Below, piece after piece: positions 1 to 64,000 of a stretch of 64,000 nucleotides of DNA. The stretch is from contig CP048718.1 in the NCBI GenBank assembly GCA_022641835.1, forward strand, positions 1,054,001-1,118,000. The letters are read 5' to 3'. How positions within the stretch are numbered: the stretch's first letter is position 1; every line of letters starts with the position of its first letter. This stretch comes from Petasospora fabianii (lineage: Eukaryota; Ascomycota; Saccharomycetes; Phaffomycetales; Wickerhamomycetaceae). The position numbers and the translations under genes are program-made. Under the pieces are notes generated by a model. That model was given only the letters and a program-made list of their open reading frames with translations, did not search any database and had not been told where the DNA came from.

Positions 1-230
1 GCAAATCGCCGATATCAGGATACTCCACCAAGCTGACGCTGTCAAGATGGGATGGGACCAAGCCAGTGTCGTTGACCAACGTGGTTATCATGACCAAGGA
101 GGAGCAAAGGGCCCATGAGGAGAAGGTGCTGATAGGCGGCCAGAAGCTGGAGGACGTGTACGATCAGAGTGTGATCGACCTAGTGAACAAGAGATTCGCT
201 GAGGAGGAATATTACGAGCAGTTCAGATGA
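1..230 (+). CDS. C-terminal end of an unrecognised protein (5' truncated by the window edge)
   Basis: An open frame enters from the left edge and ends at a TGA at 228-230, giving about 75 residues of C-terminus. The visible part is hydrophilic and charged, with a lysine/glutamate-rich middle and an acidic, tyrosine-containing end (EEEYYEQFR). Codon choice looks like that of a real gene and nothing competes on the other strand. I do not recognise the family, and no catalytic motif or membrane segment is visible. The gene points the same way as PAP1, whose start lies about 430 bases downstream. Confidence 0.6.
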   Translation, partial: KSPISGYSTKLTLSRWDGTKPVSLTNVVIMTKEEQRAHEEKVLIGGQKLEDVYDQSVIDLVNKRFAEEEYYEQFR

Positions 231-2348
<2,118 letters not shown>

Positions 2349-2501
2349 TCAAATGTCTATATATGGTTCTTATTCTCCAAGTGGAAGCGTTAATGTGTCA
2401 TATGTTTACTACCTGTGTGCAATATAGCTGTGTGTTTAGTGTTCAAGAGGAGAGTGAATTAAAATCTATTCGAATGCTGCAATTTGACCTAATGGGTCCA
2501 C

Positions 2502-3570
2502 CTAACCAAGGACCACCAAAACCTTCTCGTAGATTGTAAAGACAATACCACCGGAAAGAATCAATCTACCGAGTCTTGGAGTTGCGCCTTTCCAGAAGGT
2601 CTTCAACCCCTCCTCCTTGAAGATGGTCACGAAACAGTTAACGGTACTCGAGTACTTGTCAGATGCACCCAATGCCTGCATTCTTGTCTTGACAGTGTCA
2701 ATTGGCATGGTGGTGTAGACAGTGACGATACCGGAGAAGGCACCAACAACAAAAGTCAAAGCTGAACTGAGTGGTTGTTCAGGTGGAGTGTTGGAGGCTG
2801 CCTGGATTGAAGACTTAATTTTATTGTAACAACCAAGTCTAACCGCCTGGTTGGATGCCTGACGAAGAGATACCGGCAGAACACCTGCGTAAAGACCCTT
2901 CAAACCGAGATCCTTAACACATTTGACGGAGGAGAGCATACCAGACTGGTACTTTGGTTTTGCAGCCTGCTTGTCATCAATCAATGCAGTCTTGATGGCC
3001 TCGAACGGTGTCACAGCAACGACTGACTCGAGAAGTCCAGCACCGAGACCAGCAATAACACCACGAGGTCCAGAGAGCTTACCGTCTTTGTCGGCCAACA
3101 TCTTCTTAATGGAGTCAAAACCGAGGAATCTGACAGATGCTTTGACGGTGTTACCAACAACAAATGCTGGACATCCTGTGTATAAAGCACCAGTGCCTTG
3201 TGTCTTTGCTGTATTGTAAATGAGCACGAGGGGGTTTCGTGACGCTTTGGAGTTCTTATCGATGAGCTGAAGACGGGTCTTAGCAAATTCGAAAGGGTAC
3301 TTTGATGATGATGTTAGTTCGCCATTTGAAAAGTCAATAACGTTTGCTTTTACTTACTGTGATAACACCTTCAATGGCACCAGCAGTACCACCGGCAATG
3401 AAAGACTTCAATGGATCAATTTTCTGACTGGTGCGTTAGTTCTCGGCCTGAGATGAGGATTGCTGACCAGTCGATTTCTCGGGCCAAGTGAAGTCAAGTT
3501 GGCGGAGAAAAAGAAAGACTGGAAGATTCAAAGAGCCTCATACCTTTTTCTGTTTATCCTGTGTGCTCAT
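2502..3570 (-). CDS. CTP1: mitochondrial citrate (tricarboxylate) carrier, two introns
   Basis: Inner-membrane carrier of the SLC25 family that exchanges citrate or isocitrate for other tricarboxylates. Three exons are proposed: 3544-3570, 3358-3423 and 2502-3299. Intron 1 (3424-3543, 120 bases) starts GTATGA and intron 2 (3300-3357, 58 bases) starts GTAAGT; both carry ACTAAC shortly before the acceptor and both are phase 0. Splicing restores the first carrier signature across the exon 2/3 joint (EGVIT then YPFEFAKTRLQ), giving about 296 residues against 299 in yeast Ctp1. The second and third repeats are in exon 3 (TPFEAIKTALIDD, MPIDTVKTRMQ). It is divergent from the NBL1-like gene, with 290 bases between starts. 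Single-exon annotation would lose the first transmembrane helix. Confidence 0.95.
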
Positions 3571-3860
3571 GGTGTTAATTGATACTTTATTATACAAGAT
3601 CGAGCTGAAGTGCCTTGTCTTCGGGTGCATGGAAGAGGGGAGAAAGCAGGACAAATTCTCAGATCTCTTCGATGAACTGACTCTCGCCGATGACGGCGTG
3701 ATGGAGCGAAAACGGCGGCAGGGGCACATAACTATATTTGCAACCACAGATGTAGTTTCGCGGGACCTCCAGATCTTTGTTTACGTTTCTGGATTGATGG
3801 GATTTCGGATCTCCCACATTTACTCTTACAAATCCACCGCCCTTTCACTTACCAAGGAAG

Positions 3861-4343
3861 ATGCCACATTTCACTAGTTCACAGAAACGAAAGCTTATCG
3901 AGAGATTTGAGCTGCAAAGTACGTGGTAACCGCCCAGCCCAGTTTCCCATCGCTTCAGTACTAACGCCCATCAATCAGGAGAACAGAGAAAGAACAACCT
4001 AGAACGAGAGCTTGAGAAACTCACTACCATTATGGAGTCCAAGGTTTCACGGAAACTGGCTCTTGTTCCGAAAAAATTCGCTGAGCTTCGTATTAAGGAC
4101 GTTCTTACCGTTGAGAGAGATCACAAGATCAAGATTTACGAGTTGATCAAAGATGTGGATGTCTTGCACAAGAAGGAAGCACAAGCTCTTCACAATGAGA
4201 CACAGTTGAGGGAGGAGTTTGCTAAGCTCAAGAAGAAGAAGCAGGAAAACATGCGTACCCTCCAGAAAAGGAAGGAGAGTATGGCCATGATGGCTAACAA
4301 CAGGGTCTCGAAGCCATCCAAGACGGTTAAGAAGCGCAACTGA
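3861..4343 (+). CDS. NBL1: borealin N-terminal domain protein, NBL1-like, one intron
   Basis: Likely the small borealin-like subunit of the chromosomal passenger complex, which bundles with the survivin (Bir1) and INCENP (Sli15) homologues to place Aurora kinase at centromeres. Exon 1 is 3861-3918 and exon 2 is 3979-4343; the 60-base intron starts GTACGT, has TACTAAC at 3959-3965 and ends CAG. The joined product is about 140 residues. Residues 8-65 show the borealin pattern: a helix around KRKLIERFELQ, a long charged helix, then ALVPKKFAELRIKDVL, equivalent to the 'lP..lr.m...df' region of the family. The rest is coiled coil with a lysine-rich tail. It is longer than S. cerevisiae Nbl1 (about 73 residues). 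Identification rests on a short diverged domain, so another coiled-coil kinetochore protein is possible. Confidence 0.6.
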
Positions 4344-4613
4344 CTGTTTTTGAAAAAGAAAAAAAAAAAAACACACCATATCACGATGCTCATGACACCT
4401 CGCAATATTATACGTTATTTATGAAAACGACTATGTCTATGATCTCAACAGTTGTAGTCCAGCGGGAAGCGCTCTGCGGCAGCTTCGAGAAGATGATAAA
4501 AAAACGCGCACGCTTAAAACTTGCACGCGTTGAAGCAAACTTGCCTCTCTCAACCTTTTAAGGTCGTTACAACCACGAACCATTGCTACGCTACCACTCC
4601 CCCCGTTTCAGAT

Positions 4614-5648
4614 ATGTCAATAGTCTCGGGTATCAGTTCCCTCTCTGGTGAGAGCTGCCTCGTCAATGGGCTGCTCTACTTCTCCCTCGCTCTCGGTGTC
4701 GTGAAGCTCACCACCCTCGTTCTCTCTTATTCTGCCATGCTTCTTGACTTGTTCGTTCTCCCACCAGTCAATTTTAAGAAGTATGGTGCCAATACTGGAA
4801 AATGGGCAGTGGTCACTGGATCCTCTGACGGTATCGGTAAAGAGTATGCGGTTCAGCTGGCTAAGAAGGGCTTCAACATTTTCCTTATTTCCAGAACTCA
4901 GTCTAAATTGGATGCCCTCTCCGAGGAGATCTCCTCGAAGTATAAGGTTGAGACAAAGTCTTTGGCCATTGATTTCGCCTCGGATAAGCCATCGAACTAC
5001 GAGCTTATGTCTCAGGTCATCAAGTCATTGCCAGTCACCATTCTCATCAACAACGTTGGTCAGTCTCACTCAATTCCAGTTCCATTTGCTGAAACTGAGG
5101 AGCAGGAATTGAGAAATATCATCACTATCAACAATACAGCCACTCTGCGTACCACCCAGATCATCATTCCATATATTCAAGATACTCTCAAAGCTAACAA
5201 GGGCACGCGTGGTCTCATCCTCACTATGGGTTCGTTTGGAGGCTTACTGCCAACTCCATACTTGGCCACTTATTCCGGTTCCAAGGCTTTCCTCCAAAGT
5301 TGGTCTGCTGCACTTGCTGGTGAATTGTCTCCACAGGGGATTGATGTCGAGCTCGTCATCTCCTACCTTGTCACTTCTGCCATGTCCAAGATTAGACGTG
5401 CCTCCATGACTATTCCAAGCCCAAAGGTGTTCGTTGCCTCCACATTGAGAAGTGTCGGTCGTCGCTGTGGTGCTCAAGACAGATTTGCTACAGTTACCCC
5501 ATTCTGGGCTCATGCCTTAATGCAGTGGTGGATTGAGAACACAGTCGGTGTCTACTCTAAGGTTGCTAACACTTTGAACTTGAAGATGCACCAGGATATT
5601 AGAAAGAGGGCTTTGAAGAAGCAGGCTCGTCTACAGAAACAGGAGTGA
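4614..5648 (+). CDS. IFA38: very-long-chain 3-oxoacyl-CoA reductase
   Basis: ER membrane beta-ketoacyl-CoA reductase, the second step of the fatty acid elongation cycle that makes C20-C26 acyl chains for sphingolipids. The product is 344 residues (yeast Ifa38, 347). An N-terminal hydrophobic segment at about residues 20-50 anchors it. The short-chain dehydrogenase core follows with the cofactor motif [12 protein letters not shown], a serine in TMGSFGG and the catalytic YSGSK. A lysine/arginine-rich C-terminus ([15 protein letters not shown]) fits an ER retention tail. The start at 4614 was chosen because MSIVSG precedes the membrane segment; the frame is open upstream to 4521, but that extension looks unlike the family. 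Confidence 0.93.
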
Positions 5649-5780
5649 AGTATAACCTCTCAACCGCAAACCTGGCTAATTACGGTCTCGGCTAATGTAT
5701 GTCACCAGGTATTTTACTACTTAAGCACTTGTACTATCTCTAATCCCTCCCACACACTTTATCAGAGTAGAAACTAGAAT

Positions 5781-5866
5781 GCGCGAACTGGAACATGTTT
5801 TGGCCTTCCCTCTTTGGGCGGAACGCGAACATGTTTTGACCTTTCCCTTTTTCGGTAGAACGCGAA
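5781..5866 (+). repeat. imperfect tandem repeat in the CDC28 promoter
   Basis: Two consecutive copies of a roughly 40-base unit, each with CGCGAAC, then ACATGTTTTG, then a pyrimidine tract and GGCGGAA or GGTAGAA; a third partial copy starts at about 5861 with CGCGAACT. It lies in the 512-base gap between IFA38 and CDC28, about 300-380 bases before the CDC28 start. The rest of the gap is pyrimidine-rich leader. Confidence 0.7.
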
Positions 5867-6160
5867 CTATTACACGAAAAGGCAACAACACAAGGGTTTG
5901 CCTGACGCTAACGTTACTCACCGGTCTCCAGACACCTAGAAGGAAGTTACCCAGTTCTTTCGTGCTCACCGAGTTACCTTCCGCCCGCTGTCCCTTTCTC
6001 TGCGCTTGCCGCTCATCCACATTCCCTCTGCAGCGAGCCCTGTCAGTCTGATCTAAGACCTGATTCGACCAACCCGTCCGTCTTTGCTTTCCTGCATCTT
6101 CTTTCCTGGGAGACACATACACACACCTCAAACAAACACATAGACCGTACCTCTAGAACA

Positions 6161-7241
6161 ATGGTGGATCTCTCCAATTACCAGCGTCTTGAGAAGGTTG
6201 GTGAAGGTAAGTGAAACACCCGCCCTCCACACTCGATTCCAGGCGTGCTTCAACCCTGTTCCATCAGGGATGCCGCTTGATTTCACTCAGGCCATGGCCA
6301 AAGAAGCTCTGAAATACTAACAAACCTTGTGAACAGGTACCTATGGTGTGGTCTATAAGGCCTTGGATACCAAGCACAACAATCGTGTGGTTGCTTTGAA
6401 GAAAATTCGTCTTGAATCTGAAGATGAAGGTGTTCCATCAACCGCCATCCGTGAGATCTCTCTTTTGAAAGAGTTGAGAGACGAAAATACGATGAGATTA
6501 TTTGATATTATCCATTCAGACTCCCACAAGCTCTACTTGGTCTTCGAATTTCTAGATCTCGATTTGAAGAGGTACATGGAGTCCATCCCAGCAGGCGTCG
6601 GTTTAGGTGCTGATATGATCAAGAGATTCATGATGCAGTTGGTCAAAGGTACAGCATACTGTCATGCTCACAGAATCTTGCACAGAGATTTGAAGCCACA
6701 GAACTTGTTGATCAACAAGGAAGGCACCTTGAAGTTGGCCGATTTCGGGTTGGCTAGGGCCTTTGGTGTCCCATTGAGGGCCTATACCCACGAGGTTGTT
6801 ACTCTTTGGTACAGAGCCCCGGAGATTTTGCTCGGTGGTAAACAGTACTCCACTGGTGTTGACATTTGGTCCATTGGGTGCATATTTGCTGAAATGGTTA
6901 ACCGCAAACCTTTGTTCGCTGGTGACTCTGAGATCGATCAAATCTTCAGAATCTTTAGAATCCTCGGTACGCCAAACGAGGACATTTGGCCAGATGTCAC
7001 ATATTTGCCAGACTTCAAGCCAACTTTCCCAAAGTGGTCCAAGAAAGATTTGCAGCAGTCTGTCCCATCCTTAGATCCCGCTGGTGTTGACTTGCTTGAG
7101 CAGATGCTAATCTATGACCCAGCTGGTCGAATCTCCGCCAAGCGTGCCCTCTTGCATGAGTATTTCCAAGAAGACCCATCCCAGGTTCCAGACTATCGTC
7201 AGCAGCAGGCGGTTCCACTGGGTGCTACGATTTACACTTGA
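6161..7241 (+). CDS. CDC28: cyclin-dependent kinase 1, one intron
   Basis: Master cell-cycle kinase. Exon 1 is 6161-6206 and exon 2 is 6337-7241. The 130-base intron starts GTAAGT, has TACTAAC at 6315-6321 and ends CAG; it splits a glycine codon of the ATP loop (GEG/TYGVV). The joined product is about 316 residues. Visible signatures are the loop with inhibitory T17/Y18, the canonical PSTAIRE helix at about 49-55, catalytic HRDLKPQN, and an activation loop with [16 protein letters not shown] holding the activating threonine. PSTAIRE and overall identity separate it from PHO85. It carries about 20 residues beyond the S. cerevisiae end (298), after EYFQED. Confidence 0.97.
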
Positions 7242-8057
7242 TGGTCACCTCACTCTGACCCCCTCTATGTCATGACTCTACCCATATCTCACATTGTGTT
7301 CTTTTTTGTTCTTGTCGAAGCTGCGGCCTCCTATTGTGGGTCACCGCTGCTGTCTTCGACCACTTGCCTTCTCCACTCACTATTCAGTCATCCTTTGCTG
7401 AAGTTTCACCCGCTATAATACCCCATTTTTAGTTTGGCTTTATCATTCACGCTTAAAGGTACATAGGCCTACTCAGAAGTCGGCACTTCTAACAACTTAC
7501 AGTCTTCTCTCCCGATCATAGGTATATAGTATCTTTAATCGATGCACTTATTTTGGCATGAGCCAGGGCCCATTCTCAGACACAGCTTGAGTACTAGAGG
7601 GCGTGATGGGGTTCATCATTCATCTGGTGCTTTGAGTGCTCCTTCTAGGCCTAGGATTACTTCAATCGAAATATGACACTGCGTGCAAACAGCTGGGCTA
7701 TAGGAGAAAGTATTCGCTCTATACTCTTCTTTCAATACTGAAGTGATTATACTCGGTGTCTTGATTTGGCAGTTGCCTCTTATGGCAAATATTCTTGTTT
7801 TTTTGTAGCCGGTGGCGCGCCCGCAGGCCGTGGCCCGTACTACGCGAAGTTGGCTGTGTGGGCAGAAATGTTTAGACCCCTTTTCCTTTTGGCGCCATTT
7901 ATCAGCTTGGAAACTTCCCACGGAACTCATTCACATCATCTTGTTAACAGAACCTCTTACTTTCACTCCCAATATATTGAGGAAATTTTTTTTCTACCAC
8001 TAGCCACGACCACCAACGTCACCACACAAAACTCCTATCTCCTTACACATCGTGGCA
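7242..8057. other. intergenic region between CDC28 and BSD2
   Basis: About 815 bases holding the CDC28 terminator and the BSD2 promoter. Short open frames are present on both strands but none has recognisable protein content. No repeats, tRNA or LTR fragments were seen. Confidence 0.5.
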
Positions 8058-9206
8058 ATGGTTTCTTACAAAAGGGTATGTCACAACTCATGTCTCCACA
8101 ATTTTCAAATGAACATCACTAACTCACAAGCAAAGGCTGAAGATGAAGAAATGGTACTCTACGAGGCACCTTCTGGAAGTATCCCACAGCAGGAGACCCC
8201 TGATGACCCTACCCAAGAGAATGCAACAAGCAGAGACTCTCTCCTATCGTCATTTGACGCTGACGACTTAAACGCCATCGAAGGCAGTAAGACATTTGAC
8301 ACACGCTTGGGAAATGACATCGAGCTCGACGATATCACGAGAAATATTCGTGATGCCACCTTCAATGCAGAGGCACCAACCACATCTAATACTGGTACAT
8401 CCGGACCATCACTATCGTCGCAGGCTACACAGTTCAATATGCAGACTATTGGTTCCCGCTTCAACATCTTGGACAGACTCTCGTTCTTTCAGACAGCAAA
8501 GCCAACTGGTATTGTGGGGCGTGGCTCTGAAAACGATGGTGTCTTCAGTAACATGTCAGCCAAGCCCGACGGCCAGCCTCAAATTGAGGGCGACAAGCCA
8601 CCAACATACGACGAAGCGGCAGCTGATGCCACTCCTCCGTACTGGGAGAACTCCATCCTCACTCCGGGTTTCAATGATGAAGTGTTCGTGGACGGACTTC
8701 CTGTGGGTAACATTATCAACTTCATCTGGAACTTGCTCGTTTCTTCAAGCTTCCAGTTTGTCGGATTCCTTTTAACATACATCCTTCACACATCCCATGC
8801 TGCCAAGCAAGGCTCCAGAGCTGGTCTCGGTATCACTTTCATCACATATGCATACTCTATGATCCCAACGTCACATTCATTTTCTGAGAACAACAATGTT
8901 GTCGCTGCATCAAAGGTCGACCCTTCTGACCCTAACAACTTTGATCTTTCATCAGGCAGTGCAGTCGTTGAGGGTTCTGTTGACGACTTTCACTCCACTC
9001 TCTCAGCAGGCATAGACTTGGGAGATGAGCAAGTGAATGTTACCAAAGTTTATCTTTTTGCCGCTGCTGTCGCTCTATTCGGTTCGGCGATCATATTTAA
9101 GGCCTTCAGGGACTATCACAGGGCAAGAAAGATGGAAGAAACCATTCTTGCTCCACCAACTGCTACTGCTGTTTCTGAAACATCGGAACAGCCTGAGATG
9201 GTCTGA
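8058..9206 (+). CDS. BSD2: BSD2-like Nedd4/Rsp5 adaptor membrane protein, probable short in-frame intron
   Basis: Endosomal or Golgi membrane adaptor that recruits the ubiquitin ligase Rsp5 to cargo such as metal transporters. The PPTY motif in DKPPTYDEAAADATPPYWE binds WW domains. It is followed by the family hallmark GLPVGNIINFIWNLLVSSS, then a segment running through HAAKQGSRAGLG, with about three hydrophobic segments near residues 215-350. A 60-base segment at 8076-8135 looks like an intron (GTATGT donor, CACTAAC, acceptor AAAG). Its length is a multiple of three and it has no stop, so the gene reads with or without it: 382 residues unspliced, about 362 spliced. The N-terminal 200 residues are acidic and low in structure, as in the family. 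Confidence 0.92.
   Translation: MVSYKRVCHNSCLHNFQMNITNSQAKAEDEEMVLYEAPSGSIPQQETPDDPTQENATSRDSLLSSFDADDLNAIEGSKTFDTRLGNDIELDDITRNIRDATFNAEAPTTSNTGTSGPSLSSQATQFNMQTIGSRFNILDRLSFFQTAKPTGIVGRGSENDGVFSNMSAKPDGQPQIEGDKPPTYDEAAADATPPYWENSILTPGFNDEVFVDGLPVGNIINFIWNLLVSSSFQFVGFLLTYILHTSHAAKQGSRAGLGITFITYAYSMIPTSHSFSENNNVVAASKVDPSDPNNFDLSSGSAVVEGSVDDFHSTLSAGIDLGDEQVNVTKVYLFAAAVALFGSAIIFKAFRDYHRARKMEETILAPPTATAVSETSEQPEMV
8076..8135 (+). other. probable 60-base phase-0 intron in BSD2
   Basis: Consensus GTATGT donor, CACTAAC branch-like site about 15 bases before the acceptor, and AG at 8134-8135. Removal joins MVSYKR to AEDEEMVLYE. The removed 20 codons (VCHNSCLHNF and following) look unlike the acidic sequence around them. 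Confidence 0.6.
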
Positions 9207-9639
9207 TGAGACCTCCATTATCGAGGAACGTTGATGTCATTTATGATTTAGTGTTTTGTTGTTGCTTTTTTATGTCTTTATTTTTTTTCGTTCTTTTGCT
9301 TTCTTTTGTGTATATCTTGGGTAAATGAAGATCGGTTACTGTTTTATCTCTGAACTAGTATACTAAATGTGCTGGCCTGCAACATGGAATCTTAGTTGCA
9401 GCAGCTGGTGGTCCGCTCCATTCCGAGAGATGTATTATCGCATCTACATTGATCGACTTGTAAGAAAAGGACAGAAGATTGAGTTTCAGCTCTACTGAAG
9501 CTAAGACCAAGATTTTATTGGTGTCTCTTAAAGCATGTTGATGTGCTATACCTCTATGATAAGTCAATCTGCAGGTTAACAGTTATCGAGTACACGAAAA
9601 ATATTAGGCGATATCTGAAACAGAATCTTCGAGTTTGGA
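9207..9639. other. BSD2 downstream region, left border of the LTR-rich interval
   Basis: T-rich terminator-like sequence follows BSD2. From about 9360 to 9640 I see no gene and no convincing LTR match. Confidence 0.4.
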
Positions 9640-9926
9640 CATATAATCTGATGTTGCTCCTCCATAAATATCCAGACACCTGCTTAATCCGGATAACCTG
9701 GAGTATATACGACAGAGAAAGACCAATGTATGGGGGGGCAGAAAGCGCTCTACTATTTCATCAAGTAATAAGTGTTGGTGGTTGTAACCTCTCAACTATT
9801 GCCTATCACTGTTGAGCCCCAATGGGTCTTCGAGTCAAGATCCACTGGAGACACACTTACAGTAGTGGCAGGCAGAGTAGTATATTAAGGGTAAAGAGTG
9901 TATAAAGCAGAGAAAGACCAAGTTAT
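9640..9926 (-). mobile_element. two degraded LTR pieces
   Basis: Around 9700-9760 the segment GAGTATATACGACAGAGAAAGACC resembles, with many differences, the R-region sequence of the younger LTRs. From 9810 a piece starts TGTTGAGCCCC and continues through a GTGGCAGGCAGAGTAGTAT stretch; it matches the reverse complement of the LTR at 13698-13967, so it is a minus-oriented copy of that second LTR subfamily. Old relics. Confidence 0.6.
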
Positions 9927-10334
9927 TGTTGGATCATGAGTATCTGGGTTTTGACGTCAGAACTCATGATTACAATAGTAAACAGATCAGAGTTATATAT
10001 TCAGGGTTTTAAGAGTATATAAAGCAGAGAAAGACCAAGTTATGTGGGCAGAACTTGGTCTACTTATAGTTTCAGCAAACAGACATGGGGCAGAGCAGCG
10101 TGGCCCTATTAGCTGACAAACAACAATAGCTGACAAATAACAATAGCTGACAAACAACAACAGTTGACAAATAACATGATGACAAACAATCGGCACTAAC
10201 CATGTAGACAGTAATAGATTAGTGCCTGACAACCAATATCCAACAATAAGTTAGCGTTTGACAACCAATATGTAAATCGTGATAAGCAATAGTGATAGGC
10301 AATAGTGAGCGTGTTTGACAACCAATATTCAACA
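9927..10334 (-). mobile_element. Ty5-like LTR, minus orientation, with foreign U3 material
   Basis: Starts with TGTTGGATCATGAG and carries the TGACGTCA palindrome, the TATA region and the GGGCAGAACTTGGTCTAC block like the young LTRs, and ends with CAACCAATATTCAACA. The middle holds a short tandem repeat and an internal LTR-like end (CCAATATCCAACA at about 10245). It looks like a younger LTR fused or inserted into an older one. Relic, not an active unit. Confidence 0.7.
10111..10190 (+). repeat. short tandem repeat, about 17-base unit
   Basis: Four to five imperfect copies of AGCTGACAAACAACAAT, inside the LTR composite at 9927-10334. The unit resembles the GACAACCAAT motif of the LTR ends, so it may have grown from LTR sequence. 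Confidence 0.75.
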
Positions 10335-10339
10335 ATCAC

Positions 10340-10583
10340 TACTGCTTTTCACTGTCACATATTGGTTGCCAATCACTAACTTATTTCTGTCTTGAGCTGA
10401 TACTATGAGCTGATACTAATTCTCACTTTCTATTTGCTGAAACTATAAGTAGATCAAGTTCTACGCACATAACTTGGTCTTTTTCTATCATTTATGCTCT
10501 TTACCCTTGATACATTACTCTGACTTGTCTACCACTGTAATCATGTGTTCTGACGTTAAAAACCAGATACTCATGGTTCAACA
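10340..10583 (+). mobile_element. LTR fragment, plus orientation, diverged
   Basis: Contains the U3 repeat unit (GAGCTGATACT, twice), the ATAAGTAGATCAAGTTCT and AACTTGGTCTTT blocks and the terminal TCATGGTTCAACA. It lies tail to tail with the minus-oriented LTR at 9927-10334. Differences from the young LTRs are many, so it is older. Confidence 0.7.
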
Positions 10584-11065
10584 ATAAGTGGAGACAAGTG
10601 GAAGGAAGCAGGGCGAGTCAGTATGACGTCAAGAGCAGATCAGCAGGCAAATACGGTGGTCAGATATAGGGTAGTTAAGAAGGTGTAAAAGTGATATGCT
10701 CACCGTATCAGGAGCGCTGATCGACATCAACAACCCAAACCAAAAGCGACCACACTCATGGCTTATTTCGCTGAACGAGAAGAGCCACCACATGACTTGA
10801 GAGCTTCTCAATCAGAAATAGCTAATAGATGAAGGGACTAGTAGGCACATTTGCTACAAGGCGGCGGGCAGAGCATATGTGTGTACATAGCAAAGAAAGA
10901 CCAAGTTATGTGGGCGGCTTGGTCCTATAGTTGAGGACATGGGGCGTAACATCTGCCCTAAGGCAAGGCACGAAGGATAGCCAAATTAGCGCTAGCTGTA
11001 GCGTGACACAGAAGTGCCGACATCCATAGTAAAATCAGAACCACTAATGGTGACCACAAAAAAAC
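10584..11065 (-). mobile_element. decayed LTR-derived sequence
   Basis: Patches such as AAAGAAAGACCAAGTTATGTGGGC near 10890 and ATGACGTCAAGAGCAGATCAG near 10622 match minus-oriented LTR blocks. The rest is too diverged to assign. No gene is seen. Confidence 0.5.
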
Positions 11066-11486
11066 TGTTGGATCAAGAGTATCTGAGTTTTGACGTCAGA
11101 ACTCATGATTACAATAGTAAACAGATCAGAGTAGTATATTCAGGGTGAAGACTAAGCCATTGCCAAGACCAGCTTTCCAACGACTGGTTTCCATGCTTGG
11201 ATTGTGTTGATTGTGTCTTACTGTTGTGAGATTTGACAACCAAGGGGGTTGTTGAATATTGGTTGTCAAGTGTTGACTATCACTATTGCTTATCACGATT
11301 TACATTTTGGTTATCAAACCCTAACTGTATTTCTGTCTGTTGAAACTATAAGTAGACCAAGTTCTGCCCACATAACTTGGTCTTTCTCTGCTTTATATAG
11401 TCTTCACCCTGAATATACTACTCTGATCTGTTTACTATTGTAATCATGAGTTCTGACGTCAAAACTCAGATACTCTTGATCCAACA
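11066..11486. mobile_element. foldback LTR structure with an 89-base perfect inverted repeat
   Basis: 11066-11154 is the end of a minus-oriented LTR. 11155-11249 is the 3' internal end of a plus-oriented element, ending in a polypurine tract. 11250-11486 is a plus-oriented LTR (237 bases, TGTTGAAT to CCAACA). The outer 89 bases at each side (11066-11154 and 11398-11486) are exact reverse complements, with a 243-base loop. The sharp edges suggest a strand-switch or recombination event rather than two separate insertions. Confidence 0.85.
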
Positions 11487-11562
11487 CTTGACAACCAATA
11501 TTCAACAAAAACAATAGAATCGCAACAGGCAAACAACGGGCCAGCTGGAAACCAACGTTAGC

Positions 11563-11890
11563 TGTTGAATATTGGTTGTCAAGTACTATCACTATTGCCT
11601 ATCACTATTGCTTATCACGATTTGAATATTGGTTGTCAAACGCTAACTTCTTTCTGTCTTGAGTTGATACTTCACTATTTCTGTCCTGAGGTGATACTTC
11701 ACTATTTCTGTCCTGAGGTGATACTTCTCACTATTTCTGTTTGTTGAAACTATAAGTAGACCAAGTTCTGCCCACATAACTTGGTCTTTCTCTGCTTTAT
11801 ATACTCTTTACCCTGAATACACTACTCTGATCTGTCTACTATTGTAATCATGAGTTCTGACGTCAAAACCCAGATACACATGATCCAACA
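11563..11890 (+). mobile_element. solo LTR with target-site duplication
   Basis: A 328-base LTR from TGTTGAATATTGG to ATGATCCAACA, flanked on both sides by TTAGC (11558-11562 and 11891-11895), the expected 5-base duplication. It is longer than the other young LTRs because the U3 unit containing CTGTCCTGAGGTGATACTT is repeated about three times. Downstream blocks are near-identical to the 14.5-18.1 kb element, so it is young. Confidence 0.85.
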
Positions 11891-12477
11891 TTAGCCAGCG
11901 AGATAATAGCATTAGCTAGTGAGAACCGATATGAAAGAATATCCATGGTTGTCAATGCCATATCATGTTACACAAACTAGTCACTTGCATGCTCCTTTAG
12001 GTTATTGTTTGCTGCAAGAGTTAAATATCGCTTCCTCTAACTAACCTCAAAGTGATCCCCTTCATCCTCACCATTTCTTTTCTTGCTTGGTGCAGTTCAC
12101 ACTTATAGTGTTGAATATTGGGTCTAACCTCCCAGATTTATCTACTCCAACATATAAGGACGGCTTCACTCTGAACGTGATACCAATCAGATCGCCATTG
12201 CTTGCGATCTATCCACGGTAGTGGCGTCTCAATTCAGTGGCCCTACTGTGTCCGTGACCACTGCTCTAATTTCCTCTCCTTCTGTCTATAGTTATTCCCC
12301 ATCTTCAACTGTGTCTGGTAGCTATTCGATAGCTGTCACGATTGTCACCAGTTCAGTTTGCATCAACTAGGAGTCTCCGCAATTATAACGGAGTTGATGG
12401 TAGGTAGAGAAGATGCGTTCGACGTCCATTATATGCAGCAGATAAAGACCGACGTATACCGGCAAGACCATGCCCAT
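11891..12477. other. gene-free spacer in the LTR cluster
   Basis: About 590 bases without a recognisable gene. A GTGTTGAATATTGG match near 12112 suggests an old LTR start, but the following sequence does not match the young LTRs. It may be decayed retroelement interior. Confidence 0.35.
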
Positions 12478-12752
12478 TGTTGAATATTGGTTGTCAAGCA
12501 CTCTCACTATTGCCTATCACTATTGCTTATCACGATTTACATATTTGTTGTCAAACGCTAGCTTATTTGCGTCTTGAGGTGATACTTCACTATTTCTGTC
12601 CTGAGGTGATACTAGTTCTTACTAATTCTGTCTTGAGGTGATACTAGTTCTCACCATGTTCTATTTGTTGAAACTATAAGTAGACCAAGTTCTGCCCACA
12701 TAGGCAACAGTGATAGGCAATAGTGATAGTGCTTGAAAACCAATACTCAACA
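12478..12752. mobile_element. LTR foldback: plus LTR start joined to minus LTR end
   Basis: 12478-12702 is the first part of a plus-oriented LTR with several U3 repeat units. At about 12703 it changes abruptly into the inverted terminal part of an LTR, ending CTCAACA at 12752. The two outer ~50-base ends are inverted repeats with about four or five mismatches. Confidence 0.75.
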
Positions 12753-12779
12753 ATAGTGGGCAGAAAATCAGATAATAAG

Positions 12780-12876
12780 ATAACAGATAGTACGATAACA
12801 GATTACAGATATCGGACAAAATGGCACTAATCACGTAGACAGTAATAGATTAGAGCTTGACAACCAATATCCAACA
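12780..12876 (-). mobile_element. terminal fragment of an older LTR subfamily
   Basis: Ends CTTGACAACCAATATCCAACA and shares the GTAGACAGTAATAGATTAG block with 10200-10245; a weaker match lies near 14090. The left boundary is uncertain. Confidence 0.5.
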
Positions 12877-13616
12877 TCAGCATTCTTCAAAAATTACTCT
12901 ACGCAGCTTATAGCCGCTTTTGTCATATCGTCAATTCCAATCCGTGCCCAACTCTAAATAAAGAATTCTCAGATATCCACTGTACTGAAGGCGGTTTGCC
13001 TTCAGTCTTTAATACCGCTACTGTTCATGATTGACTGCACGATTGATCAAACTCTCCACATGATTAACGGCCTGCTTGTTCTATAACCCAACCACTGCCA
13101 TTCTTGGGTCTGTTCCACATTCATCCTTTTCGAGAGTTACTAAATCTTCTCCTGGATGCCAGGGTGTTGAATCTTGAACCCCTGGTCATCGAAACCAAAC
13201 GATTACAATGCGGACAGGTAGTGCGTCTTCTGCTCGTAAAAGATTATATACTCCCCAATAGCCAGTGTATGTGGACAGACCCGGTATTATCTTAGTTCGC
13301 CAAAAGGACAAACTAGCCCCTGTCTGGCTCCTCGCAGTAGTCAATCCAACCACAGAGCCCAGACAATTGTCATCATTGCGGCATGATAGAGTGCTATCCC
13401 TTGCATGGGATATTGCCGAACTACTTGGATCTGACTCTTGAGATCAGGTGCACTCATGATAACAATGGAAGCAGGGACACCACCATATTCATATAGAGAG
13501 TATATACGACATAGGAAAAACCGAATTACGTGGGCAGAGCTTTACTACCTATAGTTTTACCAAGTGAGAAATACTGGGTAGTATCACCTCATAGTATCAC
13601 CTCAAGACTGAAATAA
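12877..13616. other. gene-free spacer with decayed retroelement patches
   Basis: Around 13490-13560 there are diverged matches to minus-oriented LTR blocks (GAGTATATACGACA, TACGTGGGCAGAGC) and to the U3 unit (TATCACCTCA). No host gene or RNA gene is seen. Confidence 0.4.
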
Positions 13617-13694
13617 TCCGCGACCTTTTTAAGGTACTCTGCAGTTTTCGCAGATGGACAGATACGAGCAAAGTGGCCCGGTTTGTGGCAGTTA
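13617..13694 (-). mobile_element. relic of gag zinc-knuckle region
   Basis: Closely matches the zinc-knuckle part of the gag region in the full element (about 16888-16966). It is a small stranded piece of an otherwise lost element copy, directly abutting the LTR at 13698. Confidence 0.75.
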
Positions 13695-13697
13695 TGG

Positions 13698-13967
13698 TGT
13701 TGGATATTGGTTGTTGCCTATTACTACTGCCCATCACTATTATCACGATTTACTTGGTTGTCAAGCGCTAACTCATTTCTGTCTTGAGGTGATACTACTT
13801 CTCACCCTGTCCTCTCTTCTGAAACTATAAGTAGCCCAAATTCTGCCCACATCCCCTGGTCTTTCTCTGTCTTATATGCTCTTGACCCTTAATACACTAC
13901 TCTGCCTGCCACTACTGTAAGTGTGCCTCCAGTGGATCTTCACTGGAAGGCCCATAGGGGCTTAACA
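13698..13967 (+). mobile_element. LTR of a second, older subfamily
   Basis: A 270-base unit from TGTTGGATATTGG to GGCTTAACA. It shares the U3 unit, the ACTATAAGTAG block and the TTATATGCTCTTGACC promoter region with the young LTRs, but its last ~70 bases differ. No target duplication was seen. Confidence 0.75.
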
Positions 13968-14216
13968 TTTGTTTGGGCTATCTACAGTTTCAGCAAATGC
14001 CCATGAATGAAGCATACATGCAACATATCATGAAACTTGTTTAGTTCACAAATAGTATGATAACAAACAGACGGAACTAAGCATGTAGGGGAGTGGTAGG
14101 TTAGTGCTTGAAAACCAATATCCTGCAAGAATCAGTAGAGGACTGGACAAATTCGGTGGTTGAGATGATGCAGCACCCATCATTCCAACAGAAAGAAGAG
14201 GTCAGCCGACTCAAGG

Positions 14217-14505
14217 TGTTGGATATCGGTTGTCAAACCCTGATCTGCTTGTTATCGGTTATCAATCTCTTTTACTGTCTAGGAGATGATTGCAGATTGT
14301 TGATACTTGCCTTTCTGCCCACTATGATTGGTGATGGGGTCATGTTGCTCCGGCCCATGTTCTACTTGCTGAAACTATTAGTAGACCACGTTGTGCAGAA
14401 CTTGGTCTTTCCATGTCGTATATACTCTTCACTCGAATACACTGCCTTGCTTGCGCCCATCATGAGCGCATCTGACCTCAATAGTCAGATCCTGATGGTT
14501 CAACA
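14217..14505 (+). mobile_element. strongly diverged LTR
   Basis: A 289-base unit from TGTTGGATATCGG to GATGGTTCAACA, with recognisable but mutated blocks (ACTATTAGTAGACCACG, AACTTGGTCTTTCC, CGTATATACTCTTC). It is among the oldest pieces in the cluster. The sequence just before it (14108-14216) may be decayed interior of the same copy. Confidence 0.65.
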
Positions 14506-14520
14506 ATTCTTTGTTGCCTT

Positions 14521-14766
14521 TGTTGGATCATGAGTATCTGGGTTTTGACGTCAGAACTCATGATTACAATAGTAGACAGATCAGAGTAGTATATTCAGGG
14601 TTAAGAGTATATAAAGCAGAGAAAGACCAAGTTATGTGGGCAGAACTTGGTCTACTTATAGTTTCAACAAACAGAAATAGAGTTAGGGTTTGATAACCAA
14701 AATGTAAATCATGATAAGCAATAGTGATAGGCAATAGTGATAGTACTTGACAACCAATATTCAACA
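14521..14766 (-). repeat. 3' LTR of the Ty5-like element
   Basis: 246 bases, TGTTGG to TTCAACA on the plus strand. It contains TGACGTCA at 14546-14553 and a TATA sequence (TTTATATACTC on the minus strand). It lacks the U3 tandem unit found in other copies. Confidence 0.9.
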
Positions 14767-14805
14767 ACCCCCTTGGTTGTCAAATTTCACAACAGTAAGA
14801 CACAA

Positions 14806-17733
14806 TCAACACAATCCAAGCATGGAAACCAGTCGTTGGAAAGCTGGTCTTGGCAATGGCTTGGTGAGAACATCAGCAATCTGCTCAGTGGTAGAAGCAT
14901 ACTTGAGTTTCAGAGTACCATTGTTAATGTACTCACGCATAAAGAAAACACGAATATCAATGTGCTTCGTTCTCGCATGGAAAACGGGATGAGTAGCAAG
15001 TTTGATAGCACCTTGGTTATCGCTCAGCACAGTGAAAGATTCAAACTTAAGTTTCAAGGACTTTAACACCGAAAGAAGCCATATGGCCTCTTTGGTACCC
15101 TCCCCTATAGCCATGATCTCAGCTTCTGAGGTGGAGGTCGAGACAGATAACTGTAGTGATGACTTCCAGCTCAACACCGCGGTACCAATCAATGTAACAT
15201 AGCCAGTACGGGACCGACGAGTCAGTGTATCAGTTCCATAGTCAGAATCTGTGTAGACTATTAAACCAGAATCAGTATCAATCGAAGAAGAGTATTCAAG
15301 ACCATAGTCACGTGATCCTGCAAGATATTTCGCGACGCGTACAGCTTGAGACCAGTCTTCAGCAGTGGGCTTCTGTAATTTTCGCGACAAAACGGAAACC
15401 GCATAAGAAATATCAACTCTGACAGTGTTACTTGCGTACAGAAGCTTTCCAACCAACGAACGATACATCTCAGGATTCTCAAGTAAATCAGAATCATTAT
15501 CATTACCAGCTGATGAAGGTAACATTGGAATAGAGACTGGAGTGGCATCAGACAGACCAAATTCAGCAAGCAGTTTGATAATGTAAGAGGACAAGGAAAG
15601 CTTGAAAGAACCATTCTCAGAAGTAGAGATATCCATACCCAGAAACTTTTCAACAGTTTCAGACTTGGTAGTCTTGAATCGAGCATAAAGAGACTTTTCC
15701 AAACGAATTCGCAACCCAGCTGATGAACAAGCAAGCAAAATATCATCAACATACAGAACCAACACCGCTTCACCATCATCACCCTGATACCTGTACAATC
15801 CGAGCTCAGAGGGGCATTGTACAAAGTTCAACGTCTCCAAGAAAGCCTTCATCGTGTGATACCACAAACGCGGTGATTGCTTGAGACCATACAAGCTCTT
15901 CCGCAGTTTCAACACCTTCCCCGGGTTCTCAGTATCAACATAACCAATTGGCTGTTTGATGTACACATCATAGTCAATGGTTCCATTCAGGAATGCGGTA
16001 CTAATATCGTACTGAGAAACACTAAGTTTCAGCAAGGAAGCAACAAAGAAGAACAAGCGGACAGTCTCATAGCGGACCACAGGAGAGTAAATGAGGTCAT
16101 AGTTGACACCATGTTGCTGACGAAAGCCCTGGGCAACCAGTCGACACTTCAAACGGCCATCGGACTTGACAACGCTGACCCAGCGAACAGGAATTGGCTT
16201 TACTCCCTCCGGACAGGTGGTCAACTCAAAGGTGTGGTTATCTTGAAGAGAGGACCATTCAGAGTCAAAAGCCTTCTTCCAGGCATCACCATTTTCCATG
16301 GAAGGACAGTCCAGTGGTGAGCGTGGAGTAGCTTGTTCAATAGCAGAAGAGGTAGCAGCAAGCAGTGCAGTAGCAACATAATTGACCTGGTTAGGTGGCA
16401 AAGTGGTCTCACATTCCAAGGTGGCAACAGAAGCAGTATCATCGGAGGACCCAATTGGAACAGTCAGACGTTGGATCTTCGTAGCAAATTCATAAGACCA
16501 GGGACCGTCAGTACCATATTCAGTCACTCTCACAGAGGACTGTTTAAAGTTGAATTCAACACCTTTGTTGGTAGCCTGGGACACGGACACAAGGTTCACA
16601 GTAGCAGATGGGACGAGTAAGCAGTCAGTCAATTGGAGAATTGACCCATTATGCAGTGGCAAGAGAACAGTACCAGTACCAGGAACTAGCAGTGGCTTAC
16701 CATCAACACCCAAGATTTCTTCATTGTCAGTTGGAGAAACCGATTTGAACCAGTTAGAGTGGTTAAAGATATGACGGGAACAACCGGAATCAAGGTAAAC
16801 AGCATTTGGCATAAGTCCGACTTCGTGCTGTGGACCTGCATCAAATCCAAACCATACATGACCCTGCTTCCGCTTGGCTTTGTATTCCGCGACCTTTTTG
16901 AGGTACTCTGCAGTTTTCGGAGATGGACACATACGCGCAAAGTGGCCGGGTTTGTGGCAGTTATGGCAAACATTAGACGATTTTCCGGCCACAAACGCAG
17001 ATGGAGAATGATCGGAGACAGATAAGGAAGTAGAAGTAGTAGTAGCAGAGGACATGTGTTCACGACTAAGCATTGAGATAGTGTCTGACGTGAAGTTGGA
17101 TAGATCAGTACCATGAAGCTGATGGTAAGCAGACACAATGGATCTGACATCATGTTCAGATCGGATCTGTGTCTGAAGCGAGGACAGGAACAAGCAGCAA
17201 ACAAAGTGTTCAGGAGAAAGCTGATGCACAACAGTTGTGCGGAACTTGGCAAAATCTTGAATAAACTTATCAATAGAGAAACTTTCGGCAGAGGAAGGAG
17301 GGGAAAACAATGTGGCAAGCATCTTCACAGCAGCAGTCACAGATACTTGGCCAAATTGTTTGACAAGGAACAAATAGAGGGCACGGCCAGACATTTGGGA
17401 GAATTGGGACAATTGGAGAACAACTGGTTTAACAGAACTGTAAATAACCATAGTAATAACATCATCATAAGCGGCAATCAACGTAGCTTCTTCTTTGGCA
17501 ATGGACTGTTCGTCAAGTCCCTCTGGGTAGGAAAGCATTGGCAAGCTAGCGTCGAGCAAATACTGGGAAAAACCGAGACCCTTAAGGCGGAATTTCATCT
17601 GAAAATTGGTGTCCCACAAGTGAAAGTTGCTTTTACCGAGAAGCTTTGAGTCTTCGGTAAACATCGTCAGGAAGGACGGCTGGCTCATAACCTGTTGGAT
17701 CATGAGTATCTGGGTTTTGACGTCAGAACTCAT
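14806..17733 (-). CDS. gag-pol-like frame of the Ty5-like retrotransposon
   Basis: A single 975-codon frame that begins inside the 5' LTR, as is known for Ty1. Parts in order: gag-like region (about 1-250), CCHC zinc knuckle (CHNCHKPGHFARMC, near 257-270), aspartic protease active site (LDSGCSRH, near 315), reverse transcriptase (LVAQGFRQQ and the YVDDILLA active site, about 480-720) and RNase H ending in ADVLTKPL (about 830-960). No other domain of a complete copia polyprotein was recognised. It is treated as a fossil or defective copy rather than a host gene. Confidence 0.85.
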   Translation of the reverse strand: MSSDVKTQILMIQQVMSQPSFLTMFTEDSKLLGKSNFHLWDTNFQMKFRLKGLGFSQYLLDASLPMLSYPEGLDEQSIAKEEATLIAAYDDVITMVIYSSVKPVVLQLSQFSQMSGRALYLFLVKQFGQVSVTAAVKMLATLFSPPSSAESFSIDKFIQDFAKFRTTVVHQLSPEHFVCCLFLSSLQTQIRSEHDVRSIVSAYHQLHGTDLSNFTSDTISMLSREHMSSATTTSTSLSVSDHSPSAFVAGKSSNVCHNCHKPGHFARMCPSPKTAEYLKKVAEYKAKRKQGHVWFGFDAGPQHEVGLMPNAVYLDSGCSRHIFNHSNWFKSVSPTDNEEILGVDGKPLLVPGTGTVLLPLHNGSILQLTDCLLVPSATVNLVSVSQATNKGVEFNFKQSSVRVTEYGTDGPWSYEFATKIQRLTVPIGSSDDTASVATLECETTLPPNQVNYVATALLAATSSAIEQATPRSPLDCPSMENGDAWKKAFDSEWSSLQDNHTFELTTCPEGVKPIPVRWVSVVKSDGRLKCRLVAQGFRQQHGVNYDLIYSPVVRYETVRLFFFVASLLKLSVSQYDISTAFLNGTIDYDVYIKQPIGYVDTENPGKVLKLRKSLYGLKQSPRLWYHTMKAFLETLNFVQCPSELGLYRYQGDDGEAVLVLYVDDILLACSSAGLRIRLEKSLYARFKTTKSETVEKFLGMDISTSENGSFKLSLSSYIIKLLAEFGLSDATPVSIPMLPSSAGNDNDSDLLENPEMYRSLVGKLLYASNTVRVDISYAVSVLSRKLQKPTAEDWSQAVRVAKYLAGSRDYGLEYSSSIDTDSGLIVYTDSDYGTDTLTRRSRTGYVTLIGTAVLSWKSSLQLSVSTSTSEAEIMAIGEGTKEAIWLLSVLKSLKLKFESFTVLSDNQGAIKLATHPVFHARTKHIDIRVFFMREYINNGTLKLKYASTTEQIADVLTKPLPRPAFQRLVSMLGLC

Positions 17734-18122
17734 GATTACAATAGTAGACAGATCAGAGTAGTGTATTCAGGGTAAAGAGTATATAAAGCAGAGAAAGACC
17801 AAGTTATGTGGGCAGAACTTGGTCTACTTATAGTTTCAACAAACAGAAATAGAGTTAGGGTTTGATAACCAAAATGTAAATCGTGATAAGCAATAGTGAT
17901 AGTCAACAACCCCCTTGGTTGTCAAATCTCACAACAGTAAGACACAATCAACACAATCCAAGCATGGAACTTGGTCTACTTATAGTTTCAACAAACAGAA
18001 ATAGTGAGAACTAGTATCACCTCAGAACAGAAATAGAGTTAGAGTTTGATAACCAATATGTAAATCGTGATAAGCAATAGTGATAGGCAATAGTGATAGT
18101 ACTTGACAACCAATATTCAACA
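17693..18122 (-). repeat. 5' LTR region of the Ty5-like element, composite
   Basis: Starts as a normal LTR (17693 to about 17909), then shows a short copy of the LTR/interior junction sequence (about 17910-17968, matching 14760-14825), then resumes LTR sequence with a U3 unit and ends TTCAACA at 18122. It looks like the product of recombination between element copies. Confidence 0.75.
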
Positions 18123-18299
18123 GAAAGTGCCCTTAAACAGTGCCCTAGACTTTGCTAAATAACCATGAAAGACTTTAGGACTTTTAAGACATCGGCCTTA
18201 TTAGGTCGGAAGTTCCGCTCTTACTGTTAGGGTATCGGGGGGATAATGCTGAAACAAAGTTTCCTTTTGATGCTCGTTTCAAGGCAACGAGTCTGCAAC

Positions 18300-19230
18300 T
18301 GTTGAATTGACTTTTCAAATCTATACTCACATTTCTGATAAGGGCTCTTCCAAGCGGTTGTACCTCCCGAAATACTCGCCGAGTTTGATATTTGTGATGT
18401 TACTGCAGTATGGATTCAGCTGCTGCCGTTCTCTGCTAGTATTGATAAATAGACATGCGTTTTCGTCAACCCTGGGACCTATGGCTCTTCGGAAGCTCTA
18501 CGTGAGCAGCACAGTTAACATTGCTTATACATCGTCAGTCTCGCCACTTATAGAAGCATGTCATTCAACACACTAGGGCTGATGTCATGCCTCGTCGGGC
18601 GCCATACCGTCTGTGTTGTTGTCAACGCCTACTCCAATCATCTAGTTCTACGTCTACGCAGAAGGTTGGAGTCATCGCTATTGGTGACGGAACCAAGGAA
18701 GCGTAGCAGCTTCGTCCTCCGGTGAGAGTCTTGAAGGTTAGAAGTTCCTCTTTTGTGGTTTTTAGTCTTCATATGGCCAACAGGCTTGTCAGTCTTCCGT
18801 TCCTAAGCCAACCATATAGGCATCGGTTTGTTTTTCACGGCACAGTGTGTTACAGTGAAGCTCAAATATGAATATAAGGCTGAACGGATTGCTGATATTC
18901 GCTCTGAAATACTTTCAAGACCAGCTTTCCAAGGACTAGTCGATCTTCCTGCTTAATTCTGTATTGTTGCTAGGTTGTTGATACAATGGCGGTTGTCAAC
19001 CTCAGACCTACTGCTATCTAAGTGGTTAGAACTGCTTATCAGCTGCCCCCTGTTGCCATACTATATCTTAGCTACATTGGTGACTCGATGTATACAGTGG
19101 ATATCGCCGCTAGTCTGTCACGGACGTTGCACCATATGTTAATCAGGCTATTCTTTCGTGGCTGGCTTTGGCAATTCTGCCCACATACTGCGGTCTTTGT
19201 TTAATCCTCATGAGATCTCATCGACCTTTT
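18300..19230 (+). mobile_element. old, heavily decayed element copy (pol end and LTR), plus orientation
   Basis: Faint matches in order: a reverse transcriptase-like patch (RKLYVSSTVNIAYTSSV, near 18490-18560), the 3' coding end block CAAGACCAGCTTTCCAA at about 18908, then LTR-like sequence from about 18976 with TTCTGCCCACATACTGCGGTC near 19175. Much older than the 14.5-18.1 kb copy, with many breaks. Confidence 0.5.
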
Positions 19231-19908
19231 GAGTGTATTGTTTCTGATCCAAGAATCAGAATAACACTTTTTAAAATCGTATGAACTGTACCGGGAAGCA
19301 CTGTTAGTATGGCAATTTTGTGACACAAAAAATCCATGACGCGAAAGGATAGTGTGACCCAAAGACGCTATGTATGATCCGTGTGTACTTCACTTCGGCG
19401 CACGAGGCACCGTCCAAAGCGTGGTACCACGAAGAGAAAGATATATGACCGGGCATCCCTTAAAGCTTTCAAACGCTCCAAAGTAAACTTGGTAATAGAG
19501 AATGACGTAGCGTCTCGAAGAGTATCTTTAATCGAATCTAAACCGCAGAAGCTTTTGGAAAGATTCAATATCTGCCCAAATTGTATCGGTTTTTAAAGTT
19601 TTGAGGTGGGCCCCTCAGATGTCTTCTTGATAAGCGTCTTTCTACATTGTTCGTTTTTTGATTTCACAAGTAGAGAAGATGATGATGACCAATCATGAGG
19701 AAGGCATTTTATTGGATATCAAACATTTGGTCTCTGAACAGTTATGACTTGTGCTTAGTCAATATACTTAATTCTCTTCATTTGCCTTAGTTCGTTTAGG
19801 CAAGTATCTACGTGCTGAAAGGTACATTAGTAGGCAGGCGAGGACGAGATGGTGCATGAGGGCAAAGCCATTAAGATCTTTTCAAGGTAAACTTATACAG
19901 ATTCAATT
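19231..19908. other. gene-free right border of the LTR cluster and PUS4 downstream region
   Basis: About 680 bases. A 71-residue open frame at 19381-19596 is basic and resembles nothing I know. No LTR block is recognised. The PUS4 stop lies at the right edge. Confidence 0.4.
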
Positions 19909-21135
19909 TCACTGTTCTAGTGTATCCTCAGCCTGTCTTTTAAGTGGGTTGATATCCTCTTCGAGAGTGGAAGTTTCAAGATGCTGATTAGCTTCAGTGT
20001 TGGTCTTGATACTTTCAAGGATATCCTGTTCATGCTGCTTCTTCAAATCAACATCTTTCTGTGCCTTCTCGAACAAGTCTGAAAGACTGTGCACATTTTC
20101 ACCACCCTTTTCAAAAACTTGCGACAAGACCTGGCCCCAAACTGCTTCATCTTTTAATTCAAAATCTTCAATTGTGAACACATTTTTCCCAAGTTCCCAT
20201 TCAGCCTGTTGTGTTCTCTCGAGTTTTACCATGTAAGCATTGGACTTGAGTGCTCTTCCAATGTCACTAATGAGAGATCTAATGTAGGTCCCGGAGCTGA
20301 CCTTAGCCCTGAAATGCAAAAGTGGTGCCTTGAAGTCGTCAGCCTTTTCCTCTTCACTCACTGGTTGTGGTTGCAGATGCTCAATCTCATCACTAATACC
20401 GTTTTTCTCTGAGTACTCTTGTGATATGTACAGTTTACTGTCATTCAATGTTGGGTTCTTGGCCAGCTTATCTTCAAGCTTGTCGCCATCCACCTCCGCA
20501 CTTTTAATCATCTCATATGCGTGGTCCGTGGAAAGCGTATCTTCAAAAACCTCGAGCTCATAAACTTCAACTGAGCGTGGTTCAATGGCTTTAGGAAGCG
20601 GAAGACCCTCTCTGGCGTACTCATATAGTGGCTTACCGTTCATCTTCAAAGCAGCGAAGATTGGTGGGGTCTGTTTTAGATGACCTGTGAACTTCTCTGA
20701 TATCGTGGTCACATCATCCTTTGTGAGATGCTTCGTTCCAGCTCTTGTAAGGACCTCACCTTCAACGTCACCAGTGGTAGTAGAAGCACCAAAAAGGGCT
20801 TTTGTTTCATAGGTCTTCACACTTCCACTCAGATAGTTCTGGAGCTTCTTTGTTCCTTTACCGACACCGACAACCATCACACCCGTAGCGAGCGGATCCA
20901 GTGTTCCACCATGGCCCATTTTGACTTTCATAACCTTTCTCAGCTTTCTTCTGGATGCTCTTTGGCCTTCCTTCTGCAATTGCTGAACTTTGGCGCCCCG
21001 AAGATCTGCAAGGTCCTGGGAAAACACTGAGGACTCCGTGAAAAGTCGTTGCAAGCGTGCCAGGAACTGGGCTGATGTGATCCCAGTTGGCTTGTGAATG
21101 GCAAACACACCGTTCATGTCGAGCTTGTCTGTCAT
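19909..21135 (-). CDS. PUS4: tRNA pseudouridine-55 synthase
   Basis: TruB-family enzyme that makes the conserved pseudouridine 55 in the T-loop of nuclear and mitochondrial tRNAs. The product is 408 residues (yeast Pus4, 403). Near the start is GVFAIHKPTGITS; the catalytic aspartate is D80 in GHGGTLDPLATGV, followed by VGKGTKKL, KTYETKALFGASTTTGD and the late RSLISDIGRALKS motif. The start gives a product that aligns from its first residues. It lies 115 bases downstream of ERF4 in the same direction and forms the first host gene right of the LTR cluster. The C-terminus from about residue 360 is glutamate-rich and not part of the fold. Confidence 0.95.
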   Translation of the reverse strand: MTDKLDMNGVFAIHKPTGITSAQFLARLQRLFTESSVFSQDLADLRGAKVQQLQKEGQRASRRKLRKVMKVKMGHGGTLDPLATGVMVVGVGKGTKKLQNYLSGSVKTYETKALFGASTTTGDVEGEVLTRAGTKHLTKDDVTTISEKFTGHLKQTPPIFAALKMNGKPLYEYAREGLPLPKAIEPRSVEVYELEVFEDTLSTDHAYEMIKSAEVDGDKLEDKLAKNPTLNDSKLYISQEYSEKNGISDEIEHLQPQPVSEEEKADDFKAPLLHFRAKVSSGTYIRSLISDIGRALKSNAYMVKLERTQQAEWELGKNVFTIEDFELKDEAVWGQVLSQVFEKGGENVHSLSDLFEKAQKDVDLKKQHEQDILESIKTNTEANQHLETSTLEEDINPLKRQAEDTLEQ

Positions 21136-21249
21136 CTGATTTTATCAGGGGTGGCAAGTGGCGGAATGCTGAAGCTAAGTGGGACTACGAAGGTTGAGAT
21201 GAGGACGTAGACTTTTTTTTTTTTTTTTGCCCGCTGCATGGGGAAACGC

Positions 21250-22103
21250 TCACCGCACATCGTCTTTGTCCTTGAGCTGGTCGAAGTTGGTCACAAGAGC
21301 TGTTTCACCTGGAGGATAAGTTGGTTCAGGTATTTCAAAGTCCAGCTGGTTGGTTCGTTAGTCTTGAGGACCTTAGGAATTAATTAATTTGCAAAACTTA
21401 CAGAAAGATAGCCAGATCTCCGGGGCGATATGATTCGCACTCCTCTCGCGGTCAACTTTGAGTTGACCTCTTCTACATAATCTTCAAGTCTCTGGAGGTT
21501 CTGTAGGGATGTTAGTACGTCATAAAAATATGAAACGAAACAACCTTTACCTACGTGCTTAGATATCGGCATAACCAAGTCCATGAATAGCCACAACGTG
21601 AAAATATCCAAAACTAATTCCACGACATTAAGAATGGACCAAGATTCATAAGCCGTCTTGGACAATTTATTCACGCCTTGAACAATCTCTCGAAACTCAA
21701 CGTCCGAGAGGTAGATACTTAGTGGACTTACCGATGAAGATCCATACCACTGCCTGTTGTATTCCGCCTTAGGCAAAAATTGATGGTAACTTCCATTATC
21801 ATCGTCCTTTATCGCAGCATCCTCCTCTCCTGGAAGTTGTATGGAGAACTCCGGGTATCGGGCGCCCCTTGAGTTGAAAACACGTGGAACTCGGACTATC
21901 CGTGTTGAATGTGTCTCCAGTGTGTCTGGCCGTGTGTATGGATTGGGGAAATGCGTGACGATGATCGACTGCTCGTGGAAGTCGTCCTGAGGTTCTGTGG
22001 GGATACGGTACCGATGGATCTGGTGCTCGTGATAGTTGAAAAACAACAGCCGCTTCTCATCTTGAGCAGCCGGCTCAACAGTACCCTTATCGATTGTATT
22101 CAT
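21250..22103 (-). CDS. ERF4: ERF4/SHR5 subunit of the Ras palmitoyltransferase, two introns
   Basis: ER-membrane partner of the DHHC enzyme Erf2 that palmitoylates Ras. Proposed exons are 21555-22103, 21402-21500 and 21250-21345. Intron 1 (21501-21554, 54 bases) starts GTAGGT with TACTAAC and CAG; intron 2 (21346-21401, 56 bases) starts GTAAGT with GACTAAC and CAG. Splicing gives about 247 residues (yeast Erf4, 237) and restores the family end RRSGYLS then LDFEIPEPTYPPG. Other family signs are PLSIYLSDVEFREIVQGVN and the hydrophobic LVLDIFTLWLFMDLV. Intron 1 is a multiple of three without a stop. The gene is head to head with MDY2, 201 bases apart. Confidence 0.9.
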
Positions 22104-22304
22104 GGGGAACCGTTCGTAGTCAGGTTGCCAATATGTCAGTCAAATACTTGTTCATGGGGAAGTAGTTGCTCCCTCACAGCTCACACTTTAGAGACCCCTA
22201 TATTTTTGCGCGCTCAAAATGCGTAAGGTCTCTCGAAAAAACCGGCCCTCCGCCACGCTTACAATCCCAGAGGCTTGTTAACAATTACAGCACAAAACAC
22301 CACA

Positions 22305-22892
22305 ATGTCCACAGCTGTCGCTCAATCTGAATCACAGTTTGCTTCAACATTTCTCACGCTCCTGTCCGTGTCGGAATCCACCGCTGGGCTTTCCAAAGAT
22401 TACAAGAAGGATCTTCGAGAGCTCAGTGGAATCGGTGTCAAACTCCCAAACCTCCCCATCACCAAAAAGTCTCTCAACTCCACACAGACCTCTTCTAACG
22501 TGTACAAATTCACAATCAAGTCCATCAAGGCTCCAAAGTTTAACGTCACTCTTGATGCTTCCTCTACAGATACTATCTATCAACTCAAGACCAAGCTGTG
22601 TACAACCGCGGACCTAAAAGGATACGAGCCTTCTTCAATTAAGCTTCTTCTCAAGGGAAAAGTCTTGCAGGATGGTTCTCTTGTGAGCGATGTCACTTCC
22701 TCTAGTGAAGAGGAGCTCAAGGTGACTGCACTCATTGGTGCTAAACCAGAGGCTCCAGCAACTGTTCAGCCAGAAACAACGCAAGAGAGAGAGCTTCCAT
22801 GGGACCAAATCAAGGACTTGTTGGAAGCAGGTGGTTTTGATGGAGATTCTACAATTACTAGACTCCAAAGAGGTTGGAGACTGACACAGTAA
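22305..22892 (+). CDS. MDY2: GET pathway ubiquitin-like protein Mdy2/Get5
   Basis: Cytosolic adaptor that with Get4 links the co-chaperone Sgt2 to Get3 in tail-anchored protein insertion into the ER. The product is 195 residues (yeast, 212). The N-terminal Get4-binding region (SQFASTFLTLLSVSES) is followed by a linker with LPNLPITKK, a ubiquitin-like domain at about 68-150 (KFTIKSIKAPKFNVTLDAS, SIKLLLKGKVLQDGSLVSD) and a C-terminal dimerisation helix (PWDQIKDLLEAG to LQRGWRLTQ). All three parts line up with yeast Mdy2. Confidence 0.94.
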   Translation: MSTAVAQSESQFASTFLTLLSVSESTAGLSKDYKKDLRELSGIGVKLPNLPITKKSLNSTQTSSNVYKFTIKSIKAPKFNVTLDASSTDTIYQLKTKLCTTADLKGYEPSSIKLLLKGKVLQDGSLVSDVTSSSEEELKVTALIGAKPEAPATVQPETTQERELPWDQIKDLLEAGGFDGDSTITRLQRGWRLTQ

Positions 22893-22973
22893 ATAAAGGA
22901 AATGCATCGTTATGAAATTTTGGTAAACAATGTGAAATGTAGTGCATAAGGAAAGCCCCTTTTAACTGTCTAA

Positions 22974-24797
22974 TTATCTTGCCTTTCTTCTGGACCTCAT
23001 CTTCAACGACAAATTCCTGTTCCAGTGCACGCCTGGCAATCCCTTCTTAAACCCATAGTCTGATTGCCAAAGTGGCTCTGATAGCAGCTTCCTGTTGAAG
23101 GATGCATCTGTTTCTTCAGGGTCCTTAACCTTTGCCTGTTTCCTTCTCTGTGTGACGTACTTTCTGCATCTTGTAACTTCATCCTGTGTCAGGTTTGCGA
23201 GTCTCATTCTCCTCTTGAAAATCACATCAAAGATCACAGATGGGTCAATCAGTGACTTTGGTGAGTTCTGGACGATCTGGAAAACTTCCATCTCATCTTG
23301 AATTGCCAATACTTTTGGTTCAATGATTTTGAAAATTGACAGCGCAGTCTTGAACAAGATACTGGACTCTTCATAAAAAAAGCAATCCCATACTCTTAGG
23401 GTTGTCTCAATTGGTAGGATTCCAATGAAAACACTCATAAACCAACTCGACGTACACAGTGTGATTGGTGGTAGCTTGGCAAGAAAATCATGATTTTTTG
23501 ATCCTTTCAAAGATGGTGTTCGTGTTGGTTCATCAAAGTCAATCCTTGAAGTCTTGTTCCAGGTATCTGGGAGAAACTCCTGAACGGAAAGCATCAGGAC
23601 ACCTTGATCAATACTTACACCTTCCAAATTGACATCGTGGACTCCTGGAAGATATCTTGAGGTGATGATCACAAGCATCCAGAACGTTTTTTCCTCATCC
23701 ATAAAGATCAATAGCAGTCCAGCGATGAAATTTAGAGACTGACAATATCCAATGGTAGGATTATATGTAGAGAAAGCCACAAGAACACGCCTTAAGGCCT
23801 GGATCAATGGTGTTTCAGTTTGTGGCTCATGTGATGCCGGATCGAGATTATCAGGTCTGAAATGAATGTTGTCTGGGAAGGTTCTATTCAAGTCCCTTTC
23901 AATGATCTCTGTATCAGTGTTCTTCAAATTGGCTGTACTTTCGACTAGACTGTCATAAACACCAATATTGTTCTTTAACTTCTCTGGACCCTTGGCGAAA
24001 TACCACCAAGCGTTTCCTCTCCATTCAGCTGGGATTCCCTTACGAATGTATCTCTTCAACTTTTCAGATCTTGCTGGGAACCTCACGGGGCTATCATTCT
24101 CCACACTAAGCCCATTCTTATTCAAGAACTGAACCCATTTGTTTTTTCTTCTAACACAATGATTAGCGTAGCTCATCCACCAATTATTATATTGATCTTC
24201 TGTGACAAAGCTTGACTTCTTTTTAAATCCATAACGGTCTCTATCTGATGAAACGGTGGTCTTAGAGCTCTCAATTGAGAGTCTAATCTTTGAGGCACTC
24301 TTACGTGAACTCGCTGTTGTGGAGGCAGGTGCGCTTGCTGTGACAGATCCTGCTATCGTTGCTTGCGCGGATGTAGTAGTAGTGTAAGGTGTACCGGTCT
24401 GAGTCGATGAAGGTTCTGGCTTAGAGTCCGTCGAGATAAAAGATTCAGCGTCTCCATACATGTCAATTACACTAAGATTAGACTGCTGGTCGACGGACGA
24501 GTTGAGGGATCGTTGTGCAGACATCGATTGGGGAATGCGAAGCTGTTGTGAAGGAGACGACTGGTCATTAGCAGGTATTGACGCCACATCATCGACTGTC
24601 TTGAAGTCGAACTTGGCAGGTTCTTGCACCTGTCCTTTTGCCTCGACAAGGGACTCTGTGATACGAGGTGTCGACAAGTTATTTGCGTAAGGAACCCTTC
24701 GTGAGGTGTTACCTACCAAGTCCGGCATAGACGGTGATCTGTACGCCAAGGAGCGATACGGCTTCTGTGGCGGGTTCATCGTGTACAGACTTCGCAA
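22974..24797 (-). CDS. MSB3: TBC-domain Rab GTPase-activating protein (MSB3/MSB4 family)
   Basis: RabGAP acting on Sec4 and related Rabs at sites of polarised growth. The 607 residues are near yeast Msb3 (633). The first 200 residues are serine/threonine/proline-rich and unstructured. The TBC domain runs from about 255 (RKGIPAEWRGNAWWY) with the catalytic arginine in IERDLNRTFP, the glutamine finger in IGYCQSLNFIAG, and SSWFMSVFIGILPIETTLRVWDC. The C-terminus is basic (RRKQA, KMRSRRKAR). Two starts are possible (residue 1 or MNPPQKP at residue 7); the first is given. Assignment to MSB3 rather than MSB4 cannot be decided and may be meaningless if the species has one copy. Confidence 0.88.
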   Translation of the reverse strand: MRSLYTMNPPQKPYRSLAYRSPSMPDLVGNTSRRVPYANNLSTPRITESLVEAKGQVQEPAKFDFKTVDDVASIPANDQSSPSQQLRIPQSMSAQRSLNSSVDQQSNLSVIDMYGDAESFISTDSKPEPSSTQTGTPYTTTTSAQATIAGSVTASAPASTTASSRKSASKIRLSIESSKTTVSSDRDRYGFKKKSSFVTEDQYNNWWMSYANHCVRRKNKWVQFLNKNGLSVENDSPVRFPARSEKLKRYIRKGIPAEWRGNAWWYFAKGPEKLKNNIGVYDSLVESTANLKNTDTEIIERDLNRTFPDNIHFRPDNLDPASHEPQTETPLIQALRRVLVAFSTYNPTIGYCQSLNFIAGLLLIFMDEEKTFWMLVIITSRYLPGVHDVNLEGVSIDQGVLMLSVQEFLPDTWNKTSRIDFDEPTRTPSLKGSKNHDFLAKLPPITLCTSSWFMSVFIGILPIETTLRVWDCFFYEESSILFKTALSIFKIIEPKVLAIQDEMEVFQIVQNSPKSLIDPSVIFDVIFKRRMRLANLTQDEVTRCRKYVTQRRKQAKVKDPEETDASFNRKLLSEPLWQSDYGFKKGLPGVHWNRNLSLKMRSRRKAR

Positions 24798-25590
24798 GGA
24801 GTGAGCAGCACCAGCAGTGGTAACTCTATGAAGTTGGATTGATGCTGGCTAAGTGCGCCTGTGTGGGGGTAAAATAAGATCTGGAATTTCAGGCACTGAT
24901 CCCTGGGGATCAATGTTTCTCTGTTTGATGTAATAAAAATGCCGATCGGTTCTTACCGCGATTTTTATGTGGAGGCATCAAAACTGGGGTTAAGCGATCA
25001 AGAGAGCTTCTCGCTTCTCAAATAATAGCAGAACCATATTCCTGAAGCCATGTGAGAGCTAGGTAGTGTCTTTGTTATATCCTTAAAGCATATTGTACTT
25101 TAGATGTAATTATTAAAAATATAACAAATTTAAGGATTTTTTCACTAAAAAATAGAGTGAATTATTAAGTTATTTATATCAGTATTATAAAACAAATATA
25201 AAATTAATATAAATTCTAATCAATTAAATACTTTAATATAATGATCCTCATTAAATAGTAACTTATGTTCTCCAGCTACTAATCAGGGCGCAAAAGACTA
25301 ATAAAGAAACTTGTAGATCGAAGATGGTTAATTCAATTATCTTAAAACTGTCTCACTTCCACAGTCCAGAGTGCAGACCATTAATGGTGGAGGCACACCA
25401 AACAGTTGATCAATAGTTGCCTAAGTCACCTCTACTTCTTAATGGTCTCGTACTGCAGTGACCATTGATCCAGAAACAACGCAATAAAAGTCGTCTACAG
25501 ACAAATGTTCGAACCATAATTAATTCCTAATGTACAATTACCTAACCAATACAAACCCTAATAAACATACATAGTGACAACTCAGAACAC
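24798..25590. other. intergenic region with an AT-rich island (about 25080-25260)
   Basis: Between the MSB3-like start and the H2B stop. About 180 bases at 25080-25260 are roughly 85 percent A+T, with runs such as AAAACAAATATAAAATTAAT, far above the surroundings. TTTTATATTTG on the minus strand is one base from the S. cerevisiae ARS core. It could be a replication origin or simply the H2B terminator; no gene is present. Confidence 0.45.
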
Positions 25591-25989
25591 TTAAGCAGAA
25601 GTGGAAGAAGAGTACTTGGTGACGGCACGGGTACCCTCAGAGACAGCGTGCTTAGCCAACTCACCTGGCAAGATCAATCTGACAGCAGTCTGGATCTCTC
25701 TAGCAGAGATGGTGGACTTCTTGTTGTAAGCAGCCAACTTGGAAGCCTCAGAAGCGATTCTCTCAAAGATATCGTTAACGAAAGAGTTCATGATAGACAT
25801 AGCCTTCTGGGAGATACCAGTATCTGGGTGAGTCTGCTTCAAAACCTTGTAGATGTAAGAAGCGTAAGTCTCCTTTCTGGTCTTGGTTCTCTTCTTTGGA
25901 CCTTCAGAGGAAGAAGAGGTCTTCTTAGCAGCTGGCTTCTTCTCGGCAGGGGCCTTAGAGGCAGGCTTCTTCTCAGCTTTTGGGGCCAT
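25591..25989 (-). CDS. HTB1: histone H2B
   Basis: Core histone of 132 residues. A lysine/alanine-rich tail ([17 protein letters not shown]) is followed by the fold starting [21 protein letters not shown] and ending at KYSSSTSA, with the monoubiquitination site region AVTKYSS. It is divergently paired with H2A across a 516-base shared promoter. A TATA box (minus strand TATATAAA, 26070-26077) lies 81 bases upstream. Codon use is strongly biased, as expected for a highly expressed gene. Confidence 0.98.
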
Positions 25990-26069
25990 TGTTGATGATA
26001 ATTTGTGTGTGGAGGGTAGGTCATAAGAAGGGCCTGGACTGAAAGCAGACCCGGGGGGCAGTGGGCAGC

Positions 26070-26412
26070 TTTATATACGCGCCCAATGTTTGTTTACATT
26101 TGAACTCAATGGCAGTGACGCGTTACGCGTTAGCCGCCGTAGGTGCGCCATGCTGAAAATAACCGGTGGACTTGTAATTATGGTCACGGGTTTTGTATGG
26201 GCTTCAGATCGCGATTAGGTTATCTATGGACCCCGTGTGGGAGACTACGCGTGTTGGGTGCGTAGAATCTGGCACAGGGGCATGGATCGATGGGAGTTTC
26301 CATATCAACTTCGCAGTAAATTTCAGTCCATGCGATGGGAGGTTAACCATGGCCATCCACTTCCCCAACACGTAAACAAACTGCACTGCAACCTTTTGCT
26401 GTGATATATAAA
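26070..26412. promoter_or_regulatory. shared divergent histone promoter with two TATA boxes and three MCB sites
   Basis: TATA boxes face each gene at 26070-26077 (H2B) and 26405-26412 (H2A). Between them lie three exact ACGCGT (MluI cell-cycle box) sites at 26118-26123, 26125-26130 and 26247-26252, the first two almost adjacent. MCB sites bind MBF in other yeasts, so G1/S activation of both histones is inferred. Confidence 0.7.
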
Positions 26413-26505
26413 CCGCACTATCCGCCCATCCTGTCTTGTCCTCGCCTCGGCTTCCTCTTCTTCTTCTTGTCTCCTCACACACACATATTAACAAATTAAT
26501 TAACA

Positions 26506-26901
26506 ATGTCTGGTGGTAAAGGTGGTAAAGCCGGTTCCTCTGAGAAGGCCTCTCAGACCAGATCTGCTAAGGCAGGTCTTACTTTCCCAGTTGGTAGAGT
26601 TCACAGATTGTTGAGAAAGGGTAACTACGCTCAGAGAATTGGTTCTGGTGCTCCAGTTTACTTGACTGCTGTTCTTGAGTACTTGGCTGCTGAAATTCTT
26701 GAGTTGGCTGGTAACGCTGCTAGAGACAACAAGAAGACCAGAATCATCCCAAGACACTTGCAGTTGGCTATCAGAAACGATGAGGAGTTGAACAAGCTTC
26801 TTGGTCACGTCACCATTGCTCAGGGTGGTGTTCTTCCAAACATTCACCAGAACTTGTTGCCAAAGAAGTCCTCCAAGGCCAAGGCTTCCCAGGAGTTGTA
26901 A
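26506..26901 (+). CDS. HTA1: histone H2A
   Basis: Core histone of 131 residues: [20 protein letters not shown] tail, the fold beginning [19 protein letters not shown] with [15 protein letters not shown], and a C-terminal SQEL. The serine of this SQ motif is the one phosphorylated at DNA breaks (gamma-H2A) in fungi, so this is canonical H2A and not H2A.Z. Codon use is highly biased. Paired with H2B. Confidence 0.98.
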
Positions 26902-27135
26902 GACTTTTGAGTGACGACTGTAAATTAATTCATTTACTGGGTTATTGTTTGTACATTATGGGTTTTAGTTTAGGTGGATACTAATTTTATGTTTTGGAAT
27001 GTTTATTGATCATCTTTGTAGATATTGAAACTAATATCGATGAAGTGAAGTTGGCGGGGGGAAGCGGGTTTGGCTACGATGCTAGGATTTAACCAGACAT
27101 AAAAGCATTCATTAGAAAGAGCCAACTCAATCATT

Positions 27136-28374
27136 TCATTTGAGATCGGCAATAATATCAACAATAATGTTGATTACGGAAACAAGCACTTCAACACCGA
27201 CAAGGATAATAACAATAAATTCAAGGTACTCTTCATTTGAATGACCCAATTGTTCTTTCAGCATTTGCAGCAAATCAGAAATAACCTCAAGTCTTTGATT
27301 GAGCAGGGCCACTCTCTGATTGATTTCCAAGTATCCTCTAGTGGCCTGATAGATTGGTTCAAGCTGTGGTTCAGCCCACATGATCTCTGGAGAGTCCAAG
27401 ACAGAACCATGTAAGTTGATGTTGATACGTAAAATGAACAATTCACCAATACTCTTCATGATTTCATCCTTAGTCATACCAACCTTACCTGCAGAGGCAA
27501 TCTGTTGTGGAATGTCCTGTGTATCCTCAATAGTGTTATCAACAAGCTCCTCAAACAAGGAGATTTTGACCGACTGGGAGATTGCATGTGAAATGGAGAG
27601 CTTGATCATGTAATTGGAGCCATCTCTGAGCGTGATGAAGTCGTTGTAAATTCTCGGCTGATATGACTTTGTGATGTAGTAATTGAACTCCTCAATCTGA
27701 ACGTCTTCCTGAGCCAGTTTCTCAGTTTCAAACTTTGCCAAATCAGCAAGGAAAGCCTGCTCTTCCCTTAAGGTGAAACCCCAGAAAACTACCACACCAT
27801 ACTCAAACAGGAATACATCCGTGTGACGATCATCGATGGTGATCTCACCACCTTCGTCATCCAATCGAATAAGATCTTTGTCCATTCGCTTATCTCCTCT
27901 CCAATCTTTGTACACGAAGGGCGAGTAAAGACATTCATCAAACAACTTTGGGTGGGAATCGTGGATTCTCTTGTTTTCCTTTAACCAACGATGCACATCC
28001 TTCATCTTGTAACTTCCTGCCGTACAGTACGACGTGACCCTGGGCAAGAGAGACCTCTGGTTTTTTCCTAGTCTCTCAGCATCTCTTCTGGCCGGCGTAT
28101 CCTTAATTCTATTCACTTGGGAGTAGACATCTCCAACATCAATGCCATCAGGAATGGGTTCCTCGGGAAGGATCTTGAGCTTGTGCGTTGTTCGCGATGT
28201 TCTTTGAGCTCCAACCTTCACATCAGGTAATGAAGCACGCTGTGATTGTGATTTGGGCCTTGAAGCGTATTGCTGGAGACTTGGAGCAGTAGACGTGGGC
28301 GTGGGTGAAGTTACAGGCTGGGCCTCTGTGCCAGGGGGTAAAAGACGGTCCGTCTCAGAGGTGTTATCCGTCAT
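27136..28374 (-). CDS. RMD1: RMD1-like DUF155/RMND1-family protein
   Basis: Member of the RMD1/RMD8/RMND1 family; yeast Rmd1 was linked to meiotic division and sporulation but the biochemical role is not established. The chosen product is 412 residues (yeast Rmd1, 430). The family core runs from VTSYCTAGSYKMKDVHRWL through HTDVFLFEYGVVVFWGFT to GELFILRININLHGS and ends in a hydrophobic segment (FIVIILVGVEVLVSVINII) that is a probable C-terminal membrane anchor. The start at 28374 (MTDNTSETDRLLPPG) is preferred to an upstream in-frame ATG at 28476, whose extra residues look hydrophobic and random and would overlap the upstream part of the NHP10 frame. Confidence 0.85.
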   Translation of the reverse strand: MTDNTSETDRLLPPGTEAQPVTSPTPTSTAPSLQQYASRPKSQSQRASLPDVKVGAQRTSRTTHKLKILPEEPIPDGIDVGDVYSQVNRIKDTPARRDAERLGKNQRSLLPRVTSYCTAGSYKMKDVHRWLKENKRIHDSHPKLFDECLYSPFVYKDWRGDKRMDKDLIRLDDEGGEITIDDRHTDVFLFEYGVVVFWGFTLREEQAFLADLAKFETEKLAQEDVQIEEFNYYITKSYQPRIYNDFITLRDGSNYMIKLSISHAISQSVKISLFEELVDNTIEDTQDIPQQIASAGKVGMTKDEIMKSIGELFILRININLHGSVLDSPEIMWAEPQLEPIYQATRGYLEINQRVALLNQRLEVISDLLQMLKEQLGHSNEEYLEFIVIILVGVEVLVSVINIIVDIIADLK

Positions 28375-28655
28375 TGTGGGCAGTACACGTGGTGTATTTA
28401 TAGAGAAGAGGCAGCAGAAGACAGTGGAATAGAGCCACAAGAGCCAGTAAAATCGGCCTTTGTATGAGCCACCCAAGTATCAGCAGGAGCCGTGAGCTAA
28501 CTGAGCTCTCTCACGATGTGCCAAAGTTTGTGCGGGATGCCCGTGCAAAAATGGCAGACGCTCGAACTGTGCGACGAGAAGCCGAATTAGGCTGGGCTCA
28601 AACAGCTCGACTCCATCAACGTTGTCAGGCAGCAACACCACAACGACCTCAGAAA

Positions 28656-29213
28656 ATGGCCGAAGACGATTGGAAGACAAAGTGCAAGCAGCTCAAGAAG
28701 AAGGTGTTACAGGTGGAGGAGAACAATAAGGTTGCGGCGCTGGCAGTGTCGCGCAGTAAGGTGGTGCTCAACAGGCTACGACTGGAGTACTCAGTGCTGC
28801 TGGAACGACTCGAGAGCAGGGTTAACCTGCCTGAGTCTGAGGAGGAAGACGAGGAGGAGGAAGAAATTGAGCTTGTGGAGCGCAAAGACCTCAAGAGAAA
28901 GAAGAACACCGCTCCGCAGTACAGGGACCCTGACATGCCAAAGAGACCACTTAACCCATATCTCATGTTCTGTGACCTTGAAAAGGACAAGCTCAAAAGA
29001 GAAGCCGAGGCTGAGGGCAAAGACATTGACCTGTCGAAGGCTCTGGGTGAGAAGTGGCGAGGTATGAGCACCGAGGAGAAGCAGCCATATCTGGATCTCT
29101 ACAACACGGCGAAGGAGAAATTTAACCAGGACATGAAGGAGTACGAGGAAAACCTCCCGAAGAAGCAGAAACTTGAAGCACAGGCCACAGAGTCCCCTGT
29201 ACCAGAGCAATGA
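28656..29213 (+). CDS. NHP10: HMG-box subunit of the INO80 chromatin remodeller
   Basis: Nhp10-type subunit of INO80, which binds DNA and broken ends. The chosen product is 185 residues (yeast, 203). A coiled coil (VAALAVSRSKVVLNRLRLEYSV) matches yeast Nhp10 well, followed by an acidic stretch (ESEEEDEEEEE) and a single HMG box from DPDMPKRPLNPYLMF to YEENLP. The frame is open with ATGs at 28464 and 28551, but MAEDDWKTKCKQLKKK at 28656 aligns with the yeast start and leaves a normal 281-base divergent promoter with RMD1. The upstream start at 28464 would add 64 residues. Confidence 0.88.
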   Translation: MAEDDWKTKCKQLKKKVLQVEENNKVAALAVSRSKVVLNRLRLEYSVLLERLESRVNLPESEEEDEEEEEIELVERKDLKRKKNTAPQYRDPDMPKRPLNPYLMFCDLEKDKLKREAEAEGKDIDLSKALGEKWRGMSTEEKQPYLDLYNTAKEKFNQDMKEYEENLPKKQKLEAQATESPVPEQ

Positions 29214-29355
29214 TGTATACGACCAAGTTGAAATAACAAAACAACTCCTTCTCACGATGCCTAACTTCCTAATGTATACCAAAATATTTCAAAATGCAAA
29301 ATGCCATGTAAAATTAAACTTTGTAACGTAAATGTCATCACACAACTCACAACAA

Positions 29356-32300
29356 TCATCTTCTGTGAGTCTTCTTCTTCTTAGTGTGGTAGAAACCACT
29401 GTCATCCTTCTCATGTTTTCTCTTTTCTCTAGTTCTTTCGTGCTTCTTAACTTTTCTTCTGGCGGCAGACTCTGGTGCAGTAATAGCGAGTCTGGCACGC
29501 TTGGTACGTCTCTCCTGACGTCTCTTAATGACGAATTGTCCCACCTTCGAGTAGTGAGAGGTGTAATTGGAGACACCAATCTTGTTTTCAATCAACTTCA
29601 AACACTCCAAAGCCAAATTCTGTAATTCGGTCTTCTCATCATCATCGGTATCAAGCTCACCAAGAACAAACAGAGGCAAGATCAAGTCCTGAGCAATACT
29701 GTCTACTCTGTCCTCACCCAAGATCTGAACAGCAAGAGCAAGGAATTGAATACCAGCCTTCTTCGCTTGGAAACAAGTTCTCTCGGATCTGACAACGGAA
29801 CCGGCTCTACTGATAGCCCAATCAGCCATTTTTCTAGCTTCACTTGGAGCCTGCTCTTCATCATCATCACTCTCATCCTTGTTTCTCAGAGATTCGTCAA
29901 ACTCAACATTATTGGACTCCCAGTGCATCATGAGAGCAGTCAAAGTCTTCACATTCTGAGTACCAAGCTCTTCATCGATGGCTGGCGCACCAAGCTGATG
30001 GAAGAGTCTGTAACCAATGTTCTGAAGGTCTGTATCGGTGAGAGTCTCCTTTTTGTTAGCAACCAAGGCACCAACAATTCTTCCAGCAGCCAATCTGATC
30101 CAGGAATGTGGGAAGAGCAAACAGGAGATAATATCGGATTTCAATTCATCATCAATCACCTCAACCTTCTTGTCAACAACGACATGGAGACACATGAGTG
30201 CAATGTAGAGCAAATCCCATTTCACCTCAATCTCAGAGTTGGATCTAGAGTTGGACAGGATTTCCTTGATGTTGACCAAAACGTCATCATCCAAATCGGA
30301 CTCACTCTTCATTCCGGAGACCTTGAGCTTGATTCTGTACAGCTGCAAAGAACACTTAAGCAAGGCACTGTTCTTCGAGTTCATCCAACCACGAATGAAT
30401 TTCTCAAACTCATCAGTACCATTGTGCTTGAAGATGTCTGAAATCAAAGAAATGGCCATGTCTCTGGACTTTGTGGAAGTCTCAGAGATCAAAACCTTGG
30501 ACAGAGCGACAAAGAACGAAGAGGAAACAGCATTCAAGAGCTCAGGTCCAGCCTTCTGGATAATCAAGTGCAACAATTCCATAACAGATTGTTTACCGGA
30601 CTCAGCTGGATAACTTAAGTTGTCAACCAAGAACTTGAACTGCTTCTCCAATCTACCACGACCCTGATCATATTCCATCAAGAACTTAAAGTAGATGCTT
30701 CTTGACATGTCTCTTCTCTCCTTGGAGTGACTTGTGACCATGACCTCTCGAATCTTGTCCATGGTGTCATAAACCTCTGGAATTACGACATGCTTGGTGA
30801 CTAAAGCTCTCAAGAAGTTGAAAGCCATACCCTGACGGTTTTCCTCGCTCAGATCTGGTTGAATTCTTACCAGCAAATAGCCCAAAGAGGTATCTTTCAA
30901 GGCTAGATCCTTTCTTTCACGAATAACAGAGGAGAGATACTTGTAGGAGAACTGACACAATTCGGATTCTGTGGATGGGAAATCCTTGACGATGTTCAAT
31001 GCTCTTCTGGCTGCTCTCTTGAAGATATCACCCTCAACAGTGAACTCGACATGCATGATCATCATCAAGATTCTCAATGCAGCAATGACAACACTCTCGT
31101 TCTCGGACAACAGGGCCTTCTCAATGAATGGCAAAAAGCCCACAAGGTTTTCACCGGTAATGAATTCAGCATTCTTGTTCAAGGCGGATCTCAACAACTC
31201 CAAAGAGAACCTCTGGAAAGTGTCGACATAGACCGAGTTTTCGGAAACAACTCTCTGTTTCTTTGCGTTGAGCTGGACGAGGAAGTGCTTCTCAGATTCA
31301 GACTGTGGCTTCTCCTTGTACTCCTTAGTGAAGTCTCTCTCAGACTCTTTGGACAACTCGTAAGCCAACATGAGCATCTCCTGCTTGGTGGACTCTTCGT
31401 TCTTATAAATACCCTGGGAAATTCTTCTCAGCATCTCATCAAGCTTGTTCTGGATCTTCAATGTGATTCTCTCTAACAAAAGCAGCTTGATTGGGTTGAC
31501 AACGTCGTTGAACTGGGAGATGCTGATGACACGAGCCAACAATTCGACAAGGTCATAGGACTTATTGTTCTTCACCTCCTTCATCGTGGTTCTGTAACCA
31601 TCAGCCTCCTTCTCCTGACCAGTCGAGCCAAAAGTGTTCTCCATGGCAACGTCCATGATAAGAGAGGCAGAGTCATCAAGCTCACCATGGGCGAACTCCA
31701 TCTCAGAGATGATCGAGTGAACAGTGAAACCAAGAACGTGAACTTGGAAACCTCTGGCCAAGGCAGTCTTCAACTCCTTGATGATGAATCTGATGTATCT
31801 AGACCCAAGAGTTTTTGAGGCTCTTCCCAAGTGCTTTCTGACTGCATCACGAAGCTCATCAGATCTGGAACGGAGAATCTGACAGATCTTAGTTAAGACA
31901 CCTGGGAGGACAACGACAATGCGGTCATGACTCAAACACAGGATAAGGCAAGCAAGGGATTCAATCAGTGGAGTTCTGTGGACAATGGTCTCATCATCTC
32001 TCTTGTTCAAGATAGCTGCGATCGGACCGATAAGATCCTTCTCCAACTGAGAGTCAAAGATAGACTTGTCCTTAGGCAAACCCTCCATGCCAACACCAGA
32101 CTGAACATTTTTCATCAAAGCCTTCGAAATGGTAACAACCAAACTAACAGAGTCACGAAGAGTAGTGCTACCCTCCTTTAAGCCAGCCATGTAGCGTCTG
32201 AAAATCGCCAAGTACTGCCTGTAGCTGATGCATCTGATCAACTCCTCAATAGTGAGGACGGTCTCATTAGCAACGTTACGCAACGCCTCATCAGTCACGT

Positions 32301-35300
32301 AAGCGTAGTTTTCAATCACTGGAAGGATGTAGTGAGAGATACTGGCACCAGAGAGCTGGGAAGCAACCTGCCCAAGTCTCTTGATGGTTCTCTGACGTCT
32401 GTGAACCTGAATATGGTTGATATTCATAAAGAAATTTGATTCCTCATCGTTGTTGAAGAGCAGCACAGACATGTCCTTGAAATCATCGACATACTTCACA
32501 GATGTAACAATATGAAAGAGAATTGCAATGAACTCACCTTTCACAGCAGAGTTCTTGCTTCTTAGACCAACCCTCAAATTGGAGAGAATTAAGTCCTTGA
32601 AGATACGGATAAATGCCTTATCAGCTTCATCCTTAGTGGAGAAAGAGTCAACAAACTTTCTGATGGTGAAAGATGCATTGGTTCTGATAGCAAGATCATC
32701 GACATCAGTGAGGAAAAACAAAACAGTGTTCAAAAGAGGAACCCATTCTAGAGCAGTGAGCTCACTGAATGTCTTTTCATTGATCTCTCTGAAGGCACCG
32801 AGTCTTGTATCGTAGTCTAACTCAGCAAGACCACGCTTAGAATAGCTGTTCAAATCAGTCAAGTAGCGACCGATTCTGGCATAATCCTCGAATTTGGAAC
32901 CAATATCAACAAACAATTCAATCAAGACCTCACGTTGTTGTCTATCAGTGAAGAATTTTAAGAATCTGGAGGAAACCTCATACAAGTGCTTGATGTCATC
33001 GAACTCACCATCGAACTCTTCAATCAAAGCCTTCAAAATTTTCAGCACCTGAAGCTTCAAATCCTTCGACATTTGGGCGTTTGGCTTTTCCAGCAGCTGT
33101 GTACAAAGTGTAACCAGCTTGGCTCTCTTCTCCTGGATCTCAACATGACCATTTTCAACAAGACTCAATAGCAGGTTTATCGTCTTATTGTTGATCTGGT
33201 AGTCAGTGACACGAGCAAGGATAGACTCAAGAGAGGATAAAACCTTCTCAGCAACTAATTTGTGAAGATTCCGGAACTTCGATTTCTTGGAAGCCTTGGT
33301 GATGATGTTGGTACAGAAGTCGAGTACAACAGATAGAACCTCGTTCTTAGTCAAGGAGTTCTGAAGAAGGGAGAGAACCTTATGAGATGGCTCGAGGTCG
33401 TTGATCATCAAGAGCTCAACGTAGTTCTTGCGCTCCGACCAGCAGATCAGGATCTTCAAAAGAGCAGAAGGCTGCTGAAGGTTCTCGTCCTCAAAGTGGA
33501 TGAAACGTGGAGCCAGAACCTTCTCGTAGATAGTCACGATGTATGTGTCCCAATTGAAGTCATCAAGAATGTTGAAGAGCATGTAGAGGTCCTTGGTACC
33601 AGACTGTCTCACGTTACGAGCAGTAGAAACTAGTTGAACGTCATCATGATCTCCTTGCAGAACTTCTTCAGCAGTCAACAGGGATACAATAAGTGGTCTC
33701 AAAGTGTGCGACAGAAGGTGTTTGAATTTCTCACCAAGAGTGTTGATGAGCTCAGAAAGCAAGTTGGTATAACCGAGGCATCTCTTGAGAGTATCGTTAG
33801 TGACACCAACAATCTCTGGAGCCACCCATTCATCGTCATCCTCATTAGAGGAGACGTAGACCTTCTCAGAAACCATGTCCAGGAATTGCGTGATGTGCTC
33901 AGGAGACAAATTTGGCAAGACTGAGAGAGCACCGAGCTTCATACCCTTCTTGTTACCACTGTTGGTCACAGACTGGGCACGACCAAAGATGATTCTTAAG
34001 ATCAATGGCATGACATCCTTCTCATCTTCCGCCTCCAGAACACGATCTTCACCCTTAGACGTGATTCTCTGGATTTCATCACGGAACATAGAATCGTCCA
34101 ACAGGTTGATCAAGTTGTCCTTGTACTTTGTGACTGATTTATTCTTGTAGTTGAGCAAACAGTCCAAAGTAACCTTTCTGAGCTCTGAGGACTTATTGGA
34201 GAGCAAGAAAAGAAGCTTGGAATAGAATTCACCAGAGCGAGAAATGCTCTTCAGCTTTTTAAACTTGACAAACAACTCCATCAAAGAAAGCTGTTCCTTT
34301 TTGGTCATAGGTCTCTCAGCAGAGTCCTCATCAACGACAAGCGACACAAGCTCAGCAGAGTGCAACTCACCAACTTCTGGAACAGACTTCAAAGCTTCCA
34401 AGGCATGAGCACAGATGTATGATGGGTACGCCTCAACGGTATTGTGCCTCTCAGCAGAGTCTAAAAGTGACTTCTTTTCGCTCTGGTACTTCTCAATCAA
34501 ATCACCTGCATGGTTGATCACAGAGTAGAGTCTTGTATCAATGATAGACCACTCGACAAGATCCTCAGTAATCTCATCACTCATGTCAACATAGAACGGA
34601 GTAGGTTCCAGTTCATGAGAACCAGTGATGAATCCGTATGCCAGGTCCCAGATGAGTTCTCTATTTTTCTGGTACGTCTCTGGAAGAGACTCGTACACAC
34701 CCTTCCATGTAGGAGAAAAGTGAACTGAGAGCAAACCAAACAAGAACTTGAAATAAACTTGAGATGGAAGAGTGTCAGTGACCTCCAAGTTCTTGAAATC
34801 AGCAGCAAAGCTTCTCAATCTGCGCTGGATGTCACGACTGTTGTTCAAGACCAGTGGAACTTGTTCAATGATGTCGCACTGGTTAGCAATGTTGTAGATA
34901 GCATCATTGTGCTTCAACGTCAAAGCAGAGATGAGCTGAAGTGTCTCATGTCTGATGATATGGCTTGGAGAGATCAAGTTGTTAGAGAGTACCGAGACAA
35001 GGTCTTGAACGTTTTCTGGTGTAAACTTCTCAGCCTTCACAAACTTCGTCACACTGGCAAGATACACTGGACTCTTATAGAGGAGCTCGAAATTCTCAAA
35101 GAGAACCTGTGATTTCGTCTCAAAGGAAGAAGTGGAGACAAGAGCAACAAGCTGGGCAAGAATGGCGATTTTGAATTCATCTTGGCTCTCAAAGTCACGA
35201 ATGATGGTCAACAAACGCAGGAGAGTTTCAGTGTTGGTAGATGAGCTATGTGTGAGCACCAAAAGTCTCCAGTAGACTTCATAGAGGCTCTCGGAATCAA

Positions 35301-36693
35301 TGACAATCTTGTCCAAGTCAGCACAGATAGACTCAACAAACAAACTTGGGACTAACACCCTTAGCTTTGTCATGTCATCCTTCTGGGTGATGAGTTCCTT
35401 ATGCGTGAGATCGTCGATGAAACAGGAAATCACTTCACCATTTTCTTTCCACTGCTTATTCACAAACTCTTGAACATATGGTCTTGAGTACTTGAGAGCT
35501 CTCTCCTTGCTCAGGTCGAGAATGATAGTGACGAATGGAAGGAAGAGTGGTCCAAGGGTGAGTGCATACTGGAATAATGATGAATGGAATGTGGTAAACT
35601 TCTGAAGGTCACAGTTACGCACAAAAATGGCAAAGAGGTATGTGGTGAGTTGCTTGGTATGCGTAGTGGTCTTGGTGAGATCAACGTTATCAATGATGTA
35701 TGTGAGACAGTCAACGATGACGGACCAATCTGGAACTTTCATACCGGAATCGGCAAAGATGAGCACAGTGAGAAGCTTGATGTAGTGTGGGAGATAGTCA
35801 TTATCATTCTTGACCTTGTTGGAGATGATGGATATCACTAATTCGTAGATCTCCTTGACAGACTCAGGGGTACCATAGTTGATCACATTTATGAGAATAT
35901 CTCCAAGAATGGATGTTACATCATCAGACTCGAGGGATTCAAGTAGTGACCTTATAATGATGTGTGATTTCGAGTGGATGGCACCCTGTGTGGATTTCAT
36001 GGCTTCACTGAACAAAATACTCAATGCCTTATTATAACTCTCTGCACCTACCTTCTCGAATGCAAATGTGGTGAAGTTTACAAGGTTCTGCTGAGCTGTC
36101 TTTCTCAAAAGGAATGAAAGAGATTCGGCAGAGAATCTTGCAACGTGATCCTTTGAGTTGAAAAGCGGTAATAGAAGTTCAAATGTTGGGACTAGGTCCT
36201 GTGAGAGGAACTTTGAAAGATATTTGAATATAAAGGCAAGACAGTTGAACTCCCATTCAAGTGCATCAGCAGTATTTTCTGCAAGTGCAAGGTCCATGAT
36301 CAGCCTTACAGTAGGCTCATAAAATTCAAGGAAATCTGGACCAAGATCATGACAGAACTGTGTTAAGAGCTCGAGTAATGGTTGAAGTGAGAGGTCATCG
36401 TGTTTGCTGATAGCGGCTGATAATTCTTCAAAGATGCGTTGCTTGTAATGGAGAAGCTGTGGAAGACTTTGTGAGATGGGTTCAACCTTATCGGCAAGCT
36501 CTGTGAAAGATGCAGATCTGTTAAACTCGATCCAACGCTCGAGTGTGGCAAGGAAATGTGATGTCTCCGCATCATCGTAGGCTCTTGTATTCAGGCGCTT
36601 GGTGGGCTCGATTTTGATAGCATCCACACGGTCCCTGAAGGAACTATAGGTATATCGTTTGGTAGACTTCGTGGTATTGTCCTGCTTGACCAT
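29356..36693 (-). CDS. UTP20: U3 snoRNP / small-subunit processome component Utp20
   Basis: Giant HEAT-repeat scaffold of the 90S pre-ribosome, needed for 18S rRNA maturation in the nucleolus. The product is 2445 residues (yeast, 2493). The N-terminus VKQDNTTKSTKRYTYSSFRDRVDAI and the segment LQPLLELLTQFCHDLGPDFLEFYE match yeast directly. The body is alpha-helical repeats and the C-terminus is a basic nucleolar tail (RKVKKHERTREKRKHEK). The start at 36693 is the first ATG that fits. The gene is convergent with NHP10 (142 bases apart). A Ribi-type promoter lies upstream. No intron is needed over the 7.3 kb. Confidence 0.97.
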   Translation of the reverse strand: MVKQDNTTKSTKRYTYSSFRDRVDAIKIEPTKRLNTRAYDDAETSHFLATLERWIEFNRSASFTELADKVEPISQSLPQLLHYKQRIFEELSAAISKHDDLSLQPLLELLTQFCHDLGPDFLEFYEPTVRLIMDLALAENTADALEWEFNCLAFIFKYLSKFLSQDLVPTFELLLPLFNSKDHVARFSAESLSFLLRKTAQQNLVNFTTFAFEKVGAESYNKALSILFSEAMKSTQGAIHSKSHIIIRSLLESLESDDVTSILGDILINVINYGTPESVKEIYELVISIISNKVKNDNDYLPHYIKLLTVLIFADSGMKVPDWSVIVDCLTYIIDNVDLTKTTTHTKQLTTYLFAIFVRNCDLQKFTTFHSSLFQYALTLGPLFLPFVTIILDLSKERALKYSRPYVQEFVNKQWKENGEVISCFIDDLTHKELITQKDDMTKLRVLVPSLFVESICADLDKIVIDSESLYEVYWRLLVLTHSSSTNTETLLRLLTIIRDFESQDEFKIAILAQLVALVSTSSFETKSQVLFENFELLYKSPVYLASVTKFVKAEKFTPENVQDLVSVLSNNLISPSHIIRHETLQLISALTLKHNDAIYNIANQCDIIEQVPLVLNNSRDIQRRLRSFAADFKNLEVTDTLPSQVYFKFLFGLLSVHFSPTWKGVYESLPETYQKNRELIWDLAYGFITGSHELEPTPFYVDMSDEITEDLVEWSIIDTRLYSVINHAGDLIEKYQSEKKSLLDSAERHNTVEAYPSYICAHALEALKSVPEVGELHSAELVSLVVDEDSAERPMTKKEQLSLMELFVKFKKLKSISRSGEFYSKLLFLLSNKSSELRKVTLDCLLNYKNKSVTKYKDNLINLLDDSMFRDEIQRITSKGEDRVLEAEDEKDVMPLILRIIFGRAQSVTNSGNKKGMKLGALSVLPNLSPEHITQFLDMVSEKVYVSSNEDDDEWVAPEIVGVTNDTLKRCLGYTNLLSELINTLGEKFKHLLSHTLRPLIVSLLTAEEVLQGDHDDVQLVSTARNVRQSGTKDLYMLFNILDDFNWDTYIVTIYEKVLAPRFIHFEDENLQQPSALLKILICWSERKNYVELLMINDLEPSHKVLSLLQNSLTKNEVLSVVLDFCTNIITKASKKSKFRNLHKLVAEKVLSSLESILARVTDYQINNKTINLLLSLVENGHVEIQEKRAKLVTLCTQLLEKPNAQMSKDLKLQVLKILKALIEEFDGEFDDIKHLYEVSSRFLKFFTDRQQREVLIELFVDIGSKFEDYARIGRYLTDLNSYSKRGLAELDYDTRLGAFREINEKTFSELTALEWVPLLNTVLFFLTDVDDLAIRTNASFTIRKFVDSFSTKDEADKAFIRIFKDLILSNLRVGLRSKNSAVKGEFIAILFHIVTSVKYVDDFKDMSVLLFNNDEESNFFMNINHIQVHRRQRTIKRLGQVASQLSGASISHYILPVIENYAYVTDEALRNVANETVLTIEELIRCISYRQYLAIFRRYMAGLKEGSTTLRDSVSLVVTISKALMKNVQSGVGMEGLPKDKSIFDSQLEKDLIGPIAAILNKRDDETIVHRTPLIESLACLILCLSHDRIVVVLPGVLTKICQILRSRSDELRDAVRKHLGRASKTLGSRYIRFIIKELKTALARGFQVHVLGFTVHSIISEMEFAHGELDDSASLIMDVAMENTFGSTGQEKEADGYRTTMKEVKNNKSYDLVELLARVISISQFNDVVNPIKLLLLERITLKIQNKLDEMLRRISQGIYKNEESTKQEMLMLAYELSKESERDFTKEYKEKPQSESEKHFLVQLNAKKQRVVSENSVYVDTFQRFSLELLRSALNKNAEFITGENLVGFLPFIEKALLSENESVVIAALRILMMIMHVEFTVEGDIFKRAARRALNIVKDFPSTESELCQFSYKYLSSVIRERKDLALKDTSLGYLLVRIQPDLSEENRQGMAFNFLRALVTKHVVIPEVYDTMDKIREVMVTSHSKERRDMSRSIYFKFLMEYDQGRGRLEKQFKFLVDNLSYPAESGKQSVMELLHLIIQKAGPELLNAVSSSFFVALSKVLISETSTKSRDMAISLISDIFKHNGTDEFEKFIRGWMNSKNSALLKCSLQLYRIKLKVSGMKSESDLDDDVLVNIKEILSNSRSNSEIEVKWDLLYIALMCLHVVVDKKVEVIDDELKSDIISCLLFPHSWIRLAAGRIVGALVANKKETLTDTDLQNIGYRLFHQLGAPAIDEELGTQNVKTLTALMMHWESNNVEFDESLRNKDESDDDEEQAPSEARKMADWAISRAGSVVRSERTCFQAKKAGIQFLALAVQILGEDRVDSIAQDLILPLFVLGELDTDDDEKTELQNLALECLKLIENKIGVSNYTSHYSKVGQFVIKRRQERRTKRARLAITAPESAARRKVKKHERTREKRKHEKDDSGFYHTKKKKTHRR

Positions 36694-36768
36694 TATTGCG
36701 GGACCCACGGGGCTTGTTGTGTGACTTTATTGTATGAATAGAGCTCTTGTTAAAGCCTAACTAACTCT

Positions 36769-36787
36769 AAAATTTTTTGGCGATGAG
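36769..36787 (-). promoter_or_regulatory. RRPE plus PAC ribosome-biogenesis promoter elements of UTP20
   Basis: AAAATTTTT (36769-36777) is followed two bases later by an exact GCGATGAG (36780-36787), about 76-94 bases before the UTP20 start. In yeast this pair drives ribosome-biogenesis genes through Stb3 and Dot6/Tod6, fitting the function of UTP20. Confidence 0.8.
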
Positions 36788-36907
36788 AAGGCAGGGCGCG
36801 CAACCTTTCCTAATCAGGTAAGCGCCATTTGACACTATATGTTCAAGTTCAAAAGGGTGTTGTCGTTAACGTCATTTAAATAAATAGAAATCAGATGCAT
36901 CTAAGTA

Positions 36908-38602
36908 TCAGTGAGAAGAGTGGGTATCCATATCTCGGGAAGAGCCCTCACCGGGGTCCTGTGCCGTTGTTTCGTTACTCTCATATTGATAGAAATCACC
37001 TAGCCCATTTGCATCATCCATGGACCTCGACGTTGTTGAAGTCTGTTCATCGTTATCACTATCACATACGACTTCTTTCTTTGAGTAGACAAATACTTCC
37101 TTGCGCCCTTGTGTTATGATTGGTCTCTTCTTTCTCGCCTCCACACGTTTTGTAGAGCTGTTCACTGAGACAGAACGAGGTACAGCCAAACCATAGGCAA
37201 TCACTTGATCTGTGAAGTACATCAATGTATTACCAGTATTCTCCAATGTATGCTTGATACGAGAGCCGATTCTGAAAGCGGCTTTTTCACCAATAGCAGG
37301 AGTGTTGTTGGCCGTGTTGTGTCGTGTTTCATCGGATTGAGTGTTGTATTTCCAACCGAGTTGACCATCTCCTCCATTATTTTGATTGTTGTTGTTATTG
37401 TTGTTGTTATTATTATTGTTGTTTGTCGTGGTACTAGGGGCATTATCACGAGGTGCCATGTTCTCGTTATCATCAGTGATCTCGTATCTGGCTATGTCTT
37501 TGTACTCCTCTTCGTAGACTGGTCTTCCAAGAATACCTTCAGTTTGTTGATATCTCTCTAATGCATGAACTCTGTTAATCCATTCCCATGGAATGACAGT
37601 AACACTAACATAAATGGTGGTATTGAAGATCTCAGAGAGTTCAGAGACCCAGACATTTGAGATATCGGTGATGAAGAAGGCAAATTGGAGATTAATGACC
37701 AAAAATGTGAGAATTGTTAAGAGCATGATGTCCTTTTGAAAGATAAAAGAGCGTCTTCCAAACCCATAGATGATAATGAGTCCACAATACATCATAGCGA
37801 GTGCTATTCTTAGTAGATAAGTGAATGCTGGAAGGATCGAAAAATCTGAATCTGTGTCTATGTCAAACTTGCTAAATGTGGAAACACCCCAAATGACCTG
37901 TGCGCAGATGGAGAGAAACCCACCAATAATGAAACTGACACGCTTCTCCTTCACACGTGAGAACAGACGGATTATCACTTGGACTTGGGCAAATTGTGCC
38001 ATGAGAACGACGATGAAATCGATGGTACTGAACACATTATCGCTTTGTAATGACTCTAAAAGTTTTTCTCCCGAGCTGTACCCTAGATCGTGCTGCTTGT
38101 CAAGAAACACAATAGCTCGTACGAATAAGATGCCAAGGTTCGTGGACGCGAGAGCACTCTCTGCTCTCAGAAGCCAACTGGGGTTTTGCGTGTGATTTGT
38201 GAAGACGATGACGGTTAGAAAGATACACATAACCGTTGAAACTGTAAGGGAATATATGAGTGGGTAAATGCTGTACTTGAATGAACCTGTTTCTGTACTG
38301 ATATACTGCGACCACTGAGAAGCGGCGTACGGGAGCTGATCGACACCGACATACTTGAAAGTAGATAACACTGGGCCGTCATTGTAACATAGTGGCTCGT
38401 AGAATACATCTGTCAATACGTGCACCTTGCGTGTGTTTTCCACAAGAACAACGTAGCCTTCGTTAAGAAGCAGCCCTTCGCACAGGGCAAACTGTTCTCG
38501 CTCTTGTGGATATCGCCAGACAACGTTTGCACCGAAAACCATCACCTTGTTGCCTGGGGGTTTATATAAAGCTCTATAAGCATTAAAAGACTTAATGCTC
38601 AA
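36908..38602 (-). CDS. RIM21: RIM21/PalH-family alkaline pH sensor
   Basis: Plasma-membrane sensor of the Rim101/PacC pathway. Seven hydrophobic segments lie between about residues 110 and 345, ending in the family mark VIPWEWINRVHALERYQQTEGILGRPVYEEEY. The cytoplasmic tail of over 200 residues is hydrophilic, with an asparagine run near 400 encoded by a GTT/TTG microsatellite (37386-37424), an acidic stretch and a serine-rich end. Length 564 residues (Rim21 533, Dfg16 619 in yeast). Rim21 and its paralogue Dfg16 are hard to separate by eye. The start is uncertain: MVFGANVVWRY at 38542 is an alternative, and a TATATAA sits between the two ATGs. Divergent from MON2, 200 bases apart. Confidence 0.82.
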   Translation of the reverse strand: MSIKSFNAYRALYKPPGNKVMVFGANVVWRYPQEREQFALCEGLLLNEGYVVLVENTRKVHVLTDVFYEPLCYNDGPVLSTFKYVGVDQLPYAASQWSQYISTETGSFKYSIYPLIYSLTVSTVMCIFLTVIVFTNHTQNPSWLLRAESALASTNLGILFVRAIVFLDKQHDLGYSSGEKLLESLQSDNVFSTIDFIVVLMAQFAQVQVIIRLFSRVKEKRVSFIIGGFLSICAQVIWGVSTFSKFDIDTDSDFSILPAFTYLLRIALAMMYCGLIIIYGFGRRSFIFQKDIMLLTILTFLVINLQFAFFITDISNVWVSELSEIFNTTIYVSVTVIPWEWINRVHALERYQQTEGILGRPVYEEEYKDIARYEITDDNENMAPRDNAPSTTTNNNNNNNNNNNNNQNNGGDGQLGWKYNTQSDETRHNTANNTPAIGEKAAFRIGSRIKHTLENTGNTLMYFTDQVIAYGLAVPRSVSVNSSTKRVEARKKRPIITQGRKEVFVYSKKEVVCDSDNDEQTSTTSRSMDDANGLGDFYQYESNETTAQDPGEGSSRDMDTHSSH

Positions 38603-38802
38603 CTCAGTTGAACTGCTTTACGCGATTAAAGATAAAGATCCCAAAAAGGAAAGATTATGAGCACTGGGTATACTTATGGTAGGGGCACATAACAATTGAC
38701 ATTTTGAGGAGTCGTTATGGGTGAGTTGGAGAGTATCACTTTAGGATCACAGGATTTGCAGTTCTTGGGAAATCTGGATAGTCATTGAAGTACCAATTCA
38801 CA

Positions 38803-41800
38803 ATGAGTGTTGCTGCCCTTCTTTCCACGGACCTGCAGACTCTCATTGCTGAATCTCGCAGACGTTCTCCCGAGATTAAACACGTATGTCAACACTCCAC
38901 TTAATCAAGCTTGTCCGTCTCATCCACTAACTCATCAAACACAGGCTGCTGAGCGCTCATTAGCTACTCTCAAGTCACAGAAGCCAGCTTCTTCACAGGA
39001 GGAGGTCACTTTTATCCGCGAGATCTCACAAAGCTCCGACTTCATCACACCGTTCCTACTCTCATGTTCGTCCCGCAATGCCAAGTTCAGCACCATTGCC
39101 ATCCAGTCTCTCCAGAGACTCATACAGATCAGGGCAGTGCCGATATCACGATTAGATATGCTACTCGAGGCATTGACCGAAGCCACACGACTTGCCGTCG
39201 ATATCCAACTTAAAGTGCTTCAGATTTTGCCTACACTTTTCCAAATATACGCAGAGTTCATTGGTGGGCCTCTATTGGCAAAGCTTCTCCTTATCTGTGC
39301 AATGCTACAACAACCGTCTAAGTTACCAATGGTGGTGAATACAGCTGCTGCCACACAACAACAGCTGGTGTTGGCTTTATTTGAAAAAGTGATAGATGAG
39401 GATAAGTCCACGTCTGTTGATCGAGAGGAATTTGAAGTGTCTATTGATGATGATGAGAAGATTAAGGTCCCCACAAGTGCATATGACGCCTATAACGTTT
39501 TCTCAGATATTTGTTCTCTAATTGAGCATCAGAAACCTTCATTCTTGACATTTAATGTCCTCTCAGAATCTTTTGGCCTAGAACTTCTCGAGAATATCTT
39601 CACCAATTACCACAACGTGTTCCTTGCTCATCCCGAACTTGGATTCTTGGTTAGAACACGCATCACTCCACTCCTTCTTAGATTCTTCTCAAACCACAAG
39701 GATTTTGCCATCGTGGTTCGTGTTTCCAGAATCATTCTTTTGCTCATCAAGTCACAGCTTTCAATTCTGGAAATTGAAGCTGAAGTTATCTTGTCACTTC
39801 TCACACATGTAATCACATCAGAGTCCAACCTCCCTCAATGGAAGAAGGCCCTTTCGCTCGAAATATTCAGCGCCATCTTAACCGACTTTGACCTCACTAA
39901 AGTAATCTTTGAAGTATACGACTTTGCAACCGACAAGAAGAAAATCATTACAGAGTTCTTCACCGTGTGTTCTGATGTGATTCACGAATCATGGGCACAG
40001 AACCTGTTGAGGATGAACGACATTGTATCTATTCCACCTACAGACGACTGCATCTCTACGAACAACTCCTCTATCAGAATACCTCTCGTTGACATCCTCG
40101 ACAAGCAAGAACCACCACCAATCCCTAAGACGTATACCCTTTTCCTTATTCTGGGTTGTACAAACTCTCTATGTGATGGTATCGGAAGATTCGTACTTGA
40201 GATGTCTAGAGCAGAAGACAACACTTTTAAGTTCATTACCGATGAAGATGAGAGCAAACACGCTGATGTATCACTCTTGAAGAGTATCATCACTACCAAC
40301 GCCAAGAGCCTCGTCACAATTGGGTCGGAGTACTTGTATGCGTCCATTGGCAGCGAACTTTTCCACACACTTATCCGTGCACTCCAGAAGCTTTGTCATG
40401 CCTCAGGTGTGCTTGGGCTGGTGAGGGAACGTGATTCCCTCCTCATGCTTTTCTCTATCGCCACTGTAAGCAACATTTCCAAGAGGCCCCAACGAAACGA
40501 GAGACCATCAATCTCTGGGACCTTTGCTGACGCTTTCTCATCCACACCATCGACCCCAATCAAGAAGAACTTCTTCCAAGAACGTGCTCTAAATGCCCGC
40601 CATGTTATCTGCTTTCGTGCGCTCGTCTCACTAACAACTTCTCTTGGTCCCATCCTGGGACACAGTTGGAGATTTGTTCTTATCACATTCCAATGGTTCT
40701 CATACTTCATCAATGGCCCCGCGGAGTACTTCTCCTTCAAGGAAATTCCTGAGAAGCCACAACTCACACCGCAGGATGTCACCGTCATCGAGCAGTCCTT
40801 GCTCAAATTTGGTGAGAGCACCAAGTCATACGATACTCCAGCTTACCGTTTATTTGTCAGTGAGTTGATTGCATTGTCCACTGAGGCAGTACATGAGGAT
40901 AAGGTGAGCGCTGAGCCTATTGAAGATGATGATTTCAAGATTTGCAGCTTTAACAAGGACTTTTTCCTCAATAAGTTGGATGAATACTCCAAGGTGAATT
41001 GTGTTAGATACCTCGAGAAGGAAAATAGTGCAGATTGGTCCAAGATTTCTACATTTTTGTCTGATGTTGCTACTTCTGACAATGTAATCCCTGAGCTGAG
41101 AGTCACCGCTTGCTCTGTGTTTAACGATATAATCATGAGTGTTGCCGATACGGGGTTCTCCGCTGGTGGTACTACTCAGAAAGCTGATTTGGAGAATATG
41201 TTGTTCAAGTCATTCTCAGAGGTTGCCGACAAGATCATCGAGTCCCATCGTGGTGAGTCTTTCAACAGCGCAGAGTCGAGCATTATCCATGATACTCTCA
41301 AGACTCTGTACGAGCTTCTTAACAGATATGGACCTCAATTCAAAAACTCTTGGGGAAGCATTCTGTACATCATTGCAAGCCCATTTAAGGTTCTTGAACT
41401 CTTCAAGCATGAAACCTCACAGAAACAGCTACTTAAGTCTGCATTCGAGATCATGCAGCTGATATTGAATGACTTCTTGCAAGCCATTCCACTTTCTTCC
41501 CTGAAAGATGTCATCGATGCATTGGAAAACTTCTGCTCTCAAACCTTCGAACTGAATGTTTCCTTCTCCGGTGTCAGTTACTACTGGCTAATCTCCGACC
41601 ATTTGAGAGAACTTGCATCTTCTGAACATGACGCTAAAGACTTTTCTGTCACCTCTCCTGAGGAGCTAATGGAGACCATCGAGAACACGGAGTCTACATA
41701 CATCAAAGTTCATGCTCTCTGGCTTTACCTCTTGAGAAGCCTGGTCCACATCTCCAACATTTCACGTGCTGAGGTCAAGAACGGTGCTGTACAGACATTC

Positions 41801-43486
41801 TTCAAAATTGTTGACTCTCACGGATCTAATTTAGATTGGGAAAGGGCCTTCCCTGTTGTGGTGAAGAACTTGCTCAGTATTGACTTGGAGAAGCCTACAT
41901 CAGAAGCTTTTGATGAGATGAAAGCCTTTGTTGACAGCAATTCTATTATCCTCAAGGGTACAACTGACCTCTACTGCCGTTTCTACATTACCAACAAGAA
42001 CACACTCTACTGGGAAGACTTACTCGAATGCTATAAACGCTTTATTGCTCTTGCTGTCATACCATTGTCACACATTACTTACAAGTCATTGAACCAAATA
42101 CTTGGCATTCTGACTGATCCATCGCCTGAGCAGCGTGACTTGTTTTTCAATTTCTGGTGCGGCCAACCTATCAAGTATGTTGCTGCTGATACTGATCTCT
42201 ACCAGGATAGTTTGGTTGAACTGGTTGGAGTGTTCACACGACTCCACAACTTTGGCCCACTCACTACGCAACAGCTTGAACAGACTCTTGGTATCTTCAA
42301 CAGTATGGTTCGCTTCCCATTCTTACCTAAGTACTCTACTGATGTATTGACCCCAACGAAGTTACAGGCTGCCGTTCTTGCGTGCATTGAAACGATTGAT
42401 ATCTCCACTGATGGCGATATGGTACTCTCTCAGATATCCTCAATGGTGTTAATGCCATTTCAAGTTCGCTCACGTATCATCAAGAAGCTTCAAAATGTTC
42501 ACAAGAAAGATATCCCAACATATATCGCTATAAGTAAGTCTTCTTTGGAGCTCCTTGAGAGCAAGCTCAACGTTGTGAAGGACTTCCAGTCGCTAGTTTC
42601 AAATGGTACCGCTTCTCGTGTGATAAAGAACTTGCTGGAGTCGGTTACTGGAACCATCGATGACACTGAACACTATGAAAGGATTCTTAACTCTGGTATC
42701 TGGATGAAGAGTTACGAGATTCTTTTCTTCATCATTGAGAAAGTTGCACCACTTCTGGACGCGAAGGAGCTGGAGGATACTGACAAGAAGAGTGCTTTAT
42801 GGTCTTTGATTGTCGATGTTGTCTGCACTGCACTTCCATCTAACAACCTTGGACGTGACGAGGCATTCAACACCAAATACTACATCAAATTTAAAGAGAT
42901 TATCTTGGCCAAAATATCTCAGTCAACCTTATCGCCTGAACTGGTTACAAGGTTTGTTGCTGCACTTTGGAAGTCTTCAATGCTTTATGAAAACAATGAG
43001 CTTGAAACACATCTGCTTGAGCTCACTCTATCTCCAGAGGAAACTACCAAGACGATGTTGGAATTCAAGGTTGAAGACTACACGACGAGTCCAATTCATG
43101 TTCTTCCACAGCTGGAATTCAGAAAGCTTTGTCTCAATGACCTCTTCACTTTTTCTAAACCAGACACAAATGAGAAACTACTCTCTGCTACACTTCCATA
43201 CCTCCTGTGCCGCGTTGTGTTGATCATCAAGAAGTTTGCTGGCTCTCAGAGACTCCTGAACAGAGCGCCAGTCCCAACAGTACAACAAAACGAGTTAGAA
43301 CTCCTTCTTACACGACTCCACGAACTATTGCAGCTTATGAACAAAGACAACTCCAAGACTTATGGCCCACTGTTGGGCGTCTTCCCATTGATTTTGGACA
43401 ATCACCAGTACATTGGTAAGCTGAGACACACACAAGGACTTTTAACTGGCATCACTGCTGAGTTCTACAAAATCTCGAGCAACTAA
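38803..43486 (+). CDS. MON2: MON2, Arf-GEF-like Golgi/endosome scaffold, one intron
   Basis: Large peripheral Golgi/endosome protein related to the big Arf-GEFs but lacking Sec7; works with Dop1 and Neo1 in endosome-to-Golgi traffic. Exon 1 is 38803-38883 and exon 2 is 38945-43486. The 61-base intron starts GTATGT, has ACTAAC at 38926-38931 and ends ACAG. Splicing joins LQTLIAESRRRSPEIKH to AAERSLATLKSQ, matching yeast Mon2. The product is about 1540 residues (yeast, 1636). The DCB/HUS region is clear (FLLSCSSRNAKFSTIAIQSL, ILEIEAEVILSLL, GPILGHSWRFVLITFQW). An unspliced frame from 38807 gives a wrong N-terminus. Convergent with CHS3, 98 bases apart. Confidence 0.95.
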
Positions 43487-43584
43487 TAAATATACAGCTG
43501 TATTACCACTGTCAGAAAGTATTGGATATTAGTGTATGCAGGTGGTTCTATGAACGTGTGCGTATAAGTTGAAAGGCAATGGAA

Positions 43585-46500
43585 TTAGATCTCATTAGCG
43601 TAGATGTGTGAAGTGTTCTGGTCAGATGGGTTCCATGTGTTTCCTGGAACTTGAAGGTCCTGGTTGGCGGCCATGGCCTGACGTTCTCTCTCAAACTCCT
43701 TCCATCTTCTCATCTTGATCATGGAATGGTCAAACTCACCTTCCGCTTCATCGTGACCCTTATCACCACCAGCGATAGTTCTGGTCTCACCCCAACTGAA
43801 GTCATCGAATTTCCAGTAAGCGTAAGCTGGCAAAACAAAGTTCCAGATCGGAAGAGCCAGAAGGTAAATCATCATCCAGACAAGGTAAGACCAACGAGAA
43901 GCAGTGACAACAATCACTAATCCGGGGAGACCCAAGATAATGGCTAAAAGAACGAGCGACATGACTGGAGTTGGTTTGGAGACAATGGCGACAATGATAA
44001 CATAAATGGTGAAGGAAATAGCAGCTGGCAAGACCAAGGTACCCAACAACTCGATACCAATGACGAACTGCATGGAGAAACAGAATGTACCACACAAGTC
44101 TTTCACAAGAACCAATTCCATCAAGTTGTGAACAGTGGAGTTGATCCAACGTCTTCTTTGCGAGAGCAAAACCTTGAACTTATCTGGGACAATAGTCTTA
44201 CAGACTGCCTTTGGGACGAAGATCTGTTTTCTCTTTGGGAACGTTCTCAACATCAAAGTGGAGAGGTAACGATCCTCACCTAACAACAACAAATTCTTCT
44301 TGTGCAAAGTATCAACAACATTATCAGAATATCTCTCAACAATGTCCGGGTTGGCCAAAATTGGGACCCAGAAACCGTCAGCAGACTTTGGAGCCTTGAT
44401 ACGATACATACAGAAACAACCTGGCAAACAAGTAACGCCTCCGAAAACAGACTCAAAAGCCTTTGCCTGATGATGTGAGATAAAATACTCGAAAACTTGG
44501 ATAGCAGTAACCCATGACTGGCGCTTGTTGGCAATCTTGGTCTCACCACAAAGACCCATAATCTCCGGATCTTTCACCATAGAACCGATCATATGTGTCA
44601 AAGAATCTGGATAGACCTTCGTATCTGCATCCACCATGAGCACAATCTCGTACATGTCTGCGAGTAAACCTGTCACTTTCCAGATACTGAGCAAAATCTC
44701 ATACTCCAACTCAGTCATTCTCTCGTCGAATGTAACTTTCTGCAAGAAGGACATCAAAATGATTTGAGAATCACGTTTACCTCTGTTACCAGGCTTTGCT
44801 GAGTTGGCCTCATCTGGAGTACCACATTTGACAATGGTAACAATTGGGACCCTTTGTTGCTTCTCGATAGGAACTGTGGCATCATTGTACTTGTAGAAAC
44901 CGGCATAAACCTTCGCCATGTTGTGTCTCTTGGTACCCTGAGCAACAGCAACGTAGGAGTATGGCTGAACGTTCTCCGGCTGGATGGAGAAGTCTGTCAT
45001 CATGGACAATGCAACATCTGGAGTGGACATATCATTACCGGAACCCTTGATTAAACCATCACAGAGGATGAGAATCAACTTGTGAGAGTTTGGATAATCA
45101 GTAGTAGCAATGGAGTCCAATGTAGTTCTCAAACCATCTTCATCTTCAGAGTAACATGTGACCAGCGTGATGGCATGTGCCAATGGGTAGTTGAATGGTT
45201 GGTAATCGACTGGTGGTTGAGCGACAACATTTGGATGAAGAATATCAGCATCCAAATGAGTAATTTCAGTCATAGCAGCCAGATTGGAAACCGATGGGTT
45301 TCTGGAACTGAATGGGTTCAGAAGGTTGGTGGTGGAGTTGGAAAGGTTTCTGCTGTGGCCCTTGTTCTGGGACTCACTGTTGAGTTGTCTTGCAGCTTGA
45401 ATTGCCATTGTAGTCATTTCATTACCCTTAGAGTTGTACACTGGAGCAACGCTATAGTTACCGTTCATGCTCAGTTCGTTCTGAGACATGCTGGTTTTGA
45501 GAAGGTCGAATCTGGACGCACGTCTTTCTTGAGCCTTAATTGGACCCAAGGAGTATGTTGTTTCAGCCCAGTCTTCTCTCTCGTTATCTCTCTTAGCCAT
45601 TTCCTTAGCATTGATGGAGTCAGCACCCTGTTTTGGAGCCACAATCCACTTAAAGTAACATGCAAGAATGAACTTTGCAATGACAACAGACAAGATGAAC
45701 ACAAGAGACACATATAAGACAACCTGAGATGCAATACAACCAACCGTTTCAGAGTCAACGACACCAACCTTGATGATTTCAGACAAACATTTGGCAGCCT
45801 TACGATCCTGACCGTCAGCAAGAAGGAGAGAAACATCATAACCTCTCATCTCTGAATTCTTCAATTCATCAAAGAGCTGTGGGTAATCGAGATCAGTGCT
45901 TTGAATCCAATTTAAGAGATCCAAATCAAGAACGTTACCGTTAAAGACAACCAAGTTTCTTGAAGTGTTCTTGATATCATCCCAAGTGAAGAAGACATCA
46001 CCAGTGGCTTTCAAACCGTAATAAGCGTCTCTGGCGTATTGTGAAGTATGACAACCCCAACCATCATAGTATCTGGACTCTGTGAAGTTGGTCTCACTGG
46101 AACCGTCTTGCTTAACAAGCTTGCAAGGCATATACCATGCGACTTCGTCACCATTTGATGGGATTGAGCAATTGTCTTTTGGTTTGATCAACCCTTTACA
46201 ATTACCATTGACATTTTGAAACAAGAAAGAGGCATCCATACCTCCAGCGTTGATAGGTGGGTACAAGATGTTGGCACCGGCATCAATACCAGCAGCCTCC
46301 GGGTGAGATGACTTGGTCAAATCATAGGACTTACCATTAATGATCAAATACCCTGTGTTGATTGTGTTTGTTCTCATTCTAATTGGTTGATTTCCACATA
46401 CGGTCTTTGTAAAACCAAACGTCAAGTAGGCGATAAATGTACCCAAATAGAGAATGATGGAAATCAAGGCACATTTTTCCCTCCAAGCCATCTGTCTTTC

Positions 46501-47064
46501 CTTCTTTGGCATACCAAATAGTTTAAGTAGAGATCCTGGTGCCCAGAAGGTGATGACGTAGCAGTAGACTTGCCAAGCTGACAAACCTGTATCTTGTTGA
46601 TGGGATAGTGTCTTCTTAGTGCGAGCAGCTGGTGCGTGATTAGATGCATTGTTATTCGTAAATGGGCTATTGTCATATTCATCGTTCAAACCGTATATGG
46701 TTTTACCCTTTGGTTTATTATTATCACTTGAAGCGCTAGCGAAGTTTTGGAGCTGAATGCCCTCTTCGCCATTGAGATCTTGGGAAATTCTCAGTTGTGA
46801 TCCTCTCGAGTTTCTTGAGTTACTGCGACCAACCTGGACGGGATCAATACCTGTCCGTGATGGATTGACATTGATGTGATCTGAGTGTTGAGAAGCTGCT
46901 TGTGCATAGTAGTAATGAGGATTTTCCGGATTACTCAAATCGTTTCTCTCTGGCCTCACGAGAGATCTCTTTCTTTCAACACCACCGGATGATGAACCTA
47001 GAAGCGCCTCGTCATCGAAGTTCTCGTACCTCTTCGAGTTTACGGAGCTGCTTTTCTTGAACAT
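43585..47064 (-). CDS. CHS3: chitin synthase 3 (class IV)
   Basis: Plasma-membrane enzyme that polymerises UDP-GlcNAc into the chitin of bud-neck ring and lateral wall. The 1159 residues equal yeast Chs3 (1165) with high identity from LVRPERNDLSNPENPHYYYAQ onward. There are N-terminal membrane segments near 170-220, a cytochrome b5-like and luminal region, and the catalytic core with VDADTKVYPD, the EDR motif in LLLGEDRYLSTLML and QRRRW in LLSQRRRWINSTVHN. A C-terminal membrane cluster and the tail WKFDDFSWGETRTI follow. The first ATG at 47064 gives MFKKSSSVNSKRYENF. Trafficking by exomer is known for the family. Confidence 0.98.
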   Translation of the reverse strand: MFKKSSSVNSKRYENFDDEALLGSSSGGVERKRSLVRPERNDLSNPENPHYYYAQAASQHSDHINVNPSRTGIDPVQVGRSNSRNSRGSQLRISQDLNGEEGIQLQNFASASSDNNKPKGKTIYGLNDEYDNSPFTNNNASNHAPAARTKKTLSHQQDTGLSAWQVYCYVITFWAPGSLLKLFGMPKKERQMAWREKCALISIILYLGTFIAYLTFGFTKTVCGNQPIRMRTNTINTGYLIINGKSYDLTKSSHPEAAGIDAGANILYPPINAGGMDASFLFQNVNGNCKGLIKPKDNCSIPSNGDEVAWYMPCKLVKQDGSSETNFTESRYYDGWGCHTSQYARDAYYGLKATGDVFFTWDDIKNTSRNLVVFNGNVLDLDLLNWIQSTDLDYPQLFDELKNSEMRGYDVSLLLADGQDRKAAKCLSEIIKVGVVDSETVGCIASQVVLYVSLVFILSVVIAKFILACYFKWIVAPKQGADSINAKEMAKRDNEREDWAETTYSLGPIKAQERRASRFDLLKTSMSQNELSMNGNYSVAPVYNSKGNEMTTMAIQAARQLNSESQNKGHSRNLSNSTTNLLNPFSSRNPSVSNLAAMTEITHLDADILHPNVVAQPPVDYQPFNYPLAHAITLVTCYSEDEDGLRTTLDSIATTDYPNSHKLILILCDGLIKGSGNDMSTPDVALSMMTDFSIQPENVQPYSYVAVAQGTKRHNMAKVYAGFYKYNDATVPIEKQQRVPIVTIVKCGTPDEANSAKPGNRGKRDSQIILMSFLQKVTFDERMTELEYEILLSIWKVTGLLADMYEIVLMVDADTKVYPDSLTHMIGSMVKDPEIMGLCGETKIANKRQSWVTAIQVFEYFISHHQAKAFESVFGGVTCLPGCFCMYRIKAPKSADGFWVPILANPDIVERYSDNVVDTLHKKNLLLLGEDRYLSTLMLRTFPKRKQIFVPKAVCKTIVPDKFKVLLSQRRRWINSTVHNLMELVLVKDLCGTFCFSMQFVIGIELLGTLVLPAAISFTIYVIIVAIVSKPTPVMSLVLLAIILGLPGLVIVVTASRWSYLVWMMIYLLALPIWNFVLPAYAYWKFDDFSWGETRTIAGGDKGHDEAEGEFDHSMIKMRRWKEFERERQAMAANQDLQVPGNTWNPSDQNTSHIYANEI

Positions 47065-48463
47065 TTGGGGGTTGGGGGGCTGTGTGCTTTAGTTTACAGG
47101 GCGGCTCCGTGCGTGTGGGCGGTTATTGATCTGGGCCGCAGTGGAGGATGCTACTCAAGGGTAGGGGATGGGAGATGATAAGAGGGGAGTGTTTATGTGT
47201 GTGTATGTGTGTATGTGTATGCTATGAGGGGCTTAGCAAGAGTTGTGGGGTATATAGATGAAGCCTACTTAGTGGATCAAGAGGAAAGTCAGAGTGAAAC
47301 ATGTCTAGCCGCCAAGTTTTGAGCAGAGGCGCAAAAAAAAAAAAAGCCAAATGGTAAACAAAGCGCTTCCTCCTATTGTAAGCGAGTTGTATGCGCGCTA
47401 TTTATCAGCGGCAAGCAATATACATAATTGGTTTGATGATTAGATAGTTGTATTACAATGTGAGATTAAATGATCTTTACTTACACAAAGGATACCTCCA
47501 CACGAAATCAACCTAAAGTATCCTAACCCGGACCTCATTCCCTAGCTAAGCCCGATCCCATCGCGCGATGCCTTGAATAAGAACGTGCTTTGTTAGGTGT
47601 CCGGATGTTTACCCTTTAAAGAAAAATAGAACGCGTCATTTTTTTTTTTTTTTTTTTTTCGCGTCGCAATTTTTGCCTTTCGCGTTTTGCGCGTTGTGGG
47701 AGGCAACCAATAAAGTGTCAATAGAGTGGTTAATAAGCACTTATATAAACAAGAAAGATGGTGTCTTTTCATTTGTAATTTGATATAAGAAACTTTTCGG
47801 GAAAGGGGAAAGTGGTCACATGGATCTCCAAGAGAAGAACAGATGACACCAAGGTGGCACTATATCAGCCGATTTAGAGGAACCAATGGGATTAGCTCCC
47901 AAGCCATAAACCGTAGGGACAATTTGATAATGGAGAACTGAAATCAACAAACTAGTTTAGTACAACCAAATTACACCATATGTGTATCTACCTCAACACC
48001 TAGTACGTCGAGGCAAACGAAGTAGCTAAGACTTAACATAAGACTTCTGTAGCCAAAGCATATGCTTAATCAGAGGCGAATTGATACCATATCTGTATGT
48101 TCATGTCTAGAACCCCAATCCATTTAAAGCTCATGCCGGAAGAAAAACTGCCGGGCCTTGCATATCTATGCCTTTAAACTCGGAGGCTGAGAACTTGTGC
48201 ATAACCTGCGGAGGTGGTTAGGCTCAGTGGGCCAGCTCGAGTTTGGAGGTGAGTGTGAGACGGTGATGGCTCTGTAAGTGTTTGTCGAACAGAAGTGTAA
48301 CCGAGATATGTATAAGTTTTGAGAATCAATCGGTCTAAACGGAGCAAAACCTGGAGGACTCTGCGAAATCTTGGAAATTTTGAACAAAAGACACGACTCT
48401 GTGGGGGTATCAAAGCCAACCTAATGGACTCTAATCTAGATGTATGTGTTGTTCACCTGCCAA
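47065..48463. other. 1.4-kb gene-free region, CHS3 upstream sequence
   Basis: Holds a GT-rich microsatellite (about 47193-47222), an exact ACGCGT at 47631-47636 and a 21-T tract (47639-47659), which together may form a nucleosome-depleted promoter element 570 bases before CHS3. Short frames near 48166-48419 look random. No RNA gene recognised. Confidence 0.45.
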
Positions 48464-48919
48464 TCAGCGTTTGAACTTGCGTGGCTGAGCTGGCTGCTCG
48501 TCTAACCTCAAGCTTGGTGATTGGAAATGGAATTCATTGAAAAGATTTGGAGACATTGGGCTAACAGTGGATTGGGATGTAAGAGATGGTACTGAAGAGA
48601 TAGAATCTTCATCGTTGTCAATTCTCTTGATGTGATTGAGGAAGTCAGAGTGCTCTTTCTGTGAGATGAGACTGAGAGAGGAGAGGTTCTCAATGTGTTG
48701 TGACCTGAGCTGATCGGAGGAATTCTTCATACGAAGTGCCTTCTTCGAGTGTTGGACATAAAGTTGCTGCTCCTCTGTGAGTTGGTCCTCCGAGAATCTA
48801 AGTGTTAAATGTCTCTCTCTGAGCCTAATGAGTCGCCATGTGTTTTTTGGGTATCTTCTGAACTCGGGTTGTGTACTTGCTTCTGTTGATGATTGTTTTG
48901 TGGTTGGTGTGGCGGACAT
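48464..48919 (-). CDS. unrecognised small hydrophilic protein
   Basis: A 151-residue frame beginning MSATPTTKQSS; the frame is open 18 codons further upstream. The middle is basic and helical (RRYPKNTWRLIRLRERHLTLRF, then EEQQLYVQHSKKALRMKNS). The C-terminal third is rich in serine, with SP sites (STVSPMSPN, QSPSLR) and a basic end (PRKFKR) that could be a nuclear signal. The SP sites are compatible with CDK control but prove nothing. No family was recognised. It stands alone between two long gene-free stretches, and codon use is gene-like. Confidence 0.6.
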   Translation of the reverse strand: MSATPTTKQSSTEASTQPEFRRYPKNTWRLIRLRERHLTLRFSEDQLTEEQQLYVQHSKKALRMKNSSDQLRSQHIENLSSLSLISQKEHSDFLNHIKRIDNDEDSISSVPSLTSQSTVSPMSPNLFNEFHFQSPSLRLDEQPAQPRKFKR

Positions 48920-51900
48920 TATGTGATATGTGTACGGTTTGTTTTGTTTACCTGATTTTAGTGTGTGTTGCATGGGGTAGAAGAGTGGGAGAGGGGAAGA
49001 GGGGGACTGTTGAGGAAGTGTCGGTGTTTAAGTAACAGCGGGGCCAAGGTGTGGCAGCTGGAAAGCTCGAGGCGATATATAGAGCAGTTGGGAAAAAAGG
49101 CGTGAGTGCTCGTCTTTTGCGCCGGAATGCATGATCTCACATCAAGGCGCGTTACAGCCTCTCTACAACTTCTGCCGCTATGCGTATGTTCATGCGCTGT
49201 ACAGCGGAACCTGCAGAGGGCTCCAACCGTCGGCGCGCGATTGGGCGCTAATCGTAGTAACCTGAAAAGAGAGGGGTGTCACCGTGTCCAGCTAGATTTA
49301 AGTTGTTCTTTTAGCTAGGGTTAGCTTGGGTTATTCCCACAGTGTTCTGACAGCTAGTGTCGGTGTGATGTGATTTAGACATATTTGTCGGCTCGGCTGT
49401 GGGATCGTTTGTGCTGTACATGCCGTTTAGGCGTGAACTGAGACAACGTAAATGATAGACACTAGGAGAGATCACGAAAGCAGCATTCTTGGGTAGAGAG
49501 CATTGGGAGGTGTGAAAAACGAGGAAATACAAGCGAGCCCCAGCTGGTACCTGAGTTGGTCGACTCCGTAACACAACACGGTTCTATTCTCCTAGAAATT
49601 AAGCCAATGAGACACAAAAGAAAAGTCCGAGGTGGCACCGTTTACTCGACGATTTTCACGACAACAGGGGTGCAGGCGGGTTTGTCCGTAAATGGAAGCT
49701 GCATTGACCTTGTGCGGAATGCAAATTTGTCCTAACCGCCTTTCCATTCACAAAGGATGTTTGTTTTGAAGCTATACTTGGATTATAGCTTCTTCTTCAT
49801 CTCTTACTTCTCTTCTTTTGTCGTATTTGGTCGCCTACCCTGAACCCCAACTTCTACTTGTACATAGAAACCGGTGTTACAGCTGCCTAAGTTACGCGCT
49901 GCACAGAGGCCTCTTTCTTGTACTGTATCTTAAGGAGGGCCGAGCGACAGATTTGGCAACATGTCGACCCCAAACTAGCTCTCTTATCGCTTCCAGAAGC
50001 AAACGTGTTCAGAATCATAACATCTTTCTATCGAATATATGCTTCTAGGTTTCTGTGCATACGATATACCGGGCCAGCAAACTTAGTCGAACAATGCGTA
50101 ACCAACCCATCAAAACTTCAAAGATCTCCTTCTCATATTACTTTCAATGGAAAGGTCCTCCCATTCTAATAAAGTAGCGTTCAACATGAGCATTGAGAGT
50201 CGAATACGGCGCTTGTATACGATAGCAACCCACATGCTCCTAGATCCCCAGGCCAAGACGCATATCCAAGCATTCGGGGCTATTGTAGTTGGCACTTGTA
50301 TGTCCAAGGAGTAAAGTAATTGCGTTTCTTCCTAGCGCCTTAGGTGGCATTCCAATCATTGTCAAACGTGTTGGTATGGTAGGGAGGGCAATGAAATGCG
50401 TCTTTAGTTATTAATGCTGACTGTACTTACTACATTATGTGAGGCACAATTCTGTTCCCCACACCTCGGTCCAGGGTAGCGCAAAGGGATGGCTCTGTGA
50501 TGGTTTTGATAGCAAGGTTGATTGACATTCAGAACATGTCACAATCTTAATTGTCCTAGAGTAGCAGAGTGGTATGGGTGCTCTTGTCACATGGTTAATC
50601 TCTAATGAGACGACGTACTTCCCCAGTGAATTCCTAACGCCATAACACAACCACTTCTCTGTAACATCGATGAAATAAGATTAGCCCAGTAACAAGAACA
50701 AAGATCGACATTGTACCCTAGAGGTTGCCCTCGGGCACAGGAAAGCTCGACATGGATCGGCATTGCCCCAGAGAGGAGATCTGCGCGGCGATCTACACAA
50801 GACACACTCTCTTGGGTTTGCCCAAAGAAGAAGAAACGGTTTCCAGAAAGATGAAAAAAGGGAGAAGTATGAAAGTGGGTATGTCGTCTCCTTATAGCCC
50901 AAGGAACTCAATGGTAGTTTAAGCCCTGGGACAATGTTGATGATTGTAAGGAAGCTGATCACCCGTATCTCCTGATTGTTCCGCAGGTACCATCGTTGAC
51001 CGTTGAGGGGATGAGGTATGCTTGGGGATCTTTGCTTGAAATGGCAGACTGGGTAGACTCTGCGAGGATGATCAGATCCGAAATGTACATAAAACAAGCC
51101 AAAAATACCAAATTGAAAGTATTCTGAAGAAAGTTTTGCAGTTGCGGATGTCGGGCATTGACGATCAATTTATTACAGATCGTCAGGAACGAGCGAAAAT
51201 CTTTAAAACGGTGATGCCTTGCCACATATCGGTGGTTTCTAACTGAGGTGGAGTAGTTGTGATCTACGGTGATACTACATTAGGACAAGTCCGGTCTACA
51301 AGAGAAAAAATTGAGTTGAAAGGTGAAGAGACGTTAATTATAGGTATGAATGGTGACCAGCACCTGAACCGTAACAAGTAACTTTGATACACAAAACCTT
51401 CTATATTATGTTAGTCAATTGAACCAAACTGAGGACAAATGACACACACACACAACTGACAAAGACAAAGGGGATAAATAAACGCGTGAAAGATCAGAAA
51501 TTTGGGTATACTTAATGCCTCATTCCTGGAGAGTACTTAGTTCCAGTTCGGACTGGTGCACAGCTTTTTTCTCGTCATTTTAGCGTCTATCCCTCAAAGT
51601 CTCCGTGTGGTGAGAGTCTGTAGATGTTAGAAAACTTACTCTTTCAGTTATTTGATGAAGAGAAGAGAAGTCCAAAAGGTCTAAGCAAAGAGAGAATTGA
51701 GATTTGACTCGAAAATTTTTTTATGGGCGTAAAACGTTTCGCGAAAAAGAAAGGATTAGTAAGAGATTATGTCAGCAGAAGGCTTTTTGTTTTAGGGCAA
51801 CATCAGTAGGGCAACCATTAAGCATTTAGATTGGAGGTTTCTTTTTCCTAGTTTGTGTTACCTTTGAGTGTTATCTTTGAGTTCTAACTTTGAGTATTGA

Positions 51901-52182
51901 GTGTTTATGAGGAGTAATACTGTGGTAGAAGGAGATCAAGGCTTCAATCTAGTCCTTACCCATCGTGTGTGTTAAACCTTATAACCCTTGGCTAGACAAG
52001 CCTTAGCCTACTCACAAGCCTCTGACCCTTTCAACAAGGCTTATCGAAGTGATATTGAGCCCAGACCTTTCATGGACCTTTCAAAGACCGTTCACAACCC
52101 CAGACTCAGCCCTTTACTTATCTTTAGAGTTTTTGCTGACCCGTAATTCAAAAAGGGGAAAAGCGCGTCCCCGTTCCAAAAG
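48920..52182. other. 3.3-kb gene-free stretch upstream of the PCL cyclin
   Basis: Unusually long for this gene-dense genome. Short frames occur (for example 50681-51097 minus, 138 codons) but their compositions look random. Visible motifs include ACGCGT at 51482-51487, a CGCGAAA (SCB-like) near 51740 and a few TTTGAGT repeats near 51860-51900. No LTR, tRNA or known ncRNA seen. Confidence 0.4.
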
Positions 52183-52782
52183 ACGCGTGACGCGTCGTGC
52201 TGACGCGTCTCATCAACGCGCAAAGGGAAACGGATGACGCGTCTCCTTTGGATTAAACAATAGCGAGAAATGTACAATCCCGAATGTCCACTGCATCTGG
52301 CCACACAGAATGGGGCCATGGACCTTCATGGTTAGGGGGGCTGCTAGGATGTTCTACTACCCCAACCCGAATCAGGCAATAGACTACATAAATGTAAAGC
52401 GTCTGGGAAATGGTGGGGCACAACTTCAATTACACTACCTGATGCGGAAAACACATACACATAAACATATACACCAAAGTGACAGACTCACAGATAAGCA
52501 TATATACTTTACTAGCATATTGTTAGGATGTTTAATGGTGATTTGTTTATAGTTATATTTATGGGTCGGATGAGATCTAAGCTGATCTAACCCCTTTAAC
52601 AACCGCAAGCCTCCAAACAATCCTCATAATTTCAAAAGTCCAAAGGCCCCACAAGACGCGTTTTTCGTCTAGGTTGGCCAGCTTAACGAGCCTTTAGATT
52701 TAACGCGTTGCCAAAACATTTTGCACTGCGGCAGTTGGAAGGGGAACCTTGCATAGCGCAGCGCATTCAAAACACAACGCGT
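52183..52782 (+). promoter_or_regulatory. MCB array upstream of the PCL1-type cyclin
   Basis: Seven exact ACGCGT sites: 52183, 52190, 52203, 52237, 52656, 52703 and 52777 (start positions), in two groups. The motif is expected about once per 4 kb by chance. MBF binds it in other yeasts to drive G1/S transcription, and yeast PCL1/PCL2 are G1/S genes, so the array probably controls the cyclin at 52987. Confidence 0.75.
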
Positions 52783-52986
52783 CGCATCGACGAAAACAGA
52801 CGACAGGCACAAAATGAGGTGCTACTTTGATCGGTGTATATATAATCTGTATGCTCCCTGATATGAACCATTTCCTGTCAAGATATATGTTTATCTCTCC
52901 TCGTGTTCTTCACTGTCAACAGTTACTTTCACCATCTTGAAACCTTTATTCCCCTACATTTCCTCCCCACATATACAGCAGCACAA

Positions 52987-53937
52987 ATGTCCGACGCTCA
53001 GGCTCTTAGCGTTCTTATGAAGTCCCCAGTGACACACGAAATGGTTTCTCACATCGTCAATGTCACACTCAAGGTGATTCAGTGTAAGAAATCTAAGGTA
53101 CTTCCATCTCCACCATCTTCTCCAAATGGCAAGTCATCCAATAAGCATCTTCCATCATTGATGACTTTTATCTCTCGCCTCGTTAGATACTCTAATGTTT
53201 ACACGGGTACACTCTTGAATACTTTGGTTTACCTTGAGAGACTCTCTGCAAAGCTTCCAAAGAATGCACAGGGTCTTCCATGTACACTCCATCGTATCTT
53301 CCTCGCTGCATTGATCATCTCAGCAAAGTTCCATAACGATTCTTCTCCAAAGAACAAGCACTGGGCCAAATATACCGATGGTCTCTTCACCGTTGAGGAG
53401 ATTAATCTCATGGAACGTCAACTTCTTCAACTTATGAACTGGGATGTTATTGTTTCTGAATCGGAACTTTCCCATGCTCTTAGAAGATTTACAGAACCAA
53501 TCAAGCAGGACTTGAAAAAGGCTGTTCGTATTCGTCGTTCCATTTCAAAGCAAAGACTTCAACAATCTTGCTCAACTACATTCTCGTCAACTTCCTCTCC
53601 ACCACAGTATCAATACACTGCATCTTCGACAACTACACCATCACCAATCCATTATCCAGTTGCCCACACTCCATACACCAATACCAATGGCATAACTCCA
53701 CAACACATTAGATCACAGTCGTCATCCTCCATCTCCTCGATCGGTTCTTCAATCTCATCATCACCTTCTACAATGGCTGATGATGATGAAGTGCTCACAG
53801 CTCGTTTGGCACAAGTTCAATATGCATATCAACCACAGATGAAGAGTGTGGATTATCCAATGCAAGGTAAGGGACACAGTCACGGTATTGATGATGATGA
53901 GGTGTTCTTGACGTCTCTTTGGGGTAGTTCGGTCTGA
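52987..53937 (+). CDS. PCL1: PHO85-type G1 cyclin (PCL1/PCL2 family)
   Basis: Cyclin partner of the Pho85 kinase in G1 and morphogenesis. The product is 316 residues. The cyclin box runs from LPSLMTFISRLVRYSNVYTGTL through LPCTLHRIFLAALIISAKFHNDSS to KHWAKYTDGLFTVEEINLMERQLLQLMNWDV, matching Pcl1/Pcl2 very closely. The C-terminal half is serine/threonine/proline-rich and disordered, with acidic DDDE patches. The start at 52987 (MSDAQALSVLM) was chosen over an upstream in-frame extension that carries no homology. PCL1 versus PCL2 or PCL9 cannot be separated. Confidence 0.9.
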   Translation: MSDAQALSVLMKSPVTHEMVSHIVNVTLKVIQCKKSKVLPSPPSSPNGKSSNKHLPSLMTFISRLVRYSNVYTGTLLNTLVYLERLSAKLPKNAQGLPCTLHRIFLAALIISAKFHNDSSPKNKHWAKYTDGLFTVEEINLMERQLLQLMNWDVIVSESELSHALRRFTEPIKQDLKKAVRIRRSISKQRLQQSCSTTFSSTSSPPQYQYTASSTTTPSPIHYPVAHTPYTNTNGITPQHIRSQSSSSISSIGSSISSSPSTMADDDEVLTARLAQVQYAYQPQMKSVDYPMQGKGHSHGIDDDEVFLTSLWGSSV

Positions 53938-55671
53938 TTAGGATTTCATGGGTTGATTTAATTTCTTACTTTTGGTTGGGTTCGTTTATGCACGGTTATT
54001 GAATAGTTATGATGTTATGAAAAGTTTTTATTCAATTATGGGAATGTAGTGTTATAGTATACCTGAGTACCACCAAATTACGTATACAAAACGATTCAAT
54101 TGATCAAGGTACTCTATTGGTCAGGTGTAACATCTACACCGGATAGGTCATAGTATAAAATCTCGGGAGAACGGCTGGTTCGGCTGTAATCCAATATTTG
54201 TAACACATAACAATCTTGACACCCAGATCGGCACCTTCTTCTTGGGTTGAAGCCCGAGAGAGGCTGATTTGTGGTGTGATTCAAATGGAGGAGTTGTTTG
54301 TCGGGTTTAAGAGCGGTGTTTATTAGTTCTCGGTTCTCGGTTGTCGGTTGTCGCTTGACAGGAAAACCTCACGAGATCAACAGAGGAAGCCCTACAAAAG
54401 GCAACTCACGGGCTCATATGCTCCGATGGCGTTAGCTTTTGATACAGTAATCTGGTTATGATCGGAAACCGCATCTTCACAGCCGTTTGTATAGGGAATT
54501 GCCAATGGCTTCTTAACTGGAAACTAAGACTAAGGGACAAAGTGTTATGTATGTACACAACGCGTGCGCGGGACACGTCAATTATACGTCGTAGCAAAAA
54601 TGCCATGAAGCATGGCTGTTTTGTTTATTAGTGTTTTCTCTCAAGATTACCCTATCCTGGAGCTAAGAACAGGTAGATTGGGCTATGGTCTATGGATAAT
54701 ATGGTTTCGGATATGGATATGTGTTTTGTGGGAGAGAAGGCTCTACCCGATTTTCTCCATTTGATCAAAATCCCTTTGCTCCAGACTGTATGTCTGTACA
54801 AGCTGTCACACACCCCCGTGTGTCCATAAACAACGACGGGAATCTCCACCCAAACGAATACAAAGATCTATGGGAAATTAGTGATCTTGTAAGGAAAAAA
54901 ACGGTCTTAAGGAAAAGTCTATATGCAGTATTATGCACTTACATGCACGTCTTGCCCCTCCCGGAGAGCCCCGCGATTACGTAACACATTTTCTTTGGAC
55001 ATTTTGGGACATTTTTGAAGGTGAGCCATCCTATTTGTAGAGTTAATTGAAGAAAAAAGACGTTGATGGAGGCGATCAGTAGTGTGTAGCACCCTGGTAC
55101 ATAGGGAAAGTAACAGGGAGAAAATAAAAAGTCCATACCAATCGTGTTTAGTTCATATGATTTATGCCCATAGAGCGCGCCTCTCGCAATAACGTTAGTA
55201 TGTTCGAATCGCCGAAAGTGCGATACCTCGAAAGCTGGGGCGCATCGTTGTCTCTGGTGGATTTATTCCCTTAGGAGTTTAGAGTATATAGACTACTCTT
55301 TGTTTGGCTAATACTCTAGGTAGTTGTGAAGCTTCTACTAGCCATCCCCATTGGACATCATCTGAACCCTTTTAGCGTCACTTAGAGCTTTTAAAGGTCC
55401 CTCTCTCTCTTTTTAACAAATCACCTTGTGTCCGATTCTCCGTTGCCCTCTCAACAGTGGACGGCTTGACCCCCATCATGCATACCCGTATGGGCCACAG
55501 GAGGTCATCCTTCGGTTTGATTTGTCCGGTGCCTAGTCTGGGGTTTGAGTGGTGGATGGCACTGAGTGAGACAGACAAAGTAGTGTCTATAAAAGGGTGT
55601 CGTTCTCCCACTTATCTTTATTTCTCCATCCATTGATCTCTCTCTTTCTCAATCCCTTACAGAAACAAATA
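53938..55671. other. 1.7-kb gene-free region upstream of the semialdehyde dehydrogenase
   Basis: Holds the cyclin terminator and the dehydrogenase promoter. A TTCGAATC near 55201 resembles a tRNA B box, but no cloverleaf can be built around it. A CT-rich leader precedes the start. Nothing else recognised. Confidence 0.4.
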
Positions 55672-57273
55672 ATGATCTCCACTATCGCCAGAACCGCTAA
55701 GGGAAGAGCCAACCTCCTCCGTCAGGCCCCTGTCATCCTTAGGGCTGCCCGTGCATACATGTCTACCATCCAAGTGGCCCCAAGCCTCAAGGAACACGCT
55801 ACCCCAGGCTTTGAGCCATATGATACTGCCACATATATCAATGGTAAGGCCCTCAAGTCTGATTCCACTGAGTGGTTCGACGTCTTTGACCCAGCTACCG
55901 ACATTGTCGTTTCTAAGGTTCCACAGTCAACCCCAGAGGAACTCGATGGTGCCATCGCTGCTGCCGAAGAGGCCTTTAAGACTTTCTCTCAGTTCTCTCC
56001 AATCAAGAGAATGGAACTCACTTTCAAATACGTTGAATTGCTCAAGGCCAACAAGGAGAGACTCGCCTCCGTCATTGTCTTGGAACAAGGTAAGTCCTGG
56101 TCTGCTGCTATTGCTGACGTTTACAGAGGTATTCAATGTGCTGAGCACGCTTGTACCGTTCTCAAGGAGACAGAATCTGTTGGATTTGAAGTTTCTAACG
56201 ATATGGAGACCAAGACCGTTCGTGAACCAATTGGTGTTGTCGGCTCCATCTGTCCATTCAACTTCCCAGTCATGATTCCATTGTGGACCATCCCATACAT
56301 CATCGCCACTGGTAACACTACCGTTTTGAAGCCATCTGAGGCTTGTCCAGGTACCGGTGCCATCCTCGCTGAGATTGCTAAGGAGGCCGGTGTCCCAGAC
56401 GGTGTTGTTAACATTGTTCACGGTAAGGCTCCAACTGTTACAAAGCTTTCCACTGACCCAAGAATCGCCGCTGTCACTTTTGTCGGTGGTAACAACGCCG
56501 GTAAGTACGTTTACAACGAAGCCACAAAGCTCGGTAAGAGAGTTCAGTGTAACCTCGGTGCTAAGAACCACGTTGTCGTTATGCCAGACGCCGACAAGGA
56601 TTCTCTTCTCAAGGGTATTGTCACCGGTGCCTTCTCCTCTACTGGTCAGGTTTGTCTCTCCACTGATATTCTCTTCCTCGTTGGTGAGGCTAAGAACTTC
56701 TTGCCAGAAATTGTTGAGCAGGTTAAGACCCTCAAGGTCAAGCCAGGCTTCCAGGATGGTGACTTTGGTCCAGTTGTCTCTAAGGAGTCCCTCGCTAGAA
56801 TCGAGGCTGTCATTGAAGACGCTGTTTCTAAGGGTGCTAAGGTCTTGGTTGACGGTCGTCTTAACAAGCGAACTGAAGAGCAGTACAAGAACGGTTACTT
56901 CATCGGTGCCACTTTGCTCGCTGACGTCAAGCCAGGTATGAGATGTGTTGATGAGGAGCTTTTCGGTCCAATCTTCACAGTTGTCGAGGCTGACAGCTTG
57001 GATTACACCATTGATTACATCAACAAGAACGCCTTCGGTAACTCTGTCGCTATCTACACTCAGTCCGGCCCAGCTGCTAACGCCTTCTCTAAGAAGATTA
57101 ACGTCAACCAGGTTGGTGTCAACGTTGCCATTCCAATCCCACACGCCGCCTTCGGTTTCACATCTAACAAGGCCTCTTTCCTCGGTGACTTGCACTTCTA
57201 CGGTCCATCTGCCTTCAAGTTCCTCACCCAGCCAAAGACCATCACAACCTCTTGGAAGGGTATGAAGTACTAA
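55672..57273 (+). CDS. methylmalonate-semialdehyde dehydrogenase (acylating), mitochondrial
   Basis: CoA-dependent aldehyde dehydrogenase of the ALDH6 family, converting malonate or methylmalonate semialdehyde to acetyl- or propionyl-CoA in valine, beta-alanine and propionate metabolism. The product is 533 residues. The basic N-terminus MISTIARTAKGRANLLRQ is a typical mitochondrial presequence. Signatures: CPFNFPVMIPLWTIPYIIATGN, the NAD loop VTFVGGNNAGKYVYNEA, NLGAKNHVVVMPDAD and the catalytic cysteine in STGQVC. The family is present in Candida albicans and absent from S. cerevisiae. The start at 55672 gives the presequence. Highly biased codons suggest strong expression, and produce a 460-codon antisense frame that is not a gene. 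Confidence 0.92.
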   Translation: MISTIARTAKGRANLLRQAPVILRAARAYMSTIQVAPSLKEHATPGFEPYDTATYINGKALKSDSTEWFDVFDPATDIVVSKVPQSTPEELDGAIAAAEEAFKTFSQFSPIKRMELTFKYVELLKANKERLASVIVLEQGKSWSAAIADVYRGIQCAEHACTVLKETESVGFEVSNDMETKTVREPIGVVGSICPFNFPVMIPLWTIPYIIATGNTTVLKPSEACPGTGAILAEIAKEAGVPDGVVNIVHGKAPTVTKLSTDPRIAAVTFVGGNNAGKYVYNEATKLGKRVQCNLGAKNHVVVMPDADKDSLLKGIVTGAFSSTGQVCLSTDILFLVGEAKNFLPEIVEQVKTLKVKPGFQDGDFGPVVSKESLARIEAVIEDAVSKGAKVLVDGRLNKRTEEQYKNGYFIGATLLADVKPGMRCVDEELFGPIFTVVEADSLDYTIDYINKNAFGNSVAIYTQSGPAANAFSKKINVNQVGVNVAIPIPHAAFGFTSNKASFLGDLHFYGPSAFKFLTQPKTITTSWKGMKY

Positions 57274-57420
57274 GTCATTTGCACAGGGTACTTTCCAAAT
57301 AACTTTCAATTCACTTGGGATAAACTAAAAACCAACAAAAACATGAATATGTTACCAATGTCCATATTTATATTATGATAAATGAACCATAGCTTTGAAT
57401 GAATATTGTAGTTTGAGACT

Positions 57421-57487
57421 TATGGTCACGTGATAATCACGTGATTTAGAAAAAAGATCCAAGTCACGTGAAGTACACGTGACCATA
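57421..57487. promoter_or_regulatory. symmetric array of four CACGTG E-boxes
   Basis: CACGTG starts at 57427, 57438, 57465 and 57476: two pairs, each with 11-base spacing. The whole array is a dyad, since TATGGTCACGTG (57421-57432) is mirrored by CACGTGACCATA (57476-57487). GTCACGTGA is the preferred Cbf1 core; Pho4-type factors bind CACGTG too. It lies 150 bases after the dehydrogenase and 400 bases before the ferric reductase. Confidence 0.75.
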
Positions 57488-57885
57488 CGTAGTAGTACCA
57501 ATCTTTCTTGGCTCTTATCAAGTTTGAGTGATTATCCTTCTCGTGAGCAATTAGTTTTATCGATACGAGTAAATAAAGCATATATTGAGCGGTTCTACTT
57601 TCCTTATTAACCGATCCGAGTCTGGCTTAAGAATTGTATACACTGATTTTAATTGACGCTTGTACTTGAGCAAATATTCCCGCTTCGGAGCGTACAGTAG
57701 TGTAAGCTTTGTATAATTCAGCCCCCAGAGACGATTTACGAGAATAATGAGCAAAATATGATCAACCGGAGTAAAGACGTCGTCGATAGAGATTTCAAGG
57801 TATATAAAGAGTCCTGTTGATCGTCACCCGAGTATCAGATCTCGTTTTGAATAAACCTTCATCAGGGACACATAGCTGAGGAACA

Positions 57886-59724
57886 ATGACAGTCATATAC
57901 AAAGGTCTCGATTGCGTTGCCGATGCCGATACTGCAGAGTACAAGAGACTCTATGCCATTTCACAATCTGGTAAGCTCGCGTGGGCATATCAGGCTGAGT
58001 ATGCCAAATGGTGTCTCTATTTTGGGGCTGTATTGATCGGCCTCGCAGTCTTTAGAAAGATATTCTACATGTACTCCGATTGGACTTATAGAAACACAAA
58101 ACTCGGTCAAAAGTCTTACAATTTATCCATCATTAGCAAAGCTGCTGCCATTTCAAGATCAATTACTTATCGTCGTACACCACTGATCATCTCCCGTATC
58201 ACAGGACTGCCACCAACTGTGGGAACACTCATAACCCTTGCCCTTTCCACAATCTTCATCTTATGTGTCTGCTTCATTCCTCATTACTACTTCCGTCCAT
58301 GTCGTGGGTTTGGCTCACCACCACTTGCAGTCCGTGCAGGAATGATGTCTATGGCTCTCACACCTTTCCTTATTGTCGTCTCTGGTAAGACCAACTTTAT
58401 CTCTCATGTCACTGGTGTCTCCTATGAGAAGCTCAACATTTTCCATCAGGCCCTAGGATGGGGGTCGTTCTTCTTAGCTATGGTTCATACTGTTCCCTTC
58501 TTGATGCAGGATGTTACTGAAGGTGGAATGGATAGGCTCAGAATGAAATGGAACATGGAACTCATTTATAGAAATGGTGTCCCTCCATTGGTTTTCCTCT
58601 TTTTGCTCTGCTTTTTAAGTACACGTTTCTCCCGTGGGTTATTTTATGAAGTCTGGTTCCATTCACATTGGTTGTTTGGTATTGCTTACATTGGTACTTT
58701 AACATGGCACATATATGGCTCATTGAAGAGTGAGGAATACATTTGGGGTACATTTGGCTTCTGGGGATTCCAATTGCTTTACAGAGCCGTTGTCAAGACC
58801 ACATTAAAGCCAAATCAGTATGCCTTCAAATCTAAGGAGGCTACACTCAAGATGATGCCAGGTGATGTGTTTGAAGTCCTTGTCCCCATTGCTAATGATT
58901 ATGAACTTGACTGGAACCCAGGACAACATATCTTTATCAGATTCTTATACGGCATGCACACTTTGGATAACCATCCATTCTCTATCCTTACAACTTCTCA
59001 GGCTAATAAGAAGACAACACTGAAGCTTATCGTCAAGCCCCAAAGGGGCCTTACGAAGAAGCTCTACAGCCTTCTTGAGGATGACAAGTCCGTGAAGGAT
59101 ATCAGATGCTTTATCGATGGTCCATACGGAGGTATGAACCGTGATCCTCTGGCTTTTGATAAGCTTGTTCTAGTATCCACTGGTACTGGTGTCTCTGTAA
59201 CTGCTCCTTTCTTATCCCATGTTGCTGAGAGAATCCACACCGTGACCAATTGTGTTCAGAAAGTTGAGTTCATTTGGGTTATCAAGACATTAGAGTCCAT
59301 CGAATGGATCAATGATGAGCTAACTTCTGCACTTGAAAAAGCCGGTAGAGATGAATTATCAGGAGCTTTTGACATTAAGATCTTTGTCACAAACTCTGTC
59401 GATGGGAAACAACCAAAAGTTGTCTCTTCCAAATCTCAGCTCTTAACTTTGGACCTACCAACTACAGAGTCTGAATCTAAGGAGAGTGTAGAGAAGGTCA
59501 ATATTGAAATTTCAAGTCACATCAGAGTTTATGAGAATGTGAAACCAGATCTCAAGAACTATCTTCAGGAGACTGAATTATCTACAAAGACAGCTGTTAT
59601 CTGTTCAGGTACTGGCTCTGCCCAAGAGGCTTGTGGTAACGCTGTTGCTGCTCTTCAGAAGAAAGTGTTGAGTGATACTGACATCGAAGAGGTGTACCTG
59701 CACACTGAAAACTTTGGCTGGTAG
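57886..59724 (+). CDS. ferric/cupric reductase, FRE7/FRP1 type
   Basis: Membrane flavocytochrome that reduces extracellular iron or copper. The product is 612 residues. About six hydrophobic segments lie in the first 310 residues, with paired haem histidines in HQALGWGSFFLAMVHT and HSHWLFGIAYIGTLTWH. The FAD-binding motif is HPFSI, then a GPYGG loop and the NADPH-binding VSTGTGVSVTAPFLSHV; the end CSGTGSAQEACGNAV carries the last NAD(P)H-side cysteine. There is no long N-terminal luminal domain or signal peptide, which resembles the FRE7/FRP1 subgroup. A TATA box lies at 57801-57808. The E-box array at 57421-57487 may regulate it. Exact orthology is uncertain. Confidence 0.88.
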   Translation: MTVIYKGLDCVADADTAEYKRLYAISQSGKLAWAYQAEYAKWCLYFGAVLIGLAVFRKIFYMYSDWTYRNTKLGQKSYNLSIISKAAAISRSITYRRTPLIISRITGLPPTVGTLITLALSTIFILCVCFIPHYYFRPCRGFGSPPLAVRAGMMSMALTPFLIVVSGKTNFISHVTGVSYEKLNIFHQALGWGSFFLAMVHTVPFLMQDVTEGGMDRLRMKWNMELIYRNGVPPLVFLFLLCFLSTRFSRGLFYEVWFHSHWLFGIAYIGTLTWHIYGSLKSEEYIWGTFGFWGFQLLYRAVVKTTLKPNQYAFKSKEATLKMMPGDVFEVLVPIANDYELDWNPGQHIFIRFLYGMHTLDNHPFSILTTSQANKKTTLKLIVKPQRGLTKKLYSLLEDDKSVKDIRCFIDGPYGGMNRDPLAFDKLVLVSTGTGVSVTAPFLSHVAERIHTVTNCVQKVEFIWVIKTLESIEWINDELTSALEKAGRDELSGAFDIKIFVTNSVDGKQPKVVSSKSQLLTLDLPTTESESKESVEKVNIEISSHIRVYENVKPDLKNYLQETELSTKTAVICSGTGSAQEACGNAVAALQKKVLSDTDIEEVYLHTENFGW

Positions 59725-60112
59725 ACCTGGATACTTACATCTATTTATTGACTCTATTATATATATATCTTTATGTTTACATTAAATGAATTATACTATA
59801 AGTATACTGCTTAGTCATCAAGGATTTCGCGAAAAAAGATGAATAAGCAGAAAGGCACGATTTGTATAGCAGAGAAGATCACTTTGAAAGACGTAAAGGT
59901 TGTACAAAGTCAGGGTTAAAAGGTTTAGATATAAGGATATCAAGTTGTTATCTCATCGGGAAGCTGCATAGATCTTTTACTACTTCAATATTCCATTGTC
60001 GCCCACCGCGTGAACTCATCAACACATTGTACCGATCAAACAACAACCTATAGGTTGCAATTAACCTACCAGACAAACATACAAGCTCACCTCTGGATCG
60101 CCCTATAAGACT

Positions 60113-62434
60113 ATGTCCACACAAGATCCAGTCATGAGTCGAACACGGCTCCTGCAGCTCGTTTCTGAAGAGTTGACTCGATCTCTTGCTGACGAGGAAG
60201 GTGGTGCTATGAAGCTCGTGGGGTTGGGCATCCAATCGATCCCACCAGAAGCAGTTGAGTTAATAAAGGAAAACGTTGAGCGTTTATCACTTCAAAAGAA
60301 TCGTCTCTCTTCTCTGCCACAGTGTTTTGCTCGTCTAAATCATCTCAGATACCTCGATCTGAGAGATAACGAGTTTAAGGAGTTCCCATCTGTGCTCACA
60401 GAGATGAGTAGTCTTGATATCTTGGATCTCAGTATGAACTATTTGAGTGAAATTCCAGCTGAACTTGGTGAATTGAAGAATCTTAAAGTGTTGTCACTAA
60501 AGAGTAACAGATTTGAAACAATTCCAAGATCAATATTGGGGTTCAGAGACCTTCGCATCCTAGAGATTGAGAATAATCCACTAAGACCAAACACCGAATC
60601 ATTCCTCTCGAGTATCACTTCCAGCTCAAACACAGTTGAATGGTTACAAGAGGTGAAGACATTTCTTATTAAGACACCTTCAAATCCACCAACAATCGAA
60701 GTGCCAAGCTATAACGAAGAGTCTACTGCTCCTCTTACGTCAGTACACTCTACTTTCCAATTCCAAGATCAACCACCAGCTTCACAGAATTTGAGAAACT
60801 TGGAAAGATCACGGTCTACATCAGAGAGCTATGTAAGCTCACGTGCTGCCAAGAGAATGGGATTTATTGTCAAGAGACCTACACAGGATACCGGTATCGC
60901 TGAGGAAGACGAACCGGTACCCAAGGTACCCAACTCCTCCAGCACTTCAACATCAACATCGACATCATCTGTTCTCGATCCTCGTCGTAATAGATCATTC
61001 TCTACGGGGACTATCACACCATCGCCAGATTCAGAGGAACACACCAGTAGGGCATTCGCTAGGGCTCAGCAATATCATGATTCTTCAGCCCCGATCATCC
61101 CACCATCATTTTCATCTACACATACAAGGACTAACTCACGTGCAGAATCTCCAGCTACAACGGACAAACTTGATTCAATCCCAGAACATAGATCTAATGA
61201 TTATTTTAAAAGGTTATCAACTTTACCAGAGACACGTACGAACCTAACTCAGTTTAAAGTTGTTGATGCATCACGCAAGATTCTCTTTGCCTTCTCTGAG
61301 TTCCAAACCACAATGAAAAAACTTAACACTTTTTGTTCTGATAAGCAAGTAATCATTGAAATGGTTTCTCAGTTGTACTCTTCTAAGATGATGATTGATC
61401 ACCTTGTTGAAGACCTTGAACATACAGAACGTGCAAATACCGAAGGAGTTGTTCTTATTGATGGTATCCTCAAGTCCGCAACACAGACAGTGTCGAGCTT
61501 TAAGAAGATGATTGATACTTTAACGATGAATGTCAATTCTTACACCAAATCTGCAGATGTATGCTTTGTCAGAATGTTACTTTTATCGTTGTTCATGTGT
61601 TACTCTGAGGTTTACAATGCATTCATGAATTTGTCTAATGATGGATCGATGAGAAAAGAACCTCTAACAGTGAACACAGCGATTCCAACAACAACTAATT
61701 CTTCTTCTACTGCTCGTACTAATCAACTCCCACCATTGAGAATCCCTGAACATAGTGGTATCACTCAGCAGCAGTTGAATGAGTATAGTGAAGTTGATGA
61801 GAAGCTTTACGATTCGATTCATACGGTGCTACAGTCTTCTAATCAGGTTTATGCTGAGCTTAATGAAGCCATCTCTAAGAGTGTTTCTGCCAAATCGGAT
61901 GATCATCAAGTGCCTAAATCTGCTATACCAAAGATGAGAGAACTGACTAGTACTTGTGGTATTCTTATGGATCTTAATAAGAAGATCAAGACACGTCTTG
62001 GCCCACAGAATCAAATGGTTAAATCTCTTAGTGTTATTGAAAAGAAGAAATTCTATGATGATGTCAATGCTCTTTTGAAATCCATTATTTCTATTCTTGC
62101 ATCTACAAAGGGTATCATGAATGAATCAACGATTCTTAATGAGGTGAGACCATCACTTGCCTCATTAACTAAGGCAACTAAAGACGTTACAATCATGCTT
62201 GAAGTTTCCTCATACCGTTTGATCAATGACACTTATGCATCTTCTTCTGCAGTACCACAATCTGCTACTACAGTTAATGCTCCATTATTGAGTGCTATCC
62301 CATCTGTGATGAGTATCCCACAATTGACTACACCACTTGCATTTACAACTCCAATGCCAACTTCTACAGGAACGAACAATAGTAATCCATTTGAGGCATC
62401 AATGGGTGCACACTTTTCCGTTGAAGGTGATTGA
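60113..62434 (+). CDS. SOG2: SOG2, leucine-rich-repeat protein of the RAM network
   Basis: Partner of the kinases Kic1 and Cbk1 in the RAM pathway controlling cell separation, polarity and wall integrity. The product is 773 residues (yeast, 791). Leucine-rich repeats run from about 38 to 165 (RYLDLRDNEFKEFPS, DILDLSMNYLSEIP, KVLSLKSNRFETIP). A long serine/threonine-rich linker follows, then a conserved helical C-terminal half (KILFAFSEFQTTMKKLNTFC onward) typical of Sog2. The end contains NPF. The 390 bases upstream, back to the ferric reductase, show no other gene. Confidence 0.93.
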   Translation: MSTQDPVMSRTRLLQLVSEELTRSLADEEGGAMKLVGLGIQSIPPEAVELIKENVERLSLQKNRLSSLPQCFARLNHLRYLDLRDNEFKEFPSVLTEMSSLDILDLSMNYLSEIPAELGELKNLKVLSLKSNRFETIPRSILGFRDLRILEIENNPLRPNTESFLSSITSSSNTVEWLQEVKTFLIKTPSNPPTIEVPSYNEESTAPLTSVHSTFQFQDQPPASQNLRNLERSRSTSESYVSSRAAKRMGFIVKRPTQDTGIAEEDEPVPKVPNSSSTSTSTSTSSVLDPRRNRSFSTGTITPSPDSEEHTSRAFARAQQYHDSSAPIIPPSFSSTHTRTNSRAESPATTDKLDSIPEHRSNDYFKRLSTLPETRTNLTQFKVVDASRKILFAFSEFQTTMKKLNTFCSDKQVIIEMVSQLYSSKMMIDHLVEDLEHTERANTEGVVLIDGILKSATQTVSSFKKMIDTLTMNVNSYTKSADVCFVRMLLLSLFMCYSEVYNAFMNLSNDGSMRKEPLTVNTAIPTTTNSSSTARTNQLPPLRIPEHSGITQQQLNEYSEVDEKLYDSIHTVLQSSNQVYAELNEAISKSVSAKSDDHQVPKSAIPKMRELTSTCGILMDLNKKIKTRLGPQNQMVKSLSVIEKKKFYDDVNALLKSIISILASTKGIMNESTILNEVRPSLASLTKATKDVTIMLEVSSYRLINDTYASSSAVPQSATTVNAPLLSAIPSVMSIPQLTTPLAFTTPMPTSTGTNNSNPFEASMGAHFSVEGD

Positions 62435-62678
62435 GATTTGGCTTATATGGTACTACATTTATGTTCGCATTGTAAAACATGTGTGTATCAACTTATGTAT
62501 GAATGGAATGAAAAGAATAGAACCCAAAATAAAGACAACTGGACAAATGAGGGACAATAGCAAGTAAAAGAAGCGTTATAACGTGTCATGATTCGTGAAA
62601 TGTAGGCATGCAAGCGTGTGATAGAAAAGTCAAGAGTAGATCATTAAACAAGTGAAGTAGGGGTATCATGGACAGACA

Positions 62679-63566
62679 TCATTGGAACTGGTAACTTCCA
62701 CTAACACCATGGTCTGGAACGTGACACAATTCCAATTGTTGGAACTTTTCAGAGCTCTTGTGGTAATAAAGACCACTAATGTCACCAGTTAGTTGGTTGA
62801 AACTGATGTAATAGAAACCGGCAAAGGATGCACCTTCAATGGAATCTATTTGAGCGTCTGGAACCAAGAACTTCTCTTTCCATCTCATGTAAATGTATGG
62901 ATGTGAAAGATAGTTTTGATGAGTATAACTCTTATCCATAATCTTCTTTACAGGTAGATCACGTTTCCAAGGCACAAATTTTGACCAATGTTGAATATCA
63001 ATCTCATCACTAGATCCCCATGATTTATCATCTGTATAGAAAGAGTGTGCTTCAGAGACAATTTCCGCTTCAAAGAAAGTGATAATCTCCGGGTGTGACT
63101 CAGTGAGTCCCTGGATCTTCAAGTAACCACAAAGGAATGATTTGCTCAAATCAACGTATTTCAATTCAACCTCGACTTCATATGTTGATCTTCCAGATTG
63201 TTGAGATCCCATGAACACGGCACCAGGTTTAAGAATCGACGATGTTTGCGGCGTAATATGGTTCTTAGAGATGTAATCGTTAAGGTTGCGGGTACCAACT
63301 ATGGAGTTGTTGTTGTTGTTGTTGTTGTTGTTGGTAGTGGCACCGTCAGAGAACTCCACTTGAGGAGAAGCTGGCTCCAAGATGGAATCATTTGTAGTGG
63401 TAGGTGTCAAAGTATTAAGGGAAGCAGATGATGATGCATTGGAATGAAGTTGCTGAGAGAGAGCCAGCAACTTGTTTTGAAGAGGTGTTTTTGAAGTAGA
63501 GGAACCAGACACACCAGCATAGTCTGGCACTTGAGGCAATTGATCAATAACTTCGTGGGCAGGCAT
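62679..63566 (-). CDS. VID24: GID4/VID24, substrate receptor of the GID ubiquitin ligase
   Basis: Recognises N-terminal proline degrons of gluconeogenic enzymes such as Fbp1 when glucose returns. The chosen product is 295 residues (yeast, 362). The N-terminal 130 are low complexity, with an asparagine run from a GTT microsatellite (about 63306-63332). The beta-barrel domain starts at PGAVFMGSQQSGRSTYEVEVELKYVDL, with SFLCGYLKIQGLTESHPE, WGSSDEIDIQHWSKF, MRWKEKFLVPDA and EGASFAGFYYISFNQLTGDI, ending QLELCHV. The start at 63566 (MPAHEVIDQLPQVPDY) is preferred; an in-frame ATG at 63677 would add 37 unlikely residues. Confidence 0.95.
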   Translation of the reverse strand: MPAHEVIDQLPQVPDYAGVSGSSTSKTPLQNKLLALSQQLHSNASSSASLNTLTPTTTNDSILEPASPQVEFSDGATTNNNNNNNNNSIVGTRNLNDYISKNHITPQTSSILKPGAVFMGSQQSGRSTYEVEVELKYVDLSKSFLCGYLKIQGLTESHPEIITFFEAEIVSEAHSFYTDDKSWGSSDEIDIQHWSKFVPWKRDLPVKKIMDKSYTHQNYLSHPYIYMRWKEKFLVPDAQIDSIEGASFAGFYYISFNQLTGDISGLYYHKSSEKFQQLELCHVPDHGVSGSYQFQ

Positions 63567-64000
63567 GTTATCAAGATGTATTAAGAGTGGATAAGGTGAG
63601 AGGACAGGGGGGTTGAAGTTGGACTCTAAAGTGTGGTGTTTTTCTTTGACGTACGCGTGACAGGTATCAGTGTGCACGTGAGGGGGGTCAATATGTGTGG
63701 GTGTGGGTGTGGGTGTTAAGGGACAAGCTGATGGGCAGTAGGTGTGGGGATAGTCTCAAATTCTGATCCAAAAAGACAAGATTATAAGATTCTTAGTGAG
63801 TTGTTAACCTATGATAAGATACTGAGATGGTAGAAGGAGATATATAAAGGCAAAAGAGATGACCTTTAAAACAAAATGGCAAAAACTTTTGGTGTCATTT
63901 CTTTTTCAGATGACGCATGTGTCCCCTTGTTCAAAAAAAAAAAAAAAAAGAAATTTTTATTTTCGCGAAAATGACGAAATGTTTTTATTCTCTTTAATAT
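63567..64000. other. VID24 upstream region to the window edge
   Basis: Contains a short GTGTGG tandem (about 63695-63716), an A-rich tract of 16 or so (about 63934-63949) followed by TTTTCGCGAAAA. No gene start can be seen before the edge. Confidence 0.4.

Follow-up and report, generated by a model that had tools for sequence, protein, structure and literature searches.

In Cyberlindnera sargentensis, each chromosome has a single Ty5-like cluster and such a cluster coincides with every Hi-C peak; Hi-C located CEN3 of this species between PUS4 and UGA2, and Hession et al. 2025 (PMC12711049) give the shift of this centromere as ~60 kb. The same paper places CEN3 of the Phaffomycetales at PCL1/HTB2 by Hi-C; two further species of the order have it between these genes and one more has it next to PCL1. 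Centromeres of the order are described as variable in structure but mostly constant in chromosomal position, only 1 of 49 mapped Phaffomycetales centromeres having moved a long distance. The W. anomalus elements Ty5.1, Ty5.2 and Ty5.L carry an initiator-tRNA primer site and lie in centromeric intergenic regions; one of them, Ty5.L, is a non-autonomous form in which two LTRs surround 2.4 kb of noncoding DNA (main text of PMC12711049). Ty5-like centromere clusters are also described for Ogataea polymorpha, albeit in the order Pichiales (PMC12711049 and passages of PMC6053246), and the centromeres of Scheffersomyces stipitis are clusters of Ty5-like retrotransposons and LTRs (PMC12711049). Both species had been cited in an earlier note on this DNA and the sources agree with it; D. 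hansenii receives no mention in the main text of PMC12711049 or in the passages of PMC7175516 and PMC6053246.

The window (i.e. the whole stretch of DNA analysed, 64 kb) contains an interval at 9.2–19.9 kb that, judged by its sequence and gene order, is probably the CEN3-type centromere of this chromosome in a Cyberlindnera-like Phaffomycetales yeast. The earlier note had proposed a candidate regional centromere, a proposal now supported, short of proof, by a PUS4-type flank, an H2B gene and a PCL1-like cyclin that match CEN3 landmarks. The Ty5-cluster reading gains independent support because the PUS4-type flank is also that of C. sargentensis CEN3. As in that species, there is a single Ty5-like/LTR cluster in a large intergenic region, the neighbouring gene is PUS4 and the sole inverted repeats are those from retrotransposon parts (main text of PMC12711049). 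The other flank is BSD2-like here but UGA2 there, the LTR core lies at a shorter distance from H2B and the cyclin than a ~60-kb move would suggest, and one copy retains a 975-codon frame without interruption, all copies in C. sargentensis being described as non-functional pseudogenes (PMC12711049); the first two of these differences count against the centromere reading. The centromere would be of an already known type, with the open frame lacking a recognisable integrase as the unusual detail. If the assignment is true, the Phaffomycetales would have one more Ty5-cluster centromere and a further CEN3 flank arrangement. Cse4 nucleosomes would then assemble somewhere within the interval, with either an epigenetic mark or the LTR sequence specifying the centromere. 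Ty5-like elements would accumulate there through an attraction to centromeric chromatin, in which an insertion does no damage to genes.

The gene-free interval and its flanking genes

No host gene was recognised over the 10,702 bp between the end of the BSD2-like gene (9206) and the start of the PUS4-type gene (19909), which agrees with the ~9.6 kb lacking a host gene in the earlier note. Intergenic gaps between recognised ORFs of the window (n = 22) had a median of 452 bp and a second widest gap of 4,013 bp, this list including among the genes a weak ORF of 169 codons at 48464; if that ORF were left out, the second widest gap would be 5.9 kb. The name PUS4 was inferred from family, length and neighbours: the top PDB match of the protein was TRUB1 (E 5e-35), while Cbf5 entries matched a short C-terminal stretch only (E ~1e-10). 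The cyclin at 53.0 kb is termed PCL1-like from its family matches and neighbours.

The H2B gene at 25.6 kb and the PCL1-like cyclin are located 5.7 and 33 kb, respectively, to the right of the interval, and ~7.5 and 35 kb from the end of the LTR core. Correspondence with the known centromere locus was found on one flank only (i.e. the PUS4-type gene), with H2B and the cyclin in the same 64 kb. UGA2, which may not be the immediate neighbour of CEN3 in C. sargentensis, was not the other flank, where a BSD2-like gene was found, and UGA2 could lie to the left of the window. The main text of PMC12711049 does not name BSD2. The probability that one side would match a flank of some published centromere by chance was roughly estimated at ~0.5% (14 flanking genes/~6,000, two sides). 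Leftward of the BSD2-like gene were a kinase, an SDR, a mitochondrial-carrier ORF and PAP1.

Scheffersomyces stipitis belongs to the CUG-Ser clade, unlike the present yeast, in which CTG codons of PAP1 align with Leu in 8 of 9 cases. ARAGORN detected no tRNA gene in the window (bacterial code; intron-bearing yeast tRNAs may escape detection), which gives no indication of targeting to tRNA genes. The MON2 ORF had no PDB matches at E ≤ 0.01. A codon score discriminated poorly, spanning −0.27 to 0.39 for ORFs labelled as known genes.

Table 1. Positions of the proposed centromere region, its host flanks and the retrotransposon-derived features (window coordinates).
Feature	Position	Strand	Basis or remark
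Left host flank, BSD2-like	8058..9206	+	NEDD4/Bsd2 domain
Gene-free interval, proposed centromere region	9207..19908	.	widest intergenic gap of window
LTR-bearing core	9700..18122	.	17 LTR matches, E<1e-3
Old partial LTR	9700..9784	-	profile search
Partial LTR	9851..9926	-	profile search
LTR copy split by insertion; second inverted pair with 10332-10583	9927..10245	-	repeat and profile search
Partial LTR	10245..10334	-	profile search
Old LTR copy, divergence of 16.6% within 10427-10583	10332..10583	+	profile search, alignment
Partial LTR	10879..10932	-	profile search
Partial LTR, left arm of foldback, 99% complementary to right arm	11066..11154	-	repeat and profile search
LTR, foldback right arm; polypurine tract and element 3' end (11136-11207, tblastn) before LTR	11250..11486	+	
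Solo LTR with internal 27-bp tandem repeat; perfect TTAGC duplication at 11558-11562, 11891-11895	11563..11890	+	
Partial LTR with internal insertion	12478..12702	+	profile search
Partial LTR	12700..12752	-	profile search
Old partial LTR	13423..13565	-	profile search
Gag zinc-knuckle fragment (element aa 257-284), abutting start of opposite-strand LTR	13613..13697	-	
Older LTR copy, 17.8% diverged from 3' LTR	13698..13925	+	profile search, alignment
Old LTR, almost full length	14218..14505	+	profile search
3' LTR of coding element, 246 bp, TGTTGAATA...GATCCAACA	14521..14766	-	
Putative polypurine tract AAGGGGGT adjoining 3' LTR	14767..14774	-	inferred assignment
Ty5-like ORF, 975 aa	14806..17733	-	Pfam and motifs
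Primer binding site GGTTATGAGCC, directly after LTR	17682..17692	-	11-nt match
5' LTR of coding element (LTR positions 33-246)	17693..17906	-	4/214 mismatches vs 3' LTR
Remnant upstream of 5' LTR: ~65 nt of element 3' end and polypurine tract, then partial LTR 17966-18122	17907..18122	-	
Older Ty5-like copy in opposite orientation, reduced to decayed, stop-containing reverse transcriptase/RNase H pieces	18264..18947	+	
Right host flank, PUS4-type TruB pseudouridine synthase	19909..21135	-	TruB_N

Distribution and ages of the LTRs

All 26 blastn matches to the 246-base LTR at E ≤ 0.01 in the 64-kb window fell within 9701–18122. Relaxing the threshold to E ≤ 10 gave 67 matches, of which 12 were outside 9300–19900 with a best E of 2.0, the best E in 20 shuffled windows being 0.013. 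A profile search placed 17 of 17 matches at E < 1e-3 in 9700–18122, covering 3,092 bp; at E ≤ 1 there were 29 rows and a single one beyond the cluster (5026–5096, E 0.15), with 20 shuffled windows reaching a best E of 0.32. No second LTR cluster was detected elsewhere in the window at blastn E ≤ 0.01 or profile E < 1e-3. The large intergenic region (10.7 kb) is filled with Ty5-like elements and LTRs, i.e. 17 LTR matches, one coding copy and one decayed copy.

Two of the 17 profile matches were the LTRs of the coding element itself and the other 15 lay on both strands, where the earlier note had counted at least six other LTRs or pieces in both orientations. Its edges of 9640 and 19230 are consistent with LTR homology over 9700–18122, with coding remnants that extend to 18947 and with weak LTR-like sequence at 19173–19203 (profile search, E 0.077). 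The two foldbacks that it reported were recovered, one pairing 11063–11154 with 11398–11489 (99% complementary, 243 nt spacer) and the other pairing 9923–10007 with 10503–10587 (84% complementary, 495 nt spacer). Old decayed copies of several ages had also been claimed and were found: eight other aligned LTR copies diverged by 3.1–17.8% from the 3' LTR and the oldest pieces were ~76–78% identical (blastn), indicating LTR copies of several ages, and the reverse transcriptase/RNase H pieces at the right end contained stops. These pieces were detected by tblastn (18792–18947, E 6e-07; 18369–18488, E 0.002; 18671–18823, E 0.006) and blastn (18264–18306 and 18848–18940), and a further possible piece at 18129–18176 reached E 5.7 only.

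Whole LTRs have TG...CA ends. Ten LTR boundary pairs were examined for 5-bp target duplications and one exhibited a perfect duplication (TTAGC), so that true integration has left its mark on at least one LTR in the interval. An exact 47-base LTR stretch had no matches in bacterial and archaeal genome contigs, an unlikely home for yeast DNA.

The coding Ty5-like element

The 975-aa ORF encodes, in order, Gag, a CCHC zinc knuckle, a protease-type beta-barrel (DSG at 315) and a reverse transcriptase (YVDD at 661), followed by an RNase H-like end recognised by eye. Gag is of the Ty5 type (PF17241, E 7e-13) and the reverse transcriptase of the Ty1/copia type (RVT_2, E 2e-63, profile positions 1–243 of 244). 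No integrase family was listed for this frame at E ≤ 10 in the Pfam search, whose filters drop most matches above 0.1, and the spacing from the protease-type domain to the reverse transcriptase is 106 residues. The primer binding site GGTTATGAGCC is complementary to the anticodon stem of initiator tRNA-Met (S. cerevisiae sequence). PMC12711049 regards a primer site of this kind as diagnostic of Ty5. The earlier description of a near-complete Ty5-like element therefore stands as to Ty5-like (Ty5 Gag, primer site) but not as to near-complete (no recognisable integrase), and the element is a Ty5-derived, presumably non-autonomous form rather than a complete Ty5. Against PDB, the ORF gave five matches at E ≤ 1, the best being zinc-knuckle nucleocapsids (E 0.07), with no reverse transcriptase among them. 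A search for relatives of the element in viral contigs, another unlikely home for yeast DNA, yielded five pattern matches and none was confirmed.

Saccharomyces Ty5 shares the Gag family, the Ty1/copia-type reverse transcriptase and the primer site but has an integrase, none being recognised here. Xie et al. 2001 reportedly found that interaction of the Ty5 integrase with Sir4 targets silent chromatin. Unlike the noncoding Ty5.L, the present element keeps Gag, protease-type and reverse transcriptase domains without a recognised integrase.

The 5' side of the element is composite, comprising a partial LTR, ~65 nt of element 3' end and an LTR without its first 32 bases, and the ten boundary pairs provided no target duplication around the coding element. 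Over the last 156 alignment columns the 5' LTR differs by 1 from a solo LTR and by 2 from its own 3' LTR, while over the whole alignment it is nearer to its own 3' LTR (4/214) than to the solo LTR (10/214). As the 5' LTR may not be the original partner of the 3' LTR, divergence of the pair is a doubtful measure of age. A coding copy without a recognisable integrase would have entered through integrase supplied by a different copy, or its cDNA would have recombined with LTRs already resident at the site; alternatively, the integrase would have been lost after insertion. An extension of the second route, in which the centromere is restocked by an integrase-less Ty5 derivative whose cDNA recombines into resident LTRs as a homology trap that is self-renewing and needs no integrase targeting, is decidedly improbable. 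Clues for recombination are the lack of a recognisable integrase in the open 975-codon frame, the lack of a target duplication and the tandem LTR – element end – LTR arrangement of the 5' side; the affinity of the 5' LTR, nearer to a solo LTR over 156 columns and to its own partner overall, is a mixed clue. Against recombination as the only route, the TTAGC-flanked solo LTR indicates that integrase-made insertions also reach the site. The open frame without integrase makes the recombination route into centromeres testable.

Alternative readings of the cluster

The Ty5-like elements may only land nearby, the true centromere being a short motif or an unmarked epigenetic site in or beside the interval, and this is a tentative possibility of some weight. 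The W. anomalus elements are present at centromeric regions in two isolates and absent from a third, and the authors judge them to be centromere-associated and not the centromere itself (main text of PMC12711049); as these authors see Ty5-like elements as centromere neighbours, the exact Cse4 site could be beside the LTRs. The cluster examined here is a mosaic of differently aged pieces. However, neither the 21-bp motif of W. anomalus nor the S. cerevisiae CDEIII consensus had a match in the window at ≤3 mismatches, which led to rejection of a centromere defined by either sequence, and no non-Ty5 sequence is common to all centromeres of C. sargentensis in the account of PMC12711049. This alternative overlaps the centromere reading of the interval in location. 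Comparison with C. sargentensis and with element-free isolates would help to tell whether centromeres are made by Ty5-like elements or merely attract them. An unlikely explanation is a plain, non-centromeric retrotransposon graveyard in silent or low-recombination chromatin, one of many in the genome. In S. cerevisiae, Ty5 builds up in chromatin that is subtelomeric or at the silent mating-type loci (passages of PMC7175516), and Ty5 clusters therefore need not be centromeres, but the present position coincides with the mapped Phaffomycetales CEN3 neighbourhood (PMC12711049), no other LTR cluster was found within the 64 kb and the window reads as an ordinary gene-dense arm.

A location of the centromere in the 47.1–53.0 kb gap beside the PCL1-like cyclin, leaving the LTR cluster as an ordinary safe-haven insertion hotspot, is highly doubtful. 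Three other Phaffomycetales have their CEN3 at PCL1 or next to it (PMC12711049), and the gap extends for almost 6 kb without a recognised protein gene save for the 169-codon ORF, which lacks a Pfam match. In the mapped Cyberlindnera species, however, CEN3 adjoins PUS4 and not PCL1 (PMC12711049). The gap has no LTR matches (blastn E ≤ 0.01; profile E ≤ 1) and, of the repeats found, none above 25 nt; it contains snR40 and 9 of the 17 ACGCGT sites of the window, with 7 falling in the 0.8-kb stretch ahead of the cyclin, and on these grounds the site was judged unlikely. Such an ACGCGT cluster is expected of a G1-cyclin promoter.

Comparison of gene names in the window with S. cerevisiae counts in favour of the centromere reading of the interval at 9.2–19.9 kb. 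PUS4 is YNL292W, and PAP1, at the left end of the window, is YKR002W and by its name the second gene from CEN11. Genes for UTP20, H2A, H2B, an RMD1-like and an NHP10-like protein are grouped at 25.6–36.7 kb, and their S. cerevisiae counterparts adjoin CEN2 and CEN4, going by the systematic names.

Gene content and the gene-free interval

The window is gene-dense eukaryotic DNA, and its gene content points to a budding yeast. The product of PAP1 (poly(A) polymerase), at the left end of the window, exhibited 67% identity (359/533 aligned residues) when compared with its yeast counterpart in the PDB. Further yeast-type genes included UTP20, RIM21/PalH, a chitin synthase, MON2 domains and histones H2A and H2B. 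The names PAP1 and PUS4 correspond to YKR002W and YNL292W, respectively (PMC2075469). As leucine was aligned with the CTG codons of PAP1 in eight of nine cases, a host in the CUG-Ser or CUG-Ala clades seems unlikely. The stretch 2502-4613 holds a mitochondrial-carrier ORF just 199 aa long; ORFs at 3467 and 3930 adjoin it and may belong to an additional gene, which introns or errors in the assembly could have broken up.

No recognised host gene was observed over the 10.7 kb separating the BSD2-like and PUS4-type genes, in agreement with an earlier note that had placed ~9.6 kb without a host gene here. Gaps separating recognised ORFs (n = 22) had a median of 452 bp and a second-largest value of 4,013 bp, or 5.9 kb without a weak 169-codon ORF that the gap list takes as a gene. 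Positions 9300-19800 contained 45 stop-to-stop ORFs of at least 60 aa, many of them overlapping or antisense to the coding Ty5-like element. The longest ORF of the interval matched retroelement domains in Pfam, and four others (starts 14105, 12158, 13186 and 18271) gave no Pfam match at E<=1. ORFs shown in the interval's flanking parts had codon scores of <=+0.07, a score that discriminates genes poorly here.

Coordinates of flanking genes, the coding Ty5-like element and a snoRNA gene
Feature	Position	Strand	Remark
BSD2-like gene	8058-9206		left flank of interval
Coding Ty5-like ORF	17733-14806	minus	unbroken 975-codon frame
PUS4-type gene	19909-21135		right flank of interval
snR40	51492-51582	minus	C/D-box snoRNA gene (Rfam)

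The Ty5-like cluster

LTR copies were examined by blastn using the 246-base 3' LTR of the coding element (minus strand, 14766 to 14521). All 26 matches at E<=0.01 were located in 9701-18122; relaxing the threshold to E<=10 raised the number to 67, including 12 that fell outside 9300-19900 (best E of these, 2.0), and the best E for 20 dinucleotide-shuffled windows was 0.013. An LTR profile built from ten copies produced 29 matches at E<=1. Those with E<1e-3 (n = 17; both strands; 3,092 bp in total) were all inside 9700-18122, and one match outside the cluster had an E of 0.15 (best E for 20 shuffled windows, 0.32). Divergence from the 3' LTR among ten aligned copies ranged from 1.9% (the partner LTR) to 17.8%, indicating several age classes and bearing out the earlier note on this point. 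A 5-bp target duplication is a mark of integrase-mediated insertion. A perfect duplication (TTAGC) bounded the solo LTR at 11563-11890, and none was present at the other nine of ten boundary pairs examined. Tandem repeats of 27 and 32 bp were observed within LTR copies (11651-11740 and 12571-12651) and in neither LTR of the coding element.

In the coding element, Ty5 Gag and a CCHC knuckle are accompanied by a beta-barrel domain of protease type, which carries DSG, and by a reverse transcriptase (RT) with YVDD, matched over the full domain length. Immediately after its 5' LTR lies the primer site, GGTTATGAGCC, assigned by complementarity to initiator tRNA-Met. Primer sites of this type are described as diagnostic of Ty5 (PMC12711049). 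No integrase family was among the Pfam matches listed at E<=10, and the protease-type and RT domains are just 106 residues apart; the previous description of this element as "near-complete" is therefore wrong. The element is an unbroken frame in which no integrase can be recognised, the single feature that might make specialists pause. This frame hints, at low probability, at a recombination route, for which LTR similarity is a mixed clue. Upstream of the 5' LTR lie the end relic of another element (~65 nt with a polypurine tract) and a partial LTR, and no target duplication surrounds this composite.

On the strand opposite to the coding element, pieces between 18264 and 18947 represent an RT/RNase H region that has decayed and contains stop codons (best E 6e-07; a piece at 18129 reaches only E 5.7). 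A Gag zinc-knuckle fragment (minus, 13613-13697) abuts head-on the first base of a plus-strand LTR (13613-13925 as a whole), and a foldback at 11066-11486, with arms 99% complementary, comprises two LTRs, one partial and one whole, together with an element 3' end. Both the junction and the foldback would be typical of self-integration or template switching.

Gene order and the probable position of the centromere

The interval is probably the centromere of this chromosome. The deciding comparison is the Hi-C study of Hession et al. 2025 (PMC12711049), which covers Phaffomycetales. There, S. quercuum and W. anomalus both have CEN3 flanked by PCL1 and HTB2, whereas CEN3 adjoins PCL1 in W. canadensis and is flanked by PUS4 and UGA2 in Cyberlindnera sargentensis. 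Every chromosome of the latter species has a single Ty5-like cluster, located at its Hi-C peak, and long-distance moves involved 1 of 49 mapped Phaffomycetales centromeres (PMC12711049). The interval resembles C. sargentensis CEN3 in its PUS4-type flank and Ty5-like cluster, but agreement is confined to one flank, with a BSD2-like gene rather than UGA2 on the left, and distances are unlike the ~60 kb shift described there (PMC12711049). Due to these two differences, the window may represent another species or arrangement. BSD2 is not mentioned in the main text of PMC12711049, and the word "integrase" is absent from the paper. Ty5-cluster centromeres are already published for S. stipitis, O. 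polymorpha and C. sargentensis (PMC12711049). In a narrow term search of the text of published papers, neither a BSD2-PUS4 arrangement nor a centromeric Ty5 frame lacking integrase was found to be described. H2B is located at 25.6 kb, to the right of the PUS4-type gene, and a cyclin at 53.0 kb (Pfam) is probably PCL1-like, given the Pfam match and the nearby RIM21 and MON2. We take the H2B-H2A-RMD1-NHP10-UTP20 block to correspond, by systematic names, to genes adjoining S. cerevisiae CEN2 and CEN4.

The cluster could possibly be a plain retrotransposon graveyard with no tie to the centromere. In another possible reading, which overlaps the centromere assignment, the LTRs would mark the centromere but not constitute it, a view put forward for W. 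anomalus (PMC12711049). Neither the 21-bp motif of W. anomalus nor the CDEIII consensus was present in the window. A centromere beside the cyclin, the CEN3 position of other species, would fall at 47.1-53.0 kb, the second-largest gene-poor stretch of the window; this is unlikely, as the stretch lacked LTR matches by blastn and profile search, had no repeat of >25 nt among the repeats found and contains snR40. It also carries nine of the 17 ACGCGT sites of the window, seven of which are massed within 0.8 kb before the cyclin (52183-52777), and thus reads as promoter DNA. These sites are presumably MBF-type cell-cycle promoter elements.
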